From Ideonella azotifigens (lineage in GTDB: Bacteria; Pseudomonadota; Gammaproteobacteria; Burkholderiales; Burkholderiaceae_C): DNA of 39,670 bases. The position numbers and the translations under genes are program-made. The stretch lies in contig NZ_VIDT01000003.1 in assembly GCF_006519715.1 (NCBI RefSeq), positions 1-39,670 of the forward strand, read 5' to 3'. The notes under the pieces are model-generated. The model was given only the letters and a program-made list of their open reading frames with translations, had not been told where the DNA came from and did not search any database. Shown piece by piece: positions 1 through 39,670 of the stretch (positions are counted from its first letter, which is position 1; the number at the start of each line of letters is the position of its first letter).

Positions 1-2
1 TC

Positions 3-1076
3 GACCGCGTGCGCGACATCGAACCCGAGGACCTGCTCGGCCGCGAGCCGGTGCAACTGGACGAAGCCGGCATCGGCGAAGTGCTGCGTGGCAAGACAGT
101 GCTGATCACCGGCGGCGGCGGCAGCATCGGCTCGGAGCTCTGCCGCCAGGTGGCGCGCTTCCAGCCGGCGAAGCTGGTCATCGTCGAACTCTCCGAGTTC
201 AACCTGTACACCATCGAGCAGGACCTCAGCCTGCGTTTCCCTGCGCTGCCGCTGGTCAAGTTGATTGGCGACGTGAAGGACCTGGACGGACTGCGCGCCA
301 TCTTCGAGCGCGAACGCCCGCAGGTCGTCTTCCACGCGGCGGCCTACAAGCACGTGCCTCTGATGGAGGTCGACAACGCCTGGGCTGCGCTGCGCAACAA
401 CACGCTGGGCACGTACCACGCCGCGCTCGCTGCGGCCGAGGTCAAGGCGGAGCGCTTTGTGCTGATCAGCACCGACAAGGCCGTCAACCCGACCAACGTG
501 ATGGGTGCCACCAAGCGGGCTGCTGAGTTGGTGGTCTCCGCGATGGCCGCCGAACACGCCGGCACCCGCTTCATGGCCGTGCGCTTCGGCAACGTGCTGG
601 GCTCGTCCGGCAGCGTGATTCCCAAATTCAAGCAGCAGATCGCTGCGGGCGGTCCGATCACCGTCACCCACCCCGACATCATTCGCTATTTCATGACCAT
701 CCCCGAAGCCGCGCGCCTGGTGCTGCAGGCCGCAGCCATCGGTGAAAGCGGTCAGGTGCTGGTGCTGGACATGGGTGAACCGGTGAAGATCGTCGACCTC
801 GCCAAGACCATGATTCGCCTGGCCGGCCGCAGCGAACAGGAGATCCGCATCGTCTTCACCGGCTTGCGGCCGGGGGAGAAGCTTTACGAGGAGTTGCTGG
901 CGGACGGGGACTTGACGGTGGCCACCGCAGTCAAGGAATTGCGGCTGGCACAGCTTGACGACTCGCTTGAAGGTGCGCGGCGATTGCTGGCCTGGGTCGC
1001 AAGTTCACCGGTGCAGTCGGCCGATCTGGTGCGCGATGCGTTGAGCACCCTTGTCAAGGAATACAGGCGGCATTAG
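3..1076 (+). CDS. WbpM/CapD-family nucleotide-sugar 4,6-dehydratase, 3' part
   Basis: Partial: the frame is already open at the left edge, so the start and the expected N-terminal membrane domain lie outside the window. What remains is the cytoplasmic SDR domain of the FlaA1/WbpM/CapD family. It has an NAD-binding glycine motif (TGGGGSIGSE), the segment HAAAYKHVPLME, and the STDKAVNPTNVMGATKR block, where Met replaces the usual SDR tyrosine as in WbpM-type enzymes. Family members convert UDP-GlcNAc (or a related nucleotide sugar) to the 4-keto-6-deoxy form that feeds the first sugar of an O-unit. The priming transferase gene follows on the same strand, which fits. The family call is firm; the exact substrate is not. 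Confidence 0.93.
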   Translation, partial: DRVRDIEPEDLLGREPVQLDEAGIGEVLRGKTVLITGGGGSIGSELCRQVARFQPAKLVIVELSEFNLYTIEQDLSLRFPALPLVKLIGDVKDLDGLRAIFERERPQVVFHAAAYKHVPLMEVDNAWAALRNNTLGTYHAALAAAEVKAERFVLISTDKAVNPTNVMGATKRAAELVVSAMAAEHAGTRFMAVRFGNVLGSSGSVIPKFKQQIAAGGPITVTHPDIIRYFMTIPEAARLVLQAAAIGESGQVLVLDMGEPVKIVDLAKTMIRLAGRSEQEIRIVFTGLRPGEKLYEELLADGDLTVATAVKELRLAQLDDSLEGARRLLAWVASSPVQSADLVRDALSTLVKEYRRH

Positions 1077-1120
1077 TCGACGGGAATGCACCGAATGCCC
1101 GACAACAGTGTTGTTTTCAT

Positions 1121-1149
1121 TTCTTAACCTTTGGGTCGGCAGCGATAAT
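1121..1149 (+). promoter_or_regulatory. Possible promoter ahead of the priming transferase
   Basis: A good -10 (GATAAT, 1144-1149) lies about 74 bases before the chosen start at 1223. The hexamer 17 bases upstream (TTCTTA) is a poor -35, so this is only a candidate in the 146-bp gap after the dehydratase gene. Confidence 0.28.
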
Positions 1150-1222
1150 GCTCGATTTTGGGCCTAACCCGCCCGATCCGAGGGCTTGTTGCGCACCGAG
1201 TCCCTTTGTCGAGAGGAACGAC

Positions 1223-1957
1223 ATGTACGTAGATGATGGCGCCCGCGATTTGGGTGGCTCGCATCCGGCATCCAGCGCAGGTGTTTCGGAAGCATTGAGC
1301 CTGGATGATGTCCAGGAAGCGCAACGGATTGGCCTCGGTCCCTTGAGCTTCGCGCTCAAGCGTTTGTTTGACCTGATCAGCATCGTCGTGATCCTCGCCC
1401 TGTTCGGCTGGATCATGGTGCTTGTGGCCATCGCGGTGCGATTCAGCAGCGGGCCCGGTGTGTTCTATGGCCACCAGCGTGTGGGAAAAGACGGCAGGCT
1501 GTTCAACTGCTACAAGTTCCGCTCGATGGTCGCGAACTCGGATCAGGTGCTGAAGGATCTGCTCAACAGCAGCCCCGAAGCTCGCGCCGAATGGGAGCGC
1601 GATTTCAAGCTCAAGGACGACCCCCGCATCACGCGTGTGGGTCGCTTCATCCGCAAGACCAGCCTGGACGAATTGCCGCAGCTGTGGAATGTGGTTTGCG
1701 GCGAGATGAGCATCGTCGGGCCACGCCCTGTGGTGCAGGCCGAGCTTGATCGCTATTACGGCGATGCCAAAGCGCATTACTACAGCGTGCCGCCCGGCCT
1801 GACCGGCCTGTGGCAGGTGAGCGGTCGAAACAACCTCGACTACGACCAGCGCGTGCAGCTCGACAAGGCTTACGTGGAGAACTGGAACGTGTTCTCAGAC
1901 TTCATGATCGTGATGCGCACGGTGAAGGTCATGGTGGGGCGCCACGGGGCTTATTGA
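1223..1957 (+). CDS. Undecaprenyl-phosphate sugar-1-phosphate transferase, short WbaP-like
   Basis: Bacterial sugar transferase (PF02397 family), expected to move a sugar-1-phosphate from a UDP-sugar to undecaprenyl phosphate and so start repeat-unit assembly at the inner membrane. Starting at the ATG behind GAGAGG gives 244 residues. An earlier ATG at 1148 adds 25 residues that look non-coding. Seen: one hydrophobic membrane segment (about residues 49-73), the KFRSM motif near 98-102, the catalytic Asp-Glu pair at 149-150 ([10 protein letters not shown]) and SIVGPRPV near 163-170. The C-terminal half resembles the catalytic domain of WbaP, but the multi-membrane N-terminal region of full-length WbaP is missing, as in monotopic PglC-type enzymes. 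Which sugar it uses cannot be read from the sequence. Confidence 0.92.
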
Positions 1958-2015
1958 GGGCAGGCGTTTGTGTCGGACTGCGCGCGGGTCAGCAGGCGAC
2001 GTCAGTTGATCCTTG

Positions 2016-2046
2016 TTGATGACAGCGTCATCCAAAGGGCTACAAT
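2016..2046 (+). promoter_or_regulatory. Promoter with embedded palindrome ahead of the EPS regulator
   Basis: A -10 hexamer TACAAT (2041-2046) and a -35-like TTGATG (2016-2021, 19-base spacer) bracket a perfect inverted repeat, GATGAC-AGC-GTCATC (2018-2032). A dyad between -35 and -10 is a classic repressor position, and the next gene encodes a DNA-binding protein, so autoregulation is a fair inference. Transcription would start near 2053, only about 3 bases before the ATG at 2056. Confidence 0.45.
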
Positions 2047-2055
2047 CTCTGTTCA

Positions 2056-2439
2056 ATGGTTGAACACTTGCCTTCCGACGAACCGGAAACCCAAGGCGCG
2101 CATCTCGAACTGCTGAGCCTGATCGAGCAGCACCCTGAGTACTCTCAGCGGAGGCTGGCCCAGGCCATGGGCATCAGTCTGGGCAAGGCGCACTATCTTT
2201 TGAAGGCGCTGTTCGACAAGGGTCTGGTGAAGGCGGGTAACTTCAGGCGCAGCGACAGCAAATTGAGCTATCTCTATGCGTTGACGCCTGCCGGGGTCCG
2301 TCATCGCATGCAGTTGACCCAGAGTTTTTTGCGACGAAAAGAGCAGGAGTTCGAGTTGCTTCGCGCTGAGATCGACCGCCTGCGCACCGCTTTGGGCCAG
2401 CAGGCCGCAGGTTCGCGTTCACCCGATACCGTCAGCTGA
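2056..2439 (+). CDS. MarR-like winged-helix regulator, EPS-associated type
   Basis: 127 residues: a winged-helix domain (about residues 15-85; helix-turn-helix around RRLAQAMGISLGKAHYLLKAL) followed by a C-terminal helix rich in Glu, Arg and Leu that could form a dimer coiled coil. It matches the small MarR-family 'EPS-associated' regulators found in exopolysaccharide loci of betaproteobacteria and related groups. No Shine-Dalgarno is visible before the ATG, and the predicted transcription start is almost at the start codon, so the message may be leaderless. It is followed after 19 bases by the CDP-sugar genes and probably controls them, itself, or both; this is inferred from position. Confidence 0.85.
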   Translation: MVEHLPSDEPETQGAHLELLSLIEQHPEYSQRRLAQAMGISLGKAHYLLKALFDKGLVKAGNFRRSDSKLSYLYALTPAGVRHRMQLTQSFLRRKEQEFELLRAEIDRLRTALGQQAAGSRSPDTVS

Positions 2440-2458
2440 GTCGCGCGGTTTTTTATTC

Positions 2459-3448
2459 ATGACCACCGTAACCCTGGCCAGCGGCCTGCAGTTTTCCTCG
2501 GAGCCTGGCAACACCGTGCTGGATGCCGCGCTGGCCCAACAAGTCGTCATTGAGCACAGTTGTCGCACAGGTCGTTGTGGCAGTTGCAAGGCCAGGGTGA
2601 TGTCGGGCGACGTGGGGTTGCTGCGTGAAGCTACCGCCTTGTCGCAGCAAGAAGCGGAAGCGGGCTGGATCTTGACCTGTGCACACGAGGCTTGCAGCGA
2701 CTTGCTGTTGGACATTGAAGACCTCGGTGCATTGGCTGGTATCACGCCTAAGACCTTGCCTGCTCGCATCGCCTCGCTGGATCGTCTGGCGCCGGACGTG
2801 TTTCGCGTGGTGCTGCGCCTGCCGCCAACCGCGGCTTTTCGCTTTCTGCCAGGGCAGTACATTGACCTGACCAGCCCGACAGGCGTTCGTCGCAGCTACT
2901 CGATCGCAAGTGCTGCAACGAAAGCAGGTCAGCTTGAACTGCAGATCCGGCAAGTCGAACATGGCGAGTTCAGCCACTACTTGTTCGAGCAGGCCAAGGC
3001 CAACGACTTACTCCGCTTTGTCGGGCCGCGTGGCACGTTTTTCCTTCGTCCGGTTACCGGCCTAGACCTTGTGTTGTTGAGCACTGGCACAGGCATTGCG
3101 CCGATGCTGTCCATGCTGGCGCAAGTGGCCGAGATGCCGGCCGAATTGCAGCCGGCCTCCGTCACGCTCTATTGGGGCGGTCGCCAGCCTGCCGATCTTT
3201 ACCTGGATCCCGCTGCGTCGCTCGCCACGCTGCGCTACGTGCCGGTGTTGTCGCGTGCGGATGCAGGTTGGACGGGGGCACGTGGTCATGTGCAGGACGT
3301 GCTGCTGGCCGAAGGCCGGGACTTGATGAATGCAGCGGTTTACGCATGTGGCTCGGAACAGATGATCCACGGCGCGCAACAGAAGCTGTTGGCGGCCGGA
3401 CTGGATCCCAAACGGTTTTTCTTTGATGCCTTTGTCAGCTCCAACTGA
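2459..3448 (+). CDS. ddhD: CDP-6-deoxy-delta-3,4-glucoseen reductase (E3)
   Basis: NADH-dependent iron-sulfur flavoprotein that passes electrons to the DdhC dehydrase during C3 deoxygenation of CDP-4-keto-6-deoxyglucose. 329 residues, the usual size. A plant-type [2Fe-2S] ferredoxin domain is N-terminal, with cysteines 35, 40, 43 and 74 (CRTGRCGSC). A ferredoxin-reductase module follows: flavin-binding RSYS at 145-148, the GTGIAP nucleotide motif at 210-215 and the C-terminal CGSEQM block. The order fits AscD/DdhD/RfbI. It sits directly before ddhA, ddhB and ddhC, its functional partners. The leader has a T-run and no clear Shine-Dalgarno. Confidence 0.94.
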   Translation: MTTVTLASGLQFSSEPGNTVLDAALAQQVVIEHSCRTGRCGSCKARVMSGDVGLLREATALSQQEAEAGWILTCAHEACSDLLLDIEDLGALAGITPKTLPARIASLDRLAPDVFRVVLRLPPTAAFRFLPGQYIDLTSPTGVRRSYSIASAATKAGQLELQIRQVEHGEFSHYLFEQAKANDLLRFVGPRGTFFLRPVTGLDLVLLSTGTGIAPMLSMLAQVAEMPAELQPASVTLYWGGRQPADLYLDPAASLATLRYVPVLSRADAGWTGARGHVQDVLLAEGRDLMNAAVYACGSEQMIHGAQQKLLAAGLDPKRFFFDAFVSSN

Positions 3449-3481
3449 GCCGGCATCTTTCCCCTGCAGGTGAGGACTCCA

Positions 3482-4255
3482 ATGAAGGCAGTGATTCTGG
3501 CCGGCGGCCTGGGCACCCGGCTCAGCGAAGAGACGGCGACACGTCCCAAACCCATGGTGGAGATCGGCGGCAAGCCCATTCTTTGGCACATCCTGAAGAT
3601 GTACTCCCACCACGGCATCAACGACTTCGTGATCTGCTGTGGCTACAAGGGCTACGTGATCAAGGAGTACTTCGCCAACTACTTCCTGCACATGTCCGAC
3701 GTCACTTTCGACATGGCGCACAACAAGATGGAAGTGCACAGCAAACGCGCGGAGCCATGGAGCGTGACACTGGTCGATACCGGTGATGACTCGATGACCG
3801 GCGGCCGCTTGCGCCGCGTGGCCAAGTACGTTGAGAACGAGGAGGCCTTCTGCTTCACCTATGGCGATGGCGTGAGCGACATCGACATCTCGGCGTCGAT
3901 CGCGTTCCACCGTGCGCACGGTAAGTCGGCCACGCTCACCGCCACCTTCCCCCCCGGCCGCTTCGGCGCGCTGGACATGAAGGACGGCCGCGTCAACAGC
4001 TTCCGCGAGAAGCCCAAGGGCGACGGCGCAATGATCAACGGCGGTTTCTTCGTGCTGTCGCCCAAGGTGCTCTCCGAACTGAAAGACGACTCGACCATCT
4101 GGGAGCAGGAGCCGCTGGTCAACCTGGCCGACCGTGGCGAGCTCATGGCCTTCGAGCACGGCGGCTTCTGGCAGCCGATGGATACGCTGCGCGACAAGCA
4201 CCACCTCGAAGAGCTGTGGGCTTCCGGACGCGCGCCATGGAAGAAGTGGGACTGA
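3482..4255 (+). CDS. ddhA: Glucose-1-phosphate cytidylyltransferase
   Basis: Makes CDP-glucose from CTP and glucose-1-phosphate, the entry step to CDP-3,6-dideoxyhexoses; also called RfbF/AscA. 257 residues, matching the family. Seen: the nucleotidyltransferase signature LAGGLGTRL at residues 6-14, [16 protein letters not shown], and the internal YGDGVSDID metal/nucleotide loop. The ATG at 3482 follows a strong AGGTGAGGA ribosome site; the open frame reaches 12 bases further up but adds nothing family-like. The next gene starts 4 bases after the stop. Confidence 0.96.
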
Positions 4256-4259
4256 GCCC

Positions 4260-5336
4260 GTGAGCGTCGATGCATCGTTCTGGCGCGGTAAACGCGTCTT
4301 CCTGACCGGTCACACGGGCTTCAAGGGCAGCTGGCTGAGCTTGTGGTTGCAAAGCCTGGGCGCCGAACTGCATGGGTTCGCCTTGTCGCCACCCACAGAT
4401 CCGAGCCTGTTCAGGGAAGCGCGTGTGGCTGCAGGCATGGCCGGTACCACCGGCGACATCCGTGATCTTGCCGCGTTGCAGACCGCCATCAGCGCTTTCC
4501 GGCCGGACATCGTGATCCACATGGCTGCTCAGCCGTTGGTGCGCCTGTCGTATGCGGAGCCGGTAGAGACCTACGCCACCAACGTGATGGGAACCGTCCA
4601 TCTGCTGGAAGCCGTGCGGCAAACGCACAGCGTGCGCGTGGTCGTCAACGTGACCACCGACAAGTGCTACGAGAACAAAGAGTGGGCCTGGGGCTACCGT
4701 GAAGACGAACCCATGGGCGGCTACGACCCTTACAGCAACAGCAAGGGTTGCGCCGAGCTTGTCTCCAGCGCCTATCGCCAGTCCTTCTTCCAGCAGGGCG
4801 GTCCCGCGCTGGCAACCGCACGCGCGGGCAATGTCATCGGCGGCGGCGACTGGGCGTCCGACCGCCTGGTGCCCGACATCCTGCGCGCATTCGAGCGCAG
4901 TGAGCCGGTGGTGATTCGCAACCCGCATTCCACGCGCCCCTGGCAGCACGTGCTGGAGCCGCTGGCCGGCTACCTCGTGCTGGCTCAGCACCTGTGGGAC
5001 GGCGGCGCCTCGTTCGCCGAAGGCTGGAACCTGGGGCCGCGTGACGAGGATGCGCGCCCGGTGCAATGGATCGTCGAGCAGTTGGTCGACCAGTGGGGTC
5101 GCGGTGCCCGCTGGCAGCTCGACGGCGGCGCCCATCCACACGAGGCCAACTACCTGAAGCTGGACATCTCCAAGGCCCGCGCGCGCTTGGGCTGGCAGCC
5201 GAGCTGGCGCCTTGCAGACGCGCTGCAGCACATCGTCACCTGGCACCAGGCCTGGCTGGCCAAGCAGGACGTGCGCGCCCTTTGCCTGCAGCAGATAGCC
5301 CAATACACGAACGACTCGAAGACCATCGCATCATGA
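4260..5336 (+). CDS. ddhB: CDP-glucose 4,6-dehydratase
   Basis: Extended SDR enzyme converting CDP-glucose to CDP-4-keto-6-deoxyglucose; also called RfbG/AscB. The start is GTG, 4 bases after ddhA; no in-frame ATG gives a complete NAD domain, and the 358-residue product matches the family. Seen: the nucleotide motif [12 protein letters not shown] near residues 20-31, [12 protein letters not shown], and the active-site YSNSK (Tyr and Lys of the YxxxK pair). The TGA overlaps the ATG of ddhC by 4 bases, suggesting coupled translation. Confidence 0.95.
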
Positions 5337-6676
5337 CCGAAGCCCCGATCAATTTCGTCAAGAAGACCCCCGACCAACTGCGCGCCGAGATTTCCGCGCT
5401 GGTGCAGCAATTCTCGGACGTGGTCCACGCGCCGAAGCCCTTTGTTCCAGGCGAAAGCGCAGTTCCGGTCTCGGGCAAAGTGATTGGCGCCAAGGAGCTG
5501 CAACTGATGGTCGAGGCCAGCCTTGACGGGTGGCTTACCACCGGCCGCTTCAATGCGATGTTCGAGGAACGCCTCGCGAAGTTCCTAGGCGTGAAGCACT
5601 TGATCACCGTCAACTCGGGTTCGTCGGCGAACCTGGTGGCGTTCTCGACGCTCACGTCCGATCGGCTGGGCGACCGCGCGATCAAGCCGGGTGATGAAGT
5701 CATCGGCGTGGCCGCCGGCTTCCCGACCACCGTCAACCCAATCCTGCAGTTCGGCGCCGTGCCGGTGTTCGTCGACGTCGACCTTGCCACGCACAACATT
5801 GACGTCTCCAAGATCGAGGCCGCCATTTCGCCCAAGACCAAGGCGATCATGTTGGCCCACAGCCTGGGCAACCCGTTCAACCTGGATGTTGTCACCGCGA
5901 TCTGCAAGAAGCACGGCCTATGGCTGGTGGAAGACTGCTGCGACGCGCTCGGTGCGAAGTACAACGGCCAGTTGGTCGGCACCTTCGGCGACATCGGCAC
6001 GCTCAGCTTCTACCCGGCGCATCACATCACGATGGGCGAGGGCGGCGCGGTGTTCACCAACGACCCTGAGCTCAAGCTGATCGCAGAGTCTTTCCGCGAC
6101 TGGGGCCGTGACTGCTATTGCCCGCCCGGCAAGGACAACACCTGTAACAAGCGCTTCTGCTGGAAGCTCGGTGAACTGCCAGAGGGCTACGACCACAAGT
6201 ACACCTACAGCCACCTCGGTTACAACCTGAAGATCAGTGACATGCAGGCCGCCTGCGCGCTGGCACAGATGGACCGGGTCGAAGACTTCATCGCCGCGCG
6301 CAAGGCTAACTTCAAGTACCTGAAGGAGCGCCTGGCCAACTGCGCGCAGTTTCTGCATCTGCCCGAGGCCACGTCCAACTCCGAGCCGTCGTGGTTCGGC
6401 TTCCCGCTGGTGCTCAAGGACGACGCCGGCGTCAAGCGTGCCGACCTGATCAACTTCCTTGACCAAAGCAAGATCGCCACGCGCCTGCTGTTTGCCGGCA
6501 ACCTCACGCGCCAGCCCTACATGATCGGGCGCAACTTCCGCGTGAGCGGCGAGCTGACGAACACCGACAAGGTGATGAGTCAGACGTTCTGGCTAGGTGT
6601 GTGGCCGGGTTTGACTCACGAACAGCTCGACTATGTCGTCGAGAAGCTCGAAGAGTTCTTCGGGCTCAATTTCTGA
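5333..6676 (+). CDS. ddhC: CDP-4-keto-6-deoxyglucose 3-dehydrase (E1)
   Basis: PMP-dependent iron-sulfur enzyme of the aminotransferase fold that removes the C3 hydroxyl, working with DdhD; also called RfbH. 447 residues. Two diagnostic traits are visible. The PLP-anchoring lysine is replaced by histidine ([13 protein letters not shown], His 230/231). The E1-type [2Fe-2S] cysteines are present as Cys203-X57-Cys261-X-Cys263-X7-Cys271. The chosen ATG overlaps the ddhB stop (ATGA); the frame open further upstream is out-of-frame ddhB. The product, CDP-4-keto-3,6-dideoxyglucose, is the branch point to abequose, paratose, tyvelose, ascarylose or yersiniose in known systems. Confidence 0.96.
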
Positions 6677-7515
6677 TGAGGGCTGTTGCAATGCCGGATG
6701 ATCGCCGTTTCCATCCTGGCCGACTGCGCCACACTGTTCTGGAGATGGCATACGCCGGCTCGACGGTGCACATTGGGTGTGCCTTCTCGATCGTGGAACT
6801 GCTTGCCGTTCTGTATCGCGATCATCTGCGGTATCCCGGTAACGATCCGAAGGCAGAAGGCCGCGACTATCTCGTCTTGAGCAAGGGACACGGCGTGATG
6901 GCGCAATACGCCTGCATGCGCGAGATGGGATGGATCGGCGAGACCGAGATCCAGAGCTATTTCTCGGACGGCACTCATCTCAAGGGGCTGTCCGACTCTC
7001 GCATTCCTGGCCTGGAAGTCACTTCCGGCTCGCTGGGCCACGGGTTTTCGGTGGGCGTCGGCATCGCGCTCGGTGCGCGCAAGCAAGGCACCGACCAGAA
7101 GATTTTCGCGATCGTGGGGGATGGTGAGCTCAACGAGGGTTCTATCTGGGAGGGCATGCTCTTCGCTGCGCATCATCGGCTCGACAACCTCATGATCATC
7201 GTGGACGAGAACGGGTTCCAGGCCATGGGCGCCACCGAGGACGTGCTCTCCCTCGGCAACTTGCGTGCAAAGTTTGAAAGCTTCGGCTTCAAGACACAGG
7301 AGGTGGACGGGCACGACGAGGCTGCTATTGACTCGGCCATTCGTTCGCTATGGGCGACCGCGCCCGGGCAGCCGAAGGCGCTCGTTGCCCGTACCGTCAA
7401 GGGCAAAGGAGTGCCCTTCATGGAGGACGACAACCGCTGGCACTACACCCGGCTGACAGCCCAGACCTTCGCCGAGGCCAAAGGGGCCCTCGGCTTGTCG
7501 GAAGGTTCGAAATGA
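6676..7515 (+). CDS. Split transketolase-like enzyme, N-terminal (ThDP-binding) subunit
   Basis: 279 residues equal to the N-terminal half of transketolase. Seen: LSKGH (68-72), GSLGHGFSVGVG (118-129) and the diphosphate-binding GDGELNEG (148-155) leading to VDENG. Such half-size proteins pair with a separate pyrimidine-binding subunit, encoded by the next gene with a 4-base overlap. The ATG shares its A with the TGA of ddhC. Transketolases move a two-carbon ketol unit. Its place between the CDP-dideoxysugar dehydrase and an SDR suggests attachment of a carbon branch to the 4-keto sugar; supplying sedoheptulose-7-phosphate to the heptose genes downstream is the alternative. The fold is certain, the substrate is inferred. 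Confidence 0.92.
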   Translation: MRAVAMPDDRRFHPGRLRHTVLEMAYAGSTVHIGCAFSIVELLAVLYRDHLRYPGNDPKAEGRDYLVLSKGHGVMAQYACMREMGWIGETEIQSYFSDGTHLKGLSDSRIPGLEVTSGSLGHGFSVGVGIALGARKQGTDQKIFAIVGDGELNEGSIWEGMLFAAHHRLDNLMIIVDENGFQAMGATEDVLSLGNLRAKFESFGFKTQEVDGHDEAAIDSAIRSLWATAPGQPKALVARTVKGKGVPFMEDDNRWHYTRLTAQTFAEAKGALGLSEGSK

Positions 7516-8435
7516 GAGACGCTTTCTCCGATGCCTTGGTGCGACTGGCCGTCCAAGATCCTAAGGTGTTGCTGCTGACGGGCGACCATGGCTACGCACT
7601 GTTCGATGCTTTCCGCAACCAGTGCCCAGCTCAATACATCAATGCAGGCATCGCCGAACAGAACATGGTAGGCATGGCTGCGGGCCTCGCACGAGCGGGC
7701 TTTCGACCGTTCGTCTATGGCCTCAGTGCGTTCGTGCCTTTACGCGTTCTTGAGCAGATTAAGCTGGACATCGCGCACGACGGCCTGCCGGTCGTCCTGC
7801 TCGGCGATGGTGCCGGTTTTGTGTATAGCCACCTCGGTACAAGCCACCAGTCCACAGAAGACATCGCTTGCACGCGCGTCATCGCGGGGCTCGACGTGCT
7901 GTCACCTGCAGATCGACACGAAATGACCGCCTGCATGGCGCACGCTTACGCGGCCCGTAGGCCGGTATACCTGCGCATGGGCAAATCCGATCGTGGCGAC
8001 GTACATTCTTCTTCATTGGCGCCGCTTGAAGCCGGCCGAATGATCCAAGTGCGCGCGGGCCAGCTGGATTTGCCGGCGTTCATCGCAACCGGATCTATGG
8101 TAAGAACCGCACTCGATATCGCTGAGCAGCAAGTCGATGCCGGTGTGTGGAGCGTTCCTTCCATCAAGCCCTTGGATGCAGCCCAGGTTGTGCGGGTGGC
8201 CCGCGACAGCCGTGGTGTTGTCGTGCTGGAGGAGCATTCGACTTATGGAGGCCTCGGATCCGCCATTGCGGAAATCGTTGGAGAACACAATCCCGTTCGG
8301 GTGATGCGAATTGGGGTATCCGACCGGTTCTCCGAGCACTGCGGTACGTATTCGTACCTCCTGAAGGAACATGGCCTGGATCATGACTGCGTGCTGGAGC
8401 GAATCCGCATGTTCATCGGGAGTACTCCGGCTTGA
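7512..8435 (+). CDS. Split transketolase-like enzyme, C-terminal (pyrimidine-binding) subunit
   Basis: 307 residues covering the transketolase Pyr domain and the C-terminal domain, the complement of the preceding subunit. The ThDP-activating glutamate is visible in AGIAEQNMVGMAAGLA (Glu49). GTSHQSTEDIACTRV and RPVYLRMGKSD are family-typical. The ATG overlaps the previous stop (ATGA), giving the one-to-one coupling expected of obligate partners. Its own stop overlaps the TTG start of the SDR gene. The set is also found as transketolase or DXPS-like pairs in other secondary sugar pathways, so the reaction cannot be fixed from sequence alone. Confidence 0.92.
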   Translation: MRDAFSDALVRLAVQDPKVLLLTGDHGYALFDAFRNQCPAQYINAGIAEQNMVGMAAGLARAGFRPFVYGLSAFVPLRVLEQIKLDIAHDGLPVVLLGDGAGFVYSHLGTSHQSTEDIACTRVIAGLDVLSPADRHEMTACMAHAYAARRPVYLRMGKSDRGDVHSSSLAPLEAGRMIQVRAGQLDLPAFIATGSMVRTALDIAEQQVDAGVWSVPSIKPLDAAQVVRVARDSRGVVVLEEHSTYGGLGSAIAEIVGEHNPVRVMRIGVSDRFSEHCGTYSYLLKEHGLDHDCVLERIRMFIGSTPA

Positions 8436-9508
8436 GCAGCGCATCTACTACAAAGCCCGACATCATGGTCGGCGATATCGACGCCATCGTTGCACGCGAT
8501 CTCGACTGGCAGGTGCTTTCCGGCTTGCGCGTCGTGGTGACCGGTGCCGGCGGTTTCCTTGGGGGGTATTTGACGCGTACGCTGCTTGCGCTACACAGGC
8601 TTGGAAAGGTATCCCAACCCGTTCGCGTCGTGGCGCTGGTGCGCGATCTGGAACGTGCGCGACGGTTGTACGCTAATAGCCCGGATGCGCGGCTTCTTGA
8701 ATTTGTGGAATGGGATCTTAACGAAATCGCCGTTCCTGAACTGGGCGACGTTCATTACGTTCTACATGCTGCCAGCCAAGCTAGCCCCCGCTTCTACGGA
8801 ACGGATCCTGTTGGGACAATGCTCCCCAACACCGTGGGTACGGCTTCGCTGCTTGAGGCGCTTAGGCGAGGCGGCGATGCCCGTGGTTTCCTCTTTGTGA
8901 GCAGCGCCGAAGTTTATGGCGCAGTCCGAGCGGAGGAGTTGATTGGTGAGTCGAACTATGGTTTGGTCGACCCGATCTTGGTTCGCTCCTGCTACGCCGA
9001 GAGCAAGAGAATGGGCGAGGCGATGTGCGTTGCTTGGAACCATCAACATGGTGTGCCCACCTACATCGTGCGCCCCTTCCATACGTATGGGCCGGGACTG
9101 ACGGCCAACGACGGGCGCGTGTTCGCCGATTTCGCTTTTAATGTCGCACGTGGCGAGAACATCGTCATGAACAGCGACGGCACCGCTCGGCGTGCCTTCT
9201 GCTATGCGAGCGATGCGACCGCAGGCTTTCTGACAGTGTTGCTTAAAGGCGAGCCGGTCGTGCCCTACAACGTCGCGAACTCGTCGGCTGAATTGTCGGT
9301 CATGGAGCTCGCCGACTTGCTTGTCGGCCTATATCCGGAGAAGGGCCTGCAAGTCGATCGTCGTGTCGACACCGGCGGCAAAGACTACCTGCCCAGCACC
9401 TTCAATCGGCTCGTCCCGGACACTGCGCGGATGGAATCGCTCGGCTGGAAGGCCGAGATATCCCCGGCCGTGGGGTTCAGGCGAATGATCGAAGCACATC
9501 AGCAATGA
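8432..9508 (+). CDS. Extended SDR, nucleotide-sugar reductase/epimerase-like
   Basis: NAD(P)-dependent epimerase/dehydratase family, 358 residues from a TTG that overlaps the transketolase stop (TTGA) and lies about 9 bases after GGGAG. The alternative ATG at 8465 shortens it by 11 residues and has no ribosome site. Seen: the Rossmann motif TGAGGFLG (37-44), the VSSAEVYG strand and the active-site YAESK. Coming directly after the transketolase pair, it may reduce or epimerise the CDP-sugar product, playing the role that YerF or abequose/paratose synthases play in characterised pathways. That assignment is inference; a generic dehydratase or decarboxylase is not excluded. Confidence 0.85.
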   Translation: MSSASTTKPDIMVGDIDAIVARDLDWQVLSGLRVVVTGAGGFLGGYLTRTLLALHRLGKVSQPVRVVALVRDLERARRLYANSPDARLLEFVEWDLNEIAVPELGDVHYVLHAASQASPRFYGTDPVGTMLPNTVGTASLLEALRRGGDARGFLFVSSAEVYGAVRAEELIGESNYGLVDPILVRSCYAESKRMGEAMCVAWNHQHGVPTYIVRPFHTYGPGLTANDGRVFADFAFNVARGENIVMNSDGTARRAFCYASDATAGFLTVLLKGEPVVPYNVANSSAELSVMELADLLVGLYPEKGLQVDRRVDTGGKDYLPSTFNRLVPDTARMESLGWKAEISPAVGFRRMIEAHQQ

Positions 9509-9687
9509 CCCAAGGCGACACCATTGGCGTGCTTGCCGCGACCATTTCCCGCTTCGCGCCGCGCTTGATGCGCGGCGCGAATGCCATTTACGTCGTTGAC
9601 GCGCGGTCGATGCGCAATGCCAGGAGTGTTTCGGAGACGCGAATGTCGCCTACGAGTACGCCACTGCACACGGTCGGGGCCCAATGA
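9505..9687 (+). CDS. Small coupled ORF of unknown function, or gene remnant
   Basis: A 60-codon frame that exactly fills the space between the SDR gene and wzx, with 4-base overlaps at both ends (ATGA at 9505 and 9684). No ribosome site of its own, no recognisable family, no clear membrane segment. It contains a perfect 12-bp hairpin. In another frame, which runs into wzx, the codons just upstream of wzx read GDANVAYEYATAHGRGP and look more protein-like, so the interval may be the decayed remnant of a lost gene. Real translation is uncertain. Confidence 0.25.
   Translation: MTQGDTIGVLAATISRFAPRLMRGANAIYVVDARSMRNARSVSETRMSPTSTPLHTVGAQ
9553..9581 (+). repeat. Perfect 12-bp inverted repeat (hairpin) between SDR and wzx
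   Basis: TTCGCGCCGCGC, a 5-base loop (TTGAT), then GCGCGGCGCGAA: every one of the 12 pairs matches and 10 are G-C. No T-run follows, so it is not a standard intrinsic terminator. In RNA it would be a very stable stem, possibly a processing or stability element that separates the sugar-synthesis genes from the assembly genes. Confidence 0.7.
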
Positions 9688-11063
9688 CCGACGATGTTGC
9701 CATTTCTGTTGCCGCCCGGAGAGGCGGGCGGTTTGCCCACCTGCGCAGCGTGATTGGCCTTGATTTCCATGTCTTGGTAACTTTGATGTTCCGCAGCTGG
9801 ACCATCCTGGCCGGCGCCGCGACGATGGTGCTGCTGCCGCTCTGGCTCACCCCGACGCAGCAGGGTTACTACTACACCTTCGCCAGCATACTGGCGTTAC
9901 AGGTGTTCTTCGAACTCGGCTTCAACCAGATCGTGGTGCAGCTCGTCAGCCACGAGGTGGCGCATCTCGAGATCGACGCCGAGGGTGCGCTCCGCGGCGA
10001 GGCTGTCCACCTTGATCGCCTCGGCTCGCTGGCGCGGCTGATGCGCCGCTGGTATGCAGTCGCTGCCTGCCTGTTCGTGGCACTTGGTGGCCTGGCCGGG
10101 ATTACGTTCTTCTCGCACAAGGGCGTGCTGCCGCCGTCGTCGTGGCTAGGTGCATGGCTGCTGCTGACCTGCGCGTCGGCGGTCAATCTCTACCTGAGCC
10201 CGGGGCTGGCGATGATGGAGGGTGCCGGGCGCGTCGGCCAGGTCGCGCGCCTGCGTCTGGTGCAGTCGTGCATCGGGTACCTGTGCCTGTGGTCGGCGCT
10301 GTATCTCGATGCCGGTCTGTGGGCGACGGCTGCTGCGCCTCTCGTCGGCGCGAGCGGGACCGGCTGGTGGCTGCGCAAGCGCGGCGACATGCTTCGTCGC
10401 GTGGCGTTGCGCGAGGTGCCGCAGGCCCATCGCCTGCTGTGGCGGCGCGACGTATTCCCGTTCCAGTGGCGCATCGCGCTCAGCTGGGTAAGCGGCTACT
10501 TCATCTTCAACATGTTCACACCGCTGGTGTTCTCGCGCGTGGGCCCGGTGGAGGCCGGCAGGCTCGGCCTCGCGCTGACCATGTTCAACGCGGTCTCGAC
10601 GATCGGCATGAGCTGGATCAACGCGCGCAACCCGCAGTTCACGATGCACATCTCGCGCGGCGAGCGCGCAGCTCTTAATGCGCTGTTCGGCAATGTCCTG
10701 TTGCGGTCCTGCGTTGCGACGGCGCTGCTGTCGACCCTAGTGGCGGGTGGCGCCGCGCTGCTGGCGGTCGCGGGCGTGCCGGCGATGGCGCGCATCGCGT
10801 CGCCGGCTGTGCTGGCGTGCCTGGCCTGGGCGACGGTCGTCAACAGCGTCGTCTTCGGCGCGGCCGCCTTTATGCGCGCCCACCGCGAGGAGCCGATGCT
10901 GCCGGTCTCCATCGTCACGGCTGTGCTGACCGCAGCGGCCGCCTGGTTCGGCTCGCGCGTCGGCGTGCTGCCGATGATGCTGCTGTACGCGGTGGTGCCC
11001 ACCTTCGTCACGCTGCCCTGGACGCTGATGCTCCTGTCCCGCTATCTCAAGAGAACTGCCTGA
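9684..11063 (+). CDS. wzx: Wzx-like O-unit flippase
   Basis: 459-residue polytopic inner-membrane protein of the MOP/Wzx family, expected to flip the undecaprenyl-linked repeat unit to the periplasm. About a dozen hydrophobic segments are spread over the protein, starting with FHVLVTLMFRSWTILAGAAT near residue 30. The early LWLTPTQQGYYYTFASILALQ region, in which an aromatic/Gly block follows the first helix, is typical of Wzx/RfbX proteins. The ATG overlaps the preceding small frame. Low sequence conservation in this family makes the sugar specificity unreadable. Its partner polymerase gene is on the opposite strand about 9 kb away. Confidence 0.85.
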   Translation: MTDDVAISVAARRGGRFAHLRSVIGLDFHVLVTLMFRSWTILAGAATMVLLPLWLTPTQQGYYYTFASILALQVFFELGFNQIVVQLVSHEVAHLEIDAEGALRGEAVHLDRLGSLARLMRRWYAVAACLFVALGGLAGITFFSHKGVLPPSSWLGAWLLLTCASAVNLYLSPGLAMMEGAGRVGQVARLRLVQSCIGYLCLWSALYLDAGLWATAAAPLVGASGTGWWLRKRGDMLRRVALREVPQAHRLLWRRDVFPFQWRIALSWVSGYFIFNMFTPLVFSRVGPVEAGRLGLALTMFNAVSTIGMSWINARNPQFTMHISRGERAALNALFGNVLLRSCVATALLSTLVAGGAALLAVAGVPAMARIASPAVLACLAWATVVNSVVFGAAAFMRAHREEPMLPVSIVTAVLTAAAAWFGSRVGVLPMMLLYAVVPTFVTLPWTLMLLSRYLKRTA

Positions 11064-11064
11064 C

Positions 11065-12126
11065 GTGTCTTCGACCCTCGACCTCGCGCGAACGCCTCCC
11101 GGGCAGGCCCTGCTGACGATCATCGTCCCCACCTACAACCGGGCGGCGAACCTCGAACTGTTGCTGCGCACGCTGAGGCAGGAGCTGGCGACCTGCGCGG
11201 ACGCGGTGACAGTGCTGGTGTCCGACAACGCCTCGGTGGACCGGACGTCGGAGGTTGTGCAGGCGATGCAGTCCAGCTGGCCGGCGCTGGTCGCTCAGCG
11301 GCATGCAAGCAATCTCGGGCCCGACGGCAACTTCAGCTCGTGCGTCGAACGCGTGTCGACGCGCTGGTTCTGGATCATCGGCGACGATGATCTTCCCAAG
11401 CGCGGCGTGATCGCGCAGGTCGTCGCGCTGCTGCGCGAGCGTCAACCGTCGCTCGTTTACCTGCAGAGCGAGTGGCTGCCCCAGCTCACCGGACCCGACC
11501 AGGGCGAACCGGTTGGATGCCTGCGCGTAGAGACGATGCACGCCGAGGCGTTCGCCCATCGCGTGCACATCTGGTTTACGTTCATCTCCGGCATGGTCGT
11601 CGACCGCAACGCGCTGATGGGCGTGGTCGGTAGCTCCGCAATCACCCGCTTCACCGCGACCAGTCTGATCCAGCTCGGCTGGATCCTGCCGCTGCTGCGC
11701 ACAGAGGGGAGGCGCTTCTCGTTCGTCGCCGACCGCTGCATGCTAGCCACTAAGGACAACTCCGGCGGCTACGCGCTGTTGACGGTTTTCGGAGCGAACT
11801 TCGCCCGGATTGTCAACGATTGTTTTGGCCGCGACAGCCGGATCGCGCGCGTCCTGATCCGCCGCAATCTGCTGCACTTCATGCCGGGCATCCTGTGGGG
11901 CGCCCGCAAGGGAGTTGCCGGCCGCCACGCCGCGGAGGACGCGTGGCCCGCGATGCGGCGCGAACTGGGCGACCAACCACTGTTCTGGTTGCTGCTCGTG
12001 CCGCTCGGTCGCTTCCCGGGCTGGCTCGCGCAGCCGTTCTACCAGAGCTGGCGCGTCTACCACCGGCTGACGCTCGAGCTCGACCGTCTGCGTCTGCGCG
12101 CAGCGGGTGCGAAGGCATCGCGATGA
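11065..12126 (+). CDS. GT2 glycosyltransferase, abequosyltransferase-like
   Basis: 353 residues from a GTG one base after the wzx stop. The N-terminal GT-A domain (about residues 15-240) shows IIVPTYNRA, VSDNASVDRTSE and NLGPDGNF. The acidic metal/nucleotide motif FWIIGDDDLPKRG is a variant of DxD. This set of motifs resembles the Salmonella abequosyltransferase RfbV/WbaV, which fits a locus making a CDP-3,6-dideoxyhexose derivative. A second member of the same subfamily lies two genes downstream. Donor and acceptor are inferred only. Confidence 0.88.
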   Translation: MSSTLDLARTPPGQALLTIIVPTYNRAANLELLLRTLRQELATCADAVTVLVSDNASVDRTSEVVQAMQSSWPALVAQRHASNLGPDGNFSSCVERVSTRWFWIIGDDDLPKRGVIAQVVALLRERQPSLVYLQSEWLPQLTGPDQGEPVGCLRVETMHAEAFAHRVHIWFTFISGMVVDRNALMGVVGSSAITRFTATSLIQLGWILPLLRTEGRRFSFVADRCMLATKDNSGGYALLTVFGANFARIVNDCFGRDSRIARVLIRRNLLHFMPGILWGARKGVAGRHAAEDAWPAMRRELGDQPLFWLLLVPLGRFPGWLAQPFYQSWRVYHRLTLELDRLRLRAAGAKASR

Positions 12127-12779
12127 GCGGCGTGCTGTCAAAGGTCGCCGTCCACCTGCGCCGGCCGCTACCCGAGCTGGTCGCGTTCGCCGCCGACAAG
12201 CTGCGCTCGAGGCTCTGGCGCCGCCACTTGGCGCAAGTTGGGAGCCGCTTCCACGTGTGCCGCGGCGCGCAACTGCAGGGCGGTGAATGTATCCGCATCG
12301 GCGAAGGCTTCTACGCAGGACAGATGCTGTGGATCGAGGCGGTGCGCCGTTACCGGGAGTTCACCTTCGAGCCGCTGATCGAGATCGGCAACGGCGTGAT
12401 CTGCAGCCAGCGCGTGCACATCGCCGCGACCGCACGCGTGACGATCGAAGACGGCGTGCTCTTCGGCAGCGGGGTCCACGTCACCGATCATGGGCACGGC
12501 ACCTACCGGGGCGACACCCAGGATTCGCCCGACGTACCGCCCGCCCTGCGGCGACCTGCCACTGGCCGGCCGGTGCGCATCTGCCGCAACGTCTGGCTCG
12601 GCGATAACGTCGTGGTGTTGCCCGGCGTCACGATCGGTGAGGGTAGCATCGTTGGTGCGAACAGCGTCGTTTCCCGCGACCTGCCTATGCGCGTGATTGC
12701 CGTCGGCGCCCCTGCCGTGCCCGTCAAGTTCTTCGATCCTGTGATTGGTCGCTGGGCGACCATTCCCGACCATCCATGA
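12123..12779 (+). CDS. Hexapeptide-repeat acyltransferase (WcaF/CatB-like)
   Basis: 218 residues. A short helical N-terminus is followed by a left-handed beta-helix of hexapeptide repeats (about residues 40-210). Examples are VTIEDGVLFGSGVHVTDH and VWLGDNVVVLPGVTIGEG, ending in the usual VIAVGAPAVPVKFF. His in VTDHGHG is the expected catalytic region of maltose/galactoside-type O-acetyltransferases. Likely acetylates a sugar of the repeat unit from acetyl-CoA in the cytoplasm. It overlaps both neighbouring glycosyltransferase genes by 4 bases, so it is part of the same coupled run. Confidence 0.88.
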   Translation: MSGVLSKVAVHLRRPLPELVAFAADKLRSRLWRRHLAQVGSRFHVCRGAQLQGGECIRIGEGFYAGQMLWIEAVRRYREFTFEPLIEIGNGVICSQRVHIAATARVTIEDGVLFGSGVHVTDHGHGTYRGDTQDSPDVPPALRRPATGRPVRICRNVWLGDNVVVLPGVTIGEGSIVGANSVVSRDLPMRVIAVGAPAVPVKFFDPVIGRWATIPDHP

Positions 12780-13774
12780 CCACCCTCGGCATTTGCATCC
12801 CGACCTACAAGCGGCCCGACTTCTTGCGCCGTTGCGTTGAGTCAGCCATCGAGTCGGCTGCAGGCCGACCGATCCGCGTGTTCGTGGCCGATGATTCGCT
12901 GACGGACGTGAACCGGCCAGTGCTCGACGCGCTGTGCGCCGCATACTCTTTCGTACACGTCCACCGCAACGAGCGCAACCTGGGTATTGATGCCAACATC
13001 CAGCATGTGGTCGACTTGTGCGACTGCGACTATGCGTGGCTGATCGGCGAGGACGATCTGTTCCTGCCCGGAGCGGTGGCCGCGATGCACGATAGGCTGC
13101 AGGGCCGCGACGACCCGTTCGTGTTCTCCAACTACCAATGGGTCACCGAAGACCATGCGACGGTGCTGGGCGTCGCATCGCCCGGGGCCGTGGACGGCGA
13201 GCGAGCAGCCGCCGACTTCATCCCCGAACTGCTTGCCTCTATCGGCTTCATCGGGGCGGTGCTCGTCCAGCGCGCCGCCTGGGGTCGTACGGACGCTGCG
13301 CCCTATTTGGGCACGTACTTCGCACACGTTGGCCGCATCGTCGACATGCTCGCGGCGCGGCCCGTTGTGCAGATATCGGCCGCCCCGTCCGTCGCCAACC
13401 GTTCGCAGGGCGAGGATACCTTCACCTGGAAGAAGGATTCGTTCGGCGTTTTCCTTGGCTTCGAGCGCATGTGCCGCATCGCGGCAGAGCGCGGGCCCGC
13501 GCTAGCGGGGGCGCTGCAGGATGCTGCCGTCAATTACCGCCGGGAGCATGCCTATCTTTCCCTGAAGTCGACGTTCCGGTTGCGCTCCCAAGGTGCCTTT
13601 GACCTGCGCCAGTTCCGCGTCTACATCGCCCCGGCGACGACGATAGAACCTTGGCGGAAGGCCTGGCTCCTCCTGCTCGCCTTGGCCCCACGTCTGCTGC
13701 TCAGGCCCTTCGCCCGCGCCTATGTTGCGTTGGTGGCCCGCCGGCGTCAGGGCGCCGCGTCCGTGGTGTGCTGA
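12776..13774 (+). CDS. GT2 glycosyltransferase, abequosyltransferase-like (second copy)
   Basis: 332 residues; the GT-A domain begins at the N-terminus with LGICIPTYKRPDFLRR, then VADDSLTDVN, NLGIDANIQ and the acidic motif WLIGEDDLFLPG. The spacing of these motifs parallels the enzyme encoded at 11065, so the two are probably distant paralogs. The C-terminus carries a hydrophobic stretch (LLLLALAPRLLLRPF) followed by basic residues that may lie on the membrane. Overlaps the acyltransferase stop by 4 bases. The sugar transferred is unknown. Confidence 0.87.
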   Translation: MTTLGICIPTYKRPDFLRRCVESAIESAAGRPIRVFVADDSLTDVNRPVLDALCAAYSFVHVHRNERNLGIDANIQHVVDLCDCDYAWLIGEDDLFLPGAVAAMHDRLQGRDDPFVFSNYQWVTEDHATVLGVASPGAVDGERAAADFIPELLASIGFIGAVLVQRAAWGRTDAAPYLGTYFAHVGRIVDMLAARPVVQISAAPSVANRSQGEDTFTWKKDSFGVFLGFERMCRIAAERGPALAGALQDAAVNYRREHAYLSLKSTFRLRSQGAFDLRQFRVYIAPATTIEPWRKAWLLLLALAPRLLLRPFARAYVALVARRRQGAASVVC

Positions 13775-13808
13775 CCTACCTATTTCTTGGCACTTTCATC
13801 GAGCGACC

Positions 13809-14399
13809 TTGACCACACTGTTTCAACACAATCTCCAGCAGCATCTCGAGCTGTTCAGCCGTCTCAGCGTCCTCGACGACAGCGTCATGGGAGCCGCGCA
13901 GGCAATCGCCGATTGCCTGCGTGCCGGCGGCAAGCTGATGATCTGCGGCAACGGCGGCTCGGCCGCCGACAGCCAGCACATCGCCGCCGAATTCACTGGG
14001 CGCTTCATCAAGGATCGCAAGCCACTCGCCGCGATGGCGCTCAGCACGGACAGCTCCGCGCTGACCTGCATCGGCAACGACTACAGCTTCGCGGAGATCT
14101 TCTCTCGCCAGGTCGCCGGGTTGGGGCGCCCGGGGGACTGCCTGCTGGGCATCTCGACCTCGGGCAACTCGGCGAACGTGATCCGCGCGGTGGAAGTCGC
14201 GCGCGGGATGGGTATGCGCACGATCGGCCTACTCGGCCGAGACGGTGGCAAGCTCGCGACGCTGTGCGATTGCGCCATCGTCGTCCCCGCCGAAGTCACG
14301 GCGCGTATCCAGGAGGCACATATCCTGATCGGCCACTCGATCTGCGGCGCGGTCGAGCAGTCGCTGGGGTTGGTGCCGCAGCACGGGGAAGCCGAATGA
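13809..14399 (+). CDS. gmhA: Sedoheptulose-7-phosphate isomerase
   Basis: First step of ADP-heptose synthesis: sedoheptulose-7-phosphate to D-glycero-D-manno-heptose-7-phosphate. A SIS-domain protein; the phosphate-binding motifs CGNGGSAADSQH and GISTSGNSANV are both present, as is the C-terminal EAHILIGHSIC helix with active-site residues. No suitable ATG exists. TTG at 13809 gives 196 residues, the normal family length; the open frame further upstream overlaps the preceding glycosyltransferase. The stop overlaps the hldA start (ATGATG). Confidence 0.95.
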   Translation: MTTLFQHNLQQHLELFSRLSVLDDSVMGAAQAIADCLRAGGKLMICGNGGSAADSQHIAAEFTGRFIKDRKPLAAMALSTDSSALTCIGNDYSFAEIFSRQVAGLGRPGDCLLGISTSGNSANVIRAVEVARGMGMRTIGLLGRDGGKLATLCDCAIVVPAEVTARIQEAHILIGHSICGAVEQSLGLVPQHGEAE

Positions 14400-15334
14400 T
14401 GCCGTCGCGGGAGCAATTGTCTGCGTGCCGTGTGCTGGTCGTTGGCGACGCGATGTTGGACCGTTATTGGTTTGGCTCTGTTGACCGCGTCTCGCCCGAG
14501 GCGCCGGTGCCGGTGGTACGCGTGCAACGCGAGGAAGATCGGCTCGGCGGTGCAGCCAATGTCGCGCTGAACGTCAAGCGACTCGGCGCGGCGTCGACGT
14601 TGCTGACTGTGGTAGGTGACGACGCGCCGGCTCGGACGCTGGAGTCGCTGCTGGAGCGCGAAGGCGTTGCCGCGCGGCTCGGGCGTGACGAGAAGCTCAC
14701 CACGATCGTCAAGCTGCGCGTGATCGGGCGTGCGCAGCAGTTGCTGCGCGTCGACTTCGAGAGCACACCTGACCATGAAATTTTGACGCAAATGTTGGCC
14801 GACTTCGCACAAGCGCTGGGAAGTTCCGATGCCGTGCTCTTCAGCGACTACGGCAAGGGCGGCCTGACGCACATACCGCGCATGATCGAGCTGGCCCGCG
14901 CGGCGGGCAAGCCGGTGTTGGTCGACCCCAAGGGGAGCGACTATGGCCGCTATGCCGGTGCGACTGTGCTGACGCCGAACCGTGCCGAACTGGCCCAGGT
15001 CGTGGGCGCCTGGTCGGACGAGGCCGACCTGCGTCGGCGCGCGAGGCGCCTGCGCGAGGACCTGCAGCTCGATGCGCTGCTTGTTACCCGGTCCGAAGAA
15101 GGCATGAGCCTGTTCGACGGCGTTGGTGACAGCGGCCAGCTCGACGTAGCGGCGCTGGCCCGCGAGGTGTTCGACGTGACGGGCGCGGGCGATACCGTGA
15201 TCGCGACGCTGGCCGCGATGCTCGGCGTGGGCATGTCGATGCGAGATGCCATCCAGGTTGCCAACCGTGCCGGCGGCATCGTCGTCGGCAAGTTTGGGAC
15301 CGCCACAGTGAGTTACGAGGAGCTGTTTGAATGA
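14396..15334 (+). CDS. hldA: D-glycero-beta-D-manno-heptose-7-phosphate kinase
   Basis: PfkB/ribokinase-family kinase equal to the N-terminal half of E. coli HldE (RfaE domain I); phosphorylates heptose-7-phosphate at C1. 312 residues from the ATG at 14396; the second ATG at 14399 is equally possible. Seen: [12 protein letters not shown] near the N-terminus, GGAANVALN substrate motif, VDPKGSDY, and the C-terminal anion-hole/catalytic motif [12 protein letters not shown] containing the base Asp. The adenylyltransferase half is a separate gene (16344), the arrangement of Burkholderia and Neisseria rather than of enterics. Confidence 0.95.
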
Positions 15335-16347
15335 GAGTCGTCGTCACCGGCGCTGCTGGTTTCATTGGGTCCAACATCGTCCGCGGGCTCAACGCGCTCG
15401 GCATCGACGACGTCATTGCGGTCGACGATCTGACCGACGGACCGAAGTACCGCAACCTCCTGGGCGCCCAGCTGTCCGACTACTTTGACAAGGACGAGTT
15501 CTACACGCGCTTTGCACGCGGCGAGTTAGGCCATGTGGACGTGGTCATGCACGAGGGCGCATGCTCCGACACCATGGAGCACGATGGACGCTTCATGTTG
15601 GAGAACAACTATCGCTGCTCGAAGATGCTGCTTGATGCCTGCATGGCGCAGGGTACGCGGCTGCTTTATGCATCGTCTGCAGCAACTTACGGCGGCAGCT
15701 CGTGTTTCCGCGAGGAACCGGAGTTCGAGCAGCCGCTCAACGTCTACGGCTACTCCAAGCTGCTGTTCGACAACGTCGTGCGCCGCATGGTCGCACGGGC
15801 GCCGTACCAGGTCGCTGGGTTTCGCTACTTCAACGTTTATGGGCCGCGGGAGCAGCACAAGGGCCGCATGGCCTCGGTTGCCTTCCACCACTACAACCAG
15901 TTCATCGAGAACGGCTGCGTGCGCCTGTTCGGCGAGTATGGCGGCTACGGGCCAGGCCAACAGGAACGCGACTTTGTCTTCGTCGACGATGTTGTCGCCG
16001 TGAAGCTGTGGTTCCTACAGAATCCGCAGGCGCGCGGCATCTTCAATCTTGGCACTGGCTCTGCGCAGCCGTTCAACGATGTCGCCTTGGCTAGCGTTAA
16101 CACCGCGTTGACCTTGCGCGGTGAGGCAGCCCGCCCGCTGGAGCAATTGCTGAAGGACGGTCTCGTCGAGTACATCGGCTTCCCGCAGGCGCTGGTCGGA
16201 AAGTACCAGTGTCATACGCAGGCCGACCTGACGGCCCTGCGCTCGACCGGCTGTGACCACGAGTTCACCGACGTGGCGTGCGGCGTTGATCGCTACGTGC
16301 GCTGGCTTCACGAGAGCGCGGTCCATCCCGCTGCGGCTGCCGCATGA
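15331..16347 (+). CDS. hldD: ADP-L-glycero-D-manno-heptose 6-epimerase
   Basis: Last step of the pathway: epimerises ADP-D,D-heptose to the L,D form using NADP. 338 residues, extended SDR. Seen: the nucleotide motif [10 protein letters not shown] (7-16), the family-specific [10 protein letters not shown], the active-site YGYSK, and [20 protein letters not shown], all HldD hallmarks. The ATG overlaps the hldA stop and its own stop overlaps the hldC start. Also called rfaD/gmhD. Confidence 0.97.
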
Positions 16348-16832
16348 GTGCGGGCCTGGCGGACAAGATCGTTCTTGACGACGCGACGCTCGCGCAGCGC
16401 GTCGCGGCGCTTCCGCGCCCGCTGGTTTTCACGAACGGCGTGTTCGACATCCTTCACCGCGGGCATGTGAGCTACCTGGAGGCAGCGCGAGCACTTGGCG
16501 GTGCACTGGTGCTGGGACTCAACAGCGACGCCTCTGCGCGCCTGCTGGGCAAGGGGCCTGATCGCCCGCTCAACGGCGAGCTCGATCGCGCCTTCGTGCT
16601 CGCCGGGTTGGCATCGGTATCACTGATCGCGTTCTTCGACGAGCGCACGCCGGTGGCGCTGCTCACGCAAGTGCGTCCCGATGTCTATGTGAAGGGCGGC
16701 GACTACGACATGGAGACACTCGAAGAGACGCGACTCACGCGTTCGTGGGGGGGGCGCGCCATCGCGATCTCCTTCGTTGACGGCTTCTCCACCACCGCAT
16801 TGGTGCGCCGCATCCGCGGCACAGACGCATGA
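16344..16832 (+). CDS. hldC: D-glycero-beta-D-manno-heptose-1-phosphate adenylyltransferase
   Basis: Transfers AMP from ATP to heptose-1-phosphate; equals the C-terminal half of HldE (RfaE domain II). 162 residues. Cytidylyltransferase-like fold with [17 protein letters not shown] (the HxGH motif), [19 protein letters not shown] and [12 protein letters not shown], the typical RfaE2 set. Overlaps hldD upstream and gmhB downstream by 4 bases each, so the five heptose genes are translated as a block. Confidence 0.96.
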
Positions 16833-17380
16833 CGCGAGCGGTGTTCCTCGACCGAGACGGCGTCGTCAACCGCGATCATGCCTACGTGCATCGATGGGAG
16901 GACTTTGAGTTCGTGCCCGGCGCGCTTGATGCCGCGAGGCGACTCGCGGACGCCGGTTTTCGCCTGGTCATCGTGACCAACCAGTCCGGCATCGCTCGCG
17001 GTTACTACACCGAGGCGCAGTACTTCGCGCTGACCGAGCGCATGTGTGCGGTCTTCGAGCGGCAAGGCGCGCCGCTGGCCGCCGTTTACCATTGCCCGCA
17101 CCATCCCGCCGGCAGCGTCGTCGCCTTCGCACGCGAGTGCGACTGCCGCAAGCCGCGCCCAGGCATGATCCTGCGCGCCGCCGCAGAGCACCTGCTCTCG
17201 TTGCCGGAGTCGATTCTGGTTGGCGACAAGCTCTCGGACATTGAGGCCGCGCGTGCCGCAGGCGTAGGGCGTGCCTACCTCGTGCGCTCAGGCAACGAAG
17301 CGTCGATGCCCGATATCGGTACCGCTGACGCGGCCTACGCCGACCTGGCGCAGTGCGTGGACGCGTTGCTGCACACCTGA
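16829..17380 (+). CDS. gmhB: Heptose-1,7-bisphosphate 7-phosphatase
   Basis: HAD-family phosphatase that removes the C7 phosphate after HldA. 183 residues. HAD motif I is FLDRDGVVN (nucleophile Asp at residue 8), motif II VTNQSGIARG, and motif IV VGDKLSDIEAA. The Cys/His zinc-binding insert of GmhB is visible as CPHHPAG followed by CDCRKPRPGM. This completes the ADP-L,D-heptose route within five adjacent genes. Confidence 0.96.
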   Translation: MTRAVFLDRDGVVNRDHAYVHRWEDFEFVPGALDAARRLADAGFRLVIVTNQSGIARGYYTEAQYFALTERMCAVFERQGAPLAAVYHCPHHPAGSVVAFARECDCRKPRPGMILRAAAEHLLSLPESILVGDKLSDIEAARAAGVGRAYLVRSGNEASMPDIGTADAAYADLAQCVDALLHT

Positions 17381-17391
17381 CCCGTTTTCAG

Positions 17392-18462
17392 ATGGCTTCC
17401 CGCAAAGTCCTTTGCTTCATCGTCGCCCGTAACTTCGGTGACATCACGTTCATGAGCACGTATTTTCGCGAGCTGGCCGCGCGCGGCTACGCCGACGAGT
17501 ACATCGTGTGGACGCGCGCGCCCATGGGTTTTCTGTTCGACGGCATCCCGAACTGCACGGTGCTGTACTCGAAGTTCCCGGTGGGCTCGTTCGGCAACTT
17601 CCGCTGGCGCGACTGCCTCGCCTTTTTGCGAAGCGCCTGGAATGTGCGTCGCATGAGGCCGACTGTCTCACTCGACATGGTGGGCGACTTCCGGGAACGC
17701 TTCTTCGCTCGCCTGATCGGCTCTCATCGCCATTTGCACATTGGCTGGACGCGCGAGCACCCGCACCGCGGCATCATCCGCACCCCGTTCGGTGTCGGGC
17801 GCCCGGCGGTGCTCGTCGGGCCGGAGACGCCGAGCGTCTATGCGGCCTACACCCGCTTTGTCGACTACCTGCTTCGTGAGGCAGGCCTGGCCGACCGGCC
17901 CGGGCCGCTGCCGCCGCTGCGAACGCATGAGGCTGTACCTACGGTGGGACTGCATCCCTCGGCCTCACAGGCCTGCAAGCTGTGGCCGCAGTCGCACTGG
18001 ACGCAGCTCACGCAGGCGCTGCTGGGCGCGGGTGTGGATGTGGTCGCCTTTGGGGCGCCGGGCGAGCGCGACGCGCTTGAGGCACAGTTCGCGTCCTTCG
18101 GCGACCGCGTGCGCATCTCCACCGGCAGCATTCCGGAGTTCGCGCGCGAGCTCGCTCGACTCGACGTGTTGGTTGGCTTGGACAGCTTCTCCGTTCACAT
18201 GGCCGAGAACGTGGGTACGCCCTCGGTGATGATCGTCGGTCCAAACGACCCCGCGCTGTTTGCGCCGCCGCGCGCAGCGGTGCTCTCGGACAGCGGCGGC
18301 TGCGCTGCTTGGCCTTGCTACAACCGGCCGAGCTGCGTCGGGACGGCAGGTGAGTACGTCTGCATCCGCTCGATCTCCGTGGCGCGGGTGCAGGCTGCGG
18401 TGGCCGAGAGGTTGTTGGCTAGCCGCGCGGCCGAGGAGCAAGTGAGTGATGTCGCCTGCTAG
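17392..18462 (+). CDS. GT9 family (heptosyltransferase-like) glycosyltransferase
   Basis: 356 residues from the ATG 11 bases after gmhB; an in-frame GTG at 17353 lies inside gmhB and is unlikely. GT9 fold: the N-terminal segment VLCFIVARNFGDITF matches the usual start, the donor-binding half shows VGLHPSASQACKLWP, and LVGLDSFSVHMAENVGTPSVMIVGP is a clear variant of the ADP-heptosyltransferase D-S/T-G-x-x-H-x-A signature (kept here as separate motifs DSFSVHMA and GTPSVMIVG). Placed after the ADP-heptose genes, it probably transfers heptose, either to the LPS core or to this polysaccharide. Acceptor unknown. Confidence 0.86.
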   Translation: MASRKVLCFIVARNFGDITFMSTYFRELAARGYADEYIVWTRAPMGFLFDGIPNCTVLYSKFPVGSFGNFRWRDCLAFLRSAWNVRRMRPTVSLDMVGDFRERFFARLIGSHRHLHIGWTREHPHRGIIRTPFGVGRPAVLVGPETPSVYAAYTRFVDYLLREAGLADRPGPLPPLRTHEAVPTVGLHPSASQACKLWPQSHWTQLTQALLGAGVDVVAFGAPGERDALEAQFASFGDRVRISTGSIPEFARELARLDVLVGLDSFSVHMAENVGTPSVMIVGPNDPALFAPPRAAVLSDSGGCAAWPCYNRPSCVGTAGEYVCIRSISVARVQAAVAERLLASRAAEEQVSDVAC

Positions 18463-19375
18463 CCAGCCGCGTGTGCTCGTGCTGCTGGCTGCCCGCAACG
18501 GCGCGAGCAGCATTGAGCGCCAGATTGGCACCGTGCTTGCGCAGAGCGGCGTGGCCGTGCGCGTACTGGTGCGTGACGATGGGTCGAGTGACGACACGCG
18601 TGATCGGGTGCGCGCTTTCGGTGAGCGCGACCCGCGGGTTGCGTTGCTCGACGAGCACTCTCCGAGTGGCTCCGCCGGCGCCAACTTTTTCCGCCTCGTC
18701 GCTGCAGCCGATCCCGGCGAGGCCGACTTGGTTGCCTTTTGCGACCAGGACGACGAATGGTTCCACGACAAGCTGCAGCGTGCGGCGCAGGCCCTGTCGC
18801 GAGCTGGCGCGGACGGCTACTCCGCGGCGACGCTCGCGCGCTGGCCCGACGGACGTGAGCGCCCCCTCGTGCAGAACCTGCGCGCGCGCGCGGCGGACTA
18901 TCTCTTTGAAGGCGCCGGGCAGGGCTGCACCTTCGTTGCCACCGTGAGCCTCTTCGCGCGCTTGCGTGCGGCGATCACGCAGGCTCCCGACCTGTTGCCG
19001 ACGCTTCACTACCATGACTGGGTGCTGTACGCGCTGGCGCGCTCTGCTGGGTTGCGCTGGGTCATCGACCCGTGGCTCTCCATGGTCTACCACCAGCACT
19101 CGGCGAACGACACCGGGGCGCGCAGTTCGCTAGGCGGTGTCTCGCGCCGCATCGCGCAGATCCGTAGTGGTTGGTATCGCGCTCAAGTCGACGCGGTAAC
19201 AGCTTTTGTGCTGCGTGCCCATCCCGGCGACGTACAGGCCATGCGCTGGCGCACCTTGCGCCGGCCCGGGCTGTTCGCCGCTTGGCGGCGACTTGGCTTT
19301 GTGCTGTGCCACGGTCGTCGGCGACCGTTGGACCGGTTGATTCAAGCGCTGGCGGTGGTGGCCGGACGCCTTTGA
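18449..19375 (+). CDS. GT2 glycosyltransferase, rhamnosyltransferase-like
   Basis: 308 residues; the ATG follows GAGGAG by 10 bases, and a GTG one codon earlier is an alternative. It overlaps the preceding gene by 14 bases. GT-A motifs: VLLAARNGASSIERQI, VRDDGSSDDT and the metal site FCDQDDEWFHDKL. This last motif is common in rhamnosyltransferase-type GT2 enzymes (RfbF/WbbL-like), but the sugar cannot be assigned. The C-terminal part has hydrophobic and basic patches consistent with membrane association. Confidence 0.87.
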   Translation: MSPASQPRVLVLLAARNGASSIERQIGTVLAQSGVAVRVLVRDDGSSDDTRDRVRAFGERDPRVALLDEHSPSGSAGANFFRLVAAADPGEADLVAFCDQDDEWFHDKLQRAAQALSRAGADGYSAATLARWPDGRERPLVQNLRARAADYLFEGAGQGCTFVATVSLFARLRAAITQAPDLLPTLHYHDWVLYALARSAGLRWVIDPWLSMVYHQHSANDTGARSSLGGVSRRIAQIRSGWYRAQVDAVTAFVLRAHPGDVQAMRWRTLRRPGLFAAWRRLGFVLCHGRRRPLDRLIQALAVVAGRL

Positions 19376-19459
19376 CCCGCATGACAGAATTACGGCGTGA
19401 GAGCAAGCAGCGCTGTGCTCGAACTAGCGGCTCAAGGACGGGCCATTGAAGGAAAGATG

Positions 19460-20272
19460 ATGAATCGAACTCAGCTCGCAGACGTCATTGTTGCGCGCCT
19501 AGAAGCAGAACAGGATGCGCTCCGGAACGCTTGGCAATCCAGCGGCGGCGTGAGCCATTTCACGGTTGACGATTTGTTGCCGGAGGAGATTGCGCAGCGC
19601 ATTCGAGCTGCCTTCCCTTCTGGCGAGTCGATGAAGATCAAGCGCAGCCTGCGGGAGCTGAAGTTCATCGCGGCGCAGATGAACGAGTACGACCCGCTGC
19701 TCGAGGAGGCCATCTACGCATTCCAGGACCCGCGCATTGTGGAGGTCGTCGGGCGCATCACAGGCTTGAAGAGCCTGGAGCCAGACGAGCAGCTCTATGC
19801 GGGCGGCATCTCCATGATGGTGAAGGGCCACTTTCTCAACCCGCATGTTGACAATTCACACGACAAGCAGCGTGAACGCTATCGGGTGCTCAACCTGCTC
19901 TACTACGTGTCGCCCGGCTGGAAGCGGGAGAACGGTGGCAACCTGGAACTGTGGCCCGATGGACCGACCGGGGAGCAGGTGACTGTCGAGAGCCGTTTCA
20001 ACCGCCTCGCCGTGATGGTCACCAACAAGAGTTCGTGGCATAGCGTGTCGCAGGTCCTGGTGGACAGCCGGCGTTGTTGCGTTTCGAACTATTATTTCTC
20101 GCAGGCCTCACCCGAGGGAGAGGACTACTTCCACGTTACATCGTTCCGTGGTCGTCCTGAGCAGAAGCTACGCGACTTGGTGCTGCGTGCTGACATCTCG
20201 CTGCGCATGGGCCTGCGCAAGCTGTTTCCTAAGGGCGTAGCCGAGAACAAACACTTCTACAACAAGAAGTGA
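19460..20272 (+). CDS. 2-oxoglutarate/Fe(II)-dependent oxygenase
   Basis: 270 residues from the ATG after AAGGA; one more ATG lies directly upstream (19457). The double-stranded beta-helix iron ligands are seen as His129-x-Asp131 (NPHVDNSH) and His194 (SSWHSV), with Arg204, ten residues later, placed to bind 2-oxoglutarate. Related proteins occur in polysaccharide and LPS loci, where they are thought to hydroxylate sugars or nucleotide-sugar intermediates; the substrate here is unknown. The C-terminal 40 residues are basic (RKLFPKGVAENKHFYNKK). It is the last plus-strand gene of the locus and ends 21 bp from the convergent wzy gene, with no T-run terminator visible between them. Confidence 0.85.
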   Translation: MNRTQLADVIVARLEAEQDALRNAWQSSGGVSHFTVDDLLPEEIAQRIRAAFPSGESMKIKRSLRELKFIAAQMNEYDPLLEEAIYAFQDPRIVEVVGRITGLKSLEPDEQLYAGGISMMVKGHFLNPHVDNSHDKQRERYRVLNLLYYVSPGWKRENGGNLELWPDGPTGEQVTVESRFNRLAVMVTNKSSWHSVSQVLVDSRRCCVSNYYFSQASPEGEDYFHVTSFRGRPEQKLRDLVLRADISLRMGLRKLFPKGVAENKHFYNKK

Positions 20273-20293
20273 ACCGAGGCGGCCGGGCCGGCG

Positions 20294-21592
20294 TCACTGC
20301 ACGGGAGCCGGCAGCGTGGGGCGCGGCGCTCGGCGCCGCTGCGGCAGTAACCACAGAATTCCGCAGATGATCATCCCCTGCACAAGTAGCTTGAACGAGA
20401 TGTCCGCCGGATCGCGCCAGAAGTGGATGGCACAGGTCATTGAGACCAGGCCGAAAATCTGCTTGAACGGACCATCCCGCAGCGATCTGAACCAGACCGC
20501 GAACAGAGTCACCATCACGAACAGAAACACGTGCGGGTAGCTCGTGATGTAGTCAATTGTCGCGAACCCGCTCATGCCGCCTACCGGCGCCCACGAGTCG
20601 AAGCCCGCAGACAGAGCCAGGTTGTATGGACTAAGTGCCGTCATGTCGTCCTCCGACATGCCCAAGCGCAGGAAAGACGGAATCACGGCCAGCGTCAGCC
20701 AACTGGCGGTCGTCGCCGCCGACCCAGAGTGCCCGACAGCGCCCGATTGGTTGACCGAGTCCGCGATGCCTAGCGTCAGCGCGTTCAGGGCTGATTCCAT
20801 TACCAGGCCGTAGACCGGCCCCAGAACGTTCATTTCCTCGCCGCCGCCGCCGGAGCGCAGCAAGCCCACGCCGGAGCCGATCGAGACCACGATTGCTCCC
20901 ACGATCACCAGCTTGCGGCCGCTGATCGATCCGCGTAAGTACAGCAGGATGATCATGATCGCGAGTTCCTTGATTAGTACCAGACGCGTGCCTCCCATGA
21001 CGCGCAGCAGGGTGGTGAATGCATACATGCCCACGTACAGCGTCCACATGGGGCGCGAAGGGTGCTTGCCCAGGAGCACGAGAATGAAGCAGAGGAAAAT
21101 GATCTCATAGAGGCCTGCGACGAAACCCCAGTAGGGAATGTCCTCGTAGCTGTTAAGGATGTATGCGCCGGACAGGACGGTGCCAAATGAGTTGAGCAGG
21201 TGGATCTGGAATATTGACGCCAGCACCACGCTGGTGACGAACAGGCCGGGGAAAATCACGCTGCTGGACAGGCTCGCTACTTGTTCCCCGTTGATCGCGC
21301 GGCGCAGTTCTGCTGAAAGATTCAACGCACGGTCGACCAGCACCAGCACAACCAAGTACCAGAGCATCAAGAGCGTCTGCGCGTCGATACGGCGCTCATC
21401 CACGTAACGGCTCAAGACCGGCGCGTCGACGAACATCAGGGTGGCGGCCGGGCCGATCATGTATATGAACGCGGGCCAGATCAGCAAAATGACGTAGTTG
21501 CGCATCTGCAGATAGCGCACTGTCTGCCAGCTCAGCAGAACAAAGGCGCCCAGCGCGATCAGGATAGAGATCGTTGCGGGATCGTCGCTCAT
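20294..21592 (-). CDS. wzy: Wzy-like O-antigen/EPS polymerase
   Basis: 432-residue membrane protein with roughly ten or more hydrophobic segments and a large loop around residues 265-330 in the C-terminal half, the architecture of Wzy polymerases. Wzy proteins share almost no sequence, so the call rests on topology and on being next to wzz and wza in a locus with wzx. The ATG at 21592 follows GAAGGT; a frame open 27 bases upstream lacks such a site. An oligosaccharide ligase is a less likely alternative. It would polymerise flipped repeat units on the periplasmic side of the inner membrane. Confidence 0.72.
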   Translation of the reverse strand: MSDDPATISILIALGAFVLLSWQTVRYLQMRNYVILLIWPAFIYMIGPAATLMFVDAPVLSRYVDERRIDAQTLLMLWYLVVLVLVDRALNLSAELRRAINGEQVASLSSSVIFPGLFVTSVVLASIFQIHLLNSFGTVLSGAYILNSYEDIPYWGFVAGLYEIIFLCFILVLLGKHPSRPMWTLYVGMYAFTTLLRVMGGTRLVLIKELAIMIILLYLRGSISGRKLVIVGAIVVSIGSGVGLLRSGGGGEEMNVLGPVYGLVMESALNALTLGIADSVNQSGAVGHSGSAATTASWLTLAVIPSFLRLGMSEDDMTALSPYNLALSAGFDSWAPVGGMSGFATIDYITSYPHVFLFVMVTLFAVWFRSLRDGPFKQIFGLVSMTCAIHFWRDPADISFKLLVQGMIICGILWLLPQRRRAPRPTLPAPVQ

Positions 21593-21699
21593 GCAAATAC
21601 CTTCGCCGCCCGGCCCCACGTTAGAGGGGTGGGCGCTTCTTGCCGCAGTGAGGGCGGCGTTTCAGATGGCCCTTTGCTACGACTCGCGGCTGTTGTCAC

Positions 21700-22827
21700 T
21701 CAGGGGGCCATCAGATTTGAGCGACTTGACTGCCGCCGCGCCGCGAAGGCGAACCATGTGGCACTGACCAGTGCGCCGAGCAATGCCCCAATCAGCACAA
21801 ACCTCGACCGTGTGGGTCCAATCTTGCGCTCAGGAGGTGTTGCGATGTCCACAACCTGGATCAGCGCGCCCTCACGGCTCTCATCAATGCGTGCCGACTC
21901 ATAGTCGCGAGCAAAAAGTTCGAACAGCGTTTCTTGATATTTGAACTCGCGATACTTGCCGATGTAATCCCCCGAACTCGTTTGCTTGTCGGCCTGAGAC
22001 TCAAGTTTGGCAAGTTGGTCTGTCAGCGCATTCACCGATTCCTGAGCTGCTTGAACTTCCGGTGTGCCGTCCGCCAATGTTCGGCGGAGTACCTGGAGGC
22101 GGACCTGGCCCGCGGTGAGTGCTGCCTGCAGTCGCGAGTAGCCTTCGGCTGCGGAACGCGGTTCCGTCTTCAGTGCGCCGGCAGTGTAGCCACTGGACTC
22201 CAGTGCAAGTTGTGCCGCAGTAAGCTTGTCTCGGGTCTGCCGAAGCAACTGCTCGAAGAAAACCCGGCGCTGTTGGGCTGAGGTGACTGCGAGCGTATCG
22301 GTTAGTGCACGCAATTCCTCGACATACTGATTGGCAATCGCTGCCGCACGCTCAGGACTGGTGTCGGTCACTTCCACACGAATCAACCCATCACGCTTGC
22401 CAAGCAGGATGGAAGTCGCTTTGCCGAGGCGCTTGCGAGCGTCAACCATGAGGCGAACGTCCCACAATTTCAGAAGATCGAACTTCTTGATCAGCCTGTC
22501 CTGCACGGTAACACTCTGCATCAGCGCGATGTACTGTTCAGGCTGGCTTTTGCCGCTGCCTAGGCCCGCGAGCCCAGACAGCGCCCCTAGCGAGGCCAAT
22601 GCGCTGGCGGCCGAACTTTGCTGCTGCTGAGGAGGAAGGAACAAATTGCTTGCGGTAAACGTCGGTTTGACCAGGAAACTGGCCCCCGCCCCCAGTGCAC
22701 CGGCGACCACGGCTGCCAGCAGGGTTGAACGCCAGCGTTCCAGTGCAGGGGCATACAGGGCCAGCAAGTCGATGCGCTCGTCGTCGCTGACCGGGAATTG
22801 GGTCCTTGCGCGTTCAGTTTGCGTCAT
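21700..22827 (-). CDS. Wzz/GumC-like chain-length determinant (no kinase domain)
   Basis: 375-residue polysaccharide co-polymerase. Two membrane helices flank a periplasmic domain: the first at about residues 33-52 (LLAAVVAGALGAGASFLV), the second near 345-365 (FVLIGALLGALVSATWFAF). The N-terminal Wzz motif continues into a periplasmic region with a long helical, coiled-coil-prone part (residues about 190-290), and the Pro-rich PPERKIGPTRSR precedes the second helix, as in the family. The protein stops after that helix, so the cytoplasmic BY-kinase domain of Wzc is absent. It controls polymer length and probably contacts the Wza-like exporter encoded one base upstream. Confidence 0.9.
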   Translation of the reverse strand: MTQTERARTQFPVSDDERIDLLALYAPALERWRSTLLAAVVAGALGAGASFLVKPTFTASNLFLPPQQQQSSAASALASLGALSGLAGLGSGKSQPEQYIALMQSVTVQDRLIKKFDLLKLWDVRLMVDARKRLGKATSILLGKRDGLIRVEVTDTSPERAAAIANQYVEELRALTDTLAVTSAQQRRVFFEQLLRQTRDKLTAAQLALESSGYTAGALKTEPRSAAEGYSRLQAALTAGQVRLQVLRRTLADGTPEVQAAQESVNALTDQLAKLESQADKQTSSGDYIGKYREFKYQETLFELFARDYESARIDESREGALIQVVDIATPPERKIGPTRSRFVLIGALLGALVSATWFAFAARRQSSRSNLMAP

Positions 22828-22828
22828 C

Positions 22829-24754
22829 TCACAACCCCAGCGACTTGATACCGGCAACGCCCAAACCGAATTGATACAAGATCTGCGTCCAATCCTTGGC
22901 GTCCTGCACGAACGTGGTCTTGTTCGTCTCCTCGGGCACAAACACCGTGTCGCCTGGAAGCACAATTTGCGCTTCAAACGTTCGCTCGCCGTTCTGACGC
23001 GCGCTGACCACGGTGCCGTTGGCGCGGATCAGGAACATGCTTGCAGGATCGGCACCGCGGGTGGGCCCCCCAGCCTGGTCCACATAGTGTGAAATGGGTT
23101 TGTCACTTGCGTAGATGAAGCTACCCGAGTTGAACACGCTGCCGAACACGCCTACAGAAGTGCCCTTCGCAGGAATGCTAAGGCGATCCCCGTCTTCGAG
23201 CGCCATTGCCGGCAGCGCTGTTGCGTCAGGTGGCAGTTGGAGGACGACCCGACCTGTGGGACGGACCTGGCGAAGACGGTCCACCAAGCGAGCATTCGCT
23301 GCGTCAGCAGTCGCAAGCGTTGCGACCTCTTCGGTGGTCGCGACGCGTCTGCTCGATGCGCCCTTCGCGAGATCGGTTTCCAGGTCGCGAAGGGCCCGGT
23401 CGAAGTTCTGCTGCTGGGCTTGCCGAACGCTTTCCCGGGTGAATTCGGTGCCGTACAGGTAGGCATCCGGTGTGAAGCCACCAGCTGCCTGCACTGCATC
23501 CGCAAGGCTGCTGTTCGGCGGTAGCACATAGTCGCCCGGGCGTACGACTTCGCCCTCGACGCGTACACGCTTGTTTTGCTTGTCTTGCGGCAACGCGGCG
23601 CTGATTGCACTGAAGACCCGAACGAGGTCGCCTGCACCCAGGGGGCTGTGGGCGCCTTCCGATGCCAGCATGGAAACTTGTGCGACCCGACCTGTTGAGC
23701 GATCCGAAAGGCGTTCGACGGCCACGCGGGACCGATCAGCCACGGCATTGAATCCGCCAACCATCGCGATCGCGTCTACCAAGGTTTCGCCCGACTTGAG
23801 CTCGACAACCGCAGGCAGGTTCACGCTGCCGATCACGCCCACCTGAGGTCCCACCGGACCGATGTGGACGACGTCATCTGGCTGGACCCATTGATCGCCG
23901 CCACGGTCGCCCCTGACGATCAGGTCATAAAGATCCAGCTTTGCAACGACCTTGCCGCCTCGCCGCAACGTGATGTCGCGGAAGCTTCCGGCAGCACCCG
24001 GCCCGCCAGCGCGCATCACCGCATGCAGGATGGACGACAGCGCGCTAACGTTGACACTGCCGGGCCGCTGTGCGAAGCCGGTGACAAAAACTCGCACCGA
24101 CCGCAGTTGGCTCACACTGGCTGAGAGCTGGAAATTGCGGAACACCTGTGCTACGCGGCGGCTGATCACATTCCCTAGCTCGGCTTGTCGTGTTCCAGCC
24201 ACCGTCACCGTGCCCACGCGCGGCACGGCGATTTGCCCCGAACGGTCGACCGTCAGCCGCAGGTTGGCATCTGCCGAGCCCCACATCGTCAGGGCAATTT
24301 CGTCGCCGGGCTTGACGATGTAGTCGTCTGGCACCTGGGGTAGGGGATCCTGATTGCCCAGGCCGTCAGGCAGGTCCGTTAGCAGGTCTGCGCCCAGTCG
24401 GCGAATCTGTTCGCCATTGGTGTTGCCCGGCCCGTTGTTGGCAGAGCCGTTGTTGGGAGACAGTTGGTTCAGCCGGCTCGCCTGTGTCTGTACGTAGCGC
24501 TCGAACTCGTTGGGCACGTACGGCGTGCGTTGAATGACGATTTGACTGTCCCGCCGATTGCGGACGGCGTTCAGCGTGTTCGCAGTCTGGTCCGCTGCGG
24601 TGGGCCTCAACTGCGCCGAGCTTGTGTCCTGTTCGGCTGATGTGCCTGCGTTGCCCGACGACTGTTCCCGGTCAATGTTCTGTTGGGCAAACGCCGAGGG
24701 CAGCAGGCCATGAACGGCCATCAGCATCAAGCCGCAAAGGGCGAGGTGCTTCAT
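22829..24754 (-). CDS. Wza-like outer-membrane polysaccharide export protein, long form
   Basis: About 641 residues, far longer than E. coli Wza (379). Order: signal peptide (cleavage expected at AFA-QQ near residue 24), a Gln/Asn/Ser-rich linker, the polysaccharide export domain (VPDDYIVKPGDEIALTMWG), then several SLBB-type beta-grasp repeats, recognisable by VRVFVTGFAQRPGSV, VGVIGSVNLPAVVEL, VRVEGEVVRPGDYVL and VGVFGSVFNSGSFIY. The C-terminal helix is amphipathic and may form the outer-membrane pore. No lipobox cysteine stands at the cleavage site. A start 11 codons earlier (ATG at 24787) is possible; neither has a good ribosome site. A TAGAAT -10-like hexamer sits about 95 bases upstream (24854-24849). 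Confidence 0.92.
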   Translation of the reverse strand: MKHLALCGLMLMAVHGLLPSAFAQQNIDREQSSGNAGTSAEQDTSSAQLRPTAADQTANTLNAVRNRRDSQIVIQRTPYVPNEFERYVQTQASRLNQLSPNNGSANNGPGNTNGEQIRRLGADLLTDLPDGLGNQDPLPQVPDDYIVKPGDEIALTMWGSADANLRLTVDRSGQIAVPRVGTVTVAGTRQAELGNVISRRVAQVFRNFQLSASVSQLRSVRVFVTGFAQRPGSVNVSALSSILHAVMRAGGPGAAGSFRDITLRRGGKVVAKLDLYDLIVRGDRGGDQWVQPDDVVHIGPVGPQVGVIGSVNLPAVVELKSGETLVDAIAMVGGFNAVADRSRVAVERLSDRSTGRVAQVSMLASEGAHSPLGAGDLVRVFSAISAALPQDKQNKRVRVEGEVVRPGDYVLPPNSSLADAVQAAGGFTPDAYLYGTEFTRESVRQAQQQNFDRALRDLETDLAKGASSRRVATTEEVATLATADAANARLVDRLRQVRPTGRVVLQLPPDATALPAMALEDGDRLSIPAKGTSVGVFGSVFNSGSFIYASDKPISHYVDQAGGPTRGADPASMFLIRANGTVVSARQNGERTFEAQIVLPGDTVFVPEETNKTTFVQDAKDWTQILYQFGLGVAGIKSLGL

Positions 24755-24940
24755 CGGCCTGCGGCCGGGCTTTTGCAAAGAATACATGGATGACAGCGTG
24801 GGTCGTGTTGGTGTCGCGACGGGCTTGGACCCTTCGCGTGATCGGCAGATTCTAGCTAGCCAGCCTGATCGCTTTTGGCTGAGCGATATGGTGTTTAAGG
24901 CGCCGAGAGCTTCTCCCTGGAGGACTGGGGTTGGTTTACC

Positions 24941-26353
24941 TCAAGGCGTCTCGTCCAAACCGAGGCTGATGTGCGCCAGCGTTTCCGCCGCATTCTCGCG
25001 TTTCACAACCCCTGAGTTGTGCAGTCCAGGTTCGAGGACGACTAGCACGACCTGATCGTGTCGCTCCTTGGGGAGCAGCGCTCGCGCATTGTGATCGGAC
25101 ATCACGATGAGGCGGGTCGGCCGAGTGGTGCTGATCAGAGCTTGGGCCACGACATCGTCGACCGCGCCGAACTGCGTGAGGTAGCTCTGTTCGGTCATCT
25201 CGAAGGCCCGAGAGAACATGAGTCCGCCAGACTGTTCGCCGATCAACGGCAAATGCGGAACGTTGACATGGGCGTAGATGAAATCCGCACTCGGATCTGC
25301 CAATTGCGTTGCCAGCCAAGCCTGCGCGCCGGCCAGCGTGTCGCGATGGAGGGCTACGGCGGCGGGAGACTTGAGGTACTTGAATGGAAACTCCGCCGGC
25401 AGCAAAACGATGTTCGTCCACCATGGGTCGATGATCGAGAAATCGCTGTGCAGCGTTCGAGGATTGTAGATGCTGGTTGCATGGCATTCGTCGGCCTCCC
25501 GTGCAAACGCTCGGCAGTAATCGTGATACCAGCCCCAGATCCTCAAGGATTGCCCCTGTCGGTTGAGTGCATTGACAAGGCCATCGGGGGCGGCCGTGGT
25601 TGCTCCGAAAAGTGCGGGGATGGCGGATAGGGTGCCGCCGCCTGGCAGGTGGGCGTCGTGATGCAGCGTGGCCTCCGCCCGCAGGAGAGCAAGCGAAGGC
25701 CACGCCGAGAGGTCAGTTGCACGCTGACCGTAAAGGTAGTCGACCGACAGCTCGTCAAATAGCAGGACGACTGTTCGTGGTTCGCGGTGTGCGACTTGCG
25801 TACGCACCAGCCCCGCAACGGCGTGGGCAGTTGGTGACAGGTCGGCCAGCTGACGTTCCGCGAGGGATGGCGCACGCAGCAGATGGAATGCGAAAAGAAA
25901 CGACAGGGGCCAAAGGACCGCCAAAGTGCGCTGGACTCTCGATGTCGGATATTGGCCCGGTCGCAACACGGCCCATGCGCCGACCGTTGTGAGCATGATG
26001 GCCAAAGCGCCAACAACCCAGACCGCGTTGGCGCGGTGCGCACGCAGGATCGGGTCGAGCAATTGCAACCTGGTGAGCGCGGCCATGGCGAACCAGATGC
26101 CCACCAGCAACCACAGGATGGTGACTGCGTCACCGCCACGCCTGCCTCCGATGTGGCCGGCCAGCATCATCGTCAACCCCACCACCATGGCAGTCACCGT
26201 CCACGCTGCGGCGGTCTCGATGCTATCGAAGGCGGTCCAGTGCAGCCAGGCAGGCGTGGTCGCGAGCGCGTCTAACAGCGGAAAGAAGCCCAGCGTCGCC
26301 AACACGGTACCGCTGAGGAGTGGCTGCCGCCAGTGCCGCATTGATCCACTCAC
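24941..26353 (-). CDS. Membrane-anchored sulfatase/alkaline-phosphatase-superfamily protein
   Basis: 470 residues from a GTG overlapping the upstream stop (GTGA); ATG at 26341 is an alternative. The first ~165 residues carry about five hydrophobic helices, followed by a periplasmic catalytic domain. Superfamily residues seen: the metal-binding Asp in VVLLFDELSVD, a likely Thr nucleophile in GGGTLSAIPALFG, and the Asp-His metal pair in VMSDHNA. This is the layout of phosphoethanolamine/phosphoglycerol transferases and related sulfatase-like membrane enzymes. It may add or remove a charged group on the polysaccharide or on a lipid; the substrate is unknown. It forms one unit with the next two genes upstream. 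Confidence 0.82.
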   Translation of the reverse strand: MSGSMRHWRQPLLSGTVLATLGFFPLLDALATTPAWLHWTAFDSIETAAAWTVTAMVVGLTMMLAGHIGGRRGGDAVTILWLLVGIWFAMAALTRLQLLDPILRAHRANAVWVVGALAIMLTTVGAWAVLRPGQYPTSRVQRTLAVLWPLSFLFAFHLLRAPSLAERQLADLSPTAHAVAGLVRTQVAHREPRTVVLLFDELSVDYLYGQRATDLSAWPSLALLRAEATLHHDAHLPGGGTLSAIPALFGATTAAPDGLVNALNRQGQSLRIWGWYHDYCRAFAREADECHATSIYNPRTLHSDFSIIDPWWTNIVLLPAEFPFKYLKSPAAVALHRDTLAGAQAWLATQLADPSADFIYAHVNVPHLPLIGEQSGGLMFSRAFEMTEQSYLTQFGAVDDVVAQALISTTRPTRLIVMSDHNARALLPKERHDQVVLVVLEPGLHNSGVVKRENAAETLAHISLGLDETP

Positions 26354-27777
26354 GTCCTGCGCATAAAGTGGTGCAGCCTACGTCCGCCGGCCAGCGGATC
26401 GCTGAAGGCCAGGCACTCAAAATGCGGATCGAACGCTGCCCGGAACGCGTCTTCAGATAGCGTCCGCAGGTAGCTGGCGGTGATGCCACTGCGGGCGGCG
26501 AGAAGTTGCCGAGCCATGGGATCGTCCGGTGGGATGTACTCGACGACCGCATGTGGCGACAATTCTGCGAGGTAGGCCGCGATCGCGTCGAACGGCACCT
26601 GGCGCGAGATTGACAAGTGATGGATCAGTGCAAGGGACAGACTAAGGTCGCATTGCATACGCTGCGAGAACGAGGCGCGTTCTTGGCCTGCCCAGCCATG
26701 GCTAGGTGTCGGGTTGGTGAGGTCGACCCGCACCGTGTTGAGCAATGCTGCGTGAGGCGCAGCGAGGCTGCGTTCGTAGATCCCTTCGGCGCAGGCCGCG
26801 TCGAGTTCGACGGCCGTGCAGGCGACGTTGCGCGACGCGAGTTCATGCGCATAGTGGCCGTCGTTGGCGCCGAGGTCGATGGCCCGGGTTGGCCGAGCAC
26901 GGTCCACTGCCTCAAGCACGAACGCGAGCTTGCTCCGCGCCTCACTTTCTGTGTAAGTGTTGTGATTCCGGTAATCCGACCATTCGGAGGCTGCTTTGGT
27001 GCGCGGAACCAGCCCGCGTATCGCGGCTTCAAGTGAGTCTACGAGACGGAGACCGAACTGGGGCGCTTGTTCGGGTGGCATCGCATGTGCACTGCGGTCC
27101 AATGTCTCCGTTGCGGCACGGCTCGCCCGTCTCGCTGCGCGCGCATGCAGATGCAAATGCAGGGCCAGCCCTGGCTTCATCCAGGTGCGGGCAGGCAGCA
27201 TGGCGGAGCACACAGCCAGCGGCATGCCCTCCAGGTTTGTGCCCTGCAGCATTCGCAACGAGGGCAAATGAAAATATACGGCGAGTGGTCCCAAGAAGTG
27301 TTCGCAGAACTGACGGTATCCCAGCCATCGCCCGTCGTTCGGCAGGCGTGTGAATGACAGCAAGTCGATGAAGACGGGCTGGGATCCTCTGAACTGGACG
27401 TTGAACGCGCTGGCGTCTTTCAGCGTCATGCCGTGGCGTAGCGCTCGGCGTAACACTTCTAGTGTCAACAGGGAAGCGGCGTGGAGTTGTGCGTCGATCC
27501 ACTCCGATGGATAGCTGATGATTGGCAGTCGCTCGGCTTCCCAGGCCGCCCAATCCTTTGGCAGGCTCGGCGGGAGTTCAGCTACACCGCAATGTGCAAC
27601 CAGCAGGCCGGCGGCCACGAGTTCATCGTAGAGGCCCGAATCGAACAGCATCCGCATGTCGCCAATGGCGTCGGGATGTACGGCGCGTAGAAGCCTGCCG
27701 TCGCTTTCCAGTACAAAACCTGCTGGGTCACGAAACGAGGCGGGGTGGCGTCGTGTGGTTGCCTGGGCGTCCGTCAT
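26350..27777 (-). CDS. Kinase-like/SAM methyltransferase fusion (NoeA-like)
   Basis: 475 residues, two parts. The C-terminal part (about 270-475) is a class I SAM-dependent methyltransferase: motif I is AIDLGANDGHYA (299-310), then AVELDAACAEGIYERS and DLSLSLALIHHLSI. The N-terminal part (1-220) holds HGMTLKDASAFNVQF and VFIDLLSF. With Asp121, Asn126 five residues later and Asp138, these match the spacing of the catalytic loop and the metal-binding Asp of kinase-like folds. Proteins of this type are often labelled nodulation protein NoeA-like or plain methyltransferase. A role in modifying a surface glycan is inferred from the locus. Overlaps both neighbours by 4 bases. Confidence 0.82.
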   Translation of the reverse strand: MTDAQATTRRHPASFRDPAGFVLESDGRLLRAVHPDAIGDMRMLFDSGLYDELVAAGLLVAHCGVAELPPSLPKDWAAWEAERLPIISYPSEWIDAQLHAASLLTLEVLRRALRHGMTLKDASAFNVQFRGSQPVFIDLLSFTRLPNDGRWLGYRQFCEHFLGPLAVYFHLPSLRMLQGTNLEGMPLAVCSAMLPARTWMKPGLALHLHLHARAARRASRAATETLDRSAHAMPPEQAPQFGLRLVDSLEAAIRGLVPRTKAASEWSDYRNHNTYTESEARSKLAFVLEAVDRARPTRAIDLGANDGHYAHELASRNVACTAVELDAACAEGIYERSLAAPHAALLNTVRVDLTNPTPSHGWAGQERASFSQRMQCDLSLSLALIHHLSISRQVPFDAIAAYLAELSPHAVVEYIPPDDPMARQLLAARSGITASYLRTLSEDAFRAAFDPHFECLAFSDPLAGGRRLHHFMRRT

Positions 27778-28031
27778 TCGGCGGAATTTTTATCGGTGCC
27801 AACGCGTTGTCTCAGCCAGGTCCATCTGCTGCGCAACCAAGCCCTCACGGAACGCAGACCGACACCAATGCCGAACACCACGGCCAGCAGAGACTGAAAG
27901 ATCAGACTGCCGGAGCCCGGATCCAGGTAGGCGTGGGCAGCGACCGGCGCTGCAATCAATGCACCCCCACAAAAAATGATGCGCAGCGGGTCGGTCGCCT
28001 TAGTGAGGGGGGGCGTGGATTGGTCGGGCAT
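27774..28031 (-). CDS. Small membrane protein with YLDPGSGS motif
   Basis: 85 residues. A basic/polar N-terminus is followed by a hydrophobic segment (IIFCGGALIAAPVAAHA, possibly a signal peptide), the motif AYLDPGSGSLIFQ, a second hydrophobic helix (SLLAVVFGIGVGL) and a basic tail (RAWLRSRWTWLRQR). I recall similar YLDPG-S/T-GS proteins as small uncharacterised partners beside such methyltransferase and sulfatase-like genes; that is from memory, not checked. The ATG at 28031 was chosen because the 18 extra upstream codons look non-coding. It is the first gene of the minus-strand arm. Function unknown. Confidence 0.75.
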   Translation of the reverse strand: MPDQSTPPLTKATDPLRIIFCGGALIAAPVAAHAYLDPGSGSLIFQSLLAVVFGIGVGLRSVRAWLRSRWTWLRQRVGTDKNSAE

Positions 28032-28379
28032 CGTACAGATCCAGTAAGGATGGAGGCTCTCTGTTTGTGCGCCAGAGCGATGCATTAGGCGCCGTCAGGT
28101 TAGTCATGCATCATGGCAACGGCATCAATCCGCAACCGGCCAGATGCTTCACCGACGAGGTGCCGGAGGTGCACGAGGAATGCATTGATAACAACAGTGG
28201 TGTCGTTTTGGTTTTGCAGCACGCCGGGAGATGCCACATGGCCGTTGGATTCTAGCGGGCATCGCCCCTGTGAAATTCGAGGGGCCAGGGACGCTGATTC
28301 TCTTGATGTCCCTGCGCCGCGGTGCTATATGCCGCCTTCTTTCGGGCGTGTCAAGCATTACAAGCGATAATGGAAGGCA
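28032..28379. other. 348-bp divergent intergenic region
   Basis: Separates the polysaccharide locus from rhlE and must hold promoters for both directions. A candidate for rhlE is visible (28303-28331). For the minus-strand arm no convincing -35/-10 pair could be picked. A short imperfect dyad, CCCCT to AGGGG (28265-28284), lies in the middle. Open frames in this stretch (for example 28113-28370, plus strand) show no family features and no ribosome site and are judged non-coding. Confidence 0.5.
28303..28331 (+). promoter_or_regulatory. Candidate rhlE promoter
   Basis: TTGATG (28303-28308), a 17-base spacer and TATATG (28326-28331), each 4 of 6 to consensus, predicting a leader of about 42 bases. 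A second -10-like hexamer (GATAAT, 28366-28371) sits too close to the start codon to serve except for a leaderless message. Confidence 0.4.
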
Positions 28380-29909
28380 ATGACCAACGAAACCGCCGCC
28401 CTCGTGCCGCCGGACGCCATCGAGGCGCCGACCCCTCCCGCTCGTTTTGACACCCTGCCGCTGGACCCCAAGCTGCTGCGGGCCGTGGCGGATCAAGGCT
28501 ATGCGTTCATGACGCCCATCCAGGCGAAGGCCATTCCCATCGTGCTGGAAGGCAAGGATGTGATGGGAGCGGCGCAGACCGGGACCGGCAAGACGGCCGC
28601 CTTCTCGATTCCGCTGCTGCAGAAGATGATGCGGCACGAGACCAGCAGTGTGTCGCCGGCCCGGCATCCGGTGCGGGCGCTGGTGCTGGCACCGACGAGG
28701 GAACTGGCCGACCAGGTCGCGAACAATGTGAAGGCATACGCCAAGCACAGCAACCTGCGTGCAGCGGTGGTGTTTGGCGGTGTGGACATGAAGCCGCAGA
28801 CGCTTGAGCTCAAGGGCGGCGTCGAGGTGTTGATCGCCACGCCGGGCCGCTTGCTGGATCACATCGAGGCCAAGAACTGCGTGCTGAACCAGGTTGAGTA
28901 CGTGGTGCTGGACGAGGCCGACCGCATGCTGGACATCGGCTTCCTGCCGGACCTGCAGCGCATCCTGAGCTACCTGCCCAAGCAGCGCCAGACACTGCTG
29001 TTCTCGGCGACTTTCTCGCCCGAGATCAAGCGCCTGGCCAACAGCTACCTGCAGGATCCCATCCTGGTGGAAGTGGCGCGCGCCAATGCCACGGCGACCA
29101 ATGTGGAGCAGCGCTTCATCAGCGTGACCGATGACGACAAGCGTGCCACGGTGCTGAAGGTGCTGCGCGAGCGCGGCATCAAGCAAGCCATCATCTTCGT
29201 GAATTCCAAGCTCGGCGCAGCTCGGCTGGCGCGCTCGTTTGAGCGGGATGGCCTGCGCACGGCGGCCTTGCACGGGGACAAGTCGCAGGATGAGCGACTG
29301 AAGTCCCTTGCTGCGTTCAAGGCAGGTGAGGTGGACATCCTGGTCGCGACTGACGTCGCGGCGCGCGGGCTGGACATTGCCGACCTGCCGGCGGTCTTCA
29401 ATTTCGACGTGCCGTTCAATGCGGAAGACTATGTGCACCGCATCGGCCGCACGGGTCGCGCGGGCGCTTCGGGCGTGGCGATCACGCTGGTGACGCGTGA
29501 TGACACGCGCTTGATCGGTGACATCGAAAAGTTGATCAAGAAGAAGATCGAGCTGGACGCGGTGGAGCTGGACGAGGAGCGCCCGCGCCGCAGCAGTTGG
29601 CAGCGCGACGAGGGTCGTGCAGCCGAGCCGCGCGCTGAGTACCGCGGGGAGTCACGGACTGAATCACGCACTGGTGCTTCGGTTGGCGAGGGTGCCGAGT
29701 CCCGTCGGCCTTTCCCGCCGCGCCGCAGCGAGTCGCGCTCCGCGCCCCGTGATCCGTTCTTCGATCGTCCCTACGAGCCGACGGCCAGCCTGGATGGTCC
29801 GGCGGCCTGGGAGAAGTCGGCACCGGCCGTGCCTTCGGCGGCACGCCTCTCGCCCAACATTCGACCCAAGCGCAAGCTTGCAGCCTTGCTGGGTGGCGCA
29901 AAGAGCTGA
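28380..29909 (+). CDS. rhlE: DEAD-box RNA helicase RhlE
   Basis: ATP-dependent RNA helicase acting in ribosome assembly and RNA turnover. 509 residues. All helicase motifs are present in order: Q motif region (GYAFMTPIQAKAIP), I (AQTGTGKT), Ia (PTRELA), II (DEAD), III (SAT), IV (IIFVNSK), V (ATDVAARGLDI) and VI (HRIGRTGRAG). The C-terminal ~120 residues form a disordered Arg/Ser/Glu-rich RNA-binding tail, as usual in RhlE. GGAAGG lies only two bases before the ATG, a tight but usable spacing. Housekeeping gene outside the polysaccharide locus. Confidence 0.96.
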   Translation: MTNETAALVPPDAIEAPTPPARFDTLPLDPKLLRAVADQGYAFMTPIQAKAIPIVLEGKDVMGAAQTGTGKTAAFSIPLLQKMMRHETSSVSPARHPVRALVLAPTRELADQVANNVKAYAKHSNLRAAVVFGGVDMKPQTLELKGGVEVLIATPGRLLDHIEAKNCVLNQVEYVVLDEADRMLDIGFLPDLQRILSYLPKQRQTLLFSATFSPEIKRLANSYLQDPILVEVARANATATNVEQRFISVTDDDKRATVLKVLRERGIKQAIIFVNSKLGAARLARSFERDGLRTAALHGDKSQDERLKSLAAFKAGEVDILVATDVAARGLDIADLPAVFNFDVPFNAEDYVHRIGRTGRAGASGVAITLVTRDDTRLIGDIEKLIKKKIELDAVELDEERPRRSSWQRDEGRAAEPRAEYRGESRTESRTGASVGEGAESRRPFPPRRSESRSAPRDPFFDRPYEPTASLDGPAAWEKSAPAVPSAARLSPNIRPKRKLAALLGGAKS

Positions 29910-29926
29910 CGCTTGCTGCCACCGTG

Positions 29927-29950
29927 AACGGCGCCCTGCGGGGCGCCGTT
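29927..29950. terminator. Intrinsic terminator between rhlE and the convergent methyltransferase
   Basis: A perfect 10-bp stem, AACGGCGCCC and GGGCGCCGTT, with a TGCG loop, followed by TT (four T in a row, 29949-29952). It lies 17 bases after the rhlE stop and 32 bases from the stop of the opposing gene. The A-A at the left edge gives a short T-run on the other strand, so it could work in both directions. Confidence 0.85.
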
Positions 29951-29982
29951 TTGCTGGTGGGTCGCAACTTGGTTTGAGGCCT

Positions 29983-30753
29983 TCAGCCCTGCCACATGAA
30001 GACGGCGGGCAGCTTGTCTGGCAGTTCCGGTTTGGCTGCACGCCAATTCGCCACCGACTGGGTCTTGCACCAGCCCGCGGGTGACGTCAGGCCACACGCC
30101 ACGCTGAGCATGGTTTCGGCTTGCAGCAGTTGCAGCAGCGCCGTCATCAAGGCCTGGTTGCGGTAAGGCGTTTCAATGACCAGCTGGGTCTGGCCTTCGC
30201 GGCGTGAGCGCTGTTCCAGCTCACGCACCCGCTGCGCGCGGCTGCTGGCTTCCTGCGGCAAATATCCTTCAAATGCAAAGCGCTGGCCGTTGAGTCCGCT
30301 GGCGGCCAGGGCCAGCGTCAGCGAACTGGCGCCGGGCAGGGGTTGCACGGTCACGCCTGCGGCGTGCGCCGCTTGCACCAGCGCTGCGCCGGGGTCGGCC
30401 ACTGCAGGCAGGCCCGCTTCTGACAGCAGGCCCAGGTCATGGCCCGCCAGCGCGGGCCCGAGCAGTGTGCGCCAGGTTTGTGCGTCGATCTGTGCATTCG
30501 GGTCGCCCTTGCGCGGCCGCGGCAGCTCGACGATGTGCAGGCTTTGCAGTGGCGCGTGCAATGGTACGCAAACATCGACGCGCTTGAGGAATGCGCGTGC
30601 GCTCTTGGCGTTTTCCACCACCCAGTGGTCCAGCCGGGCGGCGATGGCCAGGATGGCCGGGCTGAGCACGGTCTCGATGGCCTCCGGCTCGGTGCCCAAA
30701 TCCAGCGTGTTCGGGACCAGCAGCAGGCGGCCGGTGGTGTGGGTAATGCTCAT
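29983..30753 (-). CDS. SAM-dependent methyltransferase, tetrapyrrole-methylase/RsmI-like family
   Basis: 256 residues. The N-terminal GRLLLVPNTLDLG and the central LLSEAGLPAVADPGAALV plus QPLPGASSLTLALAASG segments are those of the RsmI/YraL branch of the tetrapyrrole methylase fold, where RsmI 2'-O-methylates C1402 of 16S rRNA. This protein differs from canonical RsmI in several motif positions (SEAGLPAVADPG rather than SDAGTPAISDPG) and is probably a paralog; substrate unassigned. The ATG at 30753 overlaps the maf stop by 4 bases; upstream codons of the frame are out-of-frame maf. Confidence 0.85.
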   Translation of the reverse strand: MSITHTTGRLLLVPNTLDLGTEPEAIETVLSPAILAIAARLDHWVVENAKSARAFLKRVDVCVPLHAPLQSLHIVELPRPRKGDPNAQIDAQTWRTLLGPALAGHDLGLLSEAGLPAVADPGAALVQAAHAAGVTVQPLPGASSLTLALAASGLNGQRFAFEGYLPQEASSRAQRVRELEQRSRREGQTQLVIETPYRNQALMTALLQLLQAETMLSVACGLTSPAGWCKTQSVANWRAAKPELPDKLPAVFMWQG

Positions 30754-31379
30754 GGGTTTGCCTTCAGCGGGTCCAGCCCGGCGCTGCGCAGCAGCTCGCA
30801 GGTGCGCATCAGCGGCAGGCCGATCAGCGCGGTCGGATCGTCGGACTCGATGGCTGACAGCAGCGCAATGCCAAGCGTTTCGCACTTGGCGCTGCCGGCG
30901 CAGTCATAGGGTTGTTCGAGCCGGAGGTAGAACTCGATCTCGGCCTCGCTCAAGGTGCGGAACTGCACGTGCACCGGTGCCAGCCGGACCTCTGCGAAAC
31001 CAGTGCTGGCGCGCACCACGGCAAGTGCGGTCTGGAACACGATGCGGCGCCCGCTCATCTGGCGCAACTGCTGCACCGCGCGCTCGTGCGTGCCGGGTTT
31101 GCCGATTGGCTGACCGTCTACGTCCGCCACCTGGTCCGAGCCGATGACGATCGCGTCCGGGTGCCGGGTGGTCACCGCCTGCGCCTTGGCCAGCGCCAGG
31201 CGCCGGGCCAGCACGGCCGGCGCTTCGCCGGGTTGTGGCGTTTCGTCGACCTCTGGCGAAACCGTGTCGAACGGCAGGCGCAGGCGTTCCAGCAGCTCGC
31301 GCCGATAGCGCGAAGTGGACGCCAGGATCAGGCGAGGCGCTGTGTGTGAAGGGGGCGGGGTGGCGGGCAACTCGGTCAT
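30750..31379 (-). CDS. yceF: Maf-family nucleotide pyrophosphatase, YceF type
   Basis: House-cleaning NTP pyrophosphatase; the YceF subfamily hydrolyses 7-methyl-GTP. 209 residues. Seen: LILASTSRYRRELLERL at the N-terminus, PEVDETP, the catalytic IGSDQVADVDG and GKPGTHERA. The SxYRR and EVDETP forms point to YceF rather than YhdE. The ATG at 31379 follows GGGAGA by 8 bases; an earlier ATG at 31421 would overlap the divergent yceD start. Divergence from yceD is the same arrangement as in E. coli. Confidence 0.92.
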   Translation of the reverse strand: MTELPATPPPSHTAPRLILASTSRYRRELLERLRLPFDTVSPEVDETPQPGEAPAVLARRLALAKAQAVTTRHPDAIVIGSDQVADVDGQPIGKPGTHERAVQQLRQMSGRRIVFQTALAVVRASTGFAEVRLAPVHVQFRTLSEAEIEFYLRLEQPYDCAGSAKCETLGIALLSAIESDDPTALIGLPLMRTCELLRSAGLDPLKANP

Positions 31380-31419
31380 CGCGGGATTCTCCCATCGGTC
31401 ACCGCCGTACACTGGTGCC

Positions 31420-31977
31420 ATGAGTGTTTCCGCGTCTTCTTCCGCACCTGACCCGCTGCGTCTGGATGTGGCTGCCCTGGCTGAGCAGGGGCGTTTGATT
31501 TCCGGGCAGTGGTCGGTTGCCGAGATGTCTCGGCTGGACGAGGCCCAGCTGTTGACGGGCGATGCCGACCCTGCCGTGGTGCGCTGGCAGGCTGAAGGCG
31601 AGCAGCGCCCGGTGACGGGTGGTTCGCCCGAGATCTGGTTGCACCTGCAGGCCGAGGTGAACTTGAGTCTTTGCTGCCAGCGCTGCCTGGGGCCGGTGGC
31701 CAGTGATGTGGCCGTGGATTGCTCGCTGCGTTTCGTGTCGGATGAGGCTTCTGCCGCCGAGATGGACGCCGACAGCGAGGACGATGTGCTGGCCTTGCAG
31801 CGCTGGACCGATTTGCGTGAGCTGGTGGAGGACGAGCTGTTGCTGGCCTTGCCGCTGGTGCCGCGCCATGAGGTGTGTCCGGAGCCGCTGCCTTTGCCGG
31901 ACGATGAAATCGAGGCTGACGAGGCTCAGCCCAATCCGTTTGCGGTGCTGGCGCAGCTGAAGAAAAAGCCGGATTGA
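31420..31977 (+). CDS. yceD: DUF177 protein YceD, 23S rRNA accumulation factor
   Basis: 185 residues. The N-terminal half is variable; the central part has CCQRCLGPVASDVAVDC, the conserved Cys motif of DUF177, and the acidic DLRELVEDELLLALPLVP continues to a short C-terminal tail (QPNPFAVLAQLKKK) typical of the family. Required for normal 23S rRNA levels in E. coli and plants. Only 40 bp separate its ATG from the divergent yceF start. There is no ribosome site, and a weak -10 (TACACT, 31408-31413) ends 6 bases before the ATG, so a leaderless message is possible. Confidence 0.93.
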   Translation: MSVSASSSAPDPLRLDVAALAEQGRLISGQWSVAEMSRLDEAQLLTGDADPAVVRWQAEGEQRPVTGGSPEIWLHLQAEVNLSLCCQRCLGPVASDVAVDCSLRFVSDEASAAEMDADSEDDVLALQRWTDLRELVEDELLLALPLVPRHEVCPEPLPLPDDEIEADEAQPNPFAVLAQLKKKPD

Positions 31978-31994
31978 TGGGTTGGGTCATGCCG

Positions 31995-32021
31995 GGGGCA
32001 CGGTGGGTCAGGCCGTGCCCC
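31995..32021 (+). other. Hairpin after yceD, terminator-like but without T-run
   Basis: GGGGCACGG and CCGTGCCCC form a perfect 9-bp G/C-rich stem around a 9-base loop, 17 bases after the yceD stop. No T-tract follows. It may weaken read-through or protect the yceD message 3' end. Confidence 0.45.
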
Positions 32022-32046
32022 ACGGCTGTTCCGGCCAATTGATCCG

Positions 32047-32055
32047 TGCTATGAT
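32047..32055 (+). promoter_or_regulatory. Candidate extended -10 promoter for rpmF
   Basis: TGCTATGAT: a TATGAT -10 (5 of 6) preceded by TGn, the extended -10 element, which can work without a good -35 (none is visible). Transcription from here would give rpmF a leader of about 285 bases. Confidence 0.33.
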
Positions 32056-32316
32056 CCGCGGCTTTTCCGCATTGCCCTTCAGCTACCAGCTGACTGGCGA
32101 TCGAGCGGGGGTCGAGCGGGCCGGATGGGCCAGGCGCCACAGCCAGTTTCTGGCCGAGGTTCTGGTCAAGGTCCCGAGCGTTTTGGCATGCCCTGATGGG
32201 CGGTCATTGGCCTTGGCTCATGCGGTTCGGTGGCCTCAGGTCTCACCGATTTCATTGACTTTGGCGCTTTGCGCGGCCGCTCTGTAGGGCTGGCTCGCTG
32301 CAGCAGCGTCGTTATT

Positions 32317-32332
32317 CGCCGGGGCCCCGGCG
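32317..32332. repeat. 16-bp perfect palindrome before the rpmF ribosome site
   Basis: CGCCGGGGCCCCGGCG, entirely G/C, ends 4 bases before the AGGAGAAT ribosome site (32337). As DNA it is a symmetric protein site; as RNA it could pair within itself only with loss of the central pairs, or compete with nearby G-rich leader sequence. Confidence 0.6.
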
Positions 32333-32347
32333 TCCCAGGAGAATTCC

Positions 32348-32530
32348 ATGGCCGTTCAGCAAAACAAGAAGTCGCCCTCCAAGCGTGGCATGCACCGTTC
32401 GCACAACGCGCTGACCCAGCCGGGCACGGCGGTCGAGTCGACCACCGGCGAAATCCATCTGCGCCACCACATCAGCCCGACCGGCTTTTACCGTGGCCGC
32501 AAGGTCTTGAAGACCAAGGCAGACGCCTGA
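32348..32530 (+). CDS. rpmF: 50S ribosomal protein L32
   Basis: 60-residue basic protein, the expected length and sequence of bL32: [19 protein letters not shown] at the start, then the conserved [24 protein letters not shown]. It lacks the zinc-binding cysteines (C-minus type). Strong AGGAGA ribosome site before the ATG. Stands between yceD and plsX as in most proteobacteria, but with unusually long gaps on both sides. Confidence 0.98.
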
Positions 32531-32621
32531 CCTGCCCGTTGGGCTCATGGGTTGGCGCTTTGCCTGCCCCGAGTGCATGCCGCCCGCGTTCAGGGTGGTG
32601 GTTCCGCACCCCAATTCAAAT

Positions 32622-32664
32622 CCCGCGCCGCCTCGCTGTTCTGAAGCCAGTTCGCGCGGGTTTT
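32622..32664 (+). terminator. Possible long-loop terminator between rpmF and plsX
   Basis: CCCGCGC (32622-32628) pairs with GCGCGGG (32654-32660), followed by TTTT. The 25-base loop makes it a weak intrinsic terminator at best; partial attenuation between L32 and the lipid genes is possible. Confidence 0.33.
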
Positions 32665-32712
32665 GTCGTGGCTGCTTCGTTGTGAGTCGGGCCGTCCTGG
32701 CCTGAGATTGCC

Positions 32713-33804
32713 GTGTCCGAATCTGTTTCCTTGACGCCGCTGAGCCGCGTCCGCCTAGCGGTGGACTGCATGGGTGGCGACCATGGACCCTCGGTCACGC
32801 TGCCGGCCTGCCGGGCTTTCCTGGACTCGCATCCTGACGTGGAATTGCTGCTGGTGGGCACGGCCGATGCGCTGGTGCCTGCCGCGCACTGGCCGCGCTG
32901 CACGCTGGTCACCGCGACAGAGGTGGTGGCCATGGACGATACGGTCGAAGTGGCCTTGCGCCGCAAGAAGGATTCTTCGATGCGCATCGCCATCTCGCAG
33001 CTCAAGCTGCGTGACGGCGTGGCCAAGGCCGATGCCTGCATTTCGGCTGGCAACACCGGTGCCTTGATGGCATTGGCGCGTTACCTGCTGAAGACGCTGG
33101 AGGGCATTGACCGTCCGGCCATCGCGTCGGTCATCCCGAACGTGCGCGGCGAGTTCACCACCATGCTGGATCTGGGCGCCAATGTGGACTGCTCGGCGGA
33201 GCACCTGCTGCAGTTCGCCATCATGGGCAGCGCGCTGGTTGCGGCGGTCGAGGGCAAGCCCAATCCAACCGTGGGCCTGCTGAACATCGGCTCCGAGGTG
33301 ATCAAGGGCAGCGAAACCATCAAGCGTGCCGGCGACCTGCTGCGCGCTGCAGCCGCCAGCGGGCACCTGAATTACCACGGCAATGTCGAAGGCAACGACA
33401 TCTTCGAAGGCACGGCGGACATCGTGGTTTGCGACGGCTTCGTCGGCAATGTCGCGCTGAAGACCACCGAAGGCCTGGCGCACGCGCTGAGTCAGTTCAT
33501 CCGCGAAGAATTCACCCGCAACTGGCTGACCAAGCTGGCTGCCCTGGTGGCGATGCCGGTGCTCAAGCGCTTTAGGGCGCGGGTGGACCCGCGCAGCTAC
33601 AACGGCGCTGCGTTGCTGGGTTTGCAGGGCCTGGTGTTCAAGAGCCATGGTTCTGCCGATGCGTACGCCTTTGGCCGTGCCTTGTCGCGGGCTTATGATG
33701 CGGCGCACAACCGCTTGCTCGACCAGGTCCATGACCGCATCGTCGAGACCCTGCAGGCCATGCCTGCGCTTCCCGGTGATCAGCCGGTCCGACCCGCTGC
33801 ATGA
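32713..33804 (+). CDS. plsX: Phosphate acyltransferase PlsX
   Basis: Makes acyl-phosphate from acyl-ACP, the first step of phospholipid synthesis in the PlsX/PlsY route; peripheral membrane enzyme. 363 residues from a GTG; the next in-frame ATG (32770) would cut into the conserved [10 protein letters not shown] motif, so it is rejected. Other family features: [24 protein letters not shown], the [12 protein letters not shown] loop and [17 protein letters not shown]. Stop overlaps the fabH start by 4 bases. Confidence 0.96.
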
Positions 33805-34856
33805 CGCTTTCTTCTGCCTCTTCGGGTGCTGCCGCCAGTGCATCGCTGCCCAGCCCCCAGTTTCCCGCGGTGATGCCACCTGCTCGTCACGCCCGCATCA
33901 CCGGCACCGGCAGCATGTTGCCGACGCGCCGCGTGAGCAACGAAGAGCTGGCCGCTGAACTGGCCGAGCGTGGCCTGGAGACTTCGGACACCTGGATCGT
34001 CGAGCGCACCGGCATCCGGGCGCGTCACTTTGCCGCCGCCGAACAATGCGCCAGCGACCTGGGCCTGGGCGCGGCGCTGAATGCGCTGGAAGCCGCCGGC
34101 CGGCGCGCCGACGAGGTCGACCTGATCATCGTCGCCACGTCCACGCCGGACATGGTCTTCCCGTCGACCGCCAGCATCATCCAGCGCAAGCTTGGCGTGC
34201 ACGGTTGCCCGGTCTTCGACCTGCAAGCGGTGTGCTCCGGCTTTGTCTACGCGCTCTCGGTGGCGGATTCGATGATCCGCACCGGGGCTGCGCGTTGCGC
34301 ACTGGTGATCGGTGCCGAAGTGTTCTCGCGCATCCTGGACTTCAACGACCGCACGACTTGCGTGCTGTTTGGTGACGGCGCCGGCGCCGTGGTGCTGGAA
34401 GCCTCGGACGAGCCTGGCATCCTGGCCAGTCGCATGCATGCGGATGGCCGCTACCGCGAGATCCTGTGCGTGCCGGGTACAGTCGCGGGCGGCCAGGTGC
34501 TGGGCGATCCATTGCTGAAGATGGATGGTCAGGCGGTGTTCAAGCTGGCGGTGTCGGTGCTGGAGAGCGTGGCGCGGGAAACCCTGGCTGCAGCTGGGCG
34601 CACCGAGGCCGACATCGACTGGCTGATTCCGCATCAGGCCAACATCCGCATCATGCAGGGCACGGCGCGCAAGCTGAAGCTTGGCGCCGACAAGCTGATC
34701 GTCACGGTGGACGAACATGGCAACACGTCTGCTGCGTCCATTCCGCTGGCCCTGGACCATGCCGTGCGCTCCGGCCGCGTGCAACGTGGCCAGACCGTCC
34801 TGCTCGAAGGGGTGGGCGGTGGCTTCACCTGGGGCGCGGTGCTGCTGGATTTCTGA
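33801..34856 (+). CDS. fabH: 3-oxoacyl-ACP synthase III
   Basis: Starts fatty-acid synthesis by condensing acetyl-CoA with malonyl-ACP. 351 residues. The catalytic triad is seen as Cys in LQAVCSGF, His in IPHQANIRI and Asn in EHGNTSAAS. It carries about 25 extra N-terminal residues (Ala/Ser/Pro-rich) compared with E. coli FabH (317); an inner ATG at 33873 would remove most of them, but the ATG overlapping plsX (ATGA) fits the coupled arrangement. Confidence 0.96.
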
Positions 34857-34883
34857 AGATTCGACCCAAGCTGGTGTGATCCC

Positions 34884-35822
34884 ATGAAACGATTCGCTGT
34901 TGTCTTTCCCGGACAGGGTTCCCAATCCGTCGGCATGCTTGACGCATGGGGCGGGCACCCCGCCGTGCAGCAGACGCTGGATGAGTCCAGCAGCGTGCTC
35001 GACCGCGACCTGCGCACGCTGATCCAGCAAGGCCCGAAAGAGCAGCTGGACCTGACCGTCAACACCCAGTTGGTGATGCTGGTGGCGGGTTTGGCCTGCT
35101 ACCGCGCATGGTCTGCCGAGACGGGTTTCGTGCCGGAGGCCATGGCTGGCCATTCGCTGGGCGAATACACCGCGCTGGTGGCCTCCGGCAGCCTGACGCT
35201 GGCCGATGCGCTGGTGCTGGTGCGGCTGCGCTCGCAGGCCATGCAGGATGCGGTGCCGGTTGGCCAGGGCGGCATGGCGGCTATCCTCGGGCTGGACGCG
35301 CAGATGGTCCGGGCCGGTTGCGCAGAAGCCATGCAGTCTTGCGGCGAGATGGTGGAGGCAGTCAATTTCAACGACCCGAAGCAGACCGTGATCGCCGGCA
35401 CCAAGCTGGGCGTGGACACAGCCTGCGCCACGCTGAAGGGCATGGGCGCCAAGCGTGCCTTGCTGCTGTCGGTCTCGGCGCCATTCCATTCCACGCTGAT
35501 GAAGCCTGCCGCCGAAGCGCTGAAGGTGAAGCTGGCGGAAACCACCTTTGCAGCACCCAGTGTGCCGGTGGTCAACAACATCGACGTGAAGGTCGAAAGC
35601 AGCGCTGAAGCGATCCGCGACGCGCTGTACCGCCAGGCCTTTGGCCCGGTGCGCTGGGTTGAGGTCGTGCATGCCTTGCGTGCGCAAGGCCTGACGGACG
35701 TGATCGAGTGCGGCCCTGGCCGTGCGCTGACCGGCATGGTCAAGCGCATCGAACCTGAACTGAATGCGGTCTGCGTGTTCGACCCGGCCAGCCTGGCCCT
35801 GGCCAAGGAGGCATTGGCATGA
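34884..35822 (+). CDS. fabD: Malonyl-CoA:ACP transacylase
   Basis: Loads malonyl groups from malonyl-CoA onto ACP. 312 residues. Seen: [12 protein letters not shown] near the N-terminus, the nucleophile elbow [10 protein letters not shown] with the active Ser, the malonyl-binding Arg in [10 protein letters not shown], the catalytic His in SAPFHSTLM, and [15 protein letters not shown] at the end. Lies 27 bases after fabH and overlaps fabG by 4 bases. Confidence 0.97.
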
Positions 35823-36580
35823 GCACGGTTGCAAACACCTCAGTGGCACCAGCGCAGGTTGCGCTGGTGACTGGCGCGACGCGCGGCATCGGCCGGGCGA
35901 TTGCGCTGACCTTGGCCGCACGCGGTTTTCGCGTGCTGGGCACCGCGACCACCGATGCCGGCGCGCAGGCGATTCGCGACGCGCTGGCCGAATTCCCTGG
36001 CTGCGACGGCCTGAAGCTGGATGTGACCGACGCCGCCGCGGTGGACGCCTGCATGGACCAGCTGGTCAAGGATCAGGGTGGCCTGCATGTGCTGGTCAAC
36101 AATGCCGGCATCACGCGCGACCAGTTGGCCATGCGCATGAAGGACGACGACTGGGATGCCGTGCTGGACACCAACCTGCGCGCCGTCTTCCGGCTTGCGC
36201 GGGCGGCGATCCGCCCGATGATGAAGCAGCGCTTCGGCCGCATCATCAGCATCACCTCAGTGGTTGGCGCTTCCGGCAATCCGGGCCAGGCCAACTACGC
36301 AGCCGCCAAGGCCGGTGTGGCCGGCATGACGCGCGCGCTGGCGCGCGAGCTCGGCAGCCGAAACATCACGGTCAATTGCGTCGCGCCCGGCTTCATTGCC
36401 ACCGACATGACCGACACTCTGCCCGAGGCGCAGAAGGCTGCGCTGCTGCAGCAGATCCCGTTGCAGCGCCTGGGCCAGCCGGAGGAGATCGCGCATGCGG
36501 TTGCCTTCCTCGCCAGCCCGGAAGCGGGTTACATCACTGGAACAGAGCTGCACGTCAATGGCGGCATGTTCATGAACTGA
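35819..36580 (+). CDS. fabG: 3-oxoacyl-ACP reductase
   Basis: NADPH-dependent reduction of 3-ketoacyl-ACP in fatty-acid elongation. 253 residues, classical SDR: nucleotide motif [18 protein letters not shown], the active-site Ser in ITSVVG and YAAAKAG, and the FabG-typical [18 protein letters not shown] and ending NGGMFMN. ATG overlaps fabD stop. Confidence 0.97.
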
Positions 36581-36610
36581 TCCCCCCGCCGGGCTCTGCG
36601 CTTGCCAGCG

Positions 36611-36616
36611 TAGAAT
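36611..36616 (+). promoter_or_regulatory. -10-like hexamer before acpP
   Basis: TAGAAT (5 of 6 to consensus) lies 35 bases before the acpP ATG in a 71-bp gap. acpP often has a promoter of its own because ACP is needed in large amounts, but no matching -35 is visible here. Confidence 0.3.
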
Positions 36617-36651
36617 CCGGCCCGTTTTACGCAATCCCTCCTGGAGGAGTC

Positions 36652-36891
36652 ATGAGCGACATCGAAGCACGCGTCAAGAAAATCATCGCCGAGCAACTGG
36701 GTGTTCCCGAAGCCGACGTCACCAACGAAAAAGCCTTCGTGGCCGACCTGGGTGCCGACTCGCTCGACACCGTCGAACTGGTGATGGCCCTGGAAGATGA
36801 ATTCGGCATTGAGATTCCTGATGAGGAAGCCGAGAAGATCACCACTGTCCAGTTGGCGATCGACTATGCCAAGGGCAACGCCAAGGCCTGA
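36652..36891 (+). CDS. acpP: Acyl carrier protein
   Basis: 79 residues, very acidic. The phosphopantetheine-attachment serine is in [19 protein letters not shown], and the start [16 protein letters not shown] is typical. Carries growing acyl chains between the Fab enzymes encoded around it. Preceded by a very strong GGAGGAG ribosome site, consistent with high expression. Confidence 0.98.
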
Positions 36892-36935
36892 CAAGGCCTT
36901 GCAGTTCCGCCCCCGCAACGATCTGATCTGAACGC

Positions 36936-38180
36936 ATGACCCGTCGACGTGTCGTCATCACCGGCCTGGGGCTGATCAGCCCGGTCGGCAACACGGTTTC
37001 CGAGGGCTGGAGCAACCTGCTTGCAGGTCGTTCCGGCATCGCGCCCATCACCAAGTTCGATGCCTCCGGCATCGCCTGCCAGTTTGCAGGCGAGGTCAAA
37101 GGCTTCAATGTCGAGGAGTACGTTCCCGGCAAGGAAGCCAAGCACATGGACAGCTTCATCCACTTTGGCGTGGCCGCTGCCATCCAGGCCGTGCAGGATG
37201 CCGGGCTGCCCACTGGCGACGCGCTGACCGAGGAGACGGCCGAGCGCATCGGGTGCATGATCGGCTCGGGCATCGGCGGTCTGCCGGAGATCGAACAGAC
37301 CGCTCGCATGGTCGTTGATCGTGGCCCGCGCCGCATCTCCCCATTTTTCGTCCCAGCCTCGATCATCAACATGATCTCCGGCCATGTCTCGATCCGCTTC
37401 GGTTTCACCGGTCCGAACCTGGCCGTGGTCACCGCTTGTACCACTGGTTTGCATTGCATCGGCCAGTCGGCACGCATGATCGGCTACGGCGATGCGGACG
37501 TCATGGTCGCCGGCGGTGCCGAGGCCACGGTGTCGATGCTCGGGGTTGGCGGCTTTGCGGCTGCGCGCGCGCTGTCCACCCGCAATGATGACCCGGCGAC
37601 CGCTTCGCGGCCCTGGGACCGTGACCGAGACGGCTTCGTGCTGGGCGAGGGCGGTGGCGTGGTGGTGCTGGAAGAATACGAATACGCGAAGAAGCGTGGC
37701 GCCAGGATTTACGCCGAAGTGATCGGCTTCGGCATGGGTGCCGACGCGTATCACATGACTGCGCCCAGTGTGGATGGCCCCAAGCGCTCGATGAAGGCTG
37801 CGCTGCGCGACGCCGGCCTCAATGCCGACGCGGTGCAATACCTGAATGCCCATGGCACCTCGACGCCGCTGGGTGACCTGAACGAGACCAACGCGATCAA
37901 GCTGGCCTTTGGCGACCACGCCAGGCGCCTGGTCGTGAACTCGACCAAGTCGATGACCGGCCACCTGCTGGGTGGCGCAGGCGGCATCGAATCGGTGTTC
38001 ACCGTGATGGCGCTGCATCACCAGATTTCACCGCCGACCATCAACATCTTCAACCAGGATCCCGAGTGCGACCTGGATTACTGCGCCAACACGGCGCGCG
38101 AGATGAAGATCGACATTGCGGTGAAAAACAACTTCGGCTTCGGCGGCACCAACGGCACGCTGGTGTTCAGGCGCATTTGA
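36936..38180 (+). CDS. fabF: 3-oxoacyl-ACP synthase II
   Basis: Condensing enzyme elongating acyl-ACP. 414 residues. Active Cys in VVTACTTGLHC, the two His in NAHGTSTPLGD and SMTGHLLGGAGG, and the C-terminal NNFGFGGTNGTLVF are all visible. Lies 44 bases after acpP, the standard order. Confidence 0.98.
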   Translation: MTRRRVVITGLGLISPVGNTVSEGWSNLLAGRSGIAPITKFDASGIACQFAGEVKGFNVEEYVPGKEAKHMDSFIHFGVAAAIQAVQDAGLPTGDALTEETAERIGCMIGSGIGGLPEIEQTARMVVDRGPRRISPFFVPASIINMISGHVSIRFGFTGPNLAVVTACTTGLHCIGQSARMIGYGDADVMVAGGAEATVSMLGVGGFAAARALSTRNDDPATASRPWDRDRDGFVLGEGGGVVVLEEYEYAKKRGARIYAEVIGFGMGADAYHMTAPSVDGPKRSMKAALRDAGLNADAVQYLNAHGTSTPLGDLNETNAIKLAFGDHARRLVVNSTKSMTGHLLGGAGGIESVFTVMALHHQISPPTINIFNQDPECDLDYCANTAREMKIDIAVKNNFGFGGTNGTLVFRRI

Positions 38181-38235
38181 GCGCCGCCACGCGAGCCAAG
38201 TTGTTGCGTCGCCCCATGCTGTCGAGGCGGGCCTG

Positions 38236-38763
38236 ATGCGCCGCACGCCGCCTCCCTCTGACTGTGCGCTTGCAAGGCGTGGCCTCTGGTCCGCGCTGGT
38301 TGCGGCCATCGGTGGTCTGGCGGTGAGCGCCTTCGTGGGCTGGTTGTGGATGCACTTGCGCCAGCGGGCCGGTTGGCCTGTCACTGGCGCGCTGCCAGGT
38401 GCGGGTGGCATGTTCGAACTGCTGGCGGCCGGAGCCTTGCTGGCAGTTGGGTTTTATCGATGCCTGGCAACACGGCCGGTCATGCGCCTGCGTTGGGATG
38501 GCGCGGGCTGGAGCCTGCTCGCCGCTGACGGTCGCACGCTGGACGTTGCTGGCACGCCGACGCTGGTGCTGGACTGGGGCGATTGGATGCTGCTGCGTTG
38601 GCACGGCATCGCCGGCCAGCCAGTTCGCCACTTGCCAATGTCCCGCGGCGCCGCGGGAGCGATGGCTTGGCATGCGCTGCGCATCGCGGTGCGCACGCCG
38701 CCGGTGAACGTGCAGGTTCGCATGCAGGAGCCCGTTTCGGGTGCGGGAGCGCCCGTCGCATGA
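38236..38763 (+). CDS. Small membrane protein between fabF and rpoE, YgfX-like topology
   Basis: 175 residues, no confident family. Two hydrophobic helices (about residues 17-40 and 58-75, LWSALVAAIGGLAVSAFVGW and MFELLAAGALLAVGF) are followed by a soluble domain. That domain has alternating Trp/Leu-rich strands (RLRWDGAGWSLLAADG, LVLDWGDWMLLRW) and ends in a RGAAGAMAWHALRIAVR helix. This resembles the layout of YgfX/CptA-type inner-membrane proteins, but I see no diagnostic residues, so it is only a structural analogy. GAGG lies 8 bases before the ATG; the stop overlaps rpoE (ATGA), implying co-translation with the sigma factor. Confidence 0.78.
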   Translation: MRRTPPPSDCALARRGLWSALVAAIGGLAVSAFVGWLWMHLRQRAGWPVTGALPGAGGMFELLAAGALLAVGFYRCLATRPVMRLRWDGAGWSLLAADGRTLDVAGTPTLVLDWGDWMLLRWHGIAGQPVRHLPMSRGAAGAMAWHALRIAVRTPPVNVQVRMQEPVSGAGAPVA

Positions 38764-39374
38764 GCAGCCTGCAACCCGATGTCGACGCCGCGCTGGTCGA
38801 GCGCGTCAAGCAGGGCGACGTCAAGGCTTTCGAAATGCTGGTGGTCAAGTACCAGCGTCGCATCGAGCGGCTGATCGGCCGCATGGTGCGCGACAGCGAC
38901 CTGGTGTTCGACATTGCCCAGGAGACCTTCATCCGCGCTTATCGTGCGTTGCCGCAGTTCCGTGGCGAGAGTGCGTTTTACACCTGGCTTTACCGGATCG
39001 CGGTCAACACTGCGAAGAAGGCGCTGGTCGATTTGAAGCGGGATCCCGTGATCACCGAAGCCGCAATGGCAACAGGGGATGACGATGACGAAACTTCCCG
39101 GCCGCAAATGGAACAAATCGACATGGCCACGCCTGAGGCCCTGTTGGCGAGCAAGGAAATTGCATCCACGGTGAACGCGGCGATCGAGGCCTTGTCCGAG
39201 GACTTGCGGCAGGCCATTACGCTGCGCGAGATCGAAGGACTGAGTTACGAAGAGATTGCTGACGTGATGAATTGCCCGATCGGTACCGTTCGATCGCGGA
39301 TTTTTCGCGCCCGTGAAGCGATCGCACTGCGCTTGAAACCGCTGTTGGATACCCAAAACGGTGAACGTTGGTGA
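38760..39374 (+). CDS. rpoE: Envelope-stress sigma factor RpoE
   Basis: Extracytoplasmic-function sigma factor of the RpoE/AlgU type, directing RNA polymerase to envelope-stress genes. 204 residues. Region 2: VKYQRRIERLIGRMV, DIAQETFIRAYRAL and the -10 recognition helix ESAFYTWLYRIAVNTAK. Region 4: the HTH LSYEEIADVMNCPIGTVRSRI. The linker contains an acidic GDDDDE stretch. The ATG overlaps the upstream small membrane protein gene; its anti-sigma factor follows. Confidence 0.96.
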   Translation: MSSLQPDVDAALVERVKQGDVKAFEMLVVKYQRRIERLIGRMVRDSDLVFDIAQETFIRAYRALPQFRGESAFYTWLYRIAVNTAKKALVDLKRDPVITEAAMATGDDDDETSRPQMEQIDMATPEALLASKEIASTVNAAIEALSEDLRQAITLREIEGLSYEEIADVMNCPIGTVRSRIFRAREAIALRLKPLLDTQNGERW

Positions 39375-39413
39375 CCTGGATTTTGTCGAGCCTGACCGCT
39401 GTCTGGAGCTGAG

Positions 39414-39670
39414 ATGATGTTGGAGCCGTCGAACGATCATGAGCGCATGCTGCAGGGCCTTTCGGCACTGAGCGATGGCGAGGCCGATGGGCGCGAACTG
39501 CGCCTGTCGGTGGATGCCTGGCGCCAAGACCCTGAGCTGCGCGCGAGCTGGCACTGCTATGCGCTGATCGGGGACGTGCTGCGCTCGGACGACCTCGCGT
39601 CGGCACCGAAGCAGGACGCCAGTTTCCTGACTGCCTTGCGCAGCAAGCTGGCCCAGGAGCCGGTGGTGCT
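39414..39670 (+). CDS. rseA: Anti-sigma-E factor RseA/MucA, N-terminal part
   Basis: Partial, cut by the right edge; 85 codons are visible. The reading begins MMLEPSNDHERMLQGLSAL, then SDGEADGRELRL, DPELRASWHCYALIGDVLRSDDL and a SFLTALRSKLAQEP end. The Leu-SALSDGE and W-x-x-Y-x-LIGDVLR motifs are those of the RseA N-terminal sigma-binding domain. GGAG lies 6 bases before the ATG, and a second ATG is the next codon. The membrane helix and periplasmic part lie outside the window. Confidence 0.92.
   Translation, partial: MMLEPSNDHERMLQGLSALSDGEADGRELRLSVDAWRQDPELRASWHCYALIGDVLRSDDLASAPKQDASFLTALRSKLAQEPVV

What the first reader, a model, noticed from the sequence alone, without database searches (positions are those of the whole stretch)
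26350..27777. Kinase-like domain fused to a methyltransferase: possible chain-terminating enzyme analogous to WbdD
The N-terminal part has Asp121, Asn126 (+5) and Asp138 (+12) in a catalytic-loop/metal-loop arrangement like that of kinase-like folds; the C-terminal part is a SAM methyltransferase. E. coli O9a WbdD joins the same two activities (methyltransferase then kinase) to cap glycan chains with methyl phosphate. Here the order is reversed and the system is Wzx/Wzy type, so a cap on another glycan is a hypothesis.
Basis: partly seen in the sequence, partly recalled or inferred. Interest (0 to 1): 0.63.

Follow-up and report, generated by a model that had tools for sequence, protein, structure and literature searches.

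The report
NoeA-family kinase–methyltransferase fusion enzyme
This gene encodes a predicted two-part enzyme (a kinase-like half and a methyltransferase half) of the widespread but biochemically uncharacterised NoeA family, which probably adds a methylated phosphate to a surface sugar molecule; the fusion itself has already been described in print.

Summary
The minus-strand ORF at 26350-27777 encodes 475 residues. Its N-terminal part models as a protein-kinase-like fold and its C-terminal part as a class I SAM methyltransferase. Asp121, Asn126 and Asp138 are invariant in 117 of 117 aligned family sequences (window included), as are Arg31 and Glu92.

It does not qualify as a WbdD. It belongs to the NoeA/Lani_1194 kinase-methyltransferase family (33% identity to rhizobial NoeA), described as such in 2022 (PMC9758233). 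It is the middle gene of a recurrent module: a small one-helix membrane protein, NoeA, and a NoeB-like sulfatase/alkaline-phosphatase-superfamily protein. Here neighbouring genes overlap by 4 nt.

The WbdD analogy has content at the level of chemistry. WbdD sequences are the top PDB hits of the family profile. WbdD residues needed to methylate a sugar phosphate (His132, His133 and, in global alignments, Arg203) fall on or next to invariant residues. The domain order is reversed, and chain termination is not supported: no coiled coil, and no ABC exporter or WbdA-type gene in the 20 window proteins scanned.

Best reading: phosphorylation, then phosphate methylation, of a cell-surface glycan precursor. 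Activity and acceptor are inferred. New member of a known, uncharacterised kind.

The parts
26350..27777 (-). NoeA-family kinase-methyltransferase, 475 aa (P0001)
   Evidence: 33% identity over residues 10-448 to NoeA of Sinorhizobium; AF2 model pLDDT 92.3, pTM 0.92
27106..27777 (-). kinase-like domain, residues 1-224, with R31, E92, D121, N126, D138 invariant
   Evidence: model of the domain alone pLDDT 92.4; listed Foldseek and VIA-align matches are nearly all kinases; 117 of 117 conserved
26353..27000 (-). class I SAM methyltransferase domain, about residues 260-475, with D301, G303, N305, G307, H386-H387, E413, R466 invariant
27774..28031 (-). small membrane protein: signal-peptide-like segment, AYLDPGSGS motif, one hydrophobic stretch, basic tail (start codon chosen by me; the longest ORF starts at 28085); its stop overlaps the kinase-methyltransferase start by 4 nt
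   Evidence: an ORF of this kind ends at the start of the family gene in 95 of 115 loci (window included), background 2 of 5386 other plus-strand ORFs; no Pfam, NCBIfam or PADLOC match
24941..26353 (-). NoeB-like sulfatase/alkaline-phosphatase-superfamily membrane protein, 470 aa (P0002); its GTG start overlaps the kinase-methyltransferase stop by 4 nt
   Evidence: 54.5 bits, E 4.6e-19 (search of one sequence) with the neighbour profile after its own rows were removed; D200, T241, H362, H367, D420, H421 conserved in 86 to 96 of 100 aligned rows
22829..24787 (-). polysaccharide export protein (Poly_export, SLBB; Wza-like), context
21700..22977 (-). Wzz chain length determinant, context

Best explanation
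A bifunctional cytoplasmic enzyme of the NoeA family. The N-terminal kinase-like domain transfers a phosphate from ATP to a hydroxyl of a cell-surface glycan precursor, probably lipid-linked. The C-terminal domain then methylates that phosphate with SAM, giving a methyl-phosphate decoration. The small one-helix protein encoded just upstream is proposed to hold the enzyme at the membrane and connect it to the NoeB-like enzyme, whose active site is expected outside the membrane and which would act on, transfer or remove the group there. Shown here by sequence and model: the two folds, the invariant catalytic residues, the recurrent gene module, and the alignment with WbdD's phosphate-methylating residues. 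Inferred: ATP use, phosphate as methyl acceptor, glycan as substrate, cellular location, the membrane complex.
For: Kinase fold and residues. The one small-molecule kinase among the 50 Foldseek rows is amicoumacin kinase AmiN (6sui, rank 30), the enzyme also reported as nearest PDB relative of the kinase part of the Klebsiella O7 methyl-phosphate terminator. Methyltransferase: the profile's four best PDB sequences are all WbdD (E 6.8e-7 to 1.1e-6). The WbdD alignment runs through the HH motif, and a second weak stretch pairs the loop around D121/N126/D138 with WbdD's D351/N356/D369 loop. WbdD H132A, H133A, R203A and Y16F lose methylation but not phosphorylation, and R203 is not conserved in NodS or RebM. 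H132/H133 align with H386/H387 in four of four hhalign runs. R203 aligns with R466, invariant in 117 of 117, in one of the two global runs and with R467 in the other; the family's R-x-[LI]-[YF] pattern and WbdD's R-P-M-Y favour R466. Glycan context: Wzz, Wza-like, glycosyltransferase and sugar-nucleotide genes in the window; sugar-nucleotide and glycosyltransferase-like neighbours elsewhere (named by eye); noeA lies beside nodL in rhizobia.
Against: I saw no report of activity for any member in the listings or in the passages opened. The methyltransferase stretch of WbdD (25.4 bits) scores no better than METTL5 (25.3 bits); WbdD leads because two stretches add up. HH is not specific to phosphate methylation. 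Structurally WbdD (Z 16.5, rank 25) is level with or below many unrelated methyltransferases (best Z 18.3; NodS 17.4). The R203 counterpart depends on the alignment, local alignments do not reach it, and Y16 falls on R270 in one global run and on a gap in the other. The kinase-domain profile alone finds no kinase in the PDB by sequence, and its listed TM-scores are below 0.5. Some recurrent neighbours do not look like glycan genes (by eye). A small protein was not found by the rule in 15 of 115 loci and a NoeB-like gene not in 28 of 118.
Confidence: 0.45

Rival explanations
1. The two domains act on different targets, or the kinase part uses ATP in another way (for example nucleotidyl transfer), with the methyltransferase modifying a sugar hydroxyl, an amine or another group.
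For: In the published homologue the ATP-site lysine is most likely replaced by arginine and no ion-pair glutamate was found; NodS, a methyltransferase of Nod factor (recalled), is as close structurally as WbdD (Z 17.4 versus 16.5); HH is not specific to phosphate.
Against: Catalytic-loop and metal-loop residues are invariant in 117 of 117; the paper reports both domains in 94% of about 2000 kinase-domain homologues, which favours one joint product; an Arg at or next to the R203 position is invariant.
Confidence: 0.3
2. WbdD-like chain terminator: the enzyme caps the non-reducing end of a growing polysaccharide with methyl phosphate and so sets its length.
For: Same two predicted activities; WbdD is the top profile hit; another kind of methyltransferase-kinase does this in Klebsiella O7. 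An ABC-transporter-like neighbour occurs in 6 loci elsewhere (named by eye).
Against: No coiled coil after the catalytic domains; no Wzm/Wzt or WbdA-type gene among the 20 window proteins scanned, while Wzz and Wza-like genes are present; the recurrent partners are a small membrane protein and a NoeB-like enzyme. Family members also lie beside nodL and in Methanoculleus.
Confidence: 0.1
3. The enzyme modifies a protein, perhaps its small membrane partner, not a glycan.
For: The small protein is the most constant neighbour seen (95 of 115), and its motif keeps Tyr (Cys once) and Asp and usually has Ser or Thr.
Against: The motif follows a signal-peptide-like segment in many members, so it is expected outside while the kinase is expected inside (inference from sequence, no topology tool run); the basic tail that would lie inside varies.
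Confidence: 0.1

Closest known systems
NoeA of Sinorhizobium (nodL-noeA-noeB operon) and Lani_1194 of PMC9758233
   Same: 33% identity to NoeA over 92% of the query; same domain order; invariant residues shared by the NoeA sequence in the alignment; gene order small protein - NoeA - sulfatase-like protein in Rhizobium sp. T1470
   Different: Here it sits in a polysaccharide cluster with Wzz and Wza-like genes instead of beside nodL; the window protein is on a long branch of its own. Lani_1194 itself was not fetched or compared
WbdD of E. coli O9a (kinase-methyltransferase chain terminator)
   Same: Kinase and methyltransferase in one chain; best PDB sequence match of the profile; HH counterpart and probable R203 counterpart
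   Different: Order reversed; no coiled coil; different partners; similarity seen with a family profile; Wzz/Wza-type context
Klebsiella O7 ORF6 N-terminal methyltransferase-kinase (PMC11231755, passages seen)
   Same: Both activities on one chain, phosphorylated and methylated products shown in vitro; kinase part nearest AmiN, which is also in this domain's list
   Different: Methyltransferase first, then kinase, carbohydrate-binding domain, coiled coil and glycosyltransferases; ABC-exporter pathway; not compared by sequence here
Lcin_0519 family (PMC9758233)
   Same: Kinase plus methyltransferase, found with envelope glycan genes
   Different: Treated there as a separate kinase-methyltransferase family with a different domain orientation; not compared by sequence here

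Membership tests
NoeA / Lani_1194 kinase-methyltransferase family | Homology over most of the length, kinase part first, methyltransferase second | tested here: met
NoeA / Lani_1194 kinase-methyltransferase family | Residues equivalent to PKA D166, N171, D184, with Arg at the K72 position | tested here: met
   D121, N126, D138 and R31 invariant in 117 of 117; published description; that R31 is the R38 of Lani_1194 is inferred
NoeA / Lani_1194 kinase-methyltransferase family | Immediate neighbour of alkaline-phosphatase fold (NoeB, Lani_1195; 38% of published neighbourhoods) | tested here: met
   P0002 scores 54.5 bits with the NoeB-like neighbour profile after its rows were removed; the set had been seeded with P0002 and a Rhizobium NoeB-like protein; its fold was not modelled and P0002 alone has no Pfam match
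NoeA / Lani_1194 kinase-methyltransferase family | Biochemical activity | not testable with these tools
   none reported in what I saw
WbdD | Methyltransferase domain followed by kinase domain | tested here: not met
   order reversed in models and alignments
WbdD | C-terminal coiled coil that recruits the polymerase | tested here: not met
   the modelled protein ends with the methyltransferase domain
WbdD | ABC-transporter-dependent O-antigen locus (wzm, wzt, wbdA) | tested here: not met
   present beside E. coli HS wbdD, absent from the 20 window proteins scanned; other window genes were not scanned
WbdD | Methylation residues H132 and H133 | tested here: met
   H386 and H387 in four of four hhalign runs, invariant
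WbdD | Methylation residues R203 and Y16 | tested here: inconclusive
   R203: R466 (invariant) in one global run, R467 in the other, not reached in local runs. Y16: R270 in one global run (Tyr in 82 of 117 sequences, Arg in the window), gap in the other; Y269 next to it is invariant
Protein-kinase-like fold | Fold similarity of residues 1-224 | tested here: met
   Foldseek best E 1.3e-4, 57 chains at E 0.001 or less, TM-scores (query) 0.32-0.49 in the 50 rows; best Z 10.0, rmsd 4.4, 185 aligned
Protein-kinase-like fold | ATP binding and phosphotransfer | not testable with these tools
   -

The most novel reading that the evidence does not exclude
The NoeA family, spread over bacteria and archaea, installs methyl phosphate on envelope or exported glycans by a route separate from WbdD: a permuted kinase-methyltransferase that nearly always works with a tiny Y-x-D-P-G membrane protein and usually with an extracytoplasmic sulfatase-superfamily enzyme. 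This three-part system would explain the role of noeA and noeB in Medicago host range.
Probability: 0.3. Interest if true: 0.75.

Novelty: new member of a known kind. Interest (0 to 1): 0.42.

Why it matters
noeA has been known since 1995 as a host-range nodulation gene (from the papers, which cite the original; the original itself is not held), but I found no report of its chemistry. If the methylation residues mean what they do in WbdD, the product can be predicted and tested directly. The constant small membrane partner, which has no match in Pfam or NCBIfam, gives a handle on how the enzyme is placed.

Tried and rejected
Single-protein scans of genome contigs and viral contigs found no confirmed relatives; an alignment query did. 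Searching 185 genomes for WbdD relatives matched 143 genomes, but the rows listed (a capped list) each cover one domain only, mostly the SAM-binding part, so no WbdD profile was built. The kinase-domain profile found no kinase by sequence in the PDB; I take its two hits at E above 1 (L15, a PTS protein) as chance. hhalign of the kinase profile against the WbdD kinase gave a weak local match with the A1 set (columns 107-163 against 136-194, p 0.014) and nothing useful with the A3 set. WbdD is not among the 50 rows listed for the kinase domain alone, which excludes nothing. A defence-system reading was dropped: one weak PADLOC match in the SAM-binding part. The Erm and TehB matches in NCBIfam lie far below their cut-offs and cover only the SAM-binding part, so a resistance reading is dropped. 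The promoter scan found no promoter-like site, and 5 terminator-like sites against 3.2 expected, which says nothing. The small-protein rule was first strict (70 of 118 loci), then widened after I looked at the misses, giving 95 of 115 (three loci left out for short upstream DNA). Of the 15 loci counted as having none, three (L054, L086, L091) have a strict-motif ORF elsewhere nearby. L053 and L107 carry the same contig; both are in the 118 loci, and L107 was dropped from the 117 sequences. The NoeB-like profile was iterated from two seeds and may include sulfatase-family proteins that are not true NoeB relatives.
Full report
What is there. The ORF at 26350-27777 (minus strand) encodes 475 residues as described. 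Its start overlaps the stop of a small ORF (27774-28031, start chosen by me) by 4 nt, and its stop overlaps the GTG start of the next gene (24941-26353) by 4 nt, so the three look translationally coupled.

Observation. D121, N126 and D138 stand in the stated spacing. In shuffled versions of the protein the same pattern occurs in 578 of 20,000 (3,099 of 20,000 with looser spacing), so the spacing alone proves little. The three residues, with R31, E92, S141 and P164, are invariant in 38 of 38 and 81 of 81 aligned sequences and in 117 of 117 non-identical sequences of the combined set, window included.

Fold. The full protein was modelled from 81 aligned sequences (pLDDT 92.3, pTM 0.92). Residues about 261-475 match class I methyltransferases (best Z 18.3, 182 aligned, rmsd 3.0), with WbdD at rank 25 (Z 16.5, 186 aligned, rmsd 3.0). 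The N-terminal 224 residues modelled alone (pLDDT 92.4) match kinases: Foldseek E from 1.3e-4, TM-scores 0.32-0.49, 48 of the 50 listed rows kinases; VIA-align best Z 10.0, 185 aligned, rmsd 4.4 (RNase L, whose matched part is its kinase-homology domain, recalled), then PKR, Pim1, PAK4, CK2 and others. The fold is kinase-like but distant. Strand and helix order suggest a short N-lobe.

Family. tblastn finds NoeA of Sinorhizobium at 33% identity over 92% of the query (pairwise). A 2022 survey of Legionella kinases (section 8 read in full, passages of section 9; PMC9758233) already describes this family, under Lani_1194 and NoeA, as kinase plus methyltransferase: Arg most likely in place of the usual lysine, both domains in 94% of about 2000 kinase-domain homologues, and neighbours Lani_1193 and Lani_1195 in 65% and 38% of 816 neighbourhoods, the latter (like NoeB) of predicted alkaline-phosphatase fold. 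The Fig. 6D legend sets its domains beside WbdD's; the text compares WbdD with another family, Lcin_0519. In the listings for NoeA and Lani_1194, and in the passages I opened in two further papers, I saw no biochemistry of NoeA. The original 1995 paper is not held.

The gene module. A small protein (about 50-105 residues as I chose the starts) ends at the start of the family gene in 95 of 115 loci, window included; it lies downstream only in 5 and was not found by the rule in 15, three of which do have such an ORF nearby. The rule was widened after I had seen the misses (strict rule 70 of 118; inspection). The motif is Y-[LIV]-D-P-G-[ST]-G in most, often after a signal-peptide-like segment and followed by a hydrophobic stretch and a basic tail. 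The widened rule hits 2 of 5386 other plus-strand ORFs. It has no Pfam or NCBIfam match. Whether it is the published Lani_1193 I could not tell. A NoeB-like gene lies within 9 kb, in the DNA held, in 90 of 118 loci; it is immediately downstream in 57 of the 104 with at least 1200 nt of downstream DNA and immediately upstream in 15; 28 of 118 have none. Of 100 aligned NoeB-like rows, 86 to 96 keep D200, T241 (92, with Ser in 5 more), H362, H367, D420 and H421, the residues I recall for alkaline-phosphatase-superfamily enzymes with a Thr nucleophile. Of three relatives scanned, two pass the Pfam Sulfatase cut-off and one lies below it. P0002 itself has no Pfam match but scores 54.5 bits with the neighbour profile once its rows are removed.

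Relation to WbdD. The family profile's best PDB matches are four WbdD sequences (E 6.8e-7 to 1.1e-6; next METTL5 at 8.3e-5). The score is a sum: 25.4 bits from the methyltransferase part, and 5.5 bits from a stretch where D121/N126/D138 meet WbdD's loop with D351, N356 and D369. D351 mutations abolish WbdD kinase activity (passages). In the methyltransferase, H132A, H133A, R203A and Y16F abolish methylation of the phosphate but not phosphorylation (section 6 read in full). H386/H387 align with H132/H133 in four of four hhalign runs. R203 aligns with R466 in one global run and R467 in the other, and is not reached in the two local runs. R466 is invariant in 117 of 117; the columns two and three further on are mostly L/I and Y/F, which fits WbdD's R-P-M-Y, so I take R466. 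Y16 has no firm counterpart (R270 in one run, gap in the other), although Y269 is invariant. HH is not specific to phosphate, while R203 is not conserved in NodS or RebM. Phosphate methylation is therefore the more likely chemistry, not a certain one. The kinase domain by itself gives at most a weak sequence match to WbdD's kinase.

Context and mechanism. Of 20 window proteins scanned, Pfam names Wzz, a Poly_export/SLBB protein, four glycosyltransferases (three GT2, one GT9) and several sugar-nucleotide genes. Among relatives, recurrent neighbours, named by eye from their sequences, include NAD-dependent sugar epimerases (19 loci), GT2-like proteins (10), mannose-1-phosphate guanylyltransferase (7), NodL-like acetyltransferase (6) and an ABC-transporter ATPase (6); other recurrent neighbours do not look glycan-related. 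I conclude that the enzyme most likely phosphorylates a glycan precursor and methylates the phosphate. Termination of chains as in WbdD is unlikely: no coiled coil, no exporter or WbdA-type gene among the window proteins scanned, and a Wzy-type chain grows at its reducing end (general knowledge), so a non-reducing cap would mark the first unit and not stop growth.

Distribution. 0 of 15 other genomes of the genus and 9 of 298 other genomes sampled from the family carry the gene. The nine form their own clade (support 0.979, midpoint-rooted tree) without the window protein, whose nearest leaves are Hydrogenedentes sequences at long distance. Horizontal acquisition is possible and was not tested further.

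Verdict. Observation confirmed; interpretation partly right; known family, new member. Interest lies in the untested chemistry of a widespread, symbiosis-linked family and in its small membrane partner.

Noticed in passing
27774-28031 (minus) and upstream of relatives: Tiny membrane protein with a conserved Y-[LIV]-D-P-G-[ST]-G motif, often just after a signal-peptide-like segment; no match in Pfam or NCBIfam; 95 of 115 loci.
   Followed up: partly
6601-8435 (plus): Two adjacent genes for the halves of a transketolase-like enzyme inside a sugar-nucleotide/polysaccharide cluster, with a DegT aminotransferase-type gene and an NAD/FAD/2Fe-2S reductase gene nearby; may mean an unusual deoxy or branched sugar.
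   Followed up: no
13787-18462 (plus): PfkB kinase, epimerase, cytidylyltransferase-like and HAD phosphatase genes in a row, as in ADP-heptose synthesis, followed by a GT9 heptosyltransferase-type gene.
   Followed up: no
19397-20272 (plus): 2OG-Fe(II) oxygenase gene at the end of the plus-strand part of the cluster.
   Followed up: no
9684-11063 (plus) and 20294-21619 (minus): Two proteins in the cluster without a Pfam match at E 0.001; the second looks like a multi-helix polymerase by eye.
   Followed up: no
L017 and L043-L047, L049: Variants of the small protein motif without Pro-Gly (YLDAASA in Novosphingobium, YIDGGSA in same-family genomes) keep only Tyr-x-Asp.
   Followed up: no
window 26350-27777 against L043-L051: The nine homologues sampled from the window's own family form a clade that excludes the window protein; the gene is absent from 15 other genomes of the genus.
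   Followed up: partly
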